Source of the DNA: Acidimicrobiia bacterium
Lineage (GTDB): Bacteria > Actinomycetota > Acidimicrobiia > Spongiisociales > JAHEDJ01
Length of the DNA stretch: 64,000 bases
Assembly: GCA_029210695.1 (NCBI GenBank)
Contig: JARGFH010000004.1
Location: 1-64,000, forward strand
Reading direction: 5' to 3'
In this document: positions 1 through 64,000 of the stretch, in pieces
Numbering within the stretch: position 1 is the first letter of the stretch
How the letters are laid out: each line of letters starts with the position of its first letter
Translations under genes and position numbers: made by a program
The notes under the pieces: model-generated
The model's database searches: none
Told to the model about the DNA's origin: nothing
The model's input: the letters and a program-made list of their open reading frames with translations, nothing else

Positions 1-93
1 GACGACAGTCGCCGTTGGATCGTCCGAGCCGACAACTGTATCGCCCTGGGATTCTTGGAGACTCTTTACCTTGGAAGCGAGGATGGAGTTATG

Positions 94-378
94 TCAAAGA
101 AACCCCGACTCGCCATCGGCCAGGCGGATCACCTTGGGATCACCGGTATTGCGTTGCGCGGTGATAAACGCCAACACATCCGCCGTGGTCACCGCATCAG
201 GATCCTTAGGAATCAGCGCAAAGAACACCTTCAGATCGAACCCGGCCGCCAACACCGTGTTCGATCGGCAGCGGGCCGCCAAGAACTCCAGATAGTCATC
301 AACCACCCGATGACCCAACTGCACACGCAGCCGTCCAGCCGGTGAAACAGACCGAATCAAACACGGGAACCAAGACAT
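94..378 (-). pseudogene. Truncated tyrosine recombinase (phage-type integrase), N-terminal part only
   Basis: The reading frame encodes about 94 residues that look like the N-terminal SAM-like core-binding domain of a tyrosine recombinase: VVDDYLEFLAARCRSNTV, then DLKVFFALIPKDP and TTADVLAFITAQR. In this family the segment after LADGESG normally continues into a long catalytic domain with the Arg...His-x-x-Arg...Tyr residues. Here it stops two residues later, and the next 90 bases to the window edge give no recognisable continuation in any frame. I therefore call it a 5' fragment of an integrase rather than a complete gene. The start at 378 is the Met nearest the conserved region; an upstream Met at 447 would add a Trp/Gly-rich stretch that looks non-coding. 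Family identification is from memory of the motif pattern. Confidence 0.6.
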
Positions 379-493
379 ACGGGCATCCTTTCCCGGCCCC
401 GGACGGGGCCACCACACAGAGTCCCAGACCCCCCACCCATCGTCCAAGAAACCCGCCCCCGATTACCCCCATATCCTCACATCGGAGTGCGGG

Positions 494-904
494 TTACGGG
501 CGTAGTTCGAGGAAGCCTGCCGCTGCGAAGTCCTGATCGAACGCCAGTGCTTCGCGGAGGCGGCGGTTGCGCATCACCTGAAAGCTTGTTGCATCGACGA
601 ACGAGTAGCTCCTCTCGTCGTGCTTCCGCAGCCAGGCCCACGCGTTGTTCTCTTGGTCGATGGTGACCCGGTGGACGGCGAGTTTGGATTGCTGTTGGAG
701 TGCGCCGATCCGGTCGAGGAAGGCTAGGGCAGTTCGGTGACCGTCCTTGCGGCGGAGAAACGTCCAGGTTTCTCCTACGACCAGATTGGTGGTTAGTACC
801 TGTTCGGCAGATCCAAGATGGGCGAGCATCGCCAACGCATCGGAGTGCCCTCCATCCCCGGGGAGGGACCACGCCACCCACCAGCTGGTGTCGGCGAACT
901 TCAC
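494..904 (-). CDS. vapC: VapC-type PIN-domain toxin ribonuclease
   Basis: 136 residues, the usual VapC length. The PIN-domain acidic residues are visible: Asp in KFADTSWW at the N-terminus, Glu in VVGETWTFL, Asp in FVDATSF, and the C-terminal pair in ALAFDQDF. Members cleave RNA with Mg2+ coordinated by these acids and are held inactive by the cognate antitoxin. I chose the GTG at 904 because it sits in a GTGA overlap with the stop of the antitoxin gene upstream and puts the first catalytic Asp at residue 5. An in-frame Met at 982 would add an Arg-rich tail inside the antitoxin gene. Toxin and antitoxin are clearly co-translated. Confidence 0.88.
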   Translation of the reverse strand: MKFADTSWWVAWSLPGDGGHSDALAMLAHLGSAEQVLTTNLVVGETWTFLRRKDGHRTALAFLDRIGALQQQSKLAVHRVTIDQENNAWAWLRKHDERSYSFVDATSFQVMRNRRLREALAFDQDFAAAGFLELRP

Positions 905-1131
905 GAGTCGTAGACCACCCGGTCGATCTCGCCCGGTTCGGTCGTGAATTCTTCGCCTGCGAAGCCGGCGAGCTGGTGCCACGGATCGTCAGCCGACCGG
1001 GTGTCCTGGTTGGGGAGGAGAGTGGCCAGGCCGCGGCGGATCAGCTCGGACTTGGAGATGCCCCGGCGTTTCGCTTCGGCTGCTGCTTCGGCGTCGAGTT
1101 CGTCGGGGATGGTGATCGTAATCGTCTTCAT
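901..1131 (-). CDS. vapB: VapB-type ribbon-helix-helix antitoxin
   Basis: 76 residues. The N-terminus MKTITITIPDELDAEAAAEA followed by KRRGISKSELIRRGL is a classic ribbon-helix-helix DNA-binding fold: beta-strand, helix, turn, helix. The C-terminal half (residues about 45-76) is acidic and would wrap the toxin. Expected roles are neutralising the downstream PIN toxin and autorepressing the operon. The frame stays open upstream to 1395, but only the Met at 1131 gives the canonical RHH start, and a repeat-rich operator lies directly upstream of it. A second Met five codons earlier (1146) lies inside that operator and is less likely. Confidence 0.85.
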   Translation of the reverse strand: MKTITITIPDELDAEAAAEAKRRGISKSELIRRGLATLLPNQDTRSADDPWHQLAGFAGEEFTTEPGEIDRVVYDS

Positions 1132-1141
1132 GGAGTCATTA

Positions 1142-1171
1142 TACATAGGCGCTGTTGCGACGCCTACATAG
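1142..1171. promoter_or_regulatory. Inverted plus direct repeat upstream of vapB (candidate autoregulatory operator)
   Basis: TAGGCG (1146-1151) and CGCCTA (1161-1166) form a perfect inverted repeat with a 9-nt spacer. Overlapping this, TACATAG occurs twice in the same orientation (1142-1148 and 1165-1171). The element begins 11 bases from the vapB start codon. RHH antitoxins such as VapB typically bind repeated sites at this position, so operator function is inferred from placement. Confidence 0.55.
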
Positions 1172-1673
1172 TGCTCCCCTCGCGGGTTGAGGTGCGCGGT
1201 CCCAGGTTCTAGACAAGTTCGGTCTGAGCCGACCTGCCAGCCAGGATGAGCGTCGAGCACGATGCTGTGGCCCAGAGCGAACCCGGTCTCGGCCAACTCC
1301 TGGATCTCGACTTCCGGGAGGCGTGGGTCGGTCCCGTCGCCTGGTGCACAGCTGGGCGGAGGCTCTGGCGCACTCCACGTGGACGGGGCGGTCAAGACGA
1401 AAGCGCTGTGTTTCTCAGTGGGCCAGGATCGCTATTGTCAGATCACGTGCACGACGTCCTCGACAATTGCGGGTTCTACGGCGAGAAGGCTCCCAGGATT
1501 TCGATGGCCGACCCCCGGGACACCCTCATTGAGCAACCTTCGTTGCTAAACGACAATCCGTGCTCCGGTCCGCTTGAGAACACCGACCGACCGGTGAAGT
1601 GTCCCGGCCCCGGCAGGCACCGTATCGCTCTGATACCACCGGCCGTCTCCTATACCCTTCCCCGGCACCCGCG
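1172..1673. other. Non-coding or decayed stretch before the phosphopantetheinyl transferase
   Basis: About 500 bases with no gene I can support. Open frames cross it on both strands, but none resembles a protein family and none has a ribosome-binding site. One stable hairpin is visible: AGCAAC (1532-1537) and GTTGCT (1542-1547) around a CTTC loop. No convincing -35/-10 pair is seen before 1674. The stretch may hold a decayed gene given the integrase remnant nearby. Confidence 0.4.
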
Positions 1674-2378
1674 ATGACTTCATCAGGAACACCAGGCCTC
1701 ACCGGCTGGGACTCGCCGTTTCCCCGTGGAGTCGGATTCGCCCAGGTGGACTTGGGTCACTTGAACATGGATGCCGTCGCCCACGACCCGATTGCCTCTC
1801 GTGAACTGAGCGCTCTCGGCGAGGGACCAACCGAGGCGAGACGCTTGGAGTTTGCAGCCGGGCGTGCGGCCGCCCGGCAAGCGCTGCGTGGTCTCGGTGT
1901 GGAAGAGACGCCTGTGCTGATCGGTGGTCGTCGGGAACCGATCTGGCCGACCGGAGCGATAGGGACGATCACGCACTCAGACGGGACGGCTCTGGCGGCT
2001 GTGGCCTGGCAGAAGCACTGGTCGGGGCTTGGCCTGGACATCGAGAGTCTCGATCGCTTCTTTCCCGACCTCATCACGATGATCACCTCGGCATCGGAAC
2101 GGGTCGGGTTGGAACCGCTGTTGAACAGCGCTCCCGAGCGCACGGCAGTAGCGGTCTTCGCTGCCAAAGAGGCCCTCTACAAGGCATTGTTCCCACGGGT
2201 TGGGAGGCTTTTCGGTTTCGACGCTGCATACGTTCGACCCGGTGCACATCCGAATCAGGTGACCCTCCAACTGCTCGACGATCTCGCAGCCGACGTTCGG
2301 GCAGGAACGGTTTACTCGGTCCAGACAATATGGCGCCAGCGCCTGGTGCTGGCTTCGCTGGCTATCGAGGCAGTGTGA
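1674..2378 (+). CDS. 4'-phosphopantetheinyl transferase (EntD/Sfp superfamily)
   Basis: 234 residues. It transfers the phosphopantetheine arm of CoA onto a conserved Ser of carrier domains and would activate the four carrier domains of the neighbouring NRPS operon. Visible motifs: WPTGAIGTITHSDG (about 91-104, the substrate-binding ITH motif), GLGLDIE (118-124, Mg2+-binding Asp122 and Glu124) and FAAKEALYKALFP (about 166-178, catalytic Lys-Glu). The LEFAAGRAAAR segment near residue 60 matches the EntD-like branch. The Met at 1674 gives a normal family length; the frame is open to 1599, but that extension is low-complexity. No clear Shine-Dalgarno is present. The gene is convergent with the NRPS/ABC operon, whose exporter gene ends 27 bases away. 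Confidence 0.9.
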   Translation: MTSSGTPGLTGWDSPFPRGVGFAQVDLGHLNMDAVAHDPIASRELSALGEGPTEARRLEFAAGRAAARQALRGLGVEETPVLIGGRREPIWPTGAIGTITHSDGTALAAVAWQKHWSGLGLDIESLDRFFPDLITMITSASERVGLEPLLNSAPERTAVAVFAAKEALYKALFPRVGRLFGFDAAYVRPGAHPNQVTLQLLDDLAADVRAGTVYSVQTIWRQRLVLASLAIEAV

Positions 2379-2404
2379 TGCTGCCGGATCGCTGGCGACC
2401 TACC

Positions 2405-4051
2405 TCAGCTCGATACGATGCGGCCGCCCTTGAGTTCGATGACTTCGTCAACCCCGCCGAGCACGGCCGGATCGTGGGTTATGAGTAGCACCGCAGGGCG
2501 TGGTTGAAGCGTGGCGATGTTACTGATGACGGCATGGAGAGCGTCACGGTCGAGGTGGTTCGTCGGCTCATCGAGGATCAGGATGCTTGGCCTGTGGATG
2601 ACGGCTCTCGCGATTGCGAGTCGTTGACGCTGACCACCCGAGAGAAAGACACCTTCATCACCGATGTCCGTGTCTAGTCCGTCCGGCAAGCTCTCAACGA
2701 ATGAGGCGTCCGCGACCTTGAGCGCCCGGTCGATATCGTCCCGATTCAGTCCGATACGACCATAAGTGATGTTGTCGACCACCGACCCGTGCAGGAGCAC
2801 CGTCTGCTGCGGGACCACACCCATCCTCCTGCGAAGCGAGATCATGTCAAGATCGGGATAGGGGATTGAGTCCGCCAAGAGCTGGCCTCGATCAGGGCGA
2901 TAGAACCCGAGTATGAGACTCACGAGCGTCGACTTCCCCGAGCCGTTCGGCCCCGTGATGGCGATGACGCTCCCTGGCTGCAGTTCGAGTGACACGCCTT
3001 CGAGCACGGGTTCCTCTCCGTATCCGAACGTGACATCCACCACTCGAAGGTGACCCGCGAATTGGATCTCGGTCGAGCCTTGATACGGTCGAGCATCCCC
3101 TTCTGTGAGTAATGCGTCGAGATGCGAGAGAGACGTTAAGCCTTCAATGACGGCGGGGACTCTCAGCGCTATTCCTCCAAGCGGGCCTCGCATCAGTGCG
3201 AACCCGGCATAGAACGAAATGAGATCCCCCAGCGTCAAGCTGCCCTGAGCCACGAAAATTCCGCCGACGATGAGGACGCTAGCTCCCGCGAGAGCCAGCA
3301 AAGTGGTCTGCGAAAGCGAATACGCCTTGTTCCACAAGGATTGCTGTACACCCGCTTCCTCCAATTCGCCCGCCCGCAGCGCGATCCGATCCATCTCCAT
3401 CTCTTCGGCTCCGTGGGTTCGGATCAAGTCCATGGTCCTGAGAATTCGTAGAACTTCACGACTGAAGTGTTCGAACATCCGGTGCTGATGCCGGACACGT
3501 TGTCGTAGGATCCGCCCCAACAGTCGACCCGTAAGCATGATGGCCGGGCCGAAGCCAAGCGTGATGGCCGCCAGAACTGGATTCATCTCGATCAGGACTG
3601 CGCCGATTCCCACAACGATCACGAACCCGGGAAGATAGGTATCAAAAACGGCCTTGGTACCGCGATCGATGCGCTCGGATTCCTGGACGATCTGATCATG
3701 GAGAACGGACGGTTCCTGTGATGTGACGAACCTCCGACTCACGAGGAACAGTTTCTCGACGGCATCCTGCCGAAGACGCTTGATAGCGTCGCGGACCACT
3801 GAAGCCGTGACATATCCGCCCCCTAATGAGAGCGCCGCGCCGAGGAGTGTCAAACCGAGGATCATGGCGCCGATCGTCAATAGCCGATCTATATCGCGAG
3901 CTGGTATCGCCTCGTCGATCGCGATCCTGACGAGTATGGGTATCGGAATCAGGGTGAGCGCGTTCAAGATCGAGAGGAGAACGCCTCCGAGAAGTCGACC
4001 TCGTGAGGAGCGATAGAGGCCGATGTAGCGCTTGAAAACTGGCCAACTCAT
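2405..4051 (-). CDS. ABC exporter, fused membrane and ATPase domains
   Basis: 548 residues with the type IV (MsbA/multidrug-like) exporter layout. The N-terminal 300 residues carry about six hydrophobic segments, the first at 20-45. A C-terminal ATPase has Walker A GPNGSGKST (367-375), Q-loop VVPQQT (412-417), signature LSGGQ (470-474), Walker B ILILDEP (489-495) and switch His in LLITHDP. Half-transporters of this kind work as homodimers in the cytoplasmic membrane. Its start overlaps the stop of the terminal NRPS gene by ATGA, so it is the last gene of the peptide operon. The natural inference is export of the peptide, or self-resistance. A lipid-exporter role is possible but less supported by context. 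Confidence 0.9.
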   Translation of the reverse strand: MSWPVFKRYIGLYRSSRGRLLGGVLLSILNALTLIPIPILVRIAIDEAIPARDIDRLLTIGAMILGLTLLGAALSLGGGYVTASVVRDAIKRLRQDAVEKLFLVSRRFVTSQEPSVLHDQIVQESERIDRGTKAVFDTYLPGFVIVVGIGAVLIEMNPVLAAITLGFGPAIMLTGRLLGRILRQRVRHQHRMFEHFSREVLRILRTMDLIRTHGAEEMEMDRIALRAGELEEAGVQQSLWNKAYSLSQTTLLALAGASVLIVGGIFVAQGSLTLGDLISFYAGFALMRGPLGGIALRVPAVIEGLTSLSHLDALLTEGDARPYQGSTEIQFAGHLRVVDVTFGYGEEPVLEGVSLELQPGSVIAITGPNGSGKSTLVSLILGFYRPDRGQLLADSIPYPDLDMISLRRRMGVVPQQTVLLHGSVVDNITYGRIGLNRDDIDRALKVADASFVESLPDGLDTDIGDEGVFLSGGQRQRLAIARAVIHRPSILILDEPTNHLDRDALHAVISNIATLQPRPAVLLITHDPAVLGGVDEVIELKGGRIVSS

Positions 4052-7000
4052 CGCAGCTCCGCCGTCTGAGCAGGCTCAGCGCGGAGTGCTGCCTGGATGT
4101 GCTTAGCCACCATCTGTGCATGCGGGGCACGCATCAATGATTGCTCGCCCCGATGGGTTCCCGGAACACCGACAACTTCGAGATTCGAGCCGGTTACCTC
4201 CCGCCAGGGAGTGAGGGCGGCGACCTTCGACGGATCGGTATTGTCGCCCGCCTGAATAAAGAGCACTCGTCCATCGTACGGTCCCGGCTTGTAGGTCGAA
4301 GCCGCCCTAGTCGCGGCACGGAACATCAGCCTCTCGACCAGCCGAGGGCTGAGAGGGCGACCGGTGACTCGCGCCATCACGGTTTTCGGTCCATGACGGA
4401 GGCGGCCGCCGAGTCGGCGAGCGTGAAGGGCCAGCTGCTTGCCAATCCGCCTTCGGTCGAGCGTTCCGTGGAGAAGACCCGACATTCGCTTGCTCACCGA
4501 GCTAGCCCGGCGTGCCCCGCCGGGCCGGAATCGGGCATCGATCAGGACGACGAGGTCCACGGGTTCTCCTTCGGAGCGGAGCCGCCTGGCGACCTCGAAC
4601 GCGATCAGACCCCCCAGGGAGTATCCGACGAGAACGTGGGGGCCGGTGCTACCTTCCGACTTCATCGCTGTGTGGCAGTGGACGGCCAGCGCGTCAATCG
4701 TTTTGAGCGGTGAGGACCTTCCGTCCAGGCCCACGGCCTCAATCCCGAGGATCGGGCGACCGGTCTTGAGGCTGCGGGCCATCAGTTCATACGTCATGAC
4801 ATTGCCTCCGGCGGGGGGCATGCAGACGATGGGACTGCCTTCGGTCCCATGCTTGATAGTGATGACGGGGCCGCCCGGCCGAGGCCCCTGCGCGCTGATG
4901 CGTTCCGTGAACGCGGCCAGCGTAGGTGCTTCAAACAAAACCGACAGGGGGAGGCGTCTGCCGTACTGCTTCTCTATCGCTGCCGTCAGTCGGATGGCCA
5001 GGAGCGAGTGTCCGCCGAGGTCGAAGAAGTTGGAGTCCGCTCCGATGTCTTGGACCTCGAGGGTCTGCTCCCACAGGCGGGCCATCCCTATCTGGGCGGC
5101 TCCCTGGGGCGGCTGGAAGGACCGCTGTGGAACTGTGGGCGAGGGGAGCGCTGCCTCATCCACTTTGCCGTTGGCCGTCAAGGGCAAGGCGTCGACGATG
5201 ACGACCGCCGACGGGATCATGAAGCCTGGTAGTAGCGGACCGAGATGGTCTATGGCCGTCTGTGACGTGATCTTCCCGACTACGTAGGCCACGAGTCGCG
5301 AGTCGGCTCCAGTCGACCGTACCGCGACGTGGGCTTGTTCGATGGCCGGGTGACTGCGGAGGTGGGCTTCTATTTCGCCCGGCTCGACTCGGAATCCGCG
5401 CAGTTTGACCTGTCGATCGATCCTTCCAAGGTACTCTATGTCGCCGTCGGGCCTGCGGCGCACGAGGTCTCCGGTTCGGTACACCCGTTGCCCTCCGAGG
5501 GTCACGAAGCGTTCGTTGGTGAGCTGCGGGTTCTTGCGATACCCGGCGGCGACGCCGAGCCCTCCGACAACCAACTCGCCGGGAGCACCGGCTGGAAGGG
5601 GGTTCATGTTCGCGTCTACCACGGTCGCCGTGGCCCCCGAGATCGGTGTGCCGATAGGGACGGTCCTGGCGCGACTTGGCACGTTCGTGACGAGTTTCCA
5701 CGTTGCAAAGGTGGTTGTTTCGGTCGGCCCGTAGACATTTACCAGCCTCCGCGGTGGCCCGGATTCGAGACACGAGCGCACGGCATCCGAGTCCGCGGCC
5801 TCGCCGCCGAACATGAGCGTGTCTAGCGATTCGAACGCGTCCGGCGCATGGCGTATTACGGCGTTGAACAGAGCGGTCGTCAGGAACATAACCGTGATAC
5901 CGCTTGCGCGGATTTCTCTTACAAGTGAATCCGGGGAGAGCAGGGTGGCACTGTCTATGACGTGGAGCGCCGCGCCGTTGAGAAGAGCCCCCCATATCTC
6001 GAACGTGGCTGCATCAAACCCTGTGTTGGAGGCGAATCCGATGACCGAATCGCTGGATAGGTCGACATAATTCGGGTCGCTGACGAGATTGACGATCGAT
6101 TGTTCTTCGATCTCGACGCCCTTCGGTGACCCGGTGGAACCCGAGGTATACATGATGTAGGCGATCCGGTCAGATGTTCCCGGGTCGGCCTCTCGCTGAA
6201 CTGCTCTGACCTCGATTCGTGGATCGTTGATGCCGTTGCCTTGGGACAGAATCGCCTTCAACCGGGCGTCCTGAGCGATCGTGTCGATTCTCGCCTGTGG
6301 ATAGGCGAGGTCGAGAGGAACGTAGACCGCTCCAGCGCGCAAGATCCCAACGATCGCCGCAACGATGCTTGATCCGCGCGCCATCTGTACGCCTACCGCG
6401 TCGCCGGGTTCGATGCCTGCAGCTTCCAAAGCGCTAGCGATCTGATGCGACGCCGCCGCGAGTTCGCCGAACGAATGGGGCTTCCTGCCATCCACTATGG
6501 CTGCCGACGACGGGGCGCGGTCGAACACCCGGTCTGCGAGGTCGATGAGTCGTGCTTTGGCGATAGATCTAGGCTCGGAAACTGGACGAGCAGGTTCGAG
6601 CTGAAGGGTGTCGATCCGTCGGTCGGTGTCCTCCCCTGTGGCTCGAAGCAGTTCTGTGTAGTGCTCGGCCATGGCAAGCACCGTTTCCTTGTCGAAGAGA
6701 TCGTTTCTGAACTCCATGAGGAAGCGAACACCATCGTCCCTCTTCGTGACATGGGTGCGAAGGTCGTACTTCGCCGGATGGGAGCCGAGGTCGACGCCGA
6801 GTGGAACGTTGGAGAGGTGCGGCAACGACAACGCCGACGATTGCCCAGATCTCATGTCGAACATCGTCTGAAAGATGGGCGTCCGGGACGTGTCTCTTGG
6901 TGCGTCGAGGTGCTCCACCACCGCATCGAAGGGGACGTGTCGATGCGCCAGAGCTTCGAGCATCGCCGAGCGGATACGATTGAGCAGGTCCCGGATGGTC

Positions 7001-10000
7001 AACTCTGGCCGGATTCGCACCCGGATCGGGAGTGGGTTGACGAAAAAGCCGACAACGTTCTCCAACTCGAGGTTGTTGCGTTCGGTACTCGGGATCCCGA
7101 TGACGAAGTCGTCCTGTCGGGTGAATCTGTGAATGAGCAGTGCATAGATGGCCAGGTAGGCCATGAACGGCGTCATTCCCTCGTCGCGGGCCACACGCTC
7201 GACCTCTCCGGAGACCTCCGCATCGATTTCCAATCGAACCACTCCGGCCTCTCCATCACTCTGCGGTGGACGGATCCGGTCGGTGGGCAGGTCCAGATTC
7301 GACGTGGAACCATCGAGCGTCTTCAGCCACCACTTCAAATCGGGGTCGGCGGCCGTTAGTTGCTGTTCCTGGCGCCGCGCAAAATCCGCGTAGGTCGTTG
7401 CTATGTCCGGGAGATCGGCAGAGCGACCTTCGACCCACGCCGTGTAGAGCGTCTCCAAATCGCCTCGAATGATCTGCATCGAATCTGCGTCCGTGGCGAT
7501 GTGGTGCGCCACGATCGAAAGAATGTGGTCGTCATCAGCAATCCGGAAGAGTTTGGTGCGAATCGGGTGGTCATTCGCCAGGTCGAACGGTGCCAGCGCC
7601 TCGTGACGAAGCGCGGCGGAGAGGTCCAGGGAGGTATCGACCTCGACGAGCTCGATGGCGTGCGGCCGTGGGCTATCGACGATCTGGAATGGGACACCAT
7701 TCTCTTCGCGTATTCTCGTTCTAAACACGGGATGCCGCGCAACGATGGTATCCATTGCATGCTGCACGGCCCGAAGTGAAAGCTCCCCGTACAGGCGCAC
7801 TCGCCAGGGGGTGTGGTAGTTGCCGGCTTCGGGTGTCAACCGGTGGAGGAACCACAACCGGCGTTGAGCGAACGACAGGGGAGATCGTTCATTCTGGTTG
7901 GTACGCGACTCGTGTTCGGCTGCCGGCTCGGCGCTTCGATAGCGCTCGAGCTCGCGCACGAACGCTCGTGGGGTTGGCGCTTCGAAGATGGTGCTGATGG
8001 GCAACCCCACATCCCATTCGGCATCGACTCGCGAGAACGCCCTGATCGCGGTCAACGAATGGCCGCCTAATTCGAAGAAGTTGTCATCGGGGCCGACGTC
8101 GATACCGATCACCTCGCCCCATATGTCGCACATGCGGGCGAGTAGGGCCGGATCGACCACGTCGGAACCCGGTGCCGGCTGAGGTGCCTCCGTCGCCAGG
8201 TTTGTCGGTCCTTCGACCTCACGAGGTCGGGTCTGGATCGGCGCATCGGGATTCGACACCAGGCGGTCGGCGAGTCGATCGAATTCATCGAGGAGTCCGA
8301 CGATGGTCGACTCGTCAAAGAGGTCGGTGTTGTAAACCAAGTTCCCGTTTAGCGATGTCTCGTCGTTTCCCAGGTACATCGTGAAGTCGAACTTCGAAGC
8401 CTCGGAGACCCTCTCGATGGATGCGGCTTCGACTCCGACGAAGGCCGGATCGGCGGCGAATGCCGAGACGCCGAACTGAAAGAAGACCTGGAACAGCGGC
8501 GTTCGATCGGCATGACGGGCCGGTGCAACGGCGCGGACCACTTGCTCGAATGGCACCTCGCGGTGATCGTAGGCGGCCAGCAGCGAGGATCGCACGGATC
8601 GGAGGACTTCGCGAAAGCTTGATCCCGGCTGAAGCGTGTGCCGGATGGCCAGCGTGTTGACCAAGAATCCGATCAGGCTCTGGGTGTCGCCGGAGGCCCG
8701 ATCGGCGCTTGGGATGCCAACGACGACATCATCGCTTCCTGAGCGCTCGTGAAGGTTCGAGATGAACAGGGCAAGCCCGACCATGAATGCCGTCGCGGAC
8801 TCCTCCCGGGCCAGAGCCAGGAATTGGTTCCTGTCGGTCTGGGTGAGTACGAACCTGTGATTGCGCCCGGTGAATGTCATGATGTCGGGCCGCGGCCGGT
8901 CCGGGTTGAGGTCGATGGCGTCCGGAGCACCAACCAGTTGACTCTGCCAGAACGCCAGGTCCCGATCGTAGGTTCCGTCGTCCAACGCCTGGCGCTGCGC
9001 TATCGCGTAGTCGGCGTATTGGATTGGCATCGAGTCGAGATCTGGTTCGGATCCCTCACGGAGTGCGTTGTACGCCGAGGAGAGTTCGCCGAACAAGATC
9101 GGCAACGACCACCCATCGCTGGCGATATGGTGCACAGCGCTGATCAGAATGTGTTCATCCGGCGACATCCGCAGGATCGTGGTCCGCCAAACCGGTTCGC
9201 CGGCCAGATCGAACGAGTACGACGCAGCCTCCTGGGTGATTCGTTCGGCCTCGCCTTGTCTATCTCCGTCCCAATCGCTGAGATCGATCACCGCCAACTG
9301 AACCGGGCCAGGATCGTCCACGATCTGGATAGGGTCCCCATCGTTTGCCACGTAGCGAGTGCGGAGGATCTCGTGGCGGGCCGCCACGACTTCGCAGGCC
9401 CGCCGGAGTATCTCGATGTCGAGCCGACCGCGGAGACGGTGAACCTTCGTGATGGTGTAGTTGGCACTCCCCGGGTACATGCGGTCCAGAACCCAGAGCC
9501 GCTCCTGTGCCGAAGATAGAGGGGCTTGCTTGACGCGAGGAGTGACCGCTGGCGGCACACCAGTCCTGGCCTCGAGCAGGGCGCGTTTGGCGGGTGACAA
9601 CCGGGCGATCCGACCGTCGGTGTCCCCTGGTGTGAGCCCCTGGTTCGGCGACCGCTGAGAGAAGCGCCGTTCCAATAAGGCTTGCTTGGCCGGTGAAAGC
9701 GCAGCTACCCGATCTTGGGTATCGGTGCTGCGATCGGTGGCCAATGCAGCGGACTTGTCGACGATCTCCGCGATCTCCGCCCGGTCGATTTTGCCGTTCG
9801 CATTGATCGGCATCGCGTCGACCACAACATATCGTGCTGGGATCGCCACCCGGGGGACCTTCGAGCGGAGATGCTCCCGCAGAGACGTGGTCGTCGGTGT
9901 CTCGGATTCTGTGACTATTGCGGCATCGAGACGGGTGATCCGACCGCCATGATGGACCGGGACTACTGCGGCGCGCTTGACGCCCGGGTGTTCTTCCAGG

Positions 10001-11280
10001 GTCGCCTCGATCTCCTCCGGCTCGACTCTTACGCCGAGGATCTTGATCTGAAGATCGGTCCTTCCCGACACGACGAGAGTCCCATCGTCCCGTCTCGAGC
10101 CGACGTCCCCGGTTCGATAGACGATGTCGTCGGGATCGTCCGTCAGCGGATTGGAGACGAAGCTCTGGTCGTCGTCGACGTTCACGTATCCGAGAGTGCC
10201 GAAGTCGGTCCGGATGACGATCTCACCGTTCTCAGCCTCCTGGCCGTGCTCGTCGAGGATGAGGATGTCGGTTCCCGGAAGGGGAGTTCCGACGGGAATG
10301 GGTTGGCCGGGCACAACGTCGCCTATTACATGGAAGGTGCGAATGAACGTGGTTTCGGTTGGGCCGTAGAAGTTCACGAGCGCGCCGGAGGGCTTCACGC
10401 GGGCTCGCCAGTCCATTACCAGGCGGGGGGTCACGATTTCGCCCGAGAAGAAGACCCATCGAAGGCTCGACGCGGATGCTTCCACACCCTCTAGCCACAG
10501 CTCAGCATGGGAAGGAGTGACATTCGTGATGGTTATCCGCTGCCGTCGGATCCAGGCTATGGCATCGTCTGGGTCCATGGGATCGGGGGCAACCACGATT
10601 CGCGCTCCACTGACCAGCGGCACGAAGATCTCTCGCATTACGGCATCGAATCCGAGATTGCGGCTCAGGGCTACACGATCGGCTTCGGCAATCTCGAACG
10701 TCTCCGCCATCCACTGCATGAACTGGTTGAAGCCTCCCCAAGAGCCGAGGATGCCCTTCGGTTTTCCGGTCGATCCTGAGGTGAAGAAGATGTACGCCGG
10801 ATCAACTGCGGAGCGGGCGATGACATCGAGTGAGTTTTTCTCGAACTCCTCTTCCGGCCAGGCGGGAATTCGAATCAGCGAAATCCCGTCGGCTTCGATG
10901 GCGGGTCCTTCGCCGATCTGGACGAGCAAGGTCGCCTCGGAGTCCTTGATCATGAGTCGCCGTCGTTCGGTAGGGGTGGACCAGTCGAGCGGGACAACGA
11001 CTCCGCCGTGAGACAGCGTCGCGAGCATGGCAGCTATTGCGGCGGGGCCGCGAGGACCGACGATCGCTACCCGGGTATTGGGAGACACTCCATGCTTGGC
11101 CAGGGAATCGGCGAGGTGTCCCGCCCAATCGAGAAGTTGTCGGTTGGTCATGGCCCGCCCGGAAGCTTCGATCGCAACCTGGTCCGGGTGTTGATGGGCG
11201 CGTTCAACGAACGTTTCGATGGGGGAGAGAACGTTTCCATTCTGCGCTTGGCCGCGAGAGCGGAGTCTGCTGCCCATCAC
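4048..11280 (-). CDS. Nonribosomal peptide synthetase, A-C-T-C-A-T-TE (terminal subunit)
   Basis: 2410 residues. Domains in order: adenylation 1-515 (FFTSGSTGKPKG at 165-176, catalytic Lys in NANGKID), condensation 585-1015 (HHIASDG at 717-723), carrier 1045-1112 (LGGHSL), condensation 1130-1560 (HHIATDA at 1259-1265, the usual Gly replaced by Ala), adenylation about 1580-2070 (MYTSGSTGSPKG), carrier about 2085-2150, and thioesterase about 2160-2400 with nucleophile motif GYSLGG and a late His in PGTHRGE. The first adenylation domain has no carrier before the next condensation domain, giving A-C-T order. Between them LSPAKQALLE and LSPAKRALLE form a duplicated linker (529-538 and 561-570). 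Hand-read pocket code of the second adenylation domain is near DAFFMGVTFK, close to published Ile-type codes; the first (about DARNFSFFIK) matches nothing I know. Start is GTG 11280 or ATG 11277; both overlap the upstream stop. Confidence 0.93.
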   Translation of the reverse strand: MMGSRLRSRGQAQNGNVLSPIETFVERAHQHPDQVAIEASGRAMTNRQLLDWAGHLADSLAKHGVSPNTRVAIVGPRGPAAIAAMLATLSHGGVVVPLDWSTPTERRRLMIKDSEATLLVQIGEGPAIEADGISLIRIPAWPEEEFEKNSLDVIARSAVDPAYIFFTSGSTGKPKGILGSWGGFNQFMQWMAETFEIAEADRVALSRNLGFDAVMREIFVPLVSGARIVVAPDPMDPDDAIAWIRRQRITITNVTPSHAELWLEGVEASASSLRWVFFSGEIVTPRLVMDWRARVKPSGALVNFYGPTETTFIRTFHVIGDVVPGQPIPVGTPLPGTDILILDEHGQEAENGEIVIRTDFGTLGYVNVDDDQSFVSNPLTDDPDDIVYRTGDVGSRRDDGTLVVSGRTDLQIKILGVRVEPEEIEATLEEHPGVKRAAVVPVHHGGRITRLDAAIVTESETPTTTSLREHLRSKVPRVAIPARYVVVDAMPINANGKIDRAEIAEIVDKSAALATDRSTDTQDRVAALSPAKQALLERRFSQRSPNQGLTPGDTDGRIARLSPAKRALLEARTGVPPAVTPRVKQAPLSSAQERLWVLDRMYPGSANYTITKVHRLRGRLDIEILRRACEVVAARHEILRTRYVANDGDPIQIVDDPGPVQLAVIDLSDWDGDRQGEAERITQEAASYSFDLAGEPVWRTTILRMSPDEHILISAVHHIASDGWSLPILFGELSSAYNALREGSEPDLDSMPIQYADYAIAQRQALDDGTYDRDLAFWQSQLVGAPDAIDLNPDRPRPDIMTFTGRNHRFVLTQTDRNQFLALAREESATAFMVGLALFISNLHERSGSDDVVVGIPSADRASGDTQSLIGFLVNTLAIRHTLQPGSSFREVLRSVRSSLLAAYDHREVPFEQVVRAVAPARHADRTPLFQVFFQFGVSAFAADPAFVGVEAASIERVSEASKFDFTMYLGNDETSLNGNLVYNTDLFDESTIVGLLDEFDRLADRLVSNPDAPIQTRPREVEGPTNLATEAPQPAPGSDVVDPALLARMCDIWGEVIGIDVGPDDNFFELGGHSLTAIRAFSRVDAEWDVGLPISTIFEAPTPRAFVRELERYRSAEPAAEHESRTNQNERSPLSFAQRRLWFLHRLTPEAGNYHTPWRVRLYGELSLRAVQHAMDTIVARHPVFRTRIREENGVPFQIVDSPRPHAIELVEVDTSLDLSAALRHEALAPFDLANDHPIRTKLFRIADDDHILSIVAHHIATDADSMQIIRGDLETLYTAWVEGRSADLPDIATTYADFARRQEQQLTAADPDLKWWLKTLDGSTSNLDLPTDRIRPPQSDGEAGVVRLEIDAEVSGEVERVARDEGMTPFMAYLAIYALLIHRFTRQDDFVIGIPSTERNNLELENVVGFFVNPLPIRVRIRPELTIRDLLNRIRSAMLEALAHRHVPFDAVVEHLDAPRDTSRTPIFQTMFDMRSGQSSALSLPHLSNVPLGVDLGSHPAKYDLRTHVTKRDDGVRFLMEFRNDLFDKETVLAMAEHYTELLRATGEDTDRRIDTLQLEPARPVSEPRSIAKARLIDLADRVFDRAPSSAAIVDGRKPHSFGELAAASHQIASALEAAGIEPGDAVGVQMARGSSIVAAIVGILRAGAVYVPLDLAYPQARIDTIAQDARLKAILSQGNGINDPRIEVRAVQREADPGTSDRIAYIMYTSGSTGSPKGVEIEEQSIVNLVSDPNYVDLSSDSVIGFASNTGFDAATFEIWGALLNGAALHVIDSATLLSPDSLVREIRASGITVMFLTTALFNAVIRHAPDAFESLDTLMFGGEAADSDAVRSCLESGPPRRLVNVYGPTETTTFATWKLVTNVPSRARTVPIGTPISGATATVVDANMNPLPAGAPGELVVGGLGVAAGYRKNPQLTNERFVTLGGQRVYRTGDLVRRRPDGDIEYLGRIDRQVKLRGFRVEPGEIEAHLRSHPAIEQAHVAVRSTGADSRLVAYVVGKITSQTAIDHLGPLLPGFMIPSAVVIVDALPLTANGKVDEAALPSPTVPQRSFQPPQGAAQIGMARLWEQTLEVQDIGADSNFFDLGGHSLLAIRLTAAIEKQYGRRLPLSVLFEAPTLAAFTERISAQGPRPGGPVITIKHGTEGSPIVCMPPAGGNVMTYELMARSLKTGRPILGIEAVGLDGRSSPLKTIDALAVHCHTAMKSEGSTGPHVLVGYSLGGLIAFEVARRLRSEGEPVDLVVLIDARFRPGGARRASSVSKRMSGLLHGTLDRRRIGKQLALHARRLGGRLRHGPKTVMARVTGRPLSPRLVERLMFRAATRAASTYKPGPYDGRVLFIQAGDNTDPSKVAALTPWREVTGSNLEVVGVPGTHRGEQSLMRAPHAQMVAKHIQAALRAEPAQTAELR

Positions 11281-14200
11281 CTGCCCCCGGCGTCGAGTCG
11301 TCGGAGCATTTCCTCGGCTTCCTCGTCTGTCATCTGTTCGAGGGCTGTCAAGAAACCGTCCATGTCCGGGTCAAAACCAGCCATTGAATCTGCGTGTTGC
11401 TCCGAGGTCCGAACAATCGGGGGCGAGACCACGCTGCCACTCGGGATGTCGGCTCGAGCTGTCGCCAGGACCATGTCCGAGAATGCTCCAAATGTCGGGT
11501 ATTCGAATAGATCTGTGAGTTCTACGGACACACCGAGACGCGCCTTGATTCGCGAGATCACTTTGATGGCAAGCAGTGAATGACCACCGAGATTGAAGAA
11601 ATCATCGGTTGCGTCAACGTCATCAGCCCCGAGAACTTCGCACCAGATTCGGGCCACCTCGCCGCGATCCGGAACCGTGGAGGTTGGGGCGACGATGTCG
11701 GCACGATCTCGCGGTGCCAATATCGTCGCGGCCGGTTCGAGAGAGCCACGGAGGAGAGCGTTCTTGTCCACCTTGCCGCTGATGGTCATCGGGATCTCCG
11801 AGACTGCAGTCAGGCTGGTCGGCACCATGAACTTCGGTACCCCGAGCGACCGTCGGACGGCTTGGAGGTCAATTGGCTGATGGTCGGTAAACGTGACGAA
11901 GCCGCGCAGTTCCATGTCGCCGTTCGGGGCCTCAGTTGCCAGGACGACGGCGGCATCGATTCCCGCCACCTTCCGAAGCGCCGTCTCGACCTCAGCCGGT
12001 TCAACTCGAAACCCGCGGATCTTGACCTGGCGATCGACCCTGCCGATCACCTCAAGCGTTCCATTTGGCAGCCAACGACCGATATCGCCCGAGCGGTACA
12101 TGCGGGTTCCGGCCAGTCGAGAGAACGGGTCTGGCGAGAATCGCTCTGCCGTGAGTTCCGGTGCGTTGAGATATCCACGAGCCACCAGTGGCCCGCTGAT
12201 ATACAGTTCGCCGTGAATTCCGATCGGAGCCAGGTTTCCGAGTCCATCGATGACGTGGACCCGGGAAGGAGCTCTGGGCGGGCCGATCGAGATCCATTCG
12301 TGTTCGGTTGGCGGGGGTTGGGTGAGGTCATTTGCCGTAACCCAGACCGTCGCCTCGGTTGGTCCATACGAATCGACGGTTTGGACGCTTCCTCCGGTGA
12401 GGGCGTGCCACAGATTGACGATGTCTGCCCGCACCTGTTCCCCGCCGAAGGCGACAAGTCGGAGCGTGTCCGGCAGCTTCGACCCGGTCGCGGCGAGCTC
12501 CTCGACCAGCACATGGAAGAAGCCTGCCGAGACGCGCAGGTGGCTGATCCGGTGGACCGTCAACCAGTCCACGAGGCGAGGAATCGAGTAGAACGATGCC
12601 TCGTCTCGGACGACGACCGTCGCGCCGCCGGCGAACGCCGCGTGCAGGCTGTTCATGTGGGCATCGAACGAGAGGCTGTGGAACCAGACGATCCGATCGC
12701 CCGGACTGAGGGGCTCGAAGTCGGCTGTTTGCTTGAGGAACCAAGCCACGTTGCCTTGCTCGACCATTACCCCCTTGGGAGGACCGGTGGATCCGGAGGT
12801 GTACAACACATAGGCGAGATCCTCCGGTTTTGGTCTTCCGGGGAACGGTCGCGCCTTGTCGTCTAGCAGTTGTGAAATCCCTCTAACCTCGAGTCCGTCA
12901 TCTCGTGTCCACGGTTCCAGGGTGGTCAGCACCAACGCTGGTTTTGTCTGTTCTATGACCGTGTTCATCCACTCGCTGGTCAGCTCTGAGTCGATCGGGA
13001 CGTAGGCCACTCCTGTCCGCAAGGCCCCGAACATCGCGGCTGCGGCATCGATCCCGCGATCGGCGCTGAGGATCACCACGTCTTCTGGCCCCAAGTTGCG
13101 ATCCATCAACGACCAGGCGATAGAGTCCACCATTCGGTCGAACTCGGCATATGTGACGTGACGGGTCCCCTCTTCCATGGCAACGAAATCGGGCCATTGG
13201 GTGGCTGCTGAACGCAGGCACTCGGATGCGAGTGGCGGTGATGGGAGGTAGGCGGCTTCGTCGGGATTGAATTCTTCAAGAGTGGTCCGCCGTTCCGCCT
13301 CGCCCATCAGCTCAATGTCGAGGATGGTCGGATCCGCCGTCCCGGCCACCGACTCGAGCAGGCGGACGTAGTGTTCGGACCAACGTTCAATTGTCGACCG
13401 ACGGAACCTTCCCGGGTGATAACCGAATGTGATCGCCGCTCCGGTCGGAGCGCGCGTCGCCCGGACGGTGAGATGGTTGGTAGCGCCGACCCGCGGCTCT
13501 ACGACTTCGACCTCAAGATGGGTCGATTGCCGGATGGCCTGGTGGAAGTCGCGCATCTGGAAATGCACGCGATGCAGGGGGATCCTGTCGGTCGACCATG
13601 GCCTGACCGCACCGAACACCTGACCGTACGGTACGGACGAATTATCGAGCGCCTCAAGCGTCGTTCGTCGGGTGTTCTCGATTACCTCCGAGAACCGCGG
13701 ATTATCTTGCAGGCTGGTTCGAATGGGCACCAGGTTGATGAAGCAACCGATCAGGTTTTCGGTTTCCGATCGCGGTCGGCCGGGAGTGGGGACCCCCACC
13801 ACTACGTCGTCCACCCCGGCGTGTCGAGCGATGAGAACCTGTAAGGCAGCGAGCAGAACCATGAAGAGTGTCGCACCATGACCTCTGGCGAGATCCTCAA
13901 GGCCGGACATCACCCCCGGTGGGATCTGGACGTGGACTGGATTCGCGACCGAATCTGGATCCATTTCTCTATCGAGCGGCAGCTTTAGGTCTGGCGGCAA
14001 ATCAGCCAACTGCCGTCGCCAGTACTGGAGCTGCTTCTCGAACGAATCCTCGGTGGTCGTTGCCCGCTCCCAGCGGGCGTGGTCGGCATAGTCGATTTTG
14101 AGGTCCGGCAATCCTGCCGGAACAGATCCCTCAAGTGCTGCGTCGTAATGGGCGATGAGCTCGTCGACGAAAAGCGGCTCCGACCACCCGTCGAACACGA

Positions 14201-14681
14201 TGTGGTGCATGGCAAACGCCAGAAGATGCTCGTTCGGTGACACCCGAATCAGCAGGGGGATGAACGGGACCTCGTTCTCGAGATCAAAGGATCGAGACGT
14301 GTGATCGTCGGCGAGTGACCTGGCGGCCGCCAATGGGTCCTTCTCTCCGGACACATCGCGTATCTCCATGGCCGGCCGCCGATTGCCGGATAGTTGCACC
14401 GGCTCGGCTCCTTGCAGTGGGAACGTAGAGACCAGGACGGGATGTCGACAAACGACGGAATCGATAGCCCCGCTGAGTGCTGCGCTATCGAGGTTGCCCG
14501 ACAACCTCAGTAGGAGTGGTCGGTTGTTCGCCCCCTCCTCGAGGTGTGAGGTCAGCCACAAGCTCTGCTGCACATGCGTCAGTGGGGCCACGGACGAGTC
14601 GACGTGCCGCACCGGAGTCGACCGTCCGAGCCGTTCGGCGATCAGCGCATCGATTGCCGAACGGCGGGCGGCTTCAGACAT
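11277..14681 (-). CDS. Nonribosomal peptide synthetase, C-A-T (single elongation module)
   Basis: 1134 residues. The condensation domain (about 30-460) has an intact HHIVFDG active-site motif at 159-165. The adenylation domain (about 475-975) has YTSGSTGPPKG, YGPTEATVW and the catalytic Lys in TISGKVDK. The carrier (about 1005-1075) has FFNLGGHSLLAIK. The pocket code read by eye is roughly DANRAGSVWK; the leading Asp, which binds the amino group, indicates an amino-acid substrate, but I cannot name it. This module should couple the acyl group from the loading protein to its amino acid and pass the chain to the terminal synthetase. I set the start at Met 14681, which overlaps the stop of the loading gene by eight bases; the frame extends to 14747 only through the upstream gene's carrier region. 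Confidence 0.92.
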   Translation of the reverse strand: MSEAARRSAIDALIAERLGRSTPVRHVDSSVAPLTHVQQSLWLTSHLEEGANNRPLLLRLSGNLDSAALSGAIDSVVCRHPVLVSTFPLQGAEPVQLSGNRRPAMEIRDVSGEKDPLAAARSLADDHTSRSFDLENEVPFIPLLIRVSPNEHLLAFAMHHIVFDGWSEPLFVDELIAHYDAALEGSVPAGLPDLKIDYADHARWERATTTEDSFEKQLQYWRRQLADLPPDLKLPLDREMDPDSVANPVHVQIPPGVMSGLEDLARGHGATLFMVLLAALQVLIARHAGVDDVVVGVPTPGRPRSETENLIGCFINLVPIRTSLQDNPRFSEVIENTRRTTLEALDNSSVPYGQVFGAVRPWSTDRIPLHRVHFQMRDFHQAIRQSTHLEVEVVEPRVGATNHLTVRATRAPTGAAITFGYHPGRFRRSTIERWSEHYVRLLESVAGTADPTILDIELMGEAERRTTLEEFNPDEAAYLPSPPLASECLRSAATQWPDFVAMEEGTRHVTYAEFDRMVDSIAWSLMDRNLGPEDVVILSADRGIDAAAAMFGALRTGVAYVPIDSELTSEWMNTVIEQTKPALVLTTLEPWTRDDGLEVRGISQLLDDKARPFPGRPKPEDLAYVLYTSGSTGPPKGVMVEQGNVAWFLKQTADFEPLSPGDRIVWFHSLSFDAHMNSLHAAFAGGATVVVRDEASFYSIPRLVDWLTVHRISHLRVSAGFFHVLVEELAATGSKLPDTLRLVAFGGEQVRADIVNLWHALTGGSVQTVDSYGPTEATVWVTANDLTQPPPTEHEWISIGPPRAPSRVHVIDGLGNLAPIGIHGELYISGPLVARGYLNAPELTAERFSPDPFSRLAGTRMYRSGDIGRWLPNGTLEVIGRVDRQVKIRGFRVEPAEVETALRKVAGIDAAVVLATEAPNGDMELRGFVTFTDHQPIDLQAVRRSLGVPKFMVPTSLTAVSEIPMTISGKVDKNALLRGSLEPAATILAPRDRADIVAPTSTVPDRGEVARIWCEVLGADDVDATDDFFNLGGHSLLAIKVISRIKARLGVSVELTDLFEYPTFGAFSDMVLATARADIPSGSVVSPPIVRTSEQHADSMAGFDPDMDGFLTALEQMTDEEAEEMLRRLDAGGR

Positions 14682-16449
14682 CGGAGATGAGCAGTTCGTC
14701 GATGAGCTCGGCCTGGGCGGCGACCGTCGGTCGATCGAAGAACGCAACGATCGACGGATCTATCTGGAGACGTTCACGAACCCGAGTGAGCAGTCTGATG
14801 GCGAGCATCGAGTCCCCGCCGAGGTCTAGGAACCGGTCCTCGACCCCGATCGAATCCCGGTCGAGAACCTCCGACCAGATCTCGGCGACAACTTCCTCAG
14901 TGCGCGTCCTCGGCGCGACCCATTCGGCGCCGGCGCCGGCAACATCGTCTAGGTCGGAGAGCTCGAGCCGTTCGGCCATGCCGATGCGCTGTAGCTTGCC
15001 GGTTGGGCCCAGGGGTAGTGAGTCCATGAAGATGATGCGGCGCGGCACCTTCGCCGAGGACAGGCGCGCTTCGACCCACTTGCGCAACGAGAGCTCATCG
15101 ATGGCTGCGCCGGCTTCTAGGACGACTGCTGCGGCCGGCTGCTCTCCGAGACGGTGATCAGGGACGCCGAACGCCAGCGCCTGCCGCACAAGTTCGTGTT
15201 CGAGCAGGACCTCGTCGATTTCCCTCGGCGCGATGGTTTCGCCGGCTCGATTGATCATCTCTTTGGACCGACCGGTCAGGATCAGATATCCGTCCTCGTC
15301 GAATCGACCGAGATCGCCAGTCCGGAACCAGCCATCGATGAACGCATCCTCGGCTGGGGTCAGGTACCCCGCCGTCACATTGGGTCCCCGCACTACGACT
15401 TCGCCGATTTCGTGACGTCGCTGGTGTACCTCACCGGCCGTCAGAATGGACACCTCAGGACCTGCCGCAATACCAACCGATCCCGATTTGCGGCGCGCCG
15501 GCGGTAGCGGGTTGCATGACATCTGATGGGCGGCTTCGGTCATTCCGTATGCCTCAATTACCGGAGCGCCGAATGCCGACTCCAAGCCCTTCATCACTGC
15601 TGGCGGCAGCGATGCCGAGGACGAGCGAATGAAGCGAAGCGTCGGTAGTTCCATTTCTGGGGCAGATCGGACCCGTTCGACGATGGATTGATGGATCGTA
15701 GGGACGGCCGTGTACCAGGTTGGGGAGGTTGCGGTCATCCAGTCAAAGAACTGTGTGGCGATATACCCGGGTGTCGCGACAATCGATCCGCCCGAGTACA
15801 GAGGGGCAAGTAGGGCCGCTACGAGGCCGTGAATGTGAAACAGCGGCATCACATTCAATACCCGATCGTCGGGGGTGAGTTGCAGGGTCGTTGTCACATG
15901 AGCAGCGGACGCTGTCAGATTGGCGTGCGTGAGCGGAACCATCTTGGGTCGCGATGTCGTTCCCGAGGTGTGGAGAATGAGTGCAACATCGTCAGGGGCC
16001 GGCGATTGACTGGCCCCAACCGTGGTCGGAGGAGTGTCGATGATTGCCACGGAACCAGCCTTCAAACCAGGGCCGATCCGAAGAATTGGCACCCCGGCGT
16101 CTCTAGACGCTTCGACAAGATGCTCCGGAGCGTCTTCTGGGACGATCATCAGGCGGGGACGCAGATCTTCGAGGTAGAACGACAACTCCGCAGCCTTGAA
16201 CGCTGGATTGAGTGGGGCTGCAATGCCGGCGGCTGCCGACGCAAGGAATACAGTCACGGCTTCTGGCCCGTTGTTCACGAGTGACGCCACGACGTCGGTT
16301 CGGGAGACGCCAAGTCGGCTGACCGTGGAGGCGAGGTGGTCGACTGCGCGCTCAAGGTGATATCCAGAGGACGGATCCCGGGTTGGAGCCAGAAGAACGT
16401 CAGATGTCGACGAGCCCAATGCACGCACAATCTCGACAGTTGTTCTCAT
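14674..16449 (-). CDS. Loading acyl-AMP ligase fused to a carrier domain (A-T)
   Basis: 591 residues: an AMP-forming ligase (1-500) with LILHTSGTTSRPK (158-170), MPLFHIHGL (201-209), YGMTEAAHQM and the C-terminal Lys in PTGKLQR, then a carrier domain (about 510-591) with LDLGGDSMLAIR. The FHIHG motif resembles acyl-CoA synthetases and oxalate-CoA-ligase-like enzymes, not amino-acid adenylation domains. The Asp that binds the alpha-amino group is replaced by His, so a carboxylic acid starter (fatty, aryl or dicarboxylic acid) is inferred. It is the first gene of the peptide operon. Met 16449 is preceded by a GGGGCACGGGAAC purine stretch. The frame remains open to 17103, but that extension crosses into the divergent antiporter gene and looks non-coding. 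Confidence 0.88.
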   Translation of the reverse strand: MRTTVEIVRALGSSTSDVLLAPTRDPSSGYHLERAVDHLASTVSRLGVSRTDVVASLVNNGPEAVTVFLASAAAGIAAPLNPAFKAAELSFYLEDLRPRLMIVPEDAPEHLVEASRDAGVPILRIGPGLKAGSVAIIDTPPTTVGASQSPAPDDVALILHTSGTTSRPKMVPLTHANLTASAAHVTTTLQLTPDDRVLNVMPLFHIHGLVAALLAPLYSGGSIVATPGYIATQFFDWMTATSPTWYTAVPTIHQSIVERVRSAPEMELPTLRFIRSSSASLPPAVMKGLESAFGAPVIEAYGMTEAAHQMSCNPLPPARRKSGSVGIAAGPEVSILTAGEVHQRRHEIGEVVVRGPNVTAGYLTPAEDAFIDGWFRTGDLGRFDEDGYLILTGRSKEMINRAGETIAPREIDEVLLEHELVRQALAFGVPDHRLGEQPAAAVVLEAGAAIDELSLRKWVEARLSSAKVPRRIIFMDSLPLGPTGKLQRIGMAERLELSDLDDVAGAGAEWVAPRTRTEEVVAEIWSEVLDRDSIGVEDRFLDLGGDSMLAIRLLTRVRERLQIDPSIVAFFDRPTVAAQAELIDELLISDV

Positions 16450-16860
16450 GTTCCCGTGCCCCAGTATTTGCCCCAGGGTCAGGTTAGTTAGGCCAACGCC
16501 TGAGCTCAATGGGTTGCCAGCATTTTCAGGCAAGTGGGCGGCGACGATTTTCCCAGGAGATGGCCAGCCGTTTGAGCTGGTGGTGGCCGACTTGCCACGC
16601 ACGATGGCGAAGGGTTCGGGGTTCTTGTGACGGAGGAAGCCATCGCCAAGCCTCGTATCACCGAAATGCGACGCCTGAGACACCGGTATTGCCCTGCCGA
16701 CGAGATTGGCGCGCAAGCGGTCGGCCACACCACATACCCCTGGGCGCCTCACCTTCCGGCCGGCACAACCCGGCCCGCAATGCCGGGGCCGAGCTGTGAG
16801 GCGCCACCCGCAGAACTCAAAGTCGGCACCATGAAGGCCTCTTTCAGGTAGCCTGCCCCC
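16450..16860. promoter_or_regulatory. Divergent intergenic region with a 10-bp inverted repeat
   Basis: This stretch must hold the promoters for the minus-strand peptide operon and the plus-strand antiporter gene. GGCGCCTCAC (16743-16752) and GTGAGGCGCC (16796-16805) form a perfect inverted repeat around a 43-nt GC-rich spacer, ending 55 bases before the antiporter start. It could fold in the 5' leader of the antiporter mRNA or bind a dimeric regulator. I tried to match it to the ydaO c-di-AMP riboswitch and could not. Open frames within the stretch resemble no protein. Confidence 0.45.
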
Positions 16861-18447
16861 ATGGACCTGGCCCTCTTGATCGTGGCCTTCGGGTTCGGGT
16901 TCGCCGCTAGCGTCGTCCGCCTCCCGCCACTCGTGGGTTACCTCGCGGCCGGGTTCCTCCTTCACGGCTTTGGCTACGAGCCGACCGCCAGCCTCGATGT
17001 CGTCGCAGAACTCGGCGTCCTGCTGCTGCTGTTCGGCATCGGGCTCAAGCTGCGGCTGCGGACATTGGGACGCCCGGTCGTGTGGGCGGGCGCCACCATC
17101 CACTTAGTGCTGACAACGGCGCTGCTCGGCGCTCTGTTCCTGGGTCTCGGTGCACTGGGCTTGCCACTCGCTTCGGGGCTCTCCCCCGCAGAGGCGGTGC
17201 TTGTCGGGTTCGCGTTCTCGTTCTCCAGCACGGTCTTCGCGGTGAAGGCTCTGGAGGAGCGCAACGAGGCGGCGTCCCTTCAGGGCCGGATAGCCGTCGG
17301 TGTTCTCATCGTTCAGGACATCTTCGCGGTCGCATTTCTGACCCTGGCCGTCGACGCACGCCCGTCGATCTGGGCGGTACCGGTCGTGGTGGCTGTCGTG
17401 GCCGCCCGACCCATCTACGGCTGGCTACTCGACCGAAGCGGTCACGGGGAGTTGCTGATCCTGCTGGGTTTGGCGCTGGCGATTGGTGTCGGTGCCGAGT
17501 CCTTCGATCAGGTCGGCCTGAAGCCCGATCTCGGCGCCCTGGTGATCGGACTCACGCTGGCCAACCACCGGCGTGCTCCGGAACTGGCCGACACGCTGCT
17601 CGGCTTCAAAGACATACTGCTGATCGGCTTCTTCCTTTCCATCGGCCTCGAGGGCGCCCCAGGGGCGGCAGAGTTGGTTGTCGCCTTCGTCGCGTTGCTC
17701 GTCCTGCCCTTGAAGGTGAGCGGGTTCGTGTGGCTGGTATCGCGCTTCCGCTTCCGTGCCCGTACGGCATGGCATTCATCGATCACCTTGGCGACTTACA
17801 GTGAGTTCGGGCTCATCGTCGCCGTCATCGGCGCGGACCAGGAGCTGATCGATCCGCGTTGGACATCCGCAATTGCCGTCGCCGCCGCAGCCTCCTTCGC
17901 GCTTGCGGCCCCTCTCAATACGGCCAGGTACACCGTCTACGCCCGCTGGTCGGGTCGCCTGTCACCGCTCCAACGGGAACCGATCCAAGCCGACGACGCG
18001 CTAATCGAGCCCCTGGATGCACAGATCATCGTCTTCGGCATGGGGCGGGTCGGAGCAGGGGCCTACGACGAGTTGATTCTGCGTCGCCCCGAATCGGTGC
18101 TCGGCGTCGATCGTCGTGATGACATAGTGGCCGCCAACACGGCTGCAGGGCGGAACATCATTCGAGGCGACGCCCTCGACTTGGAGTTCTGGGATCGGCT
18201 GCGCCTCCACCCGGGCGTCGAACTGGTAGTCCTCGCCATGGGAGATCAAGCCGCCAACCTCGAGGCTGTGCGTAGGGTGCAGGACTTCCTGCCCACCGTG
18301 CGAACCGCCGCCTCCGCGACATATCCCGACGAGGTCGGCGAACTCGAGGCCGCCGGCGTCGATGTAGCCCGCAACCTATTCGACGAAGCCGGTCAGGGCC
18401 TTGCCGACGACGCTTGCGATCTTCTCGACGGGAAGGGCCGGCAGTAG
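16861..18447 (+). CDS. Kef-type monovalent cation/proton antiporter with RCK (TrkA-N) domain
   Basis: 528 residues. The first 370 or so residues are a CPA2-family membrane domain with 10-12 hydrophobic segments, beginning with an N-terminal helix and FRLPPLVGYLAAG-type motif (seen as VRLPPLVGYLAAGFLLHG). The C-terminal part (from about 385) is a cytosolic Rossmann regulatory domain beginning IIVFGMGRVGAGAYDEL, the nucleotide-binding Gly-rich loop, followed by the acidic VLGVDRRDD. Such proteins exchange K+ or Na+ for H+ and are gated through the RCK domain by nucleotide or glutathione. The layout is closest to YbaL/KefB/KefC. It stands alone, divergent from the peptide operon. Confidence 0.88.
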   Translation: MDLALLIVAFGFGFAASVVRLPPLVGYLAAGFLLHGFGYEPTASLDVVAELGVLLLLFGIGLKLRLRTLGRPVVWAGATIHLVLTTALLGALFLGLGALGLPLASGLSPAEAVLVGFAFSFSSTVFAVKALEERNEAASLQGRIAVGVLIVQDIFAVAFLTLAVDARPSIWAVPVVVAVVAARPIYGWLLDRSGHGELLILLGLALAIGVGAESFDQVGLKPDLGALVIGLTLANHRRAPELADTLLGFKDILLIGFFLSIGLEGAPGAAELVVAFVALLVLPLKVSGFVWLVSRFRFRARTAWHSSITLATYSEFGLIVAVIGADQELIDPRWTSAIAVAAAASFALAAPLNTARYTVYARWSGRLSPLQREPIQADDALIEPLDAQIIVFGMGRVGAGAYDELILRRPESVLGVDRRDDIVAANTAAGRNIIRGDALDLEFWDRLRLHPGVELVVLAMGDQAANLEAVRRVQDFLPTVRTAASATYPDEVGELEAAGVDVARNLFDEAGQGLADDACDLLDGKGRQ

Positions 18448-18853
18448 CGAACGGAATTGCCCTCTGCCCCTGCCCACCGCACGGGCGAACGGGAATGGTG
18501 GCGAATGAAGAGTGGTGATTAGGTGATCGCGGCGTCGGGCTTGCCAGAACCGGCTCGCTCCGGTCCGGATCGGACCGCACACACAAACCCAGGTTCGGGT
18601 CACTTACACGACGACCTGCGAGGAAACCGTCCCCTAGGAGTCCATCATCGGGACATGCCAGAGCCCGCTTGGGGTGCGTGCAGAGCCGAATCCAGCAATT
18701 CCAGCCGGCCGCGTTGCGAGGAGTCCGGGTATCCGCCCTGAATGAGCGCGAATCACTTACTCCGATCGAGGCGTCACTCTCCGCGTTGTTGTGCTAGAAA
18801 CGGTTCTACCGCCCCGGGCGCTTTGGGCGGAGGCTCTAGGAGGAGGATTCCCC
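18448..18853. other. Intergenic stretch with a short palindrome, upstream of the 5'-nucleotidase
   Basis: No gene is supported here. CGGTCCG (18561-18567) and CGGACCG (18571-18577) form a perfect palindrome with a GAT centre, about 110 bases after the antiporter stop. It has no T-run, so it is an operator candidate or a weak terminator. The strong ribosome-binding site of the next gene (AGGAGGAGG) lies at the right end. Confidence 0.4.
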
Positions 18854-20650
18854 ATGTCTTTACCCGCTGCTATTGCCGTGTTGGGCGGCCCGCGGACTGA
18901 GAGGCGGCGTCGCTTTCTCGCGCTGACGGCCGCCTTTGTGCTGGTTTTGACCGCGCTGGCGGCGTCTGCCGACCCGGCGTCGGCCGCCAAGAAGGAAGAT
19001 CCGCCAGGACAACTCGTCCAGGTTCAGTTGCTGGCGTTCAACGATTACCACGGCCATCTCCTGAATGGGACCGTGCCCGGCCAGGTCGACGGCCTCGATG
19101 CTGGTGGTTCGGAGTATCTGTCGACCAAGCTCAACGAGTTGCGGGCCGGCAACAAGTACAGCCTCACCGTGGCAGCCGGTGACTTGATCGGCGGCTCGCC
19201 GGCTTTCTCCGGGCTGTTCCACGACGAACCGTCGGTTGAATCGCTCAACGCGATGGGTCTCGACGTTTCGGGCGTCGGCAACCACGAGTTCGACGAGGGC
19301 GTCACGGAACTGCTCCGCATGCAGAATGGTGGCTGTCACCCAGTCGACGGCTGCTATTTCCCGGCCGAGCCGTTCGCCGGAGCCGATTTCCAGTGGCTGG
19401 CTGCCAACGTTGTTGACGAGGATGGTCAGACCCCGCTGCCGCCTTACTGGATCAAGAAGTTCGAGAGCGTCAAGGTCGGATTCATCGGGATGACACTGGA
19501 GGCAACAGATACCCTGGTCGCCGCCGCCGGCATCCAGGGGTGGGACTTCCTCGATGAAGCCGAGACGGCCAACGCACTAGTACCGATCCTGAAGGCGCAG
19601 GGTGTTGATGCCATCGTCGTGCTGTTGCACGAGGGTGGCTCGCAGACGCCGCCTCCCGGTGCGATCGACGCGTGCGTCGGGATCTCTGGACCCATCGTGG
19701 CGATCAACGACGCACTCGATCCTGCGATCGACGTGCTGATCACCGGTCACACCCACCTGCCCTACAACTGCTTGCTGCCCGACGCGGCGGGTAAGCCCCG
19801 CATCGTCACCAGCGCCTACTCGTACGGACGGGTGGTGTCGGAGTTTGACCTGGTCCTCGACAAGCGCACCAATGACGTTCGCCGTGATATGAGCACAGCC
19901 ACCAACCACGCCGTCATCCAGGTGGACCTGGAGCCGGACCCGGCCATGACCGCCATCATCGCCAAGTGGCAGCCGCTCTACGACCTGGCCGGCAACACCC
20001 CGGTCGGGACCATCACGGAGACGATCTTCCGTGGTGGCACGCCGCCGGGATCAGATCGTGGCGTCGAGTCGGCGGCCGGCAATCTGGTCGCCGATGCCCA
20101 GCTGTGGTGGACGTCGATCAACGCTTCTCAGATAGCGTTTATGAACCCCGGTGGGGTACGATCGGATCTCACCTACCTCCAGTCCCAAGACCCTCCGGAG
20201 GGCGACGGTGTGGTCACCTTCGGGGAGGCGTTCACGTTCCAGCCGTTTGGGAACACGCTGATTACCTACGAGATGACCGGAGCCGAGATCATTTCGGTGC
20301 TCGAAGAGCAGTGCCAACCGGCCGGGTCGAGCCGGGCGTTTCTGCACCTCGGGGTGTCCGACGGCTTCACGTACGACCTCGGCAAGACATTCGATGGCGT
20401 GACGGGCGACTGCACATCGGTGACGGTGAGCAATGTGCAGCTGAACGGCGTACCGCTCAACCCGGCCGTGACGTACAACGTCACGGTGAACACATTCCTG
20501 GCCGACGGCGGGGACAACTTCGGTACATTCGCCACGATCACCTCGCCGCGACTCGACGGAGGCAATGACCTCCAGGCCCTCATCAACTACCTGGGGACGT
20601 TCAGCCCGGTTGCTCCTCCGAGCATCGACCGGGTCAACGAACTGCCCTGA
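18854..20650 (+). CDS. Secreted 5'-nucleotidase / metallophosphoesterase (UshA-like)
   Basis: 598 residues. An N-terminal signal peptide is visible: a four-Arg block, then FLALTAAFVLVLTALA and a small-residue cleavage region (DPASAA). The catalytic metallophosphoesterase domain shows FNDYHGHL (metal ligands), GDLIGGSP, GNHEFD and GHTHLPYN. The C-terminal domain carries NPGGVRSD and FQPFGN, which bind the nucleoside. Such enzymes hydrolyse extracellular nucleotides to nucleosides and phosphate for salvage. Start 18854 is preceded by AGGAGGAGGATTCCCC; an in-frame Met at 18791 lies upstream of that site. It is transcribed toward the two-component operon, with a hairpin between them. A purine deaminase-like gene 2.5 kb away could use the released nucleoside or base. 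Confidence 0.92.
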   Translation: MSLPAAIAVLGGPRTERRRRFLALTAAFVLVLTALAASADPASAAKKEDPPGQLVQVQLLAFNDYHGHLLNGTVPGQVDGLDAGGSEYLSTKLNELRAGNKYSLTVAAGDLIGGSPAFSGLFHDEPSVESLNAMGLDVSGVGNHEFDEGVTELLRMQNGGCHPVDGCYFPAEPFAGADFQWLAANVVDEDGQTPLPPYWIKKFESVKVGFIGMTLEATDTLVAAAGIQGWDFLDEAETANALVPILKAQGVDAIVVLLHEGGSQTPPPGAIDACVGISGPIVAINDALDPAIDVLITGHTHLPYNCLLPDAAGKPRIVTSAYSYGRVVSEFDLVLDKRTNDVRRDMSTATNHAVIQVDLEPDPAMTAIIAKWQPLYDLAGNTPVGTITETIFRGGTPPGSDRGVESAAGNLVADAQLWWTSINASQIAFMNPGGVRSDLTYLQSQDPPEGDGVVTFGEAFTFQPFGNTLITYEMTGAEIISVLEEQCQPAGSSRAFLHLGVSDGFTYDLGKTFDGVTGDCTSVTVSNVQLNGVPLNPAVTYNVTVNTFLADGGDNFGTFATITSPRLDGGNDLQALINYLGTFSPVAPPSIDRVNELP

Positions 20651-20668
20651 ACTGAGGGTGATTGGCAA

Positions 20669-20698
20669 CTGGACCCGACCCTACGGGGTCGGGTCCAG
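20669..20698. terminator. Hairpin between convergent genes (bidirectional terminator)
   Basis: CTGGACCCGACCC (20669-20681) and GGGTCGGGTCCAG (20686-20698) form a perfect 13-bp stem with a TACG loop. It lies 19 bases after the 5'-nucleotidase stop and 39 bases from the stop of the convergent histidine kinase. No U-run follows, which is common in high-GC actinobacteria. Confidence 0.75.
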
Positions 20699-20736
20699 CG
20701 CGACATCGACCTCCCGCAAATCCCGGTGCTCGAGGG

Positions 20737-21828
20737 TCAGCGGGGCAACCACATCGATACGGTGGTGCCCGCCGGGCCGCTCTCGAGGATTTCCATATCA
20801 CCACCATGCGCTCTCACCAGACCTCGGGCGATCGAAAGCCCCAGACCACTTCCCGGGGAGTCCTCGGACTTCACGAAGCGGCCGAAGACCTCCTCGAGTT
20901 GGGTGGGGTCGATGCCCGGGCCGGAGTCGACCACCTCGGTCGTGATTCGATCGTCCGCAACCTCGACCGTGATCATCAACCGACCCCCTCCGGGCATGGC
21001 CCGGATCGAGTTCACGACCAGGTTGGCGAGTGCTTGGCGGATTCGCACCGGGTCCATCTCTATCTCCGGCACGGTGGTGGGAGCATTCACCGAGATTTCC
21101 ACGGCCGAATTCGAGGCGATGGACTGGTACGAACTCGCCACCTCCTCGACCACCTTCATCAGGTCGGCATGCTCGGTTTGCAGCGGCAACTTCCCCGCCT
21201 CGGACAGGGTGAGGACCCGCAGATCTTCGATCAATCGCTCCAACACCTCGACCTCGTCGAGCAACGACTCCATGTGTGCGGGGCCACCGTCGTGGACCCC
21301 ATCGATCACAGCCTCGATCTCACCCCGGATGACCGCCAGCGGGGTCCTCAGTTCGTGACCCAGGTCGGACATCAACCGCCGGCGCTGTTCATCTGCCTCT
21401 TCGAGTCGCTCGGCCATCGAGTTGAACGAAGATCCGACCGCCCGCATCCCGGCGGAGGATCGCTCATCTACCCGGGCGCTGTAGTCACCGTCCGCTAATC
21501 GTCCGGCTGCCCCGATGAGATCCCGCACCGGCCGCCAGGTGCGCCGAACCAACGCACGTAGAAACCAGCCTCCCACCACCAGCACGAACAGCGTGGCTGC
21601 GACGATGCCGGGCCGCCCGGCCGACGCCACCCCCGCCACCGCAGTCGCGATGAGCGCCCCGAACAGCGCCGCTACCAGTGCCAGGAAGATCACAAACGCG
21701 AGTACACCTTTGAAGATCCGGCGCCCGAACCCTGCCCAATCCTGCTGACCCCGCCCGGCCCGCGGGGGCCAGTGCTCGCCTTCCGGCCACCACTGCGGCC
21801 CGCCGCGAAACTGCCTACCCGTCGGCAT
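20737..21828 (-). CDS. Sensor histidine kinase of an OmpR-type two-component system
   Basis: 363 residues. Two hydrophobic segments lie at about 41-65 and 72-92 with almost no periplasmic loop, suggesting it senses within or close to the membrane. These are followed by a HAMP linker (RTWRPVRDLIGAAGRLADGD), the H-box DLGHELRTPLAVIRGE, N-box LANLVVNSIRAM, G1 VVDSGPGID and G2 GSGLGLSIARG. It autophosphorylates on the His of GHELRTP and passes phosphate to the regulator encoded just upstream, whose stop it overlaps by 14 bases. The N-terminal 40 residues are Trp/Gly/Arg-rich and cytoplasmic. Confidence 0.93.
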   Translation of the reverse strand: MPTGRQFRGGPQWWPEGEHWPPRAGRGQQDWAGFGRRIFKGVLAFVIFLALVAALFGALIATAVAGVASAGRPGIVAATLFVLVVGGWFLRALVRRTWRPVRDLIGAAGRLADGDYSARVDERSSAGMRAVGSSFNSMAERLEEADEQRRRLMSDLGHELRTPLAVIRGEIEAVIDGVHDGGPAHMESLLDEVEVLERLIEDLRVLTLSEAGKLPLQTEHADLMKVVEEVASSYQSIASNSAVEISVNAPTTVPEIEMDPVRIRQALANLVVNSIRAMPGGGRLMITVEVADDRITTEVVDSGPGIDPTQLEEVFGRFVKSEDSPGSGLGLSIARGLVRAHGGDMEILESGPAGTTVSMWLPR

Positions 21829-22495
21829 ATTTGTACCCCACCCCGTACACGGTCAGCAGATACTGCGGATGCGACGGATCGGGTTCCAACTTGCGGCGCA
21901 AGTTCTTCACATGCGCGTCGATCGCCCGCTCGTACGACTCGAAAGCCACACCATGCAAGGCATCGAGGAGTTGAGCCCTCGTATACACCCGGCCTGGTGA
22001 GCGAGCGAAGTGCAACAGCAGGTCGAACTCGGTCGGAGTGAGATCGACGTATCGCCCGGCGACGGTCACTGTGCGTTTCGTCGTATCGATCTCGAGACCG
22101 CCCGCCCGCACCAACTCCGGCGCCTCTACTGAGGCGTCGACCCGGCGAAGCACTGCGCGGACCCGGGCGACCAGTTCTTTGGGGCTGAAGGGTTTGGCCA
22201 GGTAGTCGTCGGCGCCGAGTTCCAGGCCGACGATTCGATCGGCTTCTTCGGCCCTGGCGGTCAACATGATGATCGGCACATCCGACGACTTGCGCAGCAT
22301 GCGGGTCACGTCGAGGCCGTCGATGCCCGGCAACCCCAGGTCGAGCACGATCATGTCGGGCCGCTCGGAGCGGGCGGCGGCCAAAGCCGCCGGGCCGTCG
22401 GCGGCGGTGATGACGCGGAAGCCCGCCTGCTGCAGATAATCGCGCAGCAGGCGGGTGATCTTCATCTCATCGTCAACGACGAGGATCGTCTTCAT
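21815..22495 (-). CDS. OmpR/PhoB-family response regulator
   Basis: 226 residues: receiver domain (1-120) with acidic pocket VVDDEMK, phosphoacceptor Asp in MIVLDLGLPGIDG, Thr in IIMLTARAE and Lys in YLAKPFSPKEL, then a winged-helix DNA-binding domain (about 130-226) with DLTPTEFDLLLHFARSPGRV and YGVGYKYADG. It pairs with the overlapping histidine kinase. A small membrane-protein gene ends 18 bases upstream on the same strand, and the promoter of that gene carries 11-bp-phased repeats, consistent with autoregulation by this protein. Confidence 0.93.
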   Translation of the reverse strand: MKTILVVDDEMKITRLLRDYLQQAGFRVITAADGPAALAAARSERPDMIVLDLGLPGIDGLDVTRMLRKSSDVPIIMLTARAEEADRIVGLELGADDYLAKPFSPKELVARVRAVLRRVDASVEAPELVRAGGLEIDTTKRTVTVAGRYVDLTPTEFDLLLHFARSPGRVYTRAQLLDALHGVAFESYERAIDAHVKNLRRKLEPDPSHPQYLLTVYGVGYKYADG

Positions 22496-22513
22496 GGCTC
22501 ATAGTGTGGTCGT

Positions 22514-22912
22514 TCAGTCTTCAACAGGTGGAGTGTGGTCGTCCACTTCTTGTCGGGCATGCGCCATCCGGTGCCATTCCTCGAAGCGATCGTCGTGCGC
22601 GGTTCCCTCGTCGCTCACCGGCCATCCCCTCCTGGAAACCCGCCGCGGGCGGGCCGCATCGGTTCCCCAGTCCTGTGATGGACCGCACCACCTCTTGCCC
22701 GGCTCGCCTCGCCCGCTGCGGCCGGCGAGCAGCCTGGCCGCCAGACCGAAGAGCATGAAGAACAGAACGATTTTGAATACGACGCCCAACACAATGAACG
22801 GTGCGGCCACCAGGCCGCCGACCGCTCCCGGGCCGCCGAACAGAGCGGCTCCCAACAGGACACCAATACCCAAAAGGATGAACACTCCGAACGGGCTTCG
22901 ACGCCTGAACAT
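22514..22912 (-). CDS. Small membrane protein co-transcribed with a two-component system
   Basis: 132 residues. It has two hydrophobic helices (about 8-28 and 32-62, Gly/Leu/Phe-rich), then a polar, Arg/Asp-rich cytosolic tail of 70 residues. No family is recognised. The arrangement of a small membrane protein heading an OmpR-type regulator and a short-loop kinase resembles envelope-stress modules in which the small protein modulates the kinase, but that role is inference. Met 22912 is chosen because AGAAAGGA lies just upstream and the hydrophobic segment follows directly; the longer frame reaching 23776 overlaps the deaminase gene in antisense and is rejected. Confidence 0.72.
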   Translation of the reverse strand: MFRRRSPFGVFILLGIGVLLGAALFGGPGAVGGLVAAPFIVLGVVFKIVLFFMLFGLAARLLAGRSGRGEPGKRWCGPSQDWGTDAARPRRVSRRGWPVSDEGTAHDDRFEEWHRMAHARQEVDDHTPPVED

Positions 22913-22956
22913 ATCGATTCCTTTCTCGATTCGTTGACCACAGGATCTCGCCCTGA

Positions 22957-22984
22957 TGTGGAGAACTTGTGAACGCGGTGCGGA
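22957..22984 (-). promoter_or_regulatory. 11-bp-phased hexamer repeats (candidate response-regulator box)
   Basis: Read on the minus strand toward the membrane-protein gene, TCCGCA (22984-22979), TTCACA (22973-22968) and TCCACA (22962-22957) recur with an exact 11-bp period. PhoB/OmpR-family regulators bind tandem direct repeats with this spacing. The element ends 45 bases upstream of the start codon at 22912. The same pattern occurs upstream of 26450. Confidence 0.45.
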
Positions 22985-23110
22985 GACACGTGAGACATCG
23001 TTGATCCAGCGGTGCCGGCGGGCGGAGTCGGCATTTCCCGGTCTCAACTGAGCAGGCCGTTCGATAGGGTCCAGAATGTTGCCGAGAAGAACGACACGAA
23101 AGGCACGACC

Positions 23111-24121
23111 GTGGACGATATGAGCTTCATCGAAGGCATTCCGAAGGCCGAACTCCACCTTCACCTCGAGGGAACTCTCGAGCCGGAGTTGAAGCTCGCG
23201 CTGGCAGAACGAAATGACGTGGCGCTTCCGGCGAGGACGGTCGAGGCGATGCGAGCCGCCTACGATTTCCACGATCTGCCTTCGTTCTTGAGCGTGTACT
23301 ACGAAGGGATGAGCGTCCTGATCAGCGAGGAGGACTTCTTCGATCTGACCTATGCCTATTTGGTGAAGGCTCAGTCGCAGAACGTGCGGTATGCCGAGAT
23401 GTTCTTCGACCCGCAAGCGCACACGAGCCGTGGTCTTTCGTTCGAAACCGTGATCAGGGGGATTCATCGCGCCCAGGAACAGGGTCGTGCCGACCTGGGC
23501 ATCGAGACCCAGCTCATCATGTGTTTCCTGCGGGACATGACGGCCGGGTCGGCCTCCGAGGCGCTCGCTCAGTCGCTTCCCTACGGAGAGTGGATCGTGG
23601 GCGTCGGGTTGGATTCCGATGAGAAGGGCAATCCACCGGTCAAGTTCATCGATGTCTTCGCCGAGGCCCGCCGGAAGGGGTATCGCCTGACCATGCATTG
23701 CGATGTCGACCAGGACGACTCGGTCGAGCATATCTGGCAGTGCCTGGACGACGTTGGAGTCGAGCGGATCGACCATGGAGTGAACTCGCTCGAAGACGAT
23801 CGCCTAATCGACGAACTCCGCACTCGTGGTGTCGCCTTGACGGTTTGCCCGATTTCGAACAGCTATGTCACAGAGGGCACGAAGGCTTCTGCCATAAAGG
23901 AGATGCTCGACCGGGGCTTGAAGGTGACCATCAACTCAGATGATCCCGCCTACTTCCCCGGCTACATGACCGAGAACCTCATCGTCGCCCAACGCGAGGG
24001 CGGCTTGACGAGAGACGATCTGATCCAGCTGAGCCGGAACGCGTTCGAGGCTGCCTGGATTTCCGACGATCAGCGACGTCCCTACCTCGAGGAGTTGGCT
24101 GCGTATTCGACCCGGTTCTGA
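23111..24121 (+). CDS. Adenosine/adenine deaminase-family amidohydrolase with altered HAGE motif
   Basis: 336 residues. The N-terminal metal-binding motif KAELHLHLEGTLEPELK, YAEMFFDPQAH, GVGLDSDE, ERIDHGVNSLED, TVCPISN and TVNSDDPAYFPGY (seen as TINSDDPAYF) place it in the purine deaminase family, closest to the bacterial adenine-deaminase branch. The catalytic HAGE motif, whose Glu donates a proton in characterised members, reads HCDV here (in LTMHCDVDQDDS). The metal-binding His is kept but the Glu is not. Substrate is therefore uncertain: adenine or a modified purine are candidates. GTG 23111 is chosen because GAAAGG lies 7 bases upstream; Met 23120 is the alternative. It is divergent from the two-component operon. 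Confidence 0.82.
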   Translation: MDDMSFIEGIPKAELHLHLEGTLEPELKLALAERNDVALPARTVEAMRAAYDFHDLPSFLSVYYEGMSVLISEEDFFDLTYAYLVKAQSQNVRYAEMFFDPQAHTSRGLSFETVIRGIHRAQEQGRADLGIETQLIMCFLRDMTAGSASEALAQSLPYGEWIVGVGLDSDEKGNPPVKFIDVFAEARRKGYRLTMHCDVDQDDSVEHIWQCLDDVGVERIDHGVNSLEDDRLIDELRTRGVALTVCPISNSYVTEGTKASAIKEMLDRGLKVTINSDDPAYFPGYMTENLIVAQREGGLTRDDLIQLSRNAFEAAWISDDQRRPYLEELAAYSTRF

Positions 24122-24126
24122 GGGAG

Positions 24127-25165
24127 TCAGCGATCGAGCATCTCTAGCTGGAAGCTGAATACCTGGTCGTAAGCCCGGCCCATTGCCACCCCAACGTTCC
24201 CGGTACTGGTGCTGTAGACGACTGAGTACTGGGTGTCGGGTTGGGACACGTCTTCCAGCAACAGAAAGGCTCCCGGGATGTCGAGCGCACCGCCGGCCCC
24301 TTCGAGTTGGCGCGCAACTGTGTCGTGCCGTCCGCACTGCCCTCCGGTCGACTCGACCGAGGACTCGAGGAAGTTGGTCGCCGCCTGCCATGCGGGGTCA
24401 CCACGAACCACCTGGATCTCGCCCTCGAAATGCTCAACGAGAGCCGAATCGCCATGCGAATCTGCTATCAGGTAATGGAGAGGGGGCCCACCCTCGAAGT
24501 CGATGTTGTAGGTCCCGAACAACTCGATCGCTTCTTCGACGGTACCTGCTTGTCCAACATCGCTCGAATGATCCCGAGCGATCCGATCGCCTCCTTGTCG
24601 GGGTCTATGGGTACCTCGCCTTGTGGAACCGCAGCCATGGCAATGGCGAAGCCTGCCTCGTTGAGGCCGTCGAAGGGAAGGTGATGGGCATCGAGAAGAC
24701 CGGCCAACTCCTCGATTGATCTGGAGGTCAAGTCCCCGGCCAGGTCACCGCGAAAACCCAGATACTCGATGTCGACGAACGTGACCGCCGCGTACCCGTC
24801 GGCCGGATCAGTGAAGAGCACCAGAGTCGGACTGAACCGCCAATCGAGGTTGCGGGCAAACAACCTCGACTCCGGGTCCGCCATGGCCGTGAAGAGGGTG
24901 CACGCCCAGACGCGATTACCTGAAGGAACAGCGGCATCGGGCCCCTTGTATTCCTGGAGTCGTACTCCGCGTAGTGGTGCATCCTGTAGAGCGGGTAATC
25001 GTCCACCTGCTCCAGGCTGAGGAGCGTGGCGGCTTCCGCATCTGACAGTCCGAGGTGGGAGTAGTCCTGGTCGGGGGCGGGAAAGGCCGGAGCACCGCAG
25101 GCCGCCAGGCCGACGATCGTTGCCAGCAGGAATGCCGTCCCTCTGCCCAGTCTCACCTTCACCAC
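24127..25165 (-). pseudogene. Lipoprotein C45/choloylglycine-like hydrolase broken by two frameshifts
   Basis: The N-terminal frame from 25165 gives a lipoprotein signal (FLLATIVGLAAC, lipobox Cys) and DDYPLYRMHHYAEYD. Homology then jumps frame near 24957 into RVWACTLFTAMADPESR, LFARNLDWRF and EEAGFAIAMA-type sequence (read as GLNEAGFAIAM). It jumps again near 24550 into GTVEEAIELFGTYNIDFEGG and PPLHYLIADSHGDSALVEHF. Each break is repaired by adding one base: a T to give GAC-TTC-CAG, and a G to give AAG-GCA-GGT. The pattern of WACT nucleophile Cys, RNLDW and HYLIAD is typical of secreted linear-amide hydrolases. Either the gene is freshly inactivated or the assembly has two single-base deletions. 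It is convergent with the deaminase gene (gap 5 bases). Confidence 0.78.
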
Positions 25166-25260
25166 CCGATGCTCGCCACTTCACCATACGCCACCGACGG
25201 AGAGCGTGACCGGGTGTCCGTTGACATAACCGCGGTCGGCCGGGAGGCGACAGCTCGCCC

Positions 25261-26064
25261 TCAGCCGAGAACGGTTGCAGGACCAGGGTGAGCTAGGCCG
25301 TGATTGGCAATGGAGAGATGGGTATTTGTGTAGCGCTGGAGATTGGCGAGCTGCCGTCGATCGAGACGATCACAAACCCAGTCCCAATGGAGGGCAACCC
25401 ATTCCCCCGGACTGAAGCCACTCACGAACCCGTACCCCTCCAGGGTTGTGACGGCCAACTCCTCGATCTCAGCGCCGAGTGACAATGATCGACCATCCCA
25501 TTCGAGCGGTCGGCTACTAACCACCAGCTTTTCCCCGAGATCAGCCACAACCCGCCCCCACCGGATGCGACACCGGTCGAGGATCCGGAGCGGGTGGTCC
25601 CCGAGGTCGCCGTTCAACAGGCCAACCCACGGGTATACGCCGAGCACGTGAAATGAGTGGTGGGGAAGCGCTTTTGCCGGGATGGTCTCCTCGAGGTACT
25701 TCCACGATGCCCCTGCTCGAGGAGCGAAGCGATCACGCAGGGAATTGCCGAGTGCGGTTACGTCCAGTCCTTCGAGCAAAGGACTTCCGATCCAATACGC
25801 CTCGACGACTCTGGTGTCGAGTGGATCTCCGATGCCGGTTTCGGTGGCGATGAACTGGAGGTATGGCCATGCGCCGGAGAATCCCTTGGCCAACTCCCGT
25901 ATGCCGGGATCAACGACTTGCGCCGCACCGTACTCGAGCAAAGTGCGATGGTCCTCAGATCCGCAGTATCCCAGTTCGTTGGGTGGATAGGCGAAACGGG
26001 CAAACAGCAACGGTCCGGCGACCTCAGGCGAAAGGGTGCCGCGTGGATCGGGCGAGGCCTTCAT
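25261..26064 (-). CDS. DUF6390-family protein of unknown function
   Basis: 267 residues, soluble, no signal peptide. The pattern FARFAYPPNELGYCGSEDHR, LLEYGAAQ, FSGAWPYLQFIA, VVEAYWIGSPLL and HHSFHVLGVYPWVGLL matches what I remember of the DUF6390 family; no activity is established. The conserved Tyr/Trp/His and the single Cys in GYCG are worth noting. Start at Met 26064 follows a weak GGGTCAC; an in-frame Met at 26109 adds 15 residues. It is not obviously in an operon: the broken lipoprotein gene lies 95 bases downstream on the same strand. Confidence 0.65.
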   Translation of the reverse strand: MKASPDPRGTLSPEVAGPLLFARFAYPPNELGYCGSEDHRTLLEYGAAQVVDPGIRELAKGFSGAWPYLQFIATETGIGDPLDTRVVEAYWIGSPLLEGLDVTALGNSLRDRFAPRAGASWKYLEETIPAKALPHHSFHVLGVYPWVGLLNGDLGDHPLRILDRCRIRWGRVVADLGEKLVVSSRPLEWDGRSLSLGAEIEELAVTTLEGYGFVSGFSPGEWVALHWDWVCDRLDRRQLANLQRYTNTHLSIANHGLAHPGPATVLG

Positions 26065-26449
26065 CGTGACCCAGCCAAGCGCATCGCCGACGCCGGGACG
26101 ATGAGCCAAAGGTCCTCATGATCGCGCACAAAGACCACAAGTGGCCCCAGCAGTATGCCCCTGATCATGGAGGCCGTGTTTACCCGCGTCTTCAACGATA
26201 TGGCTATCGACGCGCCGGGCTTGACCCCCGGGAGATCTCGCGGAGGCCGTCCTCAGCGCGGTGGGGATCGTCGGGTAGCCCGATCGTTCCGCCAACGGAG
26301 GGATCCCGGATCGCAGTAACCCGTTCGACCGACCGTCCACCCGAGGGCGGAGGCCGCCTCCGACTCCACATAACCTTCACACAGCGCTCACTATGCCTGG
26401 ATGACCGTCTCCGATACTGCCCCTAGATGTTCAAGAAAGGAGCAACATC
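26065..26449 (+). promoter_or_regulatory. Intergenic region with 11-bp-phased repeats before a secreted-protein gene
   Basis: No gene is supported in this 385-base stretch. TCCACA (26365-26370), TTCACA (26376-26381) and CTCACT (26387-26392) recur with an 11-bp period, followed by a possible -10 GATACT (26413-26418). The pattern matches binding-site architecture of PhoB/OmpR-type regulators, one of which is encoded 500 bases downstream. AAAGGAG precedes the next start codon. Confidence 0.5.
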
Positions 26450-26857
26450 ATGAAGAAGACTCTCGGTCTTTTCCTGGCCGTGGCACTCCTGGTAGGAGCC
26501 ATGGCAACTGCCGCTCTGGCGGCGGCTCCCGGTGATGGAATCCGGGATTTCGACAACGTCGGCAACCAGGCCGGCAACGGCTACGCCTGGGGATTCATCG
26601 ACGAAGACGGTAATGGAGTCAGTGACAACTTCATCGACGCAGACGGCGACAAAATCTGCGACAACTACGTCGATGAGGACGGTGACGGTGTCAACGATCT
26701 GCGCGGGACCAGAGGTCTCGGTGGGCACGGCCCCAATGGCACCTGCGATGGAGAGAACTTCGTCGACGAGGATGGCGATGGTCTCTGCGACAACGCCGGA
26801 TCAGGCGGCGGCTCGCGCGGCATGAGCGGCGGTAACGGACACGGGCGGAACGGGTAG
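26450..26857 (+). CDS. Small secreted protein with Asp-rich calcium-binding-like repeats
   Basis: 135 residues. The signal peptide is clear: MKKTLGLFLAVALLVGAM followed by an Ala-rich cleavage site. The mature part holds four similar blocks: FIDEDGNGVSDN, FIDADGDKICDN, YVDEDGDGVNDL and FVDEDGDGLCDN. These resemble the DxDxDGxxD loops of EF-hand/dockerin and thrombospondin type 3 repeats, so Ca2+ binding outside the cell is inferred. The tail is Gly/Ser-rich. Two Cys lie in blocks two and four and a third in GTCDGEN. A strong AAGGAG site precedes Met 26450. It sits directly upstream of a two-component operon and may be its reporter or ligand; that is speculation. Confidence 0.78.
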   Translation: MKKTLGLFLAVALLVGAMATAALAAAPGDGIRDFDNVGNQAGNGYAWGFIDEDGNGVSDNFIDADGDKICDNYVDEDGDGVNDLRGTRGLGGHGPNGTCDGENFVDEDGDGLCDNAGSGGGSRGMSGGNGHGRNG

Positions 26858-26876
26858 ATATCCGACTCCACTCCCT

Positions 26877-26913
26877 CGTTTGTTCCCCCGTCATCGCGGC
26901 GGGGGAACGAACG
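26877..26913. terminator. Hairpin after the Asp-repeat protein gene
   Basis: Bases 26877-26890 and 26900-26913 pair over 14 positions (one G-U), with core GTTCCCCCG/CGGGGGAAC and a 9-nt loop. It begins 19 bases after the stop at 26857, before the Shine-Dalgarno of the two-component operon. A terminator or partial attenuator between the two units is likely. Confidence 0.65.
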
Positions 26914-26932
26914 CGAGGGGAGGAGCACGTCG

Positions 26933-26977
26933 ATGAGTGCCGACACCCGCACCTACGATGACTTCCATGCGAGCTGA
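26933..26977 (+). CDS. Possible 14-codon leader ORF overlapping the response-regulator start
   Basis: ATG 26933 stands 8 bases after a strong GGGGAGGAG site and opens a 14-codon frame (MSADTRTYDDFHAS) ending in TGA at 26975-26977. It overlaps, out of frame, the likely response-regulator start at 26967. The strong ribosome-binding site fits this ORF better than the regulator's own Met, so translational coupling is plausible. The alternative is that the site serves the in-frame GTG at 26937. Confidence 0.3.
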   Translation: MSADTRTYDDFHAS

Positions 26978-27662
26978 ACGGATTCTCGTGGTCGACGACG
27001 AAGACCGCATTCGGTCCACTGTCGTTTCCTATCTTCGTGAGGAGGGTTATCACGTCGATGAAGCGGCCACGGGGGAGGAAGCCGTCGCCAAAGCCCGCGA
27101 CAAGAGCCCCGACCTCGTGGTTCTCGACGTCCGCTTGCCGGGCATCGACGGTTTCGAGGTTCTACAGCAACTCCGCCGGACCTCCGACGTGTACGTCATC
27201 ATGCTGACTGCTCGCGCTGATGAGACCGACCGGTTGATCGGCCTCGAAGGCGGGGCCGACGACTACGTGACCAAGCCGTTCAGTCCGCGCGAACTCGTCG
27301 CCCGGGTCCGTACGGTTTTGCGCCGCAAGGGTATGACGAGTTCGGTCGACGAAGACGTTCTCGAGTTCGACGGTATCGCGGTGAACCTGGCCAGGAGGCA
27401 GGTCGGCGTGGACGGCCACGCGGTAGAGACCACCGCGCTCGAGTTCGACCTCCTCGCCGCGCTGGCCTCATCTCCGGGAAGGGTTTTCAGCCGCCGGCAG
27501 CTCATCGAACGCATCTGGGGCTGGGACTTCTTCGGAGACGAGCGGATCGTCGACACCCACATCAGCAACCTTCGCAAAGCGCTCGGTGACTCGGCCGACC
27601 CCCTGCGGTTCATCGGCACCGTGCGCGGCGTCGGATACAAGTTCCGCGGGGTCCGATCATGA
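26967..27662 (+). CDS. OmpR/PhoB-family response regulator
   Basis: 231 residues from Met 26967. The receiver domain begins ERILVVDDEDRIR, with phosphoacceptor Asp in LVVLDVRLPGIDG and Lys in VTKPFSPREL. The winged-helix domain (about 135-231) has TTALEFDLLAALASSPGRVF and GVGYKFRGV. It regulates genes with the kinase that overlaps its stop codon by ATGA. In-frame starts at 26937 (GTG, nearer the strong ribosome-binding site) and 26958 are possible; I prefer 26967 because the conserved domain begins there. Confidence 0.92.
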   Translation: MRAERILVVDDEDRIRSTVVSYLREEGYHVDEAATGEEAVAKARDKSPDLVVLDVRLPGIDGFEVLQQLRRTSDVYVIMLTARADETDRLIGLEGGADDYVTKPFSPRELVARVRTVLRRKGMTSSVDEDVLEFDGIAVNLARRQVGVDGHAVETTALEFDLLAALASSPGRVFSRRQLIERIWGWDFFGDERIVDTHISNLRKALGDSADPLRFIGTVRGVGYKFRGVRS

Positions 27663-28768
27663 GTATTTGGCGCCGTCTCCGCACCCGACTCTTTGTCTCC
27701 CATCTGCTGGTCATCGCGATCGGTGGGTTGGCGATGTTCGTGGTTGGGAGCGTCCTCACGAGGACGTTGTTCCAGGGCCGGCTAGGTCGGATGAATCGGG
27801 GCGCGGGCAGATTGAATAACGCAACGGCAGGCGAACTTCATGCGGCCCTCGGTGATTCGCTGAACATCGCGCTAGTGGTCGGCTTCGCAGTCGCCGTCCT
27901 GGCGGCCGGAGTGGTTGCGGCGTTCCTGGCCAGGAGGTTCATACGCCCGATCAGCGCCGTGCGGGAGGCGACCGACCGCATCGCCCGCGGCGAATACGAC
28001 GAGGAAATCGAGTTGCCCCAGGAGGAAGAGTTGGCGGCTCTGGCCGGGGACGTCAACACCCTGGCGCGGACCTTGTCGGCGACTGAGAGCCGACGGACAC
28101 GGCTCATCGGCGAGGTCACCCACGAACTCCGGTCACCGATCACCACCATCCGGGCGCTGATGGAAGGAGTCCTCGATGGAGTCACCGAGCCGACCAGTGA
28201 GTTGTTTGTGGCGGTAGCCGACGAAGCCTCCCGGATGCAACGCTTGGCCGACGACCTCGCGCTTTTGTCTCAGGCGGAAGAGGGGTCGCTGCCCATGGTT
28301 TTAGAACTCGCCGACCTGCGGGAACTGGGTGCCGGCGCGGCCGAGCGACTCCGGCTCCAGTTCGATCATCAGCAGGTGGCGCTCGAGGTTGAACCGGGCG
28401 TTGCTCTCCCGGTCTCCGTCGACCCCCTGCGCATCGGCCAGGTCTTCACCAATCTGCTGGGCAATGCCCTCATCCATACTCCCGCCGGCGGTGTCGTCGC
28501 CGTTCGATCGATCCGGGAGAGCGACATGGCCGTGGTAGAGGTCCTGGACTCGGGATCGGGTATCCAGCGCGACGAACTCGACCACATATTCGAGCGGTTC
28601 TACCGTCTGCCGGACTCGACCCAGCCGGCCGGACGCGGCATCGGGCTCACCATCGCCCGCAGCATCGCCCGAGCCCACGGTGGTGACGTCACTGCCGACT
28701 CGAGGGGCCCGGGCCAGGGGTCGACCTTCAGGATCTCGATTCCTCTCCACGAACTCGACCGGGGTTAG
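27659..28768 (+). CDS. Sensor histidine kinase paired with the upstream regulator
   Basis: 369 residues: transmembrane helices at about 12-35 and 70-92 enclosing a short extracytoplasmic loop of some 35 residues (RLGRMNRGAGRLNNATAG), a HAMP domain (FIRPISAVREATDRIARG), H-box EVTHELRSPITTIRALME, N-box FTNLLGNALIHTP, G1 VLDSGSGIQ and G2 GRGIGLTIARS. The small periplasmic loop could contact a secreted or membrane ligand. It is translationally coupled to the regulator gene (ATGA). The next gene is convergent. Confidence 0.92.
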   Translation: MSIWRRLRTRLFVSHLLVIAIGGLAMFVVGSVLTRTLFQGRLGRMNRGAGRLNNATAGELHAALGDSLNIALVVGFAVAVLAAGVVAAFLARRFIRPISAVREATDRIARGEYDEEIELPQEEELAALAGDVNTLARTLSATESRRTRLIGEVTHELRSPITTIRALMEGVLDGVTEPTSELFVAVADEASRMQRLADDLALLSQAEEGSLPMVLELADLRELGAGAAERLRLQFDHQQVALEVEPGVALPVSVDPLRIGQVFTNLLGNALIHTPAGGVVAVRSIRESDMAVVEVLDSGSGIQRDELDHIFERFYRLPDSTQPAGRGIGLTIARSIARAHGGDVTADSRGPGQGSTFRISIPLHELDRG

Positions 28769-28795
28769 AACGACCTTCCTGCCCGGACTTCCGGT

Positions 28796-30454
28796 CTAGC
28801 CCGTCTGGCGCAGGTCCCTCCGTTGGAAGAGAACGACCGACAGCGCGATGAGCCCGACGAAAATGCCGGACAGGATCGCCCCGTGGCCCCAGTGCATTCC
28901 CGTCAACAGAGGGTCGCTGGACAGGTAGTAGTAGAACGGTGTCGCCTTGGCCAGGCCGGCCAGGCTCTCGCTGAGCGGCAGGAAGGCGTTGATCACGAAG
29001 AGCACGATGGCGATGCCGATCGATCCGAAGATGGCCGGGCGCGGCTTTCCGGTGGCGGCGCTCAAGGCCAGCGCGACGGCACCGAACACCAGGCCTAGCA
29101 ACGTCAACAGCAAGCAAGTGGCGGCGATGTTGCCTATGTTCATCCCCAGGCCACCGATGACCGACCCGAGGGTCACTCCGGCAAACGTAGCGAAGCCGAC
29201 GACCACGCCTCCGACAACCATCGAGACAGTCTTCTCATAGACGATCTTTGACCGTTTGATCGGATTGGCCAACAGTATGCCCATCGTGCGATTGGCCTCT
29301 TCGCCCGCCAGCGCCCGTGCTCCAATGGCAATGGTCGCCACCATTACGGCAATGGGAGCCATCATCCCGAAGGTCTCGACCTGATAGAAGCCCTCGGCGG
29401 TGCTGAGATCACCGCCTCCGAACAATGCCAGCATTGCCTCCGGTAAGGCATCGGCGAAATCCAGGAGAAACTCATCGATGAAGGTGTACATCGGTCCGAT
29501 CAGGATTCCCATGATGAAGAACTCGATGTAGGCAACAATGATGATTAGGCCCTGGTGTTCGGTGAGGGTTTTGACCCAGATGTGGCTGACGCGTGCCGAT
29601 CCGGCCAACCGGTCGGCCACCTTCTTGGTTATCGGGTGAGTTCGCAAACGGTCGATCAACGAAACGCCTGTCGTCTGGCCCCGTAGATCTCGCCGGTTCA
29701 CCCCGACCACTGCGGCCGCGGCCAGCACAACCATCGCCGCGATTAGGACGGCGATCCCGCCCCAGTCGACTCCGTTGAGGGCTGGTTCGCCGTTTGAGTA
29801 GTGGTACCAGGGGAAGATCCGGGCCCACTCCTTCAACGCATCGATGAGCGGGAACAGGCCTACGCCGATGAACGAGATTGTCATGATCCCGGCGGTCACA
29901 CCTGAAGCCAGACCAGTCTTCCCGGTCCAGGCCCCGATCGCCATGGCGAGGAAGCCGTGGAAAATGGAGATCACGAACATGTGGAAGGCAAGCGCCGTGA
30001 TGTGCATGTCCCCGAGTTCGACACTCAAAAGGGCCGGGCTGAGCAGTCCGAACGCAAGCAGAACGAGCGTTCCGACGGCAGTCAAGCCCACCATCGACGT
30101 TGCCTTGGAGACCAGGATGCTGGTCCGGCTCTTGGGATTCCCGAGCAGCAGACCCAGCGTGCCATTGCGTTCCTCGCCGGCGATCGACGCGGACCCCATC
30201 GAAAGCGACAGGGCCGCCAGCGTAAGCGCCCCGTACGAGGCGTAGATGGCTCCGTAGGCCAACCCGCCTACATCGGTGTCCTCGGCGATCCCCACGAGGG
30301 CCCGCATTGCGGCCGGCATGCTGGTGTAGAGACCGAGATCGACACTGCGATACACCGACATGCCCATCAGAAGAAGTAGTCCGATGCTCCCGGCACCGAT
30401 GAGGATGCCCTTCCACCGGTCGAGGACGTTCTTCGTGGCGACGTTCGCCAGCAT
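28796..30454 (-). CDS. ABC-2 type exporter permease (duplicated membrane half)
   Basis: 552 residues with about 12 hydrophobic segments arranged as two similar halves. Each half has an ABC-2 signature: EERNGTLGLLLGNPKSRTSI in the first and EEANRTMGILLANPIKRSKI in the second. The duplication makes one chain equal to two permease subunits, so it may need only an ATPase dimer. Function is export of an unidentified substrate across the cytoplasmic membrane. Its start overlaps the stop of the ATPase gene by one base (TAATG). The ORF ends 27 bases from the convergent histidine kinase. Confidence 0.88.
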   Translation of the reverse strand: MLANVATKNVLDRWKGILIGAGSIGLLLLMGMSVYRSVDLGLYTSMPAAMRALVGIAEDTDVGGLAYGAIYASYGALTLAALSLSMGSASIAGEERNGTLGLLLGNPKSRTSILVSKATSMVGLTAVGTLVLLAFGLLSPALLSVELGDMHITALAFHMFVISIFHGFLAMAIGAWTGKTGLASGVTAGIMTISFIGVGLFPLIDALKEWARIFPWYHYSNGEPALNGVDWGGIAVLIAAMVVLAAAAVVGVNRRDLRGQTTGVSLIDRLRTHPITKKVADRLAGSARVSHIWVKTLTEHQGLIIIVAYIEFFIMGILIGPMYTFIDEFLLDFADALPEAMLALFGGGDLSTAEGFYQVETFGMMAPIAVMVATIAIGARALAGEEANRTMGILLANPIKRSKIVYEKTVSMVVGGVVVGFATFAGVTLGSVIGGLGMNIGNIAATCLLLTLLGLVFGAVALALSAATGKPRPAIFGSIGIAIVLFVINAFLPLSESLAGLAKATPFYYYLSSDPLLTGMHWGHGAILSGIFVGLIALSVVLFQRRDLRQTG

Positions 30455-31362
30455 TAGACGTTCACCTCCTCGTCGCGGTAATAGGTCAAGAAGATCTCTT
30501 CGAGGTCGGCTTCCTGCGTCGTGATGTCCATGACGTGGAACCGCTCGGTGACGACCTTCAAGAGCGTTTCCATCTGCCCGTCGAATGAGAGAGTGACGTG
30601 GTCGTTCTCTGTGGTGACTGCCCGGACTCCCGGCAGGCCCTCGAGCACCGTGCCGTCGACGGGAGCGTCGAAGAAGATACTGATCTTGCGGATGGCTTTC
30701 GACCGGAGATCAGCAACAGCCTCGACGGCAATCAGCTTGCCGTGGCGGATGATCCCGACCCGGTCTGCGACCCGCTGCACCTCTGACAGGGTGTGGCTGG
30801 AGAGGAACACGGCGCGCCCTTCGGCCGCCACCTCGCGCATCATCTTCTGGAACTCACGCTGTACGAGCGGGTCGAGGCCCGAACTCGGCTCGTCCATGAT
30901 CAATACGTCCGGCCTGTTCATGAATGCCTGGATCAGACCGACCTTCTGCCGGTTGCCCGAGGACAAGTCTCCTACCTTCTTCGAGAGGTCGGCATCGAGC
31001 CGCCCGGCCAGTTCATCGATGTAAGACCAGTCGACTCCGCCCCGCAGGTTGGCAAAGTAGGTGAGCGTGTCATGGCCGGTCAGGTTGGGATACATCGCCA
31101 GGTCGCCCGGTACGTACCCGATGTGCCTGCGAATCTCGACCGATTGCGCATGGGAGTCCATCCCGAGGATCGAAGCCTTCCCGGCAGTGGGCCGGATCTC
31201 GTCGAGGATCGTCCGGATCATGGTCGTCTTGCCCGCGCCGTTCGGTCCGAGAAATCCGAAGATCTCACCTGTGCGAACGTCCAGGTTCAGATCCACCAGA
31301 GCCTCTACGTCCCCGTAGTGCTTGGTGAGGCCTTCTGCGCGGATGGCGATCTGATCGGTCAT
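30454..31362 (-). CDS. ABC transporter ATPase (DrrA-like, ABC-2 exporter)
   Basis: 302 residues. Walker A GPNGAGKTTMIRT, Q-loop region YVPGDLAMYPNLTG, signature LSSGNRQKVGLIQA, Walker B VLIMDEPSSGLDPL and switch His in FLSSHTLSEV are all intact. The C-terminal 80 residues form the accessory domain usual in drug or lipid exporters of this type. GGAGGAGC just before the ATG gives a strong ribosome-binding site. It forms an operon with the double-length permease downstream. Confidence 0.92.
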   Translation of the reverse strand: MTDQIAIRAEGLTKHYGDVEALVDLNLDVRTGEIFGFLGPNGAGKTTMIRTILDEIRPTAGKASILGMDSHAQSVEIRRHIGYVPGDLAMYPNLTGHDTLTYFANLRGGVDWSYIDELAGRLDADLSKKVGDLSSGNRQKVGLIQAFMNRPDVLIMDEPSSGLDPLVQREFQKMMREVAAEGRAVFLSSHTLSEVQRVADRVGIIRHGKLIAVEAVADLRSKAIRKISIFFDAPVDGTVLEGLPGVRAVTTENDHVTLSFDGQMETLLKVVTERFHVMDITTQEADLEEIFLTYYRDEEVNV

Positions 31363-31536
31363 GGATGCTCCTCCGTCTCTCCGGTGTCGTTGACAAACGC
31401 CTCACTACTGATAGGAGTGGCAAAGCCGTGGATCGCGGCAGCACAGATGCGCGCCCCGCCCGTTCGGTCACGGCTTGCCGGCGAAACGCTGGGTTCCGTT
31501 TTGACTGAATGCACGGTCAGAAGTCTATGCGGGTGG

Positions 31537-32289
31537 TCAGCCGCTCGATGCCGTCAGGCGGGCGGCAGGATCCTGCCGGTAGAAAGCCCTGAGCAGTCCA
31601 TACAAATCCGGCTCATCCCGCTGCAGGCGTACCGGAATGTCGAAGAACGCTTCGGTGGCGACGGCCAGCAATTCGGCCGGATTCGTACCGCCGTACGCAT
31701 CGAGGCTCGCCGCGCCTCCCCGGCGGAGCCGTTGCAGGATCGACCGGAGTGCCGGCTCCCAGCGCAGTTTGAGTTCGGCGGACATCGGCGGAACACCATT
31801 GCCGCTTCCGTTTCGCATGTCCAGCTTGTGAGCGAACTCGTGAAAGACGACGTTGTGACCCCGGTCCGGATGAAGCGCCTGGTTGAACAACCTATCCCAG
31901 GCGATGAGGACCGGTCCGTGCAGCATCGCCTGTCCGGAAAGGGCGGCGTGGTCATCGCTGACGATCCCACCATCGAGGTGACGCGGCCCGTTGTGGTGAA
32001 CGACGGTGGGCGACACGATGATGGACGTCACATCGTCGTAGAAGTCGTAGTCGAGGCCGAGGATGAGGAGACAGGCCTGGGCGGCGATCTGGATCTTCAT
32101 CTCCTCTGATGGTTCAAAGCCCCGCGTTCCTTCAAACGACTTGTCGGCCAGGAACACCCTGATCAAGTCCTCCATGCGCTCCCGGTCACCGGCACCGAGC
32201 ATCGACCACCAGCGCAGCCTTTCACCGAGCAATGTCCGCCATGACTCAGGGAACGTGCCCCGGAGGGCCTTCTCGTGTTTCCGCTTCAT
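31537..32289 (-). CDS. mtfA: MtfA-like zinc peptidase (M90 family)
   Basis: 250 residues, soluble. The zinc-binding motif HEFAHKLD is preceded by GHNVVF and followed by a downstream Glu-rich helix (ELLAVATEAFFDIP), as in MtfA. The N-terminal half has FLADKSFEGTRGFEPSEEMK, also conserved in the family. In E. coli, MtfA is a metallopeptidase that binds the regulator Mlc; whether that link exists here is unknown. It stands alone between an ABC operon and a lipoprotein gene, all on the minus strand. Confidence 0.88.
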   Translation of the reverse strand: MKRKHEKALRGTFPESWRTLLGERLRWWSMLGAGDRERMEDLIRVFLADKSFEGTRGFEPSEEMKIQIAAQACLLILGLDYDFYDDVTSIIVSPTVVHHNGPRHLDGGIVSDDHAALSGQAMLHGPVLIAWDRLFNQALHPDRGHNVVFHEFAHKLDMRNGSGNGVPPMSAELKLRWEPALRSILQRLRRGGAASLDAYGGTNPAELLAVATEAFFDIPVRLQRDEPDLYGLLRAFYRQDPAARLTASSG

Positions 32290-32328
32290 GTGGTGATCCG
32301 CCTGCCCGGCGCCGGCGCTGTTCCGGCG

Positions 32329-32964
32329 TTACTCCCAGGTTATGCCGGATATAAGCTCCTCGAGTTCTTGTTCGAATTGTGGCCAGAGATCCGCGCCTGC
32401 CAGGCCGATGATGGTGACGACCTCGCCATCGACGTCGACGATGTAGAGCCTGCCCACATCGCCTTTCTCGAATTGGAAGTTGTCCACTCCCGGCAGCGCG
32501 CCTCGCCCATCGACCGCGAAATCGACGGACGTTCCGGGCAAGCCACCGATCTCGATCTCGCCGATCTCATCCGAAAACGTGAGAGGAAGGTCGCGTTCCC
32601 GCCACTCCTCGACGGCGGAGGGGCCAAGGGTGGTGATGGTCACCCACATGTTCTTGCCGGACAGGTGCTTGAGCCAGTAGGAATCTGCGCTGACCTGCCA
32701 TCGAGTTAGGACCGTGCTCTCAGGCTTGATGATCGAGAACGGCACGGCAAATACGCCGGAATCGAACGTCTCCGGCCCTGCCTTCGTTGTGGTCGTGGCG
32801 GCCCCCAGGGTTGTTGAGGTTGCGACGGTGGGGGTTGTCGTTGGGACGGTGATCGGCGCTGCGACTGTTGTGATCGCCGCATCGGTTTCAGTGGTGCTCG
32901 ATGCCGCCCCCGTACCTCCGCAGGCAGCCAGGACGATTGACAGGACGGCCGCAGACATCCTCAT
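32329..32964 (-). CDS. Lipoprotein of unknown function
   Basis: 211 residues. A lipobox is visible (AAVLSIVLAACGG, Cys at about residue 15), followed by a Thr/Ala/Val-rich linker of some 50 residues typical of actinobacterial surface lipoproteins. A folded domain from about residue 70 starts VFAVPFSIIKPE. I recognise no family; the pattern of an N-terminal PFS segment and a predicted beta-rich body recalls many uncharacterised actinobacterial lipoproteins. Met 32964 follows GGGGAGGAACC; an upstream in-frame Met at 33009 lies before that site. Confidence 0.75.
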   Translation of the reverse strand: MRMSAAVLSIVLAACGGTGAASSTTETDAAITTVAAPITVPTTTPTVATSTTLGAATTTTKAGPETFDSGVFAVPFSIIKPESTVLTRWQVSADSYWLKHLSGKNMWVTITTLGPSAVEEWRERDLPLTFSDEIGEIEIGGLPGTSVDFAVDGRGALPGVDNFQFEKGDVGRLYIVDVDGEVVTIIGLAGADLWPQFEQELEELISGITWE

Positions 32965-33062
32965 GGTTCCTCCCCTCAGATTCGTAAAGCGCGAGCGCTT
33001 TTCGGACACTACCCAGGGGAACGTCGCCGTGTTCTCCGGTATGAGGATTTCTCAGGAGTCCC

Positions 33063-33674
33063 TTACAGCTCGAGCAACTCGGCCGCCTCCGCCCAGTTCT
33101 CACGGGCCTCGTTGGCGGCAACCGCACCGACGAGTAGCGCTGCAATCGGATCGGCCCACCACCACCCGAATACTGCGTTCAGTGCTAGTCCGACCATCGT
33201 GCCCGTGGCGAGGAGTCCATCGAGGAGCGTCATAGAGGCTTCCGACCGCAATGGAGCCGAGTCCAGGCGCGTTGCGATCCGCTTCTTCGAGCGGGCAAGG
33301 GCGAACATGACCACAGCGGTGACACCCAGATATGCGATCCCCCACGGCGATGCGTCCGGTCGGCGTCCCGTTGCGAGATCGCGAACACTCAACGACACGA
33401 GAACAACGGCCAACACTGCGAAGGCCAGGCCAACTAATCGGAGAGCGAGAGCGGTTCGGTCGGGGTGATCGAAGTCATGGCCAGGAATCAAATGCCAGAT
33501 CACGACCGCGGATGCGAACACCTCGATGATTGAATCCGATCCGAAACCGATCAGAGCCAGCGACCCGGCCACAATGCCGAGCCCGATGGTCAGCACGGCC
33601 TCTCCGACGTTCCACCCGATCGTTGCGTATTCGAGTTGCAGGGCTCTGCGATTGAGGTCTGATCGGTCGGTCAT
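33063..33674 (-). CDS. Cation-efflux (CDF)-like membrane protein
   Basis: 203 residues with five to six hydrophobic helices and no long cytosolic tail. The segment IGFGSDSIIEVFAS resembles the metal-site helix of cation diffusion facilitators, and WWWADPIAALLVGAVA resembles the later helix with its Asp. The C-terminal cytosolic domain of full-length CDF proteins (usually about 300 residues) is missing, so this is a short relative. It may transport a divalent metal, but the His/Asp site is incomplete: HxxxD of classical members is not seen in helix 2. Met 33674 is chosen over the GTG three codons earlier. Confidence 0.68.
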   Translation of the reverse strand: MTDRSDLNRRALQLEYATIGWNVGEAVLTIGLGIVAGSLALIGFGSDSIIEVFASAVVIWHLIPGHDFDHPDRTALALRLVGLAFAVLAVVLVSLSVRDLATGRRPDASPWGIAYLGVTAVVMFALARSKKRIATRLDSAPLRSEASMTLLDGLLATGTMVGLALNAVFGWWWADPIAALLVGAVAANEARENWAEAAELLEL

Positions 33675-33710
33675 GAAGGCCACATTGTGCCAGCCCGCTC
33701 ACCCTCTCTC

Positions 33711-33760
33711 GTTCTGGCGTCAGAAAGCGCGCACTTCTGACGGGTTCCTGACGCCAGAAC
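33711..33760. repeat. Intergenic palindromic element, copy 1
   Basis: GTTCTGGCGTCAG (33711-33723) and CTGACGCCAGAAC (33748-33760) form a perfect 13-bp inverted repeat. A nested alternative pairing, GTCAGAA (33719-33725) with TTCTGAC (33735-33741), shares part of the left arm. It lies 17 bases beyond the stop of a narK gene. A second copy lies beyond narI at 44969, with nearly the same sequence including the spacer. Confidence 0.85.
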
Positions 33761-33777
33761 GGGGTAAGACGGTTGTT

Positions 33778-35379
33778 CTACGGGTTCTGGAACTCTGCTT
33801 TCGGGCCCAGGTAGTACCACCAATTCAAGAACAGGCAGATCGCGTAGAAGGCGGCGAATGCGTACAGGGCGATCTCCGGTGTTGTCTTCGTGATCTGCTC
33901 GCCGAACTCCTGAGGCACCACGAATGCTCCGTAGGCGGCGACGGCCGAGGTCCATCCGAGCACCGGTCCGGCTTGCTCCTGGTCGAACACGACGGCGATC
34001 GTGCGGAAGGTGGACCCGTTTCCGACTCCGGTCGCAGCAAACAAGACGAGGAAGAGCAGGAAGAACGGCAGGAAATGATCCTCCGGAGTTGCAGATTGGT
34101 ATGCCTGCTTCATGAAGTAGGCGACTCCGAGCGCACTGGCGATCATCACCACCGACACCCACTGCGTCACTCGCGCTCCACCGACTTTGTCGGCGATCCA
34201 GCCGCCGACCGGACGGATGAACGCCCCGATGAACGGGCCCATCCACGCAAACGTCAACGCCGAGGGGCCTCCGGGGTTCACGAGGTCATGGGTCATCACC
34301 CCATCCACCAGGACATGCTGAAAGCCGAAGATGACCTTGATCGCCAGGGCAAAGCCGGCCGAGTATCCGATGAAACTGCCGAACGTCATTGTGTAAATGA
34401 CGCTCATGATCCAGGTGTGCTTGTTGCCGAAGATCTTGAACTGTCGCTCGAGGTTGGGCTTGATCTCACCACGCAGAAGCTTGAGGAGCAGCACCGTTCC
34501 CCAGATCACCAGGATGATGATCGGGTACTTGGCCCACGTCCATCCCAAGCCGGTCGGGCTCGGCAGGATGAAGAAGAGGCCGATGGCGGCCGGAATGAAG
34601 GCCAATCCGAGCATCCCGCTGATCTTGGCGAACGAATTGAGGGGGGAGCCGATGTTTGGAGAGACGTGCTCGGCGCGGATGTTGTCCATCTTGAACCATG
34701 CGAAAAACGCCAGCGGAATCAGGATGACGAGCCACACGAAACCGGCGTTGTGGATCCAGGTCTCGGTACCGGCTGCGATCTGACCGATCAGGGTTCCAGA
34801 AGACGTCTCGAGAATCATCGATCCGCCACCGAAGAGCCCGAAGGTCATGACCAGAGGGATCAGCACCTGCATGGTCGTGACACCTGCGTTGCCGAGGCCG
34901 GCGTTCAAGCCGAGTGAGAGGCCCTGCATCTTCTTCGGATAGAAGAAACTGATGTTGGACATAGACGAAGCGAAGTTCCCACCACCCAGGCCCGAAAGGA
35001 ATGCGAGCGCCTGGAAGATCCACAGTGGCGTGTCCTGCGAGAGAAGAGCAAGACCGGTACCGACAGCCGGGATCATCAACAACGCAGTTGTGAAGAAGAT
35101 CGTGTTCCGACCACCCGCAATCCGGATCAGGAAGCTGCTCGGAATCCTGAAACTCGCCCCTGCCAGACCGGCGATTGCCGACAATGTGAAGAGCTGCGCG
35201 TTGGTGAAAGGAAAACCGAGGTTGAGCATCTGAACGGTGATGACGCTCCAGTAGAGCCATACCGCGAACCCACACAAGAGGCTTGGGATTGAGATCCAGA
35301 GGTTCCGCTTGGCGATCTTCTTTCCGGTGGTTTCCCAGAACGTCTCGTCTTCGACGTCCCAGTCGTAGATGTCAGCCAT
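33778..35379 (-). CDS. narK: NarK-family nitrate/nitrite transporter (NarK2-like)
   Basis: 533 residues, major facilitator superfamily, 12 or more helices. The family signature appears as NAGLGNAGVTTMQ (nitrate signature) and SGLGGGNFASSM in the first half, and GNGSTFRTIAVVF in the second. Such proteins import nitrate or exchange it for nitrite. The soluble N-terminus MADIYDWDVEDETFWE is typical of long actinobacterial NarK proteins. Met 35379 follows GAGGAAAGCGC; the frame extends nine codons further, before that site. It is downstream of a second narK on the same strand, giving the tandem pair often found beside nar operons. Confidence 0.9.
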   Translation of the reverse strand: MADIYDWDVEDETFWETTGKKIAKRNLWISIPSLLCGFAVWLYWSVITVQMLNLGFPFTNAQLFTLSAIAGLAGASFRIPSSFLIRIAGGRNTIFFTTALLMIPAVGTGLALLSQDTPLWIFQALAFLSGLGGGNFASSMSNISFFYPKKMQGLSLGLNAGLGNAGVTTMQVLIPLVMTFGLFGGGSMILETSSGTLIGQIAAGTETWIHNAGFVWLVILIPLAFFAWFKMDNIRAEHVSPNIGSPLNSFAKISGMLGLAFIPAAIGLFFILPSPTGLGWTWAKYPIIILVIWGTVLLLKLLRGEIKPNLERQFKIFGNKHTWIMSVIYTMTFGSFIGYSAGFALAIKVIFGFQHVLVDGVMTHDLVNPGGPSALTFAWMGPFIGAFIRPVGGWIADKVGGARVTQWVSVVMIASALGVAYFMKQAYQSATPEDHFLPFFLLFLVLFAATGVGNGSTFRTIAVVFDQEQAGPVLGWTSAVAAYGAFVVPQEFGEQITKTTPEIALYAFAAFYAICLFLNWWYYLGPKAEFQNP

Positions 35380-35432
35380 GCGCTTTCCTCTTCCCGCGGG
35401 GCTCATCCCCGCACTGCCAAGTGATGTTTGAC

Positions 35433-37049
35433 CTATGCCTCCAGGCGCCCCTCTGCGTCGTGGACGAACTCCTCAACAAACGAATCCTTTGGTTCTTCGA
35501 GCATCAACAGGGTCACGACGAAGCTGAGCGCCGCTCCGGTCGCCAGGACGAAGAAGAACGTCTTGGAGTCAACCAGCGAGAAGAGAACCAGGTATATGAC
35601 CGCGCCGACGTTGCCGTAGGCCCCCGCCATTCCGGCGATTTGTCCCGTCATCCGCTTGTTGATCATCGGGATGATGGCGAACGTCGCGCCTTCCGCCCCC
35701 TGCACGAACACCGAGGCGAAGACGGTGATTGCCACGGAGGCGACCAACCACCAGAGCCCCCCGAACATCGGGACCACGGTCCTGAGGCCGTCGGCGTCTA
35801 CCCCGCTGCCCCATCGACCGATGAATGCCATCAGGAGGAACCCGACTGCGATCCCGACCATGTAGATCAGCATTGTTCGTTTGCGGTTGGCCATCCGGTC
35901 GGACAGGTACCCGCCCAGTGGCCGGGCTCCCAGGTTCACGAACGCGAAGGAGGCTGCCACCACCCCTGCGACGGTGGCCGTGACCAGCGGGCTGCCGCCA
36001 CTGTCTGTGAGAGGAACGAAGGTGTTCTCGAAGAACTTCGGCAGCATCGACACGACCGCCAGCTCTGCCCCGAAGTTGGCAAAATAAGTGCTGTTGAGAG
36101 CCGCGACACTGCCCCAGTGGTATTTCTCGTCGTCGGGAACCCCTGCTCGAAGGTACGGGAGATTGATCTGAAGGGTTTTGAAGACGTGGCCGACGTAGAC
36201 CGCCAGGAGAATGCCGTAGATGACAAACAGCGTTCCATCGGAGATGACCGCCTCACCGTCGATTTTCACGTTGCTGATTCGCCAGGCGAGGACCCCGAGG
36301 GCACCAACCAGCGGAAACGACCAGACGAGATACTGGGTCAGGTCACGGTACGACGTAACCATCATCGGCTCGGTCTTCTTGGCTTTGTGGAGTTGCTCGC
36401 CCGCCGGTACATCCCGGACCAGGAAGTAATACAGCACCCCGTAGGCACCCATGACGAAGCCGTTTACTCCGAGCGCCCAACGCCAGGCGTTGTCACCGAG
36501 TCCGAACCAGTTGTCCATGACTGTTATCGCAAACCAGGGGAGCGTCATAGCGGCGAACGCGGATCCGAAGTTTCCCCAACCTGCGTAGAACCCTTCTGCT
36601 CTACCGATGTACTTCGGAGGGAACCACTGAGCGACCATCTTGATCCCGATGACGAATCCGGCGCCGACCGAACTGAGCACGAGGCGGGCTATCAGCATCT
36701 GCATGAAGGAGTCGGCGAGAACGAAGGCCAGGGCGGGAAGCGCCATGAGGACCATCAACCCCGAGAAGACGACGCGTGCCCCGAAGCGGTCGATGAGGGC
36801 TCCGACCACGATGCGGGCCGGGATCGTCAGAGCGACGTTGGCGATCAACAGGATCTTCACGTGCTCGTCGGTCAACCAACCGACGGAATCCAACATGGTG
36901 GTCGCCATCGGAGCCATGTTGAACCAGACGTAAAAGGTCATGAAGAAGGCGATCCAGGTGTAGTGGAGTGTCCGGATTCGCTCCTGGCTGAAGTCGAGCA
37001 GTTTCGGCGGCGTATCAGCCGTGGACGGTGACCGATCGTCCTGACTCAT
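35433..37049 (-). CDS. narK: NarK-family nitrate transporter (NarK1-like)
   Basis: 538 residues, major facilitator superfamily. Motifs: HYTWIAFFMTFYVWFN at the first helix, GALIDRFGAR in loop 2-3 (the MFS motif), AGWGNFGSAFAAMTLP (nitrate signature) and LGARPLGGYLSDRMANRKRT in the second half. It is different enough from the neighbouring narK to be a separate type; one is likely a proton-linked importer and the other a nitrate/nitrite exchanger. AAGGAGAGG precedes the ATG. It is divergent from the Rrf2 regulator gene, so the 176-base gap should contain both promoters. Confidence 0.9.
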   Translation of the reverse strand: MSQDDRSPSTADTPPKLLDFSQERIRTLHYTWIAFFMTFYVWFNMAPMATTMLDSVGWLTDEHVKILLIANVALTIPARIVVGALIDRFGARVVFSGLMVLMALPALAFVLADSFMQMLIARLVLSSVGAGFVIGIKMVAQWFPPKYIGRAEGFYAGWGNFGSAFAAMTLPWFAITVMDNWFGLGDNAWRWALGVNGFVMGAYGVLYYFLVRDVPAGEQLHKAKKTEPMMVTSYRDLTQYLVWSFPLVGALGVLAWRISNVKIDGEAVISDGTLFVIYGILLAVYVGHVFKTLQINLPYLRAGVPDDEKYHWGSVAALNSTYFANFGAELAVVSMLPKFFENTFVPLTDSGGSPLVTATVAGVVAASFAFVNLGARPLGGYLSDRMANRKRTMLIYMVGIAVGFLLMAFIGRWGSGVDADGLRTVVPMFGGLWWLVASVAITVFASVFVQGAEGATFAIIPMINKRMTGQIAGMAGAYGNVGAVIYLVLFSLVDSKTFFFVLATGAALSFVVTLLMLEEPKDSFVEEFVHDAEGRLEA

Positions 37050-37181
37050 GTCCCTCTCCTTTGAACTGAGCTGTTGTCGGACCGGCTTCCCCGAACCCCC
37101 GGGTCGTTGGGGTCTGTTCCGGCACCAGTGTCGCGCCTTCGATGGACGCCCGCAGTTGTGTTTGTAGTCGGAATTCCACGT

Positions 37182-37218
37182 AACGTCAAGTGCAACTCTA
37201 AACGTTAAGTGCTATACT
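37182..37218 (+). promoter_or_regulatory. Promoter of the rrf2 gene with tandem operator-like repeats
   Basis: AACGTCAAGTGCAA (37182-37195) and AACGTTAAGTGCTA (37201-37214) are direct repeats matching at 12 of 14 positions with a 19-bp period. The second runs into a good -10 box, TATACT (37213-37218), 8 bases before the start codon. The -35 is weak (TGCAAC at about 37192). Repression by the Rrf2 protein itself, or nitrate/oxygen control of the region, is inferred. Confidence 0.55.
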
Positions 37219-37225
37219 CAGCGTT

Positions 37226-37732
37226 ATGCAGGCGTCTCTCGGAAGAAAAGGCGACTACTCGGTGCGAGCTGTGCTCGACATCGCCCGCCACAATGGCGAT
37301 CGCCGCAAGGCCCGGGAGATCGCCGCGGAGATGGATATACCGAACCGGTATCTCACTCAGATCCTTGCCAATCTCGTTCAGCATGGCCTGCTCGAGGCCG
37401 TTGCCGGCCCCACCGGCGGATACGTTCTCGCCCGGCAACCAGGTCAGGTCTCGCTCCTCGAGGTTGTCGAAGCCGCTGAGGGGCCGATCGCTCTCGACGT
37501 ATGCGTGCTGCAGGGAGGACCGTGCTCATGGGAGAACAACTGCCCGGTGCATGTCCCTTGGGCGCGCGCCCAGAACGCCATGGCCGAGCAACTGTCGACC
37601 ACGTCGTTCGCGGATCTGGTAAGTATTGATGAAGAACTTGCTGCCGGCACCCATCAGATTCCCGAGGACACACCACCTCACAAGATTCCAACTCCCCGGC
37701 TGCCGAGGAAGTCGGACAATAGGAAGAGATAG
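37226..37732 (+). CDS. Rrf2-family transcriptional regulator with three-Cys motif
   Basis: 168 residues. The winged-helix domain (1-80) reads MQASLGRKGDYSVRAVLDIA, then REIAAEMDIPNRYLTQIL and GPTGGYVLARQ, the standard Rrf2 pattern. The Cys motif follows at about residues 92-107: VCVLQGGPCSWENNCPVH, spacing C-x6-C-x5-C, suited to an iron-sulfur cluster that senses nitric oxide, oxygen or redox state, as in NsrR/IscR. The C-terminal tail is polar and Pro/Lys-rich. It begins the plus-strand unit with the diheme cytochrome and narGHJI and is divergent from narK, so it is the likely local regulator of nitrate respiration. Confidence 0.9.
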   Translation: MQASLGRKGDYSVRAVLDIARHNGDRRKAREIAAEMDIPNRYLTQILANLVQHGLLEAVAGPTGGYVLARQPGQVSLLEVVEAAEGPIALDVCVLQGGPCSWENNCPVHVPWARAQNAMAEQLSTTSFADLVSIDEELAAGTHQIPEDTPPHKIPTPRLPRKSDNRKR

Positions 37733-37810
37733 CAAGTCGGATCGATTGGATCTCGGAAGGCATCGGGGAGAGAAGTGCACTTCATAGATCGAGAGAGGGA
37801 AGGAAAGGGC

Positions 37811-38604
37811 ATGAGACGGTCACTGTGCCTGGCGCTGATCGTGGGAGGTACCGCAGTCGTCATGCTGTTTCCGCCCGCAGTCGGCGCACAGGAGGAAGTC
37901 GACGGCCGAGAGGTGTTCCTCGCCAGCTGCGCGGCCTGTCACCAGGGTACCGGTGTAGGCGTGAGTGGATCGTTCCCTCCTTTGGTCGGCAACGACCGTG
38001 TGCAGGACACCGAATACGTCAAGACCGTATTGGCAGAAGGCAAGTCCGGCCCACTTGATGTTCTCGGAGTCTCATACGACGGAGAGATGCCTTCCTTCCC
38101 GGATCTCTCGGGTCCCGAGATCGATGCGGTGATCGGCTACATCCAGGCCGGCGTGTTCATTCCTGCTGAGACCGGGGGACTCGAACCCGGTGACGCAGCC
38201 AGAGGGAAGGACCTCTTCACGGGAGGCGAACGTCTGGAGAACGGGGCTCCTGCGTGTGCTTCGTGCCACACCGCAGCCGGCTTCCAGGCTCTAAACGGAC
38301 CGGCCCTCGGGCCCGATCTCACTGATCTGTCCAACCGGTACGGCGGCGAAGAAGCTGTAGCAGCCGCATTGGTCAGCCCTCCGTCGGCAACCATGCAGCC
38401 GCTCTTTTCCGACAGCCCCATCGCCGACCAGGAGAGGTCAGACCTGGCCGCCTACTTCGCCTCCCTCTCGAATGTGCAGCCATCCGGGGGGCCCGACGTA
38501 CTGGTTTTGGGCGGCGCCCTCGGCGTTGTTGCTCTGTTCGCATTGATGTTGCTGGCGCCGCGCAGTCGGCGGCCGGGATTCGCACGGCAGTTGAGGAGCC
38601 AACG

Positions 38605-38608
<4 letters not shown>
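37811..38608 (+). CDS. Membrane-anchored diheme c-type cytochrome (NarC-like)
   Basis: 265 residues. A signal peptide ([20 protein letters not shown], cleaved near VGAQ) leads to two cytochrome c domains with heme motifs [10 protein letters not shown] and [10 protein letters not shown]. Possible distal Met ligands are in GEMPSFPDL and ATMQPLF. One C-terminal helix ([20 protein letters not shown]) anchors it, facing outward. Its stop overlaps narG by four bases (ATGA). A diheme cytochrome directly ahead of narG is also known from Thermus nar clusters, where NarC passes electrons or helps assemble the enzyme. Met 37811 follows GGAAGGAAAGGG; the frame opens 12 codons earlier. Confidence 0.87.
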
Positions 38609-42222
<3,614 letters not shown>

Positions 42223-42233
42223 GAGGAGGAACC

Positions 42234-43741
<1,508 letters not shown>

Positions 43742-43745
<4 letters not shown>

Positions 43746-44254
43746 TGTGGGACTTCGCGCCGCTGGCCGAGGGATTCGAATACCCCCGTCCGGGCCGCCT
43801 CGAAGAACTGCGGGCGGCGATGGCGAAGCTCGACTCGGCCGGGGTGCGTAGGCACTTCAGCCACTTCATCGAATCGGTCGGCGATCTCAGTCTCGCCGAG
43901 TGGGAAGAGCTGCACACACGAACGCTGGATCTCGGGCCCTTGTTCGTGCCGTACGTCGGCTGGGTGATTTGGGGGGACAACTATCACCGGGGGGAGTTCA
44001 TGGCGGAGCTCAAGGTGGCGCAGGAGGAGGCGGGCGTCGACGCCGGTGGCGAGTTGCCCGACCATCTTGCTCCCGTGCTCCGACTCCTGGCGGTTGCCGG
44101 CCCGGTGCCGGCGACCCTCCTCGAGGTGTTGCCCACCGCGGTGGCAAAGATGCGTGGTGAGTTGAAAGAGGCAGAACGCGACAACCCGTACCGGCACCTC
44201 CTGAAAGCAATTTCCGAGGTCGATGTCCCGTCCACGGTTGGAGGTGAGCAATGA
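43742..44254 (+). CDS. narJ: Nitrate reductase assembly chaperone
   Basis: 170 residues, all-helical NarJ/TorD family. It binds apo-NarG and controls cofactor insertion before membrane attachment, and is not part of the final enzyme. Visible features: the FEYPRPGRLEELRAA segment near the N-terminus, GPLFVPYVGWVIWGDNYHRG with the family's Pro/Tyr-Gly region, and DHLAPVLRLLAVAG, the central NarJ helix. It overlaps narH and narI by ATGA on each side, so translation is coupled. Confidence 0.9.
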
Positions 44255-44955
44255 GCGATGGCGTCCTGTTGTTTGTCGTGCTCCCGTATGTCGCGTTGGC
44301 GCTCGCGATTGTGGGCACGGTTTACCGGCTCAAATTCCGGAAGTTCTCTGTGTCTTCGCTGTCGACCCAGCTGCTGGAGAATCGTCAGCTCTTCTGGGGC
44401 TCGATCTCGTTTCATTGGGGGGTCCTGGCGATCCTCGTCGGTCACCTCCTGGCCCTTCTCGTCCCGGTCGGATTTCAGGCGTGGAATGGCGCCCCGGTGC
44501 GGTTGTATCTCCTCGAGATCACGGGATTCTCCCTCGGTCTGTGGGCGCTGGCGGGGCTGGTGGTGCTGATCCACCGGCGCCTTACCTCGCGGCGGGTGCG
44601 GGTGGTTACGACGCCGATGGATTTCGTAGTGCTCACGCTTCTACTCGCGCAGATCATCACCGGCCTATGGATCGCCGTCGGCTATCGCTGGGGTTCGTTC
44701 TGGGGTACCGGCGTGTTTGTGCCGTGGATCTGGTCGTTGTTGACCTTGCGGCCCCGACCGGAACTGGTGGTCAACGTCCCGCTCGTGCTGCAGACGCACG
44801 CCACCCTCTTCTGGTTGTTCCTGGTGGCGTTCCCGTTCTCAAGGTTGGTGCACATCATCACGGTGCCGTTCCAGTATCTAATCCGACCGTGGCAGTTGGT
44901 CACCTGGGTACGGCGCGACCAGAAGACCCCGACCAGGGTCGGAACCGGCGTCTGA
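44251..44955 (+). CDS. narI: Nitrate reductase gamma subunit (diheme cytochrome b)
   Basis: 234 residues with five hydrophobic helices. Candidate heme ligands are two His in SFHWGVLAILVGHL (helix 2) and two in LQTHATLFWLFLVA through RLVHIITVPF (last helix), the NarI pattern of four His for two b hemes. It oxidises quinol at the outer side and anchors NarGH on the cytoplasmic face. It closes the nar operon. A palindromic repeat lies 14 bases after its stop. Confidence 0.93.
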   Translation: MSDGVLLFVVLPYVALALAIVGTVYRLKFRKFSVSSLSTQLLENRQLFWGSISFHWGVLAILVGHLLALLVPVGFQAWNGAPVRLYLLEITGFSLGLWALAGLVVLIHRRLTSRRVRVVTTPMDFVVLTLLLAQIITGLWIAVGYRWGSFWGTGVFVPWIWSLLTLRPRPELVVNVPLVLQTHATLFWLFLVAFPFSRLVHIITVPFQYLIRPWQLVTWVRRDQKTPTRVGTGV

Positions 44956-44968
44956 CCCTTCCCCACTC

Positions 44969-45017
44969 GTTCTGGCGTCAGAAAGCGCGCAATTCTGGCC
45001 GGTTCCTGACGCCAGAA
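44969..45017. repeat. Intergenic palindromic element, copy 2
   Basis: TTCTGGCGTCAG (44970-44981) and CTGACGCCAGAA (45006-45017) pair perfectly. The spacer AAAGCGCGCAATTCTGGCCG resembles that of copy 1 at 33711, and both are followed by a G-run. Because it immediately follows narI it may act as the operon terminator. Both copies can be read as a peptide like SFWRQKAR...FLTPE, which I regard as meaningless. Confidence 0.85.
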
Positions 45018-45128
45018 GGGGTTACCTGCCACAAAGTACCTCTTGCGCATTGCTAACCGCCCGGTAAGCTGCGCGCGGCTTCGACCGTCCCGGCTCAAGA
45101 TCCGGGGCGCTCGTGCCGATTCCTTTCT

Positions 45129-45797
45129 ATGAACGCCCCCACCTTCCAACCCCCCTCGCTTCGTTCGCTCGCGCGACATGCCATCCGCCCACTGCTCGAG
45201 GGTGTGGTTATTCCGCTGGCTTTGTTCTATGTCTTCCTGTGGATTGTCGGGATTTGGGGAGCGATCGGAGTTGCCCTCTTCTGGTCGTGGGGAGCGGTTG
45301 CATATCGAGTGCACCGACGCCAGCGCGTCCCCGGGATCCTCTTGCTGGGCGCACTTGGGATGACTGTGCGCACCGTGCTGGCAATCTCGACCCGGTCGGT
45401 GTTCTTCTACTTCCTCCAGCCGACGCTCGGTACCGTCGTCGTGGCTGCCGCCTTCTTGCTCTCCGTTCCGGCCGGTCGACCGCTGGCCGCCCGGCTCGCC
45501 GAGGACTTTCTGCCGATGCCGGACGCCTTTCGGAGTCATCCGGCTGTGCGAAGCTACTTCCTCCGCATCACCCTCTTGTGGGCGCTGGTGCAACTCGCCA
45601 ACGCCGCTCTGGGGTTCTGGTTGCTCGTCAGTCAGCCGGTTCCCGTCTTTCTGGCTGCCAAAACGGCCGGAACGCTCGCACTCACTGCGGCGGCCATCGG
45701 CGTTTCAACCTCTGTGTTCTTCCGATCGATGCGCCGTCACGGACTGCTCGCAACCGCCATCCCGGCATTGCCCGTCAGCACGCATATCGTGGTTTGA
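45129..45797 (+). CDS. Integral membrane protein (VC0807-like)
   Basis: 222 residues with six hydrophobic segments. The pattern LLEGVVIPLALFYVFLWIVG, WGAIGVALFWSW and RVPGILLLGALGMTVRTVLA is like VC0807-family or septation-protein-A-like membrane proteins with no established function. A short soluble N-terminus precedes the first helix. The stop overlaps the next start by TGATG, so it is coupled to the alpha/beta hydrolase downstream. A weak promoter could lie in the 110 bases after the palindromic repeat. Confidence 0.7.
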   Translation: MNAPTFQPPSLRSLARHAIRPLLEGVVIPLALFYVFLWIVGIWGAIGVALFWSWGAVAYRVHRRQRVPGILLLGALGMTVRTVLAISTRSVFFYFLQPTLGTVVVAAAFLLSVPAGRPLAARLAEDFLPMPDAFRSHPAVRSYFLRITLLWALVQLANAALGFWLLVSQPVPVFLAAKTAGTLALTAAAIGVSTSVFFRSMRRHGLLATAIPALPVSTHIVV

Positions 45798-46534
45798 TGC
45801 AAGGTCTGCAATTCGTCACTCGCGACGGCTTCACGTTGCAGGGTCGCTGGTTGCCGGCAACCTCTAATCCTCGTGGAACCGCCGTAGTCATTGCCCACGG
45901 GTTCACTGCGTCGAAGGACGATCCAGAGGTTGACGAGTTCGCTCGCGGATTGGCCGATGCCGGCCACGACGTGCTGACGTACGACTCCCGGGGTCACAAC
46001 GATTCTGAAGGCCTGTGCACTTTGGGAGACAGCGAGCAGTTCGATGTGGAGGCAGCTGTGCGAGAGGCCAGGTTGAGATCCGGCACGGTGGTGGTGTTCG
46101 GTGCATCGATGGGAGCCATCGCCGCCTTGCGTTATGCCGCCACTGACCATGGGCTGGCCGGCGCCGTGAGCCTCAGTTCACCGGCGCGGTGGCGAGTCCC
46201 GAGGAGTGCCTCGGCAGTTCTGGCGATACTCATGACCCGGACGAAACTCGGCCGCTACCTGGCCGCCCGGTTTCTGCGGGTTCGCATCCACCCGCTATGG
46301 ACGAATCCACCTCCCCCCGAGGCTCTGGTCTCGAGTATCAGGGTGCCTCTCGCCGTGGTCCACGGACAGGCCGATTCTTTCATCCACACCGGCGAGGCGA
46401 GACGACTGGTGCTGGCGGCGGTCGGACCAACTCGCCTCGAGCTTGTCCCACGCATGGGGCATGCATTCGACAGGAGGGGCATCCCCTCAATTCGTCGGGC
46501 AATCGATTGGGCACTGGCGACGGCTCCAGCCTGA
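45797..46534 (+). CDS. Alpha/beta hydrolase
   Basis: 245 residues, soluble. Features: oxyanion region IAHGFTASKDDP, SRGHNDSEG, nucleophile Ser in FGASMGAIAAL, acid in VHGQADSFI and catalytic His in PRMGHAFD. The fold is that of serine esterases/thioesterases; substrate is unknown. The ATG at 45797 overlaps the stop of the preceding membrane-protein gene (TGATG); the frame extends far upstream, but that part overlaps the membrane gene out of frame. It is followed by a short direct repeat and the convergent degV-like gene. Confidence 0.87.
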   Translation: MQGLQFVTRDGFTLQGRWLPATSNPRGTAVVIAHGFTASKDDPEVDEFARGLADAGHDVLTYDSRGHNDSEGLCTLGDSEQFDVEAAVREARLRSGTVVVFGASMGAIAALRYAATDHGLAGAVSLSSPARWRVPRSASAVLAILMTRTKLGRYLAARFLRVRIHPLWTNPPPPEALVSSIRVPLAVVHGQADSFIHTGEARRLVLAAVGPTRLELVPRMGHAFDRRGIPSIRRAIDWALATAPA

Positions 46535-46540
46535 AACCGC

Positions 46541-46573
46541 AACTCGCGACTAGAAACTCGCGACCCGCGACTA
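46541..46573. repeat. Short direct repeats between convergent genes
   Basis: AACTCGCGAC occurs at 46541-46550 and 46555-46564, followed by a partial third unit CGCGACTA (46566-46573). The unit period is 14 bases. It fills the gap between the stops of the hydrolase and the DegV-like gene and includes the latter's stop codon. Confidence 0.7.
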
Positions 46574-47404
46574 CCTCTCATCCCACCACCAGGCGAGGCC
46601 CGTAAGGCTTGGTCCGGAATGCATCACCATTACGGTGCCGAAATAGCCCATGAACTCGGTTTCCGGTTCAACTTCCGACCGGACCGCGTCCAGCAGACGA
46701 ACGGCGGTCTCTGCTCCCAGGGCGTGCAGGCCGGCGATGTGGAGGCGGGCGTTGCCAGGATTCGATGACCGCCAGATATCCAACAAGCGTTCACTGGCAG
46801 ACTCGTCGCTCAGAGCCGGGCGGAGAGCATGCACCTTCCCGTGGCGAACCTCGACCAGAGGCTTGACCCCCACCATGTCTCCCGCCCGGGCGGCGATGTA
46901 CGGGACGTGGCCTCCTCGTGCCAACCAGCCCAGATCGTCCAGTCGAGCGACCAGCCGGACCCGCCCGGCGATGTACTCAGCCTCGCCGGCTACCGCATCG
47001 AGCGACCAGCCGAGGTTGGCGCATCGAGTGGCGCCGAGGACGGCCAGCCCCTGCGCGCCGGCTGCCGTCCGCGAGTCGAGGACCCGTGTAGGGACCGATG
47101 AGAGCCGCGACGCAGTGTGGGCGCTGTCGTGGGTTCCGGAGGCGAGCCCACAAGAGACGGTGACGATCAGCACGCCGTCATCGGTTCCGTGCTCCTCGAT
47201 CGCTTGCAGGAAGTCACCCGGCGACGGTCCTGAAGTCGTGAAGCCTTCATCGATGCGCTCTACAACCTCCTCGAGGCCCATTTCGCCGTCGAGGTAAGAC
47301 TTTTCCCCGAGCGTGAATCGCTCGGGGACGACGATCACTCCCGTCTCATTCGCTACCCCGGAGGGGATGGTGGCAACGCTGTCGGTGATAACGGTGACGG
47401 TCAT
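46571..47404 (-). CDS. DegV-family fatty-acid-binding protein
   Basis: 277 residues. The N-terminus MTVTVITDSVATIPSGVA is the DegV signature, followed by FTTSGPSPGDFLQAIEE and VLDSRTAAGAQGLAVL. Members bind a single fatty acid; in Firmicutes FakB presents it to the kinase FakA. No FakA-like gene is in this window. It overlaps the stop of the PlsY-like gene upstream by ATGA, placing a fatty-acid-binding protein and an acyltransferase in one operon. Met 47404 is chosen for the signature and the overlap; an in-frame Met at 47437 would lie inside plsY. Confidence 0.88.
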   Translation of the reverse strand: MTVTVITDSVATIPSGVANETGVIVVPERFTLGEKSYLDGEMGLEEVVERIDEGFTTSGPSPGDFLQAIEEHGTDDGVLIVTVSCGLASGTHDSAHTASRLSSVPTRVLDSRTAAGAQGLAVLGATRCANLGWSLDAVAGEAEYIAGRVRLVARLDDLGWLARGGHVPYIAARAGDMVGVKPLVEVRHGKVHALRPALSDESASERLLDIWRSSNPGNARLHIAGLHALGAETAVRLLDAVRSEVEPETEFMGYFGTVMVMHSGPSLTGLAWWWDER

Positions 47405-48066
47405 TGGCCACTGCTCCCCGGTTGGCGACGTGCCCATTCGATCGGCGGAGGTGAATCCTGGTCGAACACGAGGCGGATGAACCTCGTCTTCCAGGGCTTC
47501 GCACCCCCCGCTGGTTGATTACCTGCGATGCGCTTGGCCAGGATCGGGAGAACGACGGCGACGGCGGCGATTGCTCCGCCGCGCCCGCGCTTGGCTGCCA
47601 GCACCGGGATGAGAGCCAGGTAGGAAAAGAGTGCGCCCACCGAAGTCAGCCGCGCCATACGGCCGACGGTGACCCCTCCCAACAGAACGAGGCTCCCCTG
47701 CCATCCGTTAACGAGGAGGGCACCCATGGCGGGGGATATGCCCCTGCCGCCTGCCCCGCCAAGGAAGATCGACCAATTGTGACCGATCACCGCGGCCCCA
47801 CCTGCGAGGGCTGCCAGCATCGGGCTGGCGCTCCCTGCCACGAGCGGACCGGTCGTTCCCTTGGCGACATCGAGGATGCCGCCGACGAGCAACGGCCCAA
47901 GGCCGGCCTCGTAGTACAGCCCCGAACCTGAAACGGTCCCCGTGCCGACCTCGCGCAAGTCAACGCCCTTCGTCCTACGAGCCACGAGATTCGAAAACGG
48001 GACGGAACCGGCCAGGTACCCGAGACCGATGGCTGCGACGGGCCGGAAGCAGGCTCTCAATCCCAT
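47401..48066 (-). CDS. PlsY-like glycerol-3-phosphate acyltransferase
   Basis: 221 residues, five to six helices. Motif 1 GYLAGSVPFSNLVARR with DLREVGTGTVSGS and motif 2 GHNWSIFLGGAGGRGISPAMG parallel the PlsY sequence (GSIPFG, GSGNIGATN and GHNFPVFLGFKGGKG). The Lys of GGKG is Arg here, and the GNxGATN motif is changed to GTVSGS. PlsY uses acyl-phosphate to acylate glycerol-3-phosphate at the membrane. Given these changes, a divergent acyltransferase paired with DegV is plausible; the housekeeping PlsY may be elsewhere. Confidence 0.78.
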   Translation of the reverse strand: MGLRACFRPVAAIGLGYLAGSVPFSNLVARRTKGVDLREVGTGTVSGSGLYYEAGLGPLLVGGILDVAKGTTGPLVAGSASPMLAALAGGAAVIGHNWSIFLGGAGGRGISPAMGALLVNGWQGSLVLLGGVTVGRMARLTSVGALFSYLALIPVLAAKRGRGGAIAAVAVVLPILAKRIAGNQPAGGAKPWKTRFIRLVFDQDSPPPIEWARRQPGSSGQ

Positions 48067-48134
48067 GGACTCAGACTATGCGATTGAGCAGCGGGCATTC
48101 GCAAATGCCCGGGATCACCGGGGGTCGACGACGT

Positions 48135-48329
48135 TCAAACCAGAAGGACGATTCCGATGACGATGGCGGCGATACCCCAGACGATGAAGAAGATCACCGT
48201 ACCGGTTTCGGTCAGAGCACTCACAAAACCCTGGATCTTCTTGATGTTCCAAATGGCCGGCGGCTTCATGAAGGCTATGGCCACCACCGCGATGCCGTAG
48301 ACGATGAGGACGATGCCGAGTGCCGTCAT
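48135..48329 (-). CDS. Small two-helix membrane protein
   Basis: 64 residues: helix 1 MTALGIVLIVYGIAVVAIAF, a polar loop with PPAIWNIKKIQGF, and helix 2 VIFFIVWGIAAIVIGIVLLV ending at the stop. No family is recognised. The high hydrophobicity and clean two-helix structure argue for a real gene; the longer frame to 48407 adds nothing membrane-like. It ends 68 bases from the start of the PlsY-like gene on the same strand. Confidence 0.6.
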   Translation of the reverse strand: MTALGIVLIVYGIAVVAIAFMKPPAIWNIKKIQGFVSALTETGTVIFFIVWGIAAIVIGIVLLV

Positions 48330-48413
48330 GCTGCGAGCATATCCGCCCGGTTCAACTCCATCCAGGGCCGAGAGTCCCAGTTGGCCGGCGAACGACCCCG
48401 GTCTCACCAGATC

Positions 48414-48447
48414 TTCAAGTCGTCTTCAGGGGCTTCTTACACCCCTG
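48414..48447 (+). promoter_or_regulatory. 11-bp-phased repeats and a CAGGGG palindrome before the SHOCT gene
   Basis: TTCAAG (48414-48419), TTCAGG (48425-48430) and CTTACA (48436-48441) follow the 11-bp period seen at 22957 and 26365. CAGGGG (48427-48432) and CCCCTG (48442-48447) also form a perfect inverted repeat. AAGGAG lies shortly before the next start. Confidence 0.4.
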
Positions 48448-48482
48448 GACCACACTTCATAGCGACATGCAAGGAGAAAGCG

Positions 48483-48788
48483 ATGGTGTTGGCTGATCTC
48501 GGTCGAAGAGGTTTTGTGAGTGGTCACATGGACGGTTTCGGGTACTGGTACCTCGTTCCGATCCTGGTGGTTCTTGCGGTGATCGTGACTCTCGGCGTGG
48601 TGCTCTTCAACCAACGCGGCCGGTTCGCTACAGAAGATCCCCTTCGGCGGGTGGCTGGTCGATATGCAGCCGGAAAGATCGAACGAGTCGAGTTCGAACG
48701 AGTCCAGCGCGATCTACTCGCAATGGAGGCGGGCCGCTTGCCTGGAAACGAGCATGAAGGTGATGGAGGCGACTCACCGGCAAGTTGA
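48483..48788 (+). CDS. Small SHOCT-domain membrane protein
   Basis: 101 residues. One transmembrane helix (about 23-44, YLVPILVVLAVIVTLGVVLF) is followed by a SHOCT-like domain: DPLRRVAGRYAAGKIERVEFERVQRDL. SHOCT domains are short helical modules often attached to membrane proteins of unclear function, probably for oligomerisation. The Met at 48483 follows AAGGAGAAAGCG. The longer open frame upstream is antisense to the preceding small membrane gene. Confidence 0.8.
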   Translation: MVLADLGRRGFVSGHMDGFGYWYLVPILVVLAVIVTLGVVLFNQRGRFATEDPLRRVAGRYAAGKIERVEFERVQRDLLAMEAGRLPGNEHEGDGGDSPAS

Positions 48789-48794
48789 GATCGG

Positions 48795-50597
48795 CTAGGC
48801 CGATTCCGGTTCGGAAACTGTCAGCCAGATGAGCGTGTCGCCTCCTCGAAGTCCGGACAGGGTCCGCTCGGAAGTATCTGCGGTCACCACGCTCAATCGT
48901 TCCTTGCGGACCACGAAGGCAGGACGGACCCCACCCTCCTGCTCCATGAGATCATCAGCGCCGAATGAATCGGACAACTCCGTCCGACGGAGTACAACCC
49001 CGGATTCGAACTCATGACGGAGTGTCTCGTAGTCGAAGTCATCGCCGAACAACGTGCGGCCGCCGAGGTGGGCTCCGCTGATCTCGATTCCGGCCGGTAG
49101 CGCGGCGGCGGGCAGCTGATACGTTTCCGCACCGCCGAAAACATCGGTGAATCGTTGACAGGCCAGCGTGTTGACTTCATCGTTTGGAGTCAGCGCCAGG
49201 AGTCGACCGATACCGGACAGTTCGAGTTCGAGATCGATGTCCTCGTCGAGAACGTTGCCGTAGAAGGTTGTGAGCCCGTCCATTCTCGCCCAGTACTCGT
49301 CGGTGCGGTTGGTGGTCGCCATGACGATCGAAATCCCGGAGTCGTGCAACGCTCGGGCGATTGAGTGCTCGACGACTCCGGCACCAACGATCAGGATGCC
49401 CTGCTGGTTGCGTTCGGCCAATCCGAGCCGCCTGGCAAGCGGCCCGGTGCCGAGGCCGTAGAGAATGACGGTGGCCATGATCACCGCGAACGTGAGAGGC
49501 ACCAGCTTCTCAGCTCCGGCATAGCCCCTGGACTCTAATTCGAGTGCGAACACGGACGCGATCGAAGCTGCCACGATCCCGCGCGGTGCCACTCCGGCCA
49601 GCAGCCAGCGCTCGGCCCTCGAGAGATCAGATCGCCAGGTCGCTACGGCGACGGCGAGAGGACGTCCGATCATGACCAGCGCGGCGATGAGACCGACGGT
49701 TCCGAATCCGAGCAGGGCGAGATCGTCGGTGGTGAGACGGGCGCTGAGGATGATGAAGAGCGCTCCGATCAGCAAGACCCGCACGACCTCCGAGAAACGG
49801 AGTATCTGTTCGGTGCGGATCGGACGGTGATTCGCCAGGATCAGCCCCAGGACGGTGGTGGCGAGCAACCCGGACTCGTGGATGAACGCGTTCGAGATGG
49901 TGAATGCGGCGAGGGCCGCGGCAATGCCTACCAGTGAGAGGAGTTGCTCCGGCACCCAGTGCCGTCGCAGCGGGATGATGGTGAGTACCGCCATAATGCC
50001 GCCGGCCAGGACTCCTACGACGACGAACATCAGAACGTCCGCTCCGATCGACAGCGGAGAGCTCTCGTCGAAACCGATCAGCAAGAAATCGTAAGTGAGT
50101 ACGGCCACCATCGCACCGATACCGTCGATGAAGATGCTCTCCCACTTGAGGATCGACGAGACAGAACGGCTCGGTCGAACACTGCGCAGGATCGGCCCCA
50201 CGACCGTCGGTCCGGACACCACCAGGATTGAACCGAGGAGGAATGCTGCACCGGTCGGGAGGTCTGTGAACAGCAGTGCCGCACCGCTTCCGACCATCCA
50301 TGTGATCAGCACGCCCGCCGACACCAGAAGCCAGATGACGCGTTGCTGGCCCTCGATTTCTCTCAGGCGGAGGCTCAACCCTCCCTCGAAGAGAATGATG
50401 CCGACTGCCAAAGACACGACCGGAGTGAGGATCTCGCCGAATAGAGCATCGGGATCGATGAGTCCGAATCCGGGGCCGGCAATGAGCCCGACCGCCATGA
50501 GCAGCAGAATCGAGGGTATGTGGAGCCGCCCGGCGAGCCATGTAGCGCCAACCGCGACGATGACCAGTAGTGCGATCTGAACGGACGGGTCTTTCAC
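48795..50597 (-). CDS. CPA1-type cation/proton antiporter with cytosolic RCK-like domain
   Basis: 600 residues. About 12 hydrophobic segments (1-390) carry a NhaP-like core: GIILFEGGLSL, SGPTVVGPILR, EAIFIDGIGA-type (as ESIFIDGIGAM) and APRGIVAASIASVFALE. The C-terminal 200 residues begin IVGAGVVEHSIARAL, a Rossmann nucleotide-binding fold, then a second TrkA-C-like part. It exchanges Na+ or K+ for H+. The start is a GTG with GAGAGG upstream. It is convergent with the SHOCT gene (gap 6 bases) and divergent from the receiver-reductase gene. Confidence 0.9.
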   Translation of the reverse strand: MKDPSVQIALLVIVAVGATWLAGRLHIPSILLLMAVGLIAGPGFGLIDPDALFGEILTPVVSLAVGIILFEGGLSLRLREIEGQQRVIWLLVSAGVLITWMVGSGAALLFTDLPTGAAFLLGSILVVSGPTVVGPILRSVRPSRSVSSILKWESIFIDGIGAMVAVLTYDFLLIGFDESSPLSIGADVLMFVVVGVLAGGIMAVLTIIPLRRHWVPEQLLSLVGIAAALAAFTISNAFIHESGLLATTVLGLILANHRPIRTEQILRFSEVVRVLLIGALFIILSARLTTDDLALLGFGTVGLIAALVMIGRPLAVAVATWRSDLSRAERWLLAGVAPRGIVAASIASVFALELESRGYAGAEKLVPLTFAVIMATVILYGLGTGPLARRLGLAERNQQGILIVGAGVVEHSIARALHDSGISIVMATTNRTDEYWARMDGLTTFYGNVLDEDIDLELELSGIGRLLALTPNDEVNTLACQRFTDVFGGAETYQLPAAALPAGIEISGAHLGGRTLFGDDFDYETLRHEFESGVVLRRTELSDSFGADDLMEQEGGVRPAFVVRKERLSVVTADTSERTLSGLRGGDTLIWLTVSEPESA

Positions 50598-50803
50598 CTG
50601 TGCCTCTCGAGTGTGGGCCTAGAAGATACTCGCTCGAGCGGATGACGGAAACAGGCTCAGCCGGGAGCGAACTCGGTGGATTTTCTGGTCGGCTGCCCGT
50701 CTGTGTCGCTATGTTGAAGCGATGTTCGGCCGAATTCCGGACTGGAGGGAGGATCAGCAGTGTTTCTAATGCTCACGGCGTGTGTCTGTCTCCGGGAGAG
50801 ACG

Positions 50804-52462
50804 ATGAGCAAACCGGCAATTGTCGCAGTCGATGACGATCCGCAAGTGCTTGCCTCGGTCGCCCGTGATCTGAGACGTCACTACGGTGAGGACTACCGGA
50901 TTGTGCGGGCGTCGTCCGGCGTGGACGCACTCCAGACGGTGCGTGAACTGCAGAGCCGCGGGGATGTCGTGGCCCTGTTCCTCGTGGACCAACGGATGCC
51001 GGAGATGAGCGGCACGGAGTTCCTCGCCGGGGCAATCGCCTTCTATCCAGATGCCGGAAAGGTGCTGCTCACCGCCTACGCGGACACCGAGGCTGCGATT
51101 GCCGCCATCAATGACGTGGGCCTTGATCACTATCTGATGAAGCCGTGGGATCCACCGGAGGAACATCTCTATCCGATACTCGACGACCTGCTTGATGACT
51201 GGCAGGCGGATAATCCGGCCCCCTACGACGGCATCCGGGTGATCGGTGCCCGCTGGTCACCGGACAGCTACGACGTCAAGGACTTCTTGTCACGGAATCA
51301 GGTGCCCTATCGGTTCATGGATATCGAAGAGGATCCGGACGCCCGGGCTGTGGTATCCGCCGGGGAGGCCGTAGCCCGGCTGCCGCTGGTCTTGTTCCCG
51401 GACGGGACGAGACTCGAGCAACCCGACCACCGCCTGCTTGCCGAACACGCCGGATTGCACACGTCGCCGTCCACCACTCATTACGACCTGGTGATCATCG
51501 GGGCCGGTCCGGCCGGTCTCGGTGCCGGGGTGTACGGGGCATCCGAAGGTCTCCACACCGCCCTGATCGAGCGACACGCAACGGGAGGTCAAGCAGGAAC
51601 CTCTTCCCGGATCGAGAATTATCTGGGTTTTCCTAAGGGGATCAGTGGGGCCGATCTGGCCCGTCGGGCCACGGCGCAAGCCGAGCGCCTCGGCGCGGAG
51701 ATCCTCACGGCCGTAGAGGCGACCTCGGTTCGGGTTGAAGACCCGACGAAGATCGTGACGCTCAACGATGGCACGGAACTCAGCTGCCGTGCCCTATTGA
51801 TCGCCACCGGTATGACCATTCGTACCCTCGACGTACCCGGTGCCGGGCCTCTGATTGGTGCCGGCATCTGGTACGGCGCCGCCGTGTCGGAAGCTGTTAC
51901 ATATCGCGGAGAGGACGTCTTCGTCATCGGTGGTGCCAACTCTGCCGGTCAGGCGGCGATGATGCTGTCCAAGTTCGCCGGGACCGTGACCATCATCGTC
52001 CGCGGCGACTCCCTGGAGGCCCGAATGTCGCAGTACCTGGTTGATCAGATTGCCGCCACTGAGAACATCCGGGTTCTATTGAGCAGCGAAGTAGCAGGGG
52101 TCGAAGGTAGCGGGCGCCTGCAGGGACTTACCACTCGCAACCGGGTCGATGGGAACGAACAGAACCATGAGGCTGCCGGCCTCTTCGTCTTCATCGGTGC
52201 CGTCCCCCACTCGGGGTTCGTGGAGGGAGTCGTCGAACGAGACGCCAAGGGGTTCATCCTGACGGGGACCGACCTCATGGTCGACGGTGTGAGACATCCA
52301 GCCTGGCCACTTGCCCGTGATCCATTTCTCCTGGAAACCAGCGTTCCCGGCATCTTCGCCGCAGGAGACGTCCGCGCCAATGTGATCCGCCGGGTCGCCT
52401 CAGCTGTCGGGCAGGGGGCTACCGGGGTGAGCTTCATTCACAAGTACCTCGAGACTGCATGA
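50804..52462 (+). CDS. Receiver domain fused to a thioredoxin-reductase-like flavoprotein, without redox Cys
   Basis: 552 residues: a receiver domain (1-125; Asp in LFLVDQRMPEMSG at residue 62, Lys in LMKPWD), a glutaredoxin-like segment (about 141-215) whose usual Cys pair is replaced (ARWSPDSYDVKD), and an FAD/NAD(P) reductase (225-552) with IIGAGPAGLGAG, GGQAGTSSRIENYLGF, VIGGANSAGQAAM and PGIFAAGDVR. Ordinary thioredoxin reductases have CxxC in the segment reading WYGAAVSEA here; I find only one Cys in the whole protein (in ELSCRALL). It therefore cannot run normal disulfide exchange. It probably oxidises NAD(P)H in a phosphorylation-controlled way. ATG overlap (ATGA) couples it to the kinase downstream. 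Confidence 0.88.
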   Translation: MSKPAIVAVDDDPQVLASVARDLRRHYGEDYRIVRASSGVDALQTVRELQSRGDVVALFLVDQRMPEMSGTEFLAGAIAFYPDAGKVLLTAYADTEAAIAAINDVGLDHYLMKPWDPPEEHLYPILDDLLDDWQADNPAPYDGIRVIGARWSPDSYDVKDFLSRNQVPYRFMDIEEDPDARAVVSAGEAVARLPLVLFPDGTRLEQPDHRLLAEHAGLHTSPSTTHYDLVIIGAGPAGLGAGVYGASEGLHTALIERHATGGQAGTSSRIENYLGFPKGISGADLARRATAQAERLGAEILTAVEATSVRVEDPTKIVTLNDGTELSCRALLIATGMTIRTLDVPGAGPLIGAGIWYGAAVSEAVTYRGEDVFVIGGANSAGQAAMMLSKFAGTVTIIVRGDSLEARMSQYLVDQIAATENIRVLLSSEVAGVEGSGRLQGLTTRNRVDGNEQNHEAAGLFVFIGAVPHSGFVEGVVERDAKGFILTGTDLMVDGVRHPAWPLARDPFLLETSVPGIFAAGDVRANVIRRVASAVGQGATGVSFIHKYLETA

Positions 52463-53850
52463 CCCTCGTCGAGCGCCTTCGGACCGTACCGCTCTTCTCA
52501 GACCTCCGGGACGAGGACCTCGAACGTCTTTGTGTAGGCACCGAGCAGCTCGAACTGCCGGCCGGCGTAGTCCTGTTCGCAGAGGGCGATCCGGGCGATC
52601 GGGCATTCGTGGTCCTCGACGGTCAGATCGAGATCGTGAAGGCAGCCGCTGGAGGCGAGGTGCTGCTGGCCGTCCAGTCGGATGGAGTGGTCGGTGAAAT
52701 GGCCCTGTTGGAAGACGCGCCGAGAAACGCGTCCGTTCGAGCCAGGACGGATACAACGCTGCTCGCCATTCCAAAAGCACAACTCGACCAGCTTCTCGAT
52801 TCCAGCCCATCGGCGGCACGGGCGTTCTTCGAGGTGATGCTCGACCGGTGGCGGGACACGCAATCGAGCCTGCAACAGTCGGAACGAATGGCACAGCTCG
52901 GTACCCTGACCGCCGGGCTCGCTCACGAACTGAACAACCCCGCCGCGGCAGTCAATCGGAGTGCCGGCCAGTTGATGGAGGCAATGGTGCGCTACGGGGA
53001 TGCGCGGTCTGCCACTGCTGCCAGCCTCGACCCGACCGAACTCGAATTCGTTGCGGCGACCCTCGAGGCGCTCCACGAGAGAAAGGGGGTTGGCTCGTCC
53101 CTCTCGGCGATGGATCGAACCGATCGCGAAGACGCCATCGAGGAGTGGCTGGTCGAGCACGGCGTCGATCGAAGCTGGGAGCTGGCGCCCGGCCTGACCG
53201 AGGCCGGCATCTCGGTGGAACAGCTGACGGCTCTGGCCGATCGGGTCGATGCCGGCCGGCTTGCCGCCGTGATCGGTCTGCTCGACGCGGCCCAGGATCA
53301 GCTCTCGATGCTGCATCAGATCGAAGAAGGGACCCGTCGGATGTCCGCCATCGTCAAGGCTCTGAAATCGTACGCTTATCTGGATCAAGCGCCGGTTCAG
53401 AACGTAGATGTGACGGCGGGCCTCGACGACACTCTCCTGTTGCTCGCCCACAAGGCCAAAGGCGTCGACGTGCAGCGTGACTACGCAGTGGAACTGCCTC
53501 ACATCGAGGCGCTCGGTGGCGAACTGAATCAGGTGTGGACCAACTTGATCGACAACGCGCTCTATGCGCTCGCAGGGCGAGAGGACGGGCGGCTCATCGT
53601 GCGGGCCCGGCCTTCCGAGTCGGGGGTGGTGGTCGAGATCGAAGACAACGGCCCGGGAATTCCCGCAGATATCCAGTCGCGCGTTTTTGACTCGTTCTTC
53701 ACAACCAAGCCGCCGGGGTCCGGGACGGGCCTGGGGCTCGACATCAGCCGCAACATCATCATCCACCACCACGGGGGAAACCTCACGGTTGAATCCGAGC
53801 CGGGCCGGACGGTCTTCAGGGTGGAGCTGCCGCTGACGCAGGGGAAATAG
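52459..53850 (+). CDS. Histidine kinase with N-terminal cyclic-nucleotide-binding domain
   Basis: 463 residues, no transmembrane helices, so cytosolic. A cNMP-binding domain (1-115) has FAEGDPGDRAFVVLDGQIEI and VGEMALLEDAPRNASV, the phosphate-binding cassette region. A linker leads to the H-box GLAHELNNPAAAVNRS (His156), a long helical insert (about 170-300), then N-box LNQVWTNLIDNALYAL, G1 EDNGPGIP and G2 GTGLGLDIS. It probably phosphorylates the receiver domain of the reductase fusion whose gene overlaps it. The H-box ELNNPAA is of the HisKA type used by soluble NtrB-like kinases. Confidence 0.9.
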   Translation: MTLVERLRTVPLFSDLRDEDLERLCVGTEQLELPAGVVLFAEGDPGDRAFVVLDGQIEIVKAAAGGEVLLAVQSDGVVGEMALLEDAPRNASVRARTDTTLLAIPKAQLDQLLDSSPSAARAFFEVMLDRWRDTQSSLQQSERMAQLGTLTAGLAHELNNPAAAVNRSAGQLMEAMVRYGDARSATAASLDPTELEFVAATLEALHERKGVGSSLSAMDRTDREDAIEEWLVEHGVDRSWELAPGLTEAGISVEQLTALADRVDAGRLAAVIGLLDAAQDQLSMLHQIEEGTRRMSAIVKALKSYAYLDQAPVQNVDVTAGLDDTLLLLAHKAKGVDVQRDYAVELPHIEALGGELNQVWTNLIDNALYALAGREDGRLIVRARPSESGVVVEIEDNGPGIPADIQSRVFDSFFTTKPPGSGTGLGLDISRNIIIHHHGGNLTVESEPGRTVFRVELPLTQGK

Positions 53851-53858
53851 ACACTCTC

Positions 53859-53891
53859 AGGTCTTAGGTTCTAGGTTTTGGGTTCTGGGTT
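53859..53891. repeat. Tandem 7-base TTAGGTT-like repeat
   Basis: Four successive 7-base units are TTAGGTT, CTAGGTT, TTGGGTT and CTGGGTT (53864-53891; consensus YTRGGTT), preceded by a partial unit. It lies between the stops of convergent genes. All units are G/T-rich on the plus strand and could form a G-rich single-strand structure. No known protein link. Confidence 0.75.
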
Positions 53892-53903
53892 GCAGGTGTC
53901 CGA

Positions 53904-54731
53904 CTACAACTCGAGTTGCATGCCTTCATAGGCGGCGGTGGTGTCTGCGAATTCCCCTCGTGCCCGCTCGACGAGAGCATCGATCTCGTCGTCGTTTCTG
54001 GCCGGATCGTGACTGACGAGAATGAGTCGCTTGACCCCGGCGTCTTGGGCCGCCTGGACCGCCTGCGCCCAGGTGCTGTGGCCCCAGCCGACGTAGTGGT
54101 CCTCGTACTCGGCCGGGCTGTACTGGGCGTCGTGGATGAGCGTATCGGCGCCGGTCGCCAGTCGCCGGAGAGTCTCGTCCGCCTCTTGGTCTCCGCGTTC
54201 ACAATCGGTCGCCACCACCACCGAGTGCTTGGGACCGTCGATGCGGTAGGCCGTGACACCCTGCGGATGGTGCAGAGGGGCAGCGGTGATCTTGAGGTCG
54301 CCGACCTCGAGGACCGTGTCTGAGATCGTCACATAGGTCTTGTGAGCGGCGGTGTCCTGGATTGAGACGGGGAACCATGGCGGTCGTAGAGCTCCCTCGA
54401 TGGCGTCCTTGCTGCTCATCGTGTCCCATTGGTGCCCGTAGAAGGTGAAGGTGTTGGACTCGTCGTAGAGCGGGCGGAAGAACAGCAGTCCCTGGATGTG
54501 GTCCCAGTGATAGTGCGTGAGGAAGACGTGATACTCGGTTGCGCCACCAGTTGCACCGTTCCGGTGGAGGCGGGTGATTCCGGTTCCACCATCGATCAAC
54601 ACAACCGAGCGATCGGCCGACGTGACCTCGATACAGAGTGTGTGCCCACCGTGCCGGTTCGTGTTGCCACCAGAAACGGGCATTGAGCCGCGCACACCTC
54701 TGAAGGTGAGGATTGGTCGGGGATCGGTCAC
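53904..54731 (-). CDS. Metallo-beta-lactamase-fold hydrolase
   Basis: 275 residues, soluble. The N-terminus FRGVRGSMPVSGGNTNRHGG is typical of a phosphodiesterase-like MBL subgroup, and the zinc motif is THYHWDHIQG (His-x-His-x-Asp-His). Later residues include LHHPQGVTAYRI, VVATDCERGD and LILVSHDPARNDDE. Proteins of this type hydrolyse phosphodiesters or lactones; a cyclic-nucleotide substrate would fit the cNMP-binding neighbours on both sides, but that is inference. The start is GTG 54731 with AAGGGCGG upstream. It is convergent with the kinase gene. Confidence 0.85.
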   Translation of the reverse strand: MTDPRPILTFRGVRGSMPVSGGNTNRHGGHTLCIEVTSADRSVVLIDGGTGITRLHRNGATGGATEYHVFLTHYHWDHIQGLLFFRPLYDESNTFTFYGHQWDTMSSKDAIEGALRPPWFPVSIQDTAAHKTYVTISDTVLEVGDLKITAAPLHHPQGVTAYRIDGPKHSVVVATDCERGDQEADETLRRLATGADTLIHDAQYSPAEYEDHYVGWGHSTWAQAVQAAQDAGVKRLILVSHDPARNDDEIDALVERARGEFADTTAAYEGMQLEL

Positions 54732-54814
54732 AGATGCCGCCCTTGCCGGGGAGGGACCGTTGGAGATGTTTCTCGATGGCTCAAGCGCGTCTTCCTTGGC
54801 GATAGAGGATCCAT

Positions 54815-56647
54815 TCAGTGACTCAGAATCGACTCTGTCAAACGTTCGCTTGCCTCATTCTGTTCCAGGACCTGCAACGCGTGCCGGTAGCCGACCTCTA
54901 TGAGTTGCTCATAGGACGCGAACGCCATTAGCGAAAAGTCGGATACGGGAGGGCGGAATACCAGATCAGCCCTCTGCTCAAAAACCTTCGATGAGATGAC
55001 ACTGCCGATCTCCGACGTGCGGAGAAGCGTCTGTACCATTCCCGGAACAGCCGACTTCTTTCGCCATGGTGCGAAGTGGTGACGCAAGGCTCTCCACCCG
55101 GAGAGTGCCCCATCCCGCGGCAGGTCGTGAGCCGCGATGTCGGCCGGGCTTCGCAGATTGACTGCCAGTATCGGGCCCGGTTCGCCGAGGGTTTCCGCGA
55201 CATCGACGGGGAGGTTGTTCATCACCGCCCCGTCGACCAGTACGTCACCGTCTTGTGAGCGCATCGGCGGAAATACTCCAGGGATAGAGATACTGGCGCG
55301 CAGCGCCTCCCACAGAGCTCCGGTTTGGTGGACCTGGACTTCCCCGCGGGTCAAGTTGCTGGAAACGCAGAAGAAACGGATCCATAGATCTTCGATGTTG
55401 ACTTCACCGAATGTGCCTCTCAGTTGATGCCTCACTTTGGCGCCCCTGGCAAGGGCAACGAGGGGCGGAGTGAGGTCGACGGGGGATCCCAGATCGACGA
55501 GATGCTTGACCATCTGTTCCCTGGTCTCTTCCCAGCCGCGGCCCATCGCCTTGTGGGCGGCTGTAATCGAACCGAAGCTGGCACCTCCGACGAAGTCGAT
55601 GGGTACGCCGCTCTCTTCCAACGCTCGCAGAACACCTATCTGTGCAAGGCCGCGCGCTCCGCCGCCGCTGAGAACGAGATTGACGGCCGTACCCGTCAGA
55701 ATCCGGGCAAGCCTCTGGAATCCCGCATCCGTTCCAGGGCGAAGGTTGTAGTGCCGGATCCCGGGCCGATGCTCTATCCATGATGAGACTGGCGCCGGAA
55801 TCGGGCCGTCGGCACCATGCACCATCACCAGGTCGACGCGTGTGTGTGCCCGGGTCGCCATCTCGTGGAGGAGGCCCTCTTCCACGGAGTTCGGCCAAGG
55901 ATCTCCGGAGGGCTCCCCGATGAGCAACACTCGATCGGCTTGTCCGATGCATCGCCGGGTCCACTCAGGCGACGCGTGGTCTGTAATCAAGAGTACCTTG
56001 TCGTGTGCGGCTCCAAGCTCTTCAACCATTCGGCCAAGATCCATGGATTGCTGTCCATTCGCGACCAGCTCGAATCGATTGGAGTCCACCACCGCTACCG
56101 TTCCGTGTTTGGACAGAGCGTCCTCCAGCAGGCCGGCCGCTTGCATGATGTCCCGGGTCTGGCCGGCTGCGACTAGCGCGACTATTCGTACCTCCCCTGA
56201 TCGGCCGCCTGAGTGAATCGACCGGCCGAGTCTTGCAACAATCATCCGTGCGATCGCCGCGAGGGCGGCCGGTTCGCGAGAGACGAGATCGTGGAAAACC
56301 TCTCTGGAAAGTTCGATCAGGTTGGAGTCTCTGACCGCCCGGACCGTGGCCGACCTCGGGTGATCTGACAGAAGCGCCATTTCGCCGACGGTTTCGCCCG
56401 CCGATATTTCACCGACGACGGTCGACGACCCGTCGCCGGCGAGAACGTCGGCGCGGAGCCGGCCGTTCACAACTACAAACATAGAGTCTCCGGCTTCCCC
56501 CTCTCGCATGAGAATCTCACCGCCCACCAGGCGGCGGTCGGACGAGCAGTCGACCAACTCCTTGAGCGTTGCCTCTGAGAGCGCGCTGAACAACGGGATT
56601 GTTGAAATCAACTTCAGATTCGCTTCGCGACTCCGGCGTTGGCCCAT
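54815..56647 (-). CDS. Patatin-like phospholipase with cyclic-nucleotide-binding domain
   Basis: 610 residues. A cNMP-binding domain (about 10-125) has MREGEAGDSMFVVVNGRLRA and VGEMALLSDHPRSATVRA. A middle region (about 150-300) reads like a nucleotide-binding-fold segment. The patatin domain (about 320-510) has oxyanion loop LVLSGGGARGLAQIGVL, nucleophile Ser in FVGGASFGSITA and catalytic Asp in DVLVDGAVMNNLP. It resembles neuropathy-target-esterase-like lysophospholipases that also carry cNMP domains. The likely substrate is membrane lysophospholipid. Met 56647 follows GAGGGGAGTATCCG; the frame opens at 56740. Confidence 0.9.
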   Translation of the reverse strand: MGQRRSREANLKLISTIPLFSALSEATLKELVDCSSDRRLVGGEILMREGEAGDSMFVVVNGRLRADVLAGDGSSTVVGEISAGETVGEMALLSDHPRSATVRAVRDSNLIELSREVFHDLVSREPAALAAIARMIVARLGRSIHSGGRSGEVRIVALVAAGQTRDIMQAAGLLEDALSKHGTVAVVDSNRFELVANGQQSMDLGRMVEELGAAHDKVLLITDHASPEWTRRCIGQADRVLLIGEPSGDPWPNSVEEGLLHEMATRAHTRVDLVMVHGADGPIPAPVSSWIEHRPGIRHYNLRPGTDAGFQRLARILTGTAVNLVLSGGGARGLAQIGVLRALEESGVPIDFVGGASFGSITAAHKAMGRGWEETREQMVKHLVDLGSPVDLTPPLVALARGAKVRHQLRGTFGEVNIEDLWIRFFCVSSNLTRGEVQVHQTGALWEALRASISIPGVFPPMRSQDGDVLVDGAVMNNLPVDVAETLGEPGPILAVNLRSPADIAAHDLPRDGALSGWRALRHHFAPWRKKSAVPGMVQTLLRTSEIGSVISSKVFEQRADLVFRPPVSDFSLMAFASYEQLIEVGYRHALQVLEQNEASERLTESILSH

Positions 56648-56788
56648 CGGATACTCCCCTCGGGGGGGCACGCTACCGGGTTTCCACCGGTTCTGTGTAC
56701 AGACAGGCAGAGACCCTGCTGAACGGCATGTCCTGGGCATTCTGCGTAATCAACATGTAGGCTGCTGGCCGCTGAGGAGGGAGACTCG

Positions 56789-57967
56789 ATGAGTATGACG
56801 AAGCTTCGTCCGCCGCGCCTTCGTACCGTGGAGGGCGAAGCAGAGGAACGCAAGGTCACCTGGACCGAGCTGTTCTACGATCTCGTGTTCGTTGTTGCCG
56901 TGGCGGGACTCGGCCACCGGCTTCTGGAAGACTCGACGTGGTCGGGGTTCTTGTCGTTCACCGGTCTGTTCATTCCGTTGTGGTGGGCGTGGGCGGGTTT
57001 CACGTTTTATGCCGATCGGTACGACACCGATGATCTCGGCCAGCGACTGCTGGCGGTTGCGCAGATGGTGGCCGTGGCGCTGATGGCGGCGAGTATCTCG
57101 GGTGGAGAGACGGAGTCGTTGACCGCCTACGCACTTGCCTTCGTAACCGCCCGGGTGATTCTCATCATCATGTATCTTCGGGCCCGCCGCCACGTTCCGG
57201 AGACCCGGGAACTGGTGTCTGGTTACACGAGGGGGATGGCTCTGGCCGCGCTGCTCTGGCTGGTGTCGGTCGTTGTGCCGGAACCGGCCAGATTCGTGCT
57301 GTGGACCGTCGGGTTGCTGGTGGACTTCGCCACTCCGTACCGCATGCGCCGGGTTCAGGCGACCGTCCCGCTGGATGTCGCCCACCTGCCCGAACGGTTC
57401 GGTCTGTTCACGATTCTTGTGCTCGGCGAATCCGTTGCCGCGGTCGTGGCCGGCCTTGATCACGAGGGATGGACGACGGGTGCAACGGCGCTGTCGGTTC
57501 TGGCCGTGCTGATCACCTCAGCCCTGTGGTGGGTCTACTTCGACAACCTCGACGGAACCGTTGTCCGCCGGCGGACCGACCAGAAGAAGGCATGGAAGCC
57601 GACGGTGTGGATCTACAGCCACCTCTTGCTGGTGATCGCTCTGATGATGACGGCCATCGGTCTCGAGCATGCCATCACCGCGGTGGACCATGACTCGCTG
57701 CAGACCGGCGAGCGCTGGCTGCTCGTCGGCGGCCTGGCCGCCGCCTTCGCCGTCCTCGGGTTGATTCAGTTGGCCACCGACAGCAACGGTGGCGGCATTC
57801 GGCAGTCCTGGATCACCCGACTGCGGTTCGCCGGGGCGCCGCTGGTCGTGCTGGTCGGAGTGGCGTTCGCAGGGTCGGGGGTCATGACCCTCGTCATCGC
57901 GCTGGCACTGGTCTGTGCGATCCAGGTGGCGGGCGACGTCTTGATCACCGATCAGGTCCCGGTGTGA
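56789..57967 (+). CDS. ltrA: LtrA-family low-temperature-requirement membrane protein
   Basis: 392 residues with about 11 hydrophobic segments. The N-terminal signature VTWTELFYDLVFVVAVAGLGH is diagnostic for LtrA, as are ERFGLFTILVLGESV and the WWVYFD region mid-protein. Function is not established; the original Listeria gene was needed for growth at low temperature. It is divergent from the patatin gene with a 141-base gap containing GAGGAGGGAG before its ATG. Confidence 0.9.
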   Translation: MSMTKLRPPRLRTVEGEAEERKVTWTELFYDLVFVVAVAGLGHRLLEDSTWSGFLSFTGLFIPLWWAWAGFTFYADRYDTDDLGQRLLAVAQMVAVALMAASISGGETESLTAYALAFVTARVILIIMYLRARRHVPETRELVSGYTRGMALAALLWLVSVVVPEPARFVLWTVGLLVDFATPYRMRRVQATVPLDVAHLPERFGLFTILVLGESVAAVVAGLDHEGWTTGATALSVLAVLITSALWWVYFDNLDGTVVRRRTDQKKAWKPTVWIYSHLLLVIALMMTAIGLEHAITAVDHDSLQTGERWLLVGGLAAAFAVLGLIQLATDSNGGGIRQSWITRLRFAGAPLVVLVGVAFAGSGVMTLVIALALVCAIQVAGDVLITDQVPV

Positions 57968-57971
57968 ATAT

Positions 57972-58028
57972 CCCCGTTCTTGCGTGAGTTCCGGGCGCTC
58001 AGCGCATCAAACTCACGCAAGAACGGGG
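57972..58028. terminator. Perfect 19-bp inverted repeat between convergent genes
   Basis: Bases 57972-57990 and 58010-58028 are exact reverse complements (core TTCTTGCGTGAGTT/AACTCACGCAAGAA), with a 19-base spacer that itself folds: GCGC (57995-57998), TCA, GCGC (58002-58005). It lies between the ltrA stop (57967) and the DUF35 stop (58035), so bidirectional termination is likely. The design resembles the two palindromic elements near nar but the sequence differs. Confidence 0.8.
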
Positions 58029-58034
58029 TTTCGT

Positions 58035-58382
58035 CTAGGCGGCCCGGAAGATGAATCCCCAGTACCGGTTGTAGGGCTCCTCGCGGACGACTCCGACATC
58101 GCCGAGGAGGTCCATTCCGATCGTCGGGTCGTCCACCTCGAGTTGGCCGGTTACCCGGACGCCGTTTTCGAGTTCGACGATGGCGATCCCGAGTGTCGCC
58201 ACTTCATATGCGGCCGGAAGGTTGTAGACCTTGGTGAACGTGAGCAGCTTGCCCCGCTTCGGTAGCGGCACCGTCTTGAACTTGAACGGTTCGAGCTCGC
58301 CGCAGTTCCGACAGCGCATCTTGAACGGATAGTGGAGCGTTCCGCACTCGGTGCACTCGTAGGCGTAGATCTCGCGGGCCAT
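58035..58382 (-). CDS. DUF35 zinc-ribbon/OB-fold acyl-CoA-binding protein
   Basis: 115 residues. A zinc ribbon uses ECTECGTLHYP and MRCRNCGELEP (two CxxC knuckles), followed by an OB-fold (about 35-115) with LLTFTKVYNLP and LGIAIVELENGVRVTGQL. DUF35 proteins bind thiolase-fold partners and channel acyl-CoA, for example in archaeal acetoacetyl-CoA synthesis. It is one base from the stop of the thiolase-like gene upstream and is certainly its partner. Confidence 0.88.
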   Translation of the reverse strand: MAREIYAYECTECGTLHYPFKMRCRNCGELEPFKFKTVPLPKRGKLLTFTKVYNLPAAYEVATLGIAIVELENGVRVTGQLEVDDPTIGMDLLGDVGVVREEPYNRYWGFIFRAA

Positions 58383-58383
58383 G

Positions 58384-59559
58384 TCAGTTCTCCCTCACGA
58401 AGGTCAGGCAGATGACGTTGTTGCCGAACCCACCAAAGTTGCAGGTGAATCCGACCCGGGCATCGGCAACCTGCCGCGCTCCGGCTTCCCCCCGCAGTTG
58501 GTGCACGATTTCGTGGGCCTGGCCGACGCCGGTGGCGCCGACCGGGTGCCCCTTCCCCTTCAAACCGCCGGACGGGTTGATGGGAAGCCGGCCGTCGAGG
58601 GCCGTCTCGCCTTTCTCGAGCGCGATGTGCCCCTCGCCCTTGGCGAAGAAACCGACTTCTTCACTCTCGGCGATCTCGAGGATCGTGAAGGCGTCGTGAA
58701 GTTCGGCTACGTCGACGTCTGATGGGGTGAGGCCGGCCATTCCGAAAGACAACTCTGCGGCTCGCCGAACGGCCAGCAGGTCGGTCGGGTTCTCTCGTTC
58801 GTGGACGGCATGCGTGTCCGTGGCTTGACCGACTCCGGCGATGCGAACGAGCGGCCGGTCGATGCTCTTGGCGACCTTTTCGGACACGAGGATCACCGCC
58901 GCGCCACCGTCCGATACGGGACAGGCGTCGAAGAAACGCAGGGGCTCGGCCACGTACGGATTGTTCGTCATGGCCTCGGGCGAGTCCAGGATGCCTTCGA
59001 TCGTGATCGGCTGGTGCAGATGAGCGAACTCGTTGAGCATCGCATTGTTCTGATTCTTGACCGCCACCATCGCCAGATGTCGCTCGGTTACGCCGTACTT
59101 CTCCATGTAGAGGCGGGTGAACATCGCGGCATGCGACGGCAGCGTGACGCCGTAGATGTACTCGGCAAGTGGATGGGTCAGGGTGGCGATGAAGTCGGTT
59201 GCTTCCAGGTTGTTGACCTCGCGCATCCGTTCGGCGCCCGTCACCAGCACGATGTCGTGCATACCGGAGGCCACCGCCAGGAAGCCTTCCTTGATGGCGG
59301 CCGAACCCGACGCCGGGCCGTTCTCGATGGAGGCTGCACCGGCCGGAGTCAGGCTCAGGCTGTCGACCACCGCCGAGGCAAGGGCCGTTTGATGGTTGAC
59401 GCGGGCGGCGCCCATGTTGGCGACGTAGACCTGCTCGATGTCGGTCAACCCCGAGTCCTTCATGGCGAGCATCGCCGGGAAGGCAGCAATCTCGGCCAGA
59501 GGGTATTCGAGGCGGGTGAACGACGTAATGCCGATCCCGGCAACGTATACGTCACGCAT
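58384..59559 (-). CDS. Thiolase-fold protein lacking the nucleophilic Cys
   Basis: 391 residues of the acetyl-CoA acetyltransferase/SCP2-thiolase fold. The usual active-site segment ENxCASGS reads ENGPASGSAAI, so the nucleophilic Cys is Pro. Other parts are conserved: ELHDAFTILE, NPSGGLKGKGHPVGATG, and the C-terminal TCNFGGFGNN, which retains a Cys near the place of the second catalytic Cys. HPVGATG keeps the catalytic His. It cannot use the standard Cys-acyl mechanism; it may bind CoA substrates, act with DUF35 as a thiolase-like hydratase or retro-aldol enzyme, or use another residue. The gene overlaps the GNAT-like gene's stop by eight bases. Confidence 0.88.
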   Translation of the reverse strand: MRDVYVAGIGITSFTRLEYPLAEIAAFPAMLAMKDSGLTDIEQVYVANMGAARVNHQTALASAVVDSLSLTPAGAASIENGPASGSAAIKEGFLAVASGMHDIVLVTGAERMREVNNLEATDFIATLTHPLAEYIYGVTLPSHAAMFTRLYMEKYGVTERHLAMVAVKNQNNAMLNEFAHLHQPITIEGILDSPEAMTNNPYVAEPLRFFDACPVSDGGAAVILVSEKVAKSIDRPLVRIAGVGQATDTHAVHERENPTDLLAVRRAAELSFGMAGLTPSDVDVAELHDAFTILEIAESEEVGFFAKGEGHIALEKGETALDGRLPINPSGGLKGKGHPVGATGVGQAHEIVHQLRGEAGARQVADARVGFTCNFGGFGNNVICLTFVREN

Positions 59560-60304
59560 GCTCGACCTCCTGGCGCCAGCGTTGCGCCATCAGTGCCGTA
59601 CCCGTGGAGTCGTACATCGATCGGGTGGCGGCGAGCAGATCGGCCGGCGGGGTGGGAGGGTCGGAGGGCGGCAGGATGCCCGCCTTGGCTTTGGCGAGGA
59701 GTTCGTCTGGCACGGGCCTCCGCCCGACGACCAGGGTGTCACGAGCTCTATCAAACAGTTCCCTGGTCAGCGACCACGATGGAACACCGCCCAACTCGTG
59801 AGGAGTGTCGAACCGCTTCTCGAGTTGGTATTCGATCATCCAGCGACGGAACCCGATCGGGGACTCAGCAACGATGAGGACCTCGTCGTGACCGAGAACA
59901 TCCATGTGGTATTCCATTTTGGTGGCGAAGGCATGGGCCCCGATTCGAAGGCCCCGGCGCAGAGCAACCGTGTGGAGCGACATGCCGAGCTTCGGTGTGA
60001 CCTGGCGCCCGTTGACAACGGCGGCGATCTCCCCGTCGACCTGGGCGACGAGCACGTATTGGTCCTGATAGCGGTGGCGGGAATAGGCGAGGATCTCTGA
60101 GTAGAGCCGGGCCGCCACCACGTCGTAGAAGTCGCGTTCAACGTTGACCAGGGGTGCAACGTATTGCAGGATGTCCGGGATCTCGTCGCGGTCCACCTGG
60201 CGGATCACCATCTGTTCCCCGCTCGCCAGCGTCATGTATTTCGCCGGGAACGGGGGCATAGGGTGATCCTCCGGACGGAGGATCTTCTCGAGGTCGACGG
60301 CCAT
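59552..60304 (-). CDS. GNAT-like protein of the molybdenum hydroxylase operon
   Basis: 250 residues from Met 60304, which overlaps the stop of the large hydroxylase subunit (TGATG). Residues 30-145 have a GNAT-like look: VIRQVDRDEIPDILQYV, DQYVLVAQVDGEIAAVVNG, TPKLGMSLHTVALRRGLR and HDEVLIVAESPIGFRRWMI. The CoA-binding loop is not typical. The C-terminal 100 residues include DPPTPPADL and are not recognised. Its place between hydroxylase and thiolase genes suggests a dedicated role in the same pathway. Confidence 0.6.
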   Translation of the reverse strand: MAVDLEKILRPEDHPMPPFPAKYMTLASGEQMVIRQVDRDEIPDILQYVAPLVNVERDFYDVVAARLYSEILAYSRHRYQDQYVLVAQVDGEIAAVVNGRQVTPKLGMSLHTVALRRGLRIGAHAFATKMEYHMDVLGHDEVLIVAESPIGFRRWMIEYQLEKRFDTPHELGGVPSWSLTRELFDRARDTLVVGRRPVPDELLAKAKAGILPPSDPPTPPADLLAATRSMYDSTGTALMAQRWRQEVEHA

Positions 60305-62685
60305 CAGGCTTCTCCTTCCCAAAGGGACAGCGCCACCTTCTCGGCGGTGACGGGCATTGACGTGATCCGTATCCCCAGTGCATCTTCGACCGCGTTGGCG
60401 ATCATCGGCGCAGCAGGAATCATGGTGTGCTCCCCGACGCCGCGCGCCCCGAACGGTCCGTCCGGTTGGGGAACCTCGACGATGATCGGAATGATCTCAT
60501 CCGGGATGTCGAGGGACGTAGGGATCTTGTAGTCGGTGAACGTCGGGTTCAGTAGACGACCGTCTTCGCCCCAGCGCATATCCTCGTACAAGACGGTTGC
60601 CAGGCCCTGGACGAGACCGCCGACAATCTGACCGATGACGAGATCGGGGTTGATCGCCTTGCCGGCGTCCACGGCGAGGGCCGTCTTCCGGATGTGCATC
60701 TTGCCGGTCTGGCGGTCGATCTCGAGTACTACCCCGGCGGCACCGACGGTGTAGTGAACGTTCGGGTGTCCGCCCTGGCTGGTTTCCGGGTCGCTCTTGG
60801 CCGAGGTGAACTCCGGCATGAACATGCCCGAACCGACGATCGGGCCGCCCCGGTAGGAACCGTCGTCGGTCTCGAGCCCGGCGATCACGAAGTCACGCAG
60901 CGGCAACTCGAAGTCCGGATCGGTCGCACAACGTACGGCCTCGTTGCGGAGGAACAGGGAGTCCTCTTCGTAGCCGTGGACGCGGTGGACCACCTCGAAG
61001 ATCTTCTCGCGTGCTTCGACGGCGGCGGCTTCGACTGCTTGCCCGCAGCCCCACGTGACATGGGAGGCGACCGTTTGCCATTCGTACGGGTTGCGGTCGG
61101 TGTCCGGCGTCTCGATCCTGATCTTCTCGGGAGGGACGGACAACACCTCTGCGACGATCTGCGCCATGACGGTGAGGTAGCCCTGACCGAGTTCCATTCC
61201 CGACACGGTCACATTGATGGAGCCGTCCTCGTTGAACTTCAGGAACGATGACGAGGAGGCGTTGGGTGGCATGGCCGGCGCCTTCCACATCAGTGCGAAC
61301 CCCTTGCCGACGACTTTGTGGGGGTCGTCGGAGGTCTCCTTCGTGCCCCAGTCGATGGCCGCAGCCACCTTGTCGATGCATTCGAGCAGGCCCGACGGAT
61401 TCATCTTCTCGCCGTAGGCAAGGGTGTCCCCTTCGACGATGGCGTTCTTGCGCCGGAAGGCGACCGGGTCCATGCCCAGCCGGCGGGCGATGCGATCCAT
61501 GTGCGATTCGAGACCGAAGTTGAACTCGGAATAGCCGAAGCCTCGATAGGGCCCGCCCGGCGGGAGGTTCGTATAGACGCACAGCGCGTCGATCTTGATG
61601 TTCGGCACCCGGTAGGGCCCGCTCGCCGAGAGTCCGGCGGCGTTGACGACGTTGGCGCCGTACTCCACGTAGGCACCGGCGTCCCAGTGCATGGTGTGTT
61701 CGACGGCCAGGATCGTGCCGTCGTTCTTCACCCCGACCTTGATCCGGGCTTTGAGGCCCTGGCGCTGGTAGGTGTTGTAGAACTCCTGCTCACGGGTGAA
61801 CCGCAGTTTGACCGGATGCCCCTGGACGGCCGTGGCCAGCGCTGCCCCCATGATCTCCATAGAAACCCCGGCTTTTCCGCCGAAGCCCCCACCGACGTAC
61901 GGTGTGATGACTCTGATCTGCTGGTGGGTCAATCCCAGCGGTGCGAGCGCCTCGGCGATAACGTGCCGCTGTGTGTACGGCGATTGCGAAGCCGACCACA
62001 TCGTCAGACGCCCGGCCCGGTCGTACAGCGAAACCACCACATGCGGTTCGATCGCGCAGTGCGCGTAGCGGGGCACCTCGTAGGTGTCTTCGAGGACCAG
62101 GTCGGCCTCGGCGAAACCTTCCTCGACGTCGCCTTTGCGCGTCTTCCGCCAGTGGGCGATGTTCGTGCCTTCGTGCGGGAAGAACCATGGGACATGCGGG
62201 TAGTCCGCCAGGTCGGGGTGGAGAAGTGGAGCTTCCTCGGTGGCGGCAAACACCGGATCGAAGACCGGAGGCAGAACCTCGTATTCGACCTCGACGAGTT
62301 TGGCTGCTCGCTTGGCGATCCCCTCGTCACGGGCCACGACGGCCGCCACCTGTTCGCCTACAAAGCGGACGCGGTCCTGGGCGAACACGAAGCGGTCCTT
62401 CATGTAGAGGCCGAACCCGAACGGGAAGTCGGCGCCGGTGACGACCTTCACGACACCCGGAACGGCTTCTGCCCTGGCAGTATCGATCCGCTTGATCAGG
62501 GCGTGCGCATGCGGTGCTTCCACGATTTCAGCAAACAGCAGGTCGGGGCCGAAGTCGAAGTCGTCGACGTATCGGGCGGCTCCACTCACCTTTTCGAGAC
62601 CGTCGATGCGGGTAGGGGATTTGCCGACGAAGGTGAGTTCCCGTTCATCGGTATCGGTTTCGAACGGCCGGCGGGTGATCGTCAT
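60304..62685 (-). CDS. Molybdenum hydroxylase large subunit (xanthine-dehydrogenase family)
   Basis: 793 residues. N-terminal domain signatures: GKSPTRIDGLEKVSGAARYV, then GEQVAAVVARD. The molybdenum domain has TPYVGGGFGGKAGVSMEIMG, PPGGPYRGFGYSEFNFGLES, GMELGQGYLTVMAQIVAE and the catalytic Glu in GARGVGEHTMIP. The active-site loop is PYRGFGYSE, not AYRCSFR of form I CO dehydrogenase, so it is a different hydroxylase; possible substrates are a purine, an N-heterocycle, an aldehyde or an aromatic CoA thioester. With the small and medium subunits it inserts an oxygen from water. Met 62685 overlaps the small-subunit stop (ATGA); the frame extends upstream into that gene. Confidence 0.92.
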   Translation of the reverse strand: MTITRRPFETDTDERELTFVGKSPTRIDGLEKVSGAARYVDDFDFGPDLLFAEIVEAPHAHALIKRIDTARAEAVPGVVKVVTGADFPFGFGLYMKDRFVFAQDRVRFVGEQVAAVVARDEGIAKRAAKLVEVEYEVLPPVFDPVFAATEEAPLLHPDLADYPHVPWFFPHEGTNIAHWRKTRKGDVEEGFAEADLVLEDTYEVPRYAHCAIEPHVVVSLYDRAGRLTMWSASQSPYTQRHVIAEALAPLGLTHQQIRVITPYVGGGFGGKAGVSMEIMGAALATAVQGHPVKLRFTREQEFYNTYQRQGLKARIKVGVKNDGTILAVEHTMHWDAGAYVEYGANVVNAAGLSASGPYRVPNIKIDALCVYTNLPPGGPYRGFGYSEFNFGLESHMDRIARRLGMDPVAFRRKNAIVEGDTLAYGEKMNPSGLLECIDKVAAAIDWGTKETSDDPHKVVGKGFALMWKAPAMPPNASSSSFLKFNEDGSINVTVSGMELGQGYLTVMAQIVAEVLSVPPEKIRIETPDTDRNPYEWQTVASHVTWGCGQAVEAAAVEAREKIFEVVHRVHGYEEDSLFLRNEAVRCATDPDFELPLRDFVIAGLETDDGSYRGGPIVGSGMFMPEFTSAKSDPETSQGGHPNVHYTVGAAGVVLEIDRQTGKMHIRKTALAVDAGKAINPDLVIGQIVGGLVQGLATVLYEDMRWGEDGRLLNPTFTDYKIPTSLDIPDEIIPIIVEVPQPDGPFGARGVGEHTMIPAAPMIANAVEDALGIRITSMPVTAEKVALSLWEGEA

Positions 62686-63152
62686 GATCGGGCCTCCTCG
62701 GCGGCTGCCATTACCGCGTCGAGGATCGGCTCGTACCCGGTGCACCTGCACAGGTTGCCGGCCAGAGCGTGCTGGACGTCGTGGCGCGACGGATTCGGGT
62801 TGTCGCGCAGGAGTTCGTGTGCACCGAGCACGATGCCTGGTGCACAGAATCCGCACTGGAAGGAGTTGTGGCTGATGAACAGATCCTGAAGGTTGCTCAG
62901 GACGCCGTTCTCCGGAATGCCCTCCACTGTGATGATCTCGTGGCCGTCGGCCTCAACCGCGAGCATGAGGCAGGAACGGATGCTGCGGCCGTCGAACAGC
63001 ACGGTGCAAGTTCCGCAGTCTCCACGTTCGCAGCCGATCTTGGCGCCTTTTGCGCCGACCCTGTTGCGGATTACGTCGAGTAGAACTTCGTTCGGTTCGA
63101 CGTCCAGGGGCCATGTTTCACCGTTGACGATCATCGTGATCGGTAGCTTCAT
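62682..63152 (-). CDS. Molybdenum hydroxylase small subunit (two [2Fe-2S] clusters)
   Basis: 156 residues. The plant-type ferredoxin cluster uses CERGDCGTCTVLFDG with a later Cys in IRSC, and the second cluster uses CGFCAPGIVLGAHELL and LCRCTGYEPILD. It passes electrons from the molybdenum subunit to FAD. It stands 9 bases after the stop of the FAD subunit gene and overlaps the large-subunit start. Confidence 0.95.
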   Translation of the reverse strand: MKLPITMIVNGETWPLDVEPNEVLLDVIRNRVGAKGAKIGCERGDCGTCTVLFDGRSIRSCLMLAVEADGHEIITVEGIPENGVLSNLQDLFISHNSFQCGFCAPGIVLGAHELLRDNPNPSRHDVQHALAGNLCRCTGYEPILDAVMAAAEEARS

Positions 63153-63161
63153 GTCATCCCC

Positions 63162-64000
63162 TCAGATCAGCCGGGTTCCGTAGGCCGGGCCGGTTCCGTC
63201 GCGCCTGGCGACGGCTGCGGGGAGCCCTCGCTCCAGCATCACTTCGCAGATGCGAGCCCGGTATTCCTTGGTGGCCCGCATGTCGGTGATGGGGGAGATC
63301 GCGCCGGGGACCAGGCCGACCGCTGCCGCGATCAGCTCATCGGTGAGTTCTCTCCCGTTGAGCGTCTCTTCGACGGCGTGGGCGCGGGCCGGGATCGGCC
63401 CGACTGCTCCGAACGCCACACGGAAGTCGTTGTCTCCCGTCACCAGGACGGTGACGCCGGCCTGTGATAGATCCTCACCCTGATACCGCTGCAGTTTGAG
63501 GTAGATCGCACCGTGCGGAGGCGGGGGAATCGGGATGGATAGGCCAGTCACGATCTCTCCTCCGGCCAGTGCCGTCTTGTGCGGACCAAGGAACCACTCT
63601 TCGATCGGGACGGTCCGGGCCCCGGCCGGTCCCAGCACCGCCACGGAGGTGTCCAGCACTAGAAGCGTAGGACCGGCGTCACAGGACGGGACGGCCGAAC
63701 AGATGTTGCCGATGACGGTGGCCCGGTTGCGAATGCCGGGGGAGGCGACGGTGTCTGCCATCTCGAAGAGGATGGGGAGGTGGTCGTGAACGAGATCGGA
63801 GGTGAGGAGATCAGAGAATGTGACGAGGGGGCCGAGGAAGATGTGGTCGCCTTCGAGCGAGATTGTGTTGAGTCCGTCGATGGCCTTGATGTCGACGACG
63901 AGATCCGGGTGGATGGCATCGTCACGCAGCCATGGGACGAGATCGGTTCCGCCGGCGAGTATTCGGGCATCGGGTCCGGCGCGGGTGATGGCCTCGACCG
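63162..64000 (-). CDS. Molybdenum hydroxylase FAD-binding medium subunit (partial, start beyond window)
   Basis: The frame stays open from the stop at 63162 to the window edge (about 279 residues). It includes the FAD-binding segment LAGGTDLVPWLRDD near the edge, then IRNRATVIGNICSAVPSCD, the TIGGN-like FAD motif, and LKLQRYQGEDLSQAGV. The start lies outside the window. The internal Met at 63761 is not the true start because homology continues upstream. It completes the three-subunit hydroxylase in order medium-small-large. Confidence 0.9.
   Translation of the reverse strand, partial: VEAITRAGPDARILAGGTDLVPWLRDDAIHPDLVVDIKAIDGLNTISLEGDHIFLGPLVTFSDLLTSDLVHDHLPILFEMADTVASPGIRNRATVIGNICSAVPSCDAGPTLLVLDTSVAVLGPAGARTVPIEEWFLGPHKTALAGGEIVTGLSIPIPPPPHGAIYLKLQRYQGEDLSQAGVTVLVTGDNDFRVAFGAVGPIPARAHAVEETLNGRELTDELIAAAVGLVPGAISPITDMRATKEYRARICEVMLERGLPAAVARRDGTGPAYGTRLI

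Follow-up and report, generated by a model that had tools for sequence, protein, structure and literature searches.

A receiver flavoprotein of the thioredoxin reductase fold that lacks both cysteine pairs, and its dedicated histidine kinase

Two overlapping genes in the window (the whole stretch of 64,000 nucleotides that was analysed) encode a histidine kinase and a receiver-bearing flavoprotein in which both redox-active cysteine pairs are missing, an absence shared across its family. We lean, by a little, towards reading the two as a dedicated two-component system whose output would be flavin electron transfer without dithiol exchange. The features concerned are as follows.

50804..52462, + strand: flavoprotein gene, 552 aa, C328 being its one Cys; receiver (REC) at residues 1-120, linker helix, Cys-less glutaredoxin-like domain at ~143-220, and CxxC-less thioredoxin reductase (TrxR)-like FAD/NAD(P) domain at 226-552
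50831..51142, + strand: receiver domain core, residues 10-113, with D10, D11, D62 (phospho-acceptor), T90 and K113 intact
51257..51268, + strand: S152-P153-D154-S155, standing where the glutaredoxin CPDC falls in an alignment with L161 and relatives
51869..51895, + strand: W356-YGAAVSEA-364, standing where TrxR has its CATCDG motif
52391..52393, + strand: R530, invariant in the Cys-less clade and Gln in Cys-keeping relatives
52459..53850, + strand: histidine kinase gene, 463 aa, one Cys, its start overlapping the flavoprotein stop (ATGA); cyclic nucleotide (cNMP)-binding domain at 32-115, then DHp (H156; additional helical segment at 192-262) and HATPase_c at 356-460
53904..54731, - strand: MBL-fold hydrolase gene, which also neighbours the pair in five related loci; a possible phosphodiesterase

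Flavoprotein domains. The initial annotation had described a receiver joined to a TrxR-type FAD/NAD domain, with only one Cys in 552 residues. This holds: Pfam places Response_reg at 6-119 and Pyr_redox_2 at 227-538, both dinucleotide sites are retained, and frame 50804-52462 encodes 552 aa with C328 alone. The REC carries the response-regulator receiver signature (acidic pair, phospho-acceptor Asp, Thr/Ser and Lys), and its D10, D11, D62, T90 and K113 are invariant in 115/115 sequences of the D62/T90/K113 set. The middle domain scored 21.7 bits against glutaredoxin PF00462 (cut-off, 22.9); its glutaredoxin homology is supported through L161, a Cys-keeping relative of the same layout in which the domain is clear (41.6 bits, PF00462).

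Cysteine loss. In the alignment, the glutaredoxin WCPDC of L161 is replaced by WSPDS in the flavoprotein and CATCDG by GAAVSEA, as expected from the earlier claim that the CxxC and the glutaredoxin Cys pair had both been lost; neither the redox-active CxxC of the TrxB NADPH domain nor the glutaredoxin CPxC is present. For a survey of the family, 80 of the 298 relatives found were taken in. CxxC occurs anywhere in 0/149 clade relatives, the 50804-52462 protein being counted among them, and is absent from 50/51 further rows over the portion covered by the reading; the exception, row 51 (G052), is a Cys-keeping fusion. The absence in the flavoprotein is therefore not chance. Every readable clade member is missing both CxxC pairs, and mean column identity in the Cys-less family is 68% (68 sequences). 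A tree was built from 101 of the 162 aligned sequences, using the TrxR domain with its active-site columns retained. In it one branch, with support 100/100, splits off the 13 Cys-keeping rows, and glutaredoxin-TrxR fusions with CPDC and CATC are the outgroup to the Cys-less clade. The loss is ancient and common to a large family over many phyla. An isolated decayed case, the outcome that the initial annotation had set against its own reading, is ruled out by this clade-wide absence.

Retained and gained residues. The FAD/NAD(P) motif residues G233, G235, G376, S380 and D522 are invariant in 149/149 clade sequences. So are R530 and Q383, at positions where 13/13 Cys-keeping rows have Gln and Glu, respectively; both recur in every readable Cys-less row of the further 51. 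Y411 and a W...RDP insert complete the invariant residues gained by the clade. Since the motifs are kept and the clade has new invariant residues of its own, it looks re-purposed and not decayed, although a retained FAD/NAD site is no proof of turnover. The model and the motifs give the flavoprotein a TrxR fold in which the dinucleotide motifs for FAD and NAD(P) are kept. Residues 223-552 (the TrxR-like part) of the AlphaFold model were compared with both forms of one TrxR using VIA-align, giving an rmsd of 1.6 Å over 302 residues (Z 36.3) for the flavin-reducing (FR) form, 5mh4, versus 7.2 Å for the oxidising (FO) form; this FR preference is suggestive only, since AlphaFold was run without cofactors.

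Relation to known systems. Residues 226-552 resemble TrxB in fold, domain order and FAD/NAD(P) motifs, with ~32% identity to TrxR structures, but the flavoprotein has no CxxC, adds the REC and glutaredoxin-like domains, carries R530, Q383 and the W...RDP insert, and at 239.3 bits does not reach the NCBIfam equivalog cut-off of 343.45 (TIGR01292). The Cys-keeping glutaredoxin-TrxR fusions (L161, L162, L164-L170 and G052) have the same two-domain order, with ~38-42% identity over the shared part; they differ in keeping CATC together with CPDC or a similar CxxC, in lacking a REC and in having no zf-UBP nearby, and they form a sister group outside the Cys-less clade. The same Cys-less glutaredoxin-TrxR module is found in proteins that NCBI names 'cyclic nucleotide-binding domain-containing thioredoxin-disulfide reductase' (e.g. 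in Paraburkholderia and Streptomyces), but there a directly fused cNMP domain replaces REC and kinase. We take NCBI also to use the name 'fused response regulator/thioredoxin-disulfide reductase'. For the cNMP-fused proteins the name implies a disulfide activity for which their sequence gives no support.

TrxR-like FNRs are described, in the passages of PMC10294844 used here, as having a TrxR fold without CxxC and transferring electrons from NAD(P)H by way of FAD, with a C-terminal extension through which a residue from the other subunit stacks on the flavin. The flavoprotein too has the fold without CxxC, but in sequence it is nearer to TrxR than to FNR, and its C-terminus ends as in TrxR (550 aligns with 308 of 311 in 4zn0, and 552 with 307 in 5mh4). 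FNR membership was ruled out because the extension with its FAD-stacking residue is missing. Passages of PMC5847659 place the REC-TrxR combination among response regulators with enzymatic output, which they call thioredoxin reductase; the same passages are silent on missing Cys, on a glutaredoxin-like domain and on a kinase. The initial annotation had put forward an NAD(P)H flavoenzyme tuned by cNMP and phosphorylation as an unusual device; REC-TrxR fusions as such were already in print. A literature search, mostly outside subscription journals and judged by title and start of abstract, returned nothing on the missing cysteines, the flavoprotein or the kinase.

The kinase. Pfam finds cNMP_binding at 32-115 (74.9 bits) and HATPase_c at 356-460, while HisKA falls below the cut-off and matches the second helix only; in the model (pTM 0.63) the extra helical segment sits between two long helices, which lead to poor overall superpositions. 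The H-box His and HATPase_c are both present, and H156 and HATPase_c are each kept in 35/35 kinases. The pocket retains E80 and R89, presumably its phosphate-binding residues, with R89 found in 31/35 kinases. The kinase probably senses cyclic nucleotides, as the initial annotation had proposed from the cNMP-binding domain, but this is not family-wide. The match to the 52459-53850 kinase lacks the N-terminus in 20/80 related loci, a class assigned by tblastn coverage in which at least L050 is misplaced, having a cNMP domain by Pfam. Of these 20, the examples scanned begin with REC or PAS or show no domain that could be recognised at the N-terminus. The sensor is thus interchangeable, with cNMP input the common form and not a property of the family.

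Pairing. That the kinase is coupled to the flavoprotein, as the initial annotation had it, is borne out by distribution. Among 346 genomes of the same phylum, the kinase core is present in 44/45 that have an intact-REC protein versus 3/301 others, and a kinase match lies within 1.5 kb at 45/48 intact-REC places; at the 70 other family places in these genomes no kinase is nearby, and relatives with a degenerated REC have none close by. Among sampled cyanobacteria, a kinase match at E<=1e-60 occurs in just six genomes, the same six that encode the full-length protein; this cut-off was picked after the list was seen. No kinase match was found at 10/80 related loci, some owing to contig ends. Because nearly all intact-REC genomes have it, usually adjoining, the kinase is the dedicated partner of the intact-REC flavoprotein.

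In the mechanism that we propose, cAMP or cGMP would bind the N-terminal pocket of the kinase and set its activity, the kinase would phosphorylate D62, and the phosphorylated receiver would control the attached flavoenzyme. The ancestor of the enzyme would be a glutaredoxin-TrxR fusion; both dithiols would have gone in a single loss, and the flavin site would have been re-tuned. Hydride would pass from NAD(P)H to FAD, and the flavin electrons straight to an acceptor, with no disulfide of the protein's own. Since no universal partner or acceptor gene besides the kinase was found among the loci and genomes surveyed, the acceptor is most likely diffusible or ubiquitous, such as a quinone, O2 or a common protein. 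With a Cys loss so old and so general, the flavoprotein most likely moves electrons by an unmeasured route.

Three other readings were weighed. That the protein is a decayed, functionless thioredoxin reductase is scarcely credible: the missing Cys alone would favour it, while the same loss runs clade-wide over many phyla in sequences otherwise strictly conserved (the mean column identity given above), and the kinase partner is conserved too. A sensor of NAD(P)H redox state is a more serious candidate, though an unlikely one. Here the protein would turn nothing over, and its flavin or nucleotide state would alter its shape, to be read by a partner or fed back to the kinase through the receiver. 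The lack of a universal partner would suit a sensor, as would the two retained nucleotide sites, the repeated fusion of the Cys-less module to signalling domains (REC, degenerate REC and cNMP), and an FR-like model, which would place NAD(P)H against the flavin. An N-terminal intact REC with a dedicated kinase is, however, the usual arrangement for output and not input, and the charged clade change R530, near the expected flavin site, suggests altered reactivity.

Disulfide chemistry might also persist if the flavin passed electrons to the Cys pair of a docked partner (thioredoxin, zf-UBP or CMD protein) that supplied the dithiol, which we consider improbable. In its favour, zf-UBP occurs in 59/76 genomes with the Cys-less family versus 23/270 others (G052 placed as a CxxC fusion; genome size and relatedness ignored, which weakens the comparison) and lies within 4 kb at 19/108 places, and one operon combines trxA, zf-UBP and a cNMP-fused Cys-less member. 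The conserved Cys of zf-UBP, however, look like zinc ligands. Although zf-UBP, the strongest of the partner candidates, looked attractive in the home phylum, its candidacy as universal acceptor was rejected because it is missing from 4/5 carrier genomes reached via loci of other phyla. A CMD-type gene nearby in 6/91 loci is a further point for this reading, but as partner it was likewise rejected, the loci being so few, and the two CMD neighbours examined each have one Cys left of the usual pair.

More tentatively than the electron-transfer mechanism itself, we suggest that these proteins may represent a widespread unrecognised signalling output, in which a histidine kinase directly governs how electrons leave the NAD(P)H pool by way of a flavoenzyme that gave up its dithiol chemistry once in the distant past and has a re-tuned flavin site, with cNMP control reached by two routes (cNMP-domain fusion, or a cNMP-sensing kinase acting on the REC). 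If so, the 'thioredoxin-disulfide reductases' of these families are misnamed, the present name of the enzyme class predicts the wrong chemistry, and many bacteria from several phyla couple two-component and second-messenger signals directly to redox metabolism, bypassing transcription. Given R530, the dedicated kinase and the conserved absence of both Cys pairs, two purified proteins would be enough to test this idea.

Neighbouring genes. As phosphodiesterases, the MBL neighbour and a metallophosphatase neighbour (13/91 loci) were both rejected, their NCBIfam matches being far under cut-offs. Class III cyclase genes are enriched near the pair, which favours the proposed mechanism: matches occur in 18/80 loci, with 21 in 861 kb, whereas the control loci gave a single match over 218 kb. 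Their link to cNMP-type kinases is only borderline (present at 15/50 loci with such a kinase versus 3/30, p=0.053). The host genome has nine class III cyclase matches.

The flavoprotein gene overlaps the kinase gene behind it by four bases, ATGA, suggesting that translation of the pair is coupled.

50804-52462, + strand: flavoprotein gene, 552 residues with a single Cys (C328)
52459-53850, + strand: kinase gene, 463 residues with a single Cys (C25)

Pfam finds a receiver (REC) and a pyridine-nucleotide oxidoreductase in the flavoprotein, and a cyclic-nucleotide (cNMP)-binding domain and a histidine-kinase ATPase in the kinase, with HisKA under its cut-off. The segment between the receiver and the oxidoreductase scores 21.7 bits with the Pfam glutaredoxin profile (cut-off, 22.9); the matching domain of L161, a Cys-keeping glutaredoxin-thioredoxin reductase (TrxR) fusion, scores 41.6. 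In the AlphaFold model of the flavoprotein (mean pLDDT, 90.1; pTM, 0.79) this middle domain has the order beta-alpha-beta-alpha-beta-beta-alpha, like a thioredoxin fold. The window protein reads WSPDS at the glutaredoxin site and GAAVSEA at the CATC site of TrxR. The initial annotation, which described a receiver joined to a TrxR-type domain with one Cys in 552 residues, loss of both the CxxC and the glutaredoxin Cys pair, and a coupled kinase with a cNMP-binding domain, was thus correct on every structural point.

Relatives were sought by a genome-collection scan, which gave 298, of which 80 were retained. These match across essentially the full length, 55-96% identical, and represent Acidimicrobiia, Chloroflexota, Cyanobacteria, Bacteroidota, Spirochaetota, Acidobacteriota, Gemmatimonadota, Proteobacteria and others; they and the window protein have 0 to 4 Cys each. 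Adding 81 sequences (plasmid and phage-collection matches, relatives from 346 same-phylum genomes, and the genome's own TrxR) brought the total to 162. CxxC occurs nowhere in 149 of the 162, while 13 keep the TrxR CxxC. The remaining family places of the phylum search supplied 51 further rows, 50 of them lacking CxxC in the part read (one being a fragment that stops short of the TrxR site); the other, G052, is a Cys-keeping fusion. The initial annotation had proposed a family survey for Cys loss, and these counts rule out that the window protein is an isolated decayed case.

Ten Cys-keeping rows (nine of the 13, and G052) are glutaredoxin-TrxR fusions with both Cys pairs intact, e.g. WCPDC and CATC, and the nine range in length from 401 to 448 residues. 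A maximum-likelihood tree built from 101 TrxR domains sets all 13 Cys-keeping rows apart by one branch (support 100/100) and unites the 54 rows whose receiver is intact (D62, T90, K113) in a single group (97/96). The Cys-less module carries REC, degenerate REC or cNMP domains at its N-terminus, and some members have no extra domain. On the simplest reading of the sequences, a glutaredoxin-TrxR fusion would have lost its Cys once, long ago, with varied regulatory N-termini recruited afterwards. Fusions with both CxxC motifs (L161, L162, L164-L170, L219) come from the window's phylum and are the outgroup to the Cys-less clade. A Cys-less family member, L114 (MT838110.1), comes from a record described as an unannotated, unverified contig of a human-gut phage; it groups in the tree with proteins from genomes of the window's phylum, so this DNA may be bacterial, not phage. 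On Streptomyces angustmyceticus plasmid p1 (L112), a dnaK-grpE-dnaJ-cbpM-clpB-trxA-zf-UBP stress operon is followed by a cNMP-fused Cys-less reductase.

Conserved positions argue that the Cys-less clade is re-purposed, not dead. The dinucleotide motifs are unbroken, with G233, G235, G376, S380 and D522 each present in 149/149 Cys-less sequences. Position 530 is Arg in 149/149 and Gln in all 13 Cys-keeping rows; position 383 is Gln in 149/149 versus Glu in 13/13; Tyr411 is likewise invariant (149/149) and differs in the Cys-keeping rows. An insert absent from those 13 rows holds W501 (137/149), R505 (139/149) and P507 (144/149). R530 and Q383 also hold without exception among the readable Cys-less sequences of the 51 further rows (48 and 49 rows). 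Position 530 presumably corresponds to the flavin-proximal Gln of E. coli TrxR, where a positive charge should alter the flavin potential. Superposed on Lactococcus lactis TrxR, the model fits the flavin-reducing form (5mh4; Z 36.3, 1.6 A over 302 residues) but not the oxidising form of that enzyme (5mjk; 7.2 A). The oxidising form would be superfluous in an enzyme lacking an internal disulfide; since the model included no cofactors, its likeness to the reducing form is a hint only.

In sequence, TrxRs are the closest solved structures (best E, 2e-47), FNRs being far more distant (best E, 8e-20), and a sequence search of solved structures found none covering the domain combination. The flavoprotein lacks the defining CxxC of TrxR and falls below the NCBIfam cut-off, which rejects that identity. 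For TrxR-like FNR, one defining feature fails: the C-terminal flavin-stacking extension is missing. The Cys-less family is common and conserved, and its name is probably wrong. Neither a study of the flavoprotein or kinase nor a comment on the missing Cys turned up in full-text literature searches. The combination of REC and thioredoxin reductase is listed as 'Mycobacterium-like combination' in a census of archaeal two-component systems (PMC5847659).

Across the sequences surveyed, the kinase is a dedicated partner of the intact-REC flavoprotein. Among the 346 same-phylum genomes, the intact-REC protein occurs in 45, the kinase core (E<=1e-40) in 47 and both in 44; only 3 of the 301 genomes without the protein match the core. 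At 45 of 48 places the same strand carries a kinase match no more than 1.5 kb away (downstream at 43), and tandem runs of two or three kinases occur in six genomes. A search of the 70 other family places in this sample found a nearby kinase at none. Phosphosite loss and kinase loss go together. In the kinase-less members the receiver no longer has a complete phosphosite: D10, D11, D62, T90 and K113 are all readable and intact in 0/33 further rows of this kind and in 15 of 18 further intact-REC rows, the other three comprising two fragments and a row in which position 10 is Glu. Degenerate receivers sit on Cys-less modules with no kinase nearby in L144-L157, L180, L181 and similar rows. Among loci of the 80 relatives, 70 have a kinase match and 10 have none. 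Of 146 cyanobacterial genomes, six encode the full-length protein, and these alone have a kinase match at E<=1e-60, a threshold picked after viewing the list; one of these six has its kinases on other contigs.

The cNMP pocket signature of the window kinase is intact (G79, E80, P88, R89). R89 is found in 31 of 35 aligned kinases; three cyanobacterial kinases and L074 have lost it. The source genome has seven cNMP domains and nine class III cyclase matches, none of the latter inside the 64-kb window. Such matches occur in 18 of 80 related loci (21 hits in 861 kb, versus 1 in 218 kb at control loci); the association of these matches with cNMP-type kinases is borderline (15/50 loci versus 3/30, p=0.053). 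The kinase match lacks the N-terminal part in 20 of the 80 loci, and scanned family kinases begin with REC plus PAS, PAS, REC or no recognised domain, so cNMP appears to be one among several inputs. Two of the 35 aligned kinases also match a CoA-binding domain, most likely L021 and L044, the two longest (about 610-620 residues). In the kinase model, two long helices (117-189, which bears H156, and 265-307) flank a helical segment (192-262), making the predicted dimerisation part a helical hairpin that is elaborated at its tip and barely recognised by Pfam HisKA.

A zf-UBP zinc-finger gene is nearby in 14 of 91 loci. In the phylum sample it lies within 4 kb at 19/108 Cys-less places versus 0/12 Cys-keeping ones, and it occurs in 59 of 76 genomes carrying the Cys-less family versus 23 of 270 others, with genome size not controlled. 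It is absent from four of the five carrier genomes reached via loci of other phyla, which rules it out as an obligatory acceptor. Since related loci also yielded no general neighbour besides the kinase, we favour, over the main rival of a pure NAD(P)H sensor, an output in which the flavin would pass electrons directly to a ubiquitous acceptor. A CMD (AhpD-like) gene adjoins the pair in L013, L026, L027, L031, L049 and L068; of the usual Cys pair, the L026 and L013 products retain a single residue.

Other genes of the window include a nitrate-respiration set (33778-44955) that takes in the MFS transporter, cytochrome c, NarG-like and NarI genes listed below and ends about 6 kb upstream of the pair.

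4048-11280: large non-ribosomal peptide synthetase gene, Pfam-checked
11277-14747: second long reading frame beside it
35433-37049: MFS transporter
37775-38608: cytochrome c
38605-42222: NarG-like molybdopterin subunit
44251-44955: NarI
54815-56740, strand opposite the kinase and two genes downstream of it: patatin-like phospholipase that itself carries a cNMP domain as well as an NTE-type P-loop domain
56789-57967: LtrA (low temperature requirement A) gene

Five related loci, Nostoc and Deinococcus plasmids among them, also have the LtrA gene.
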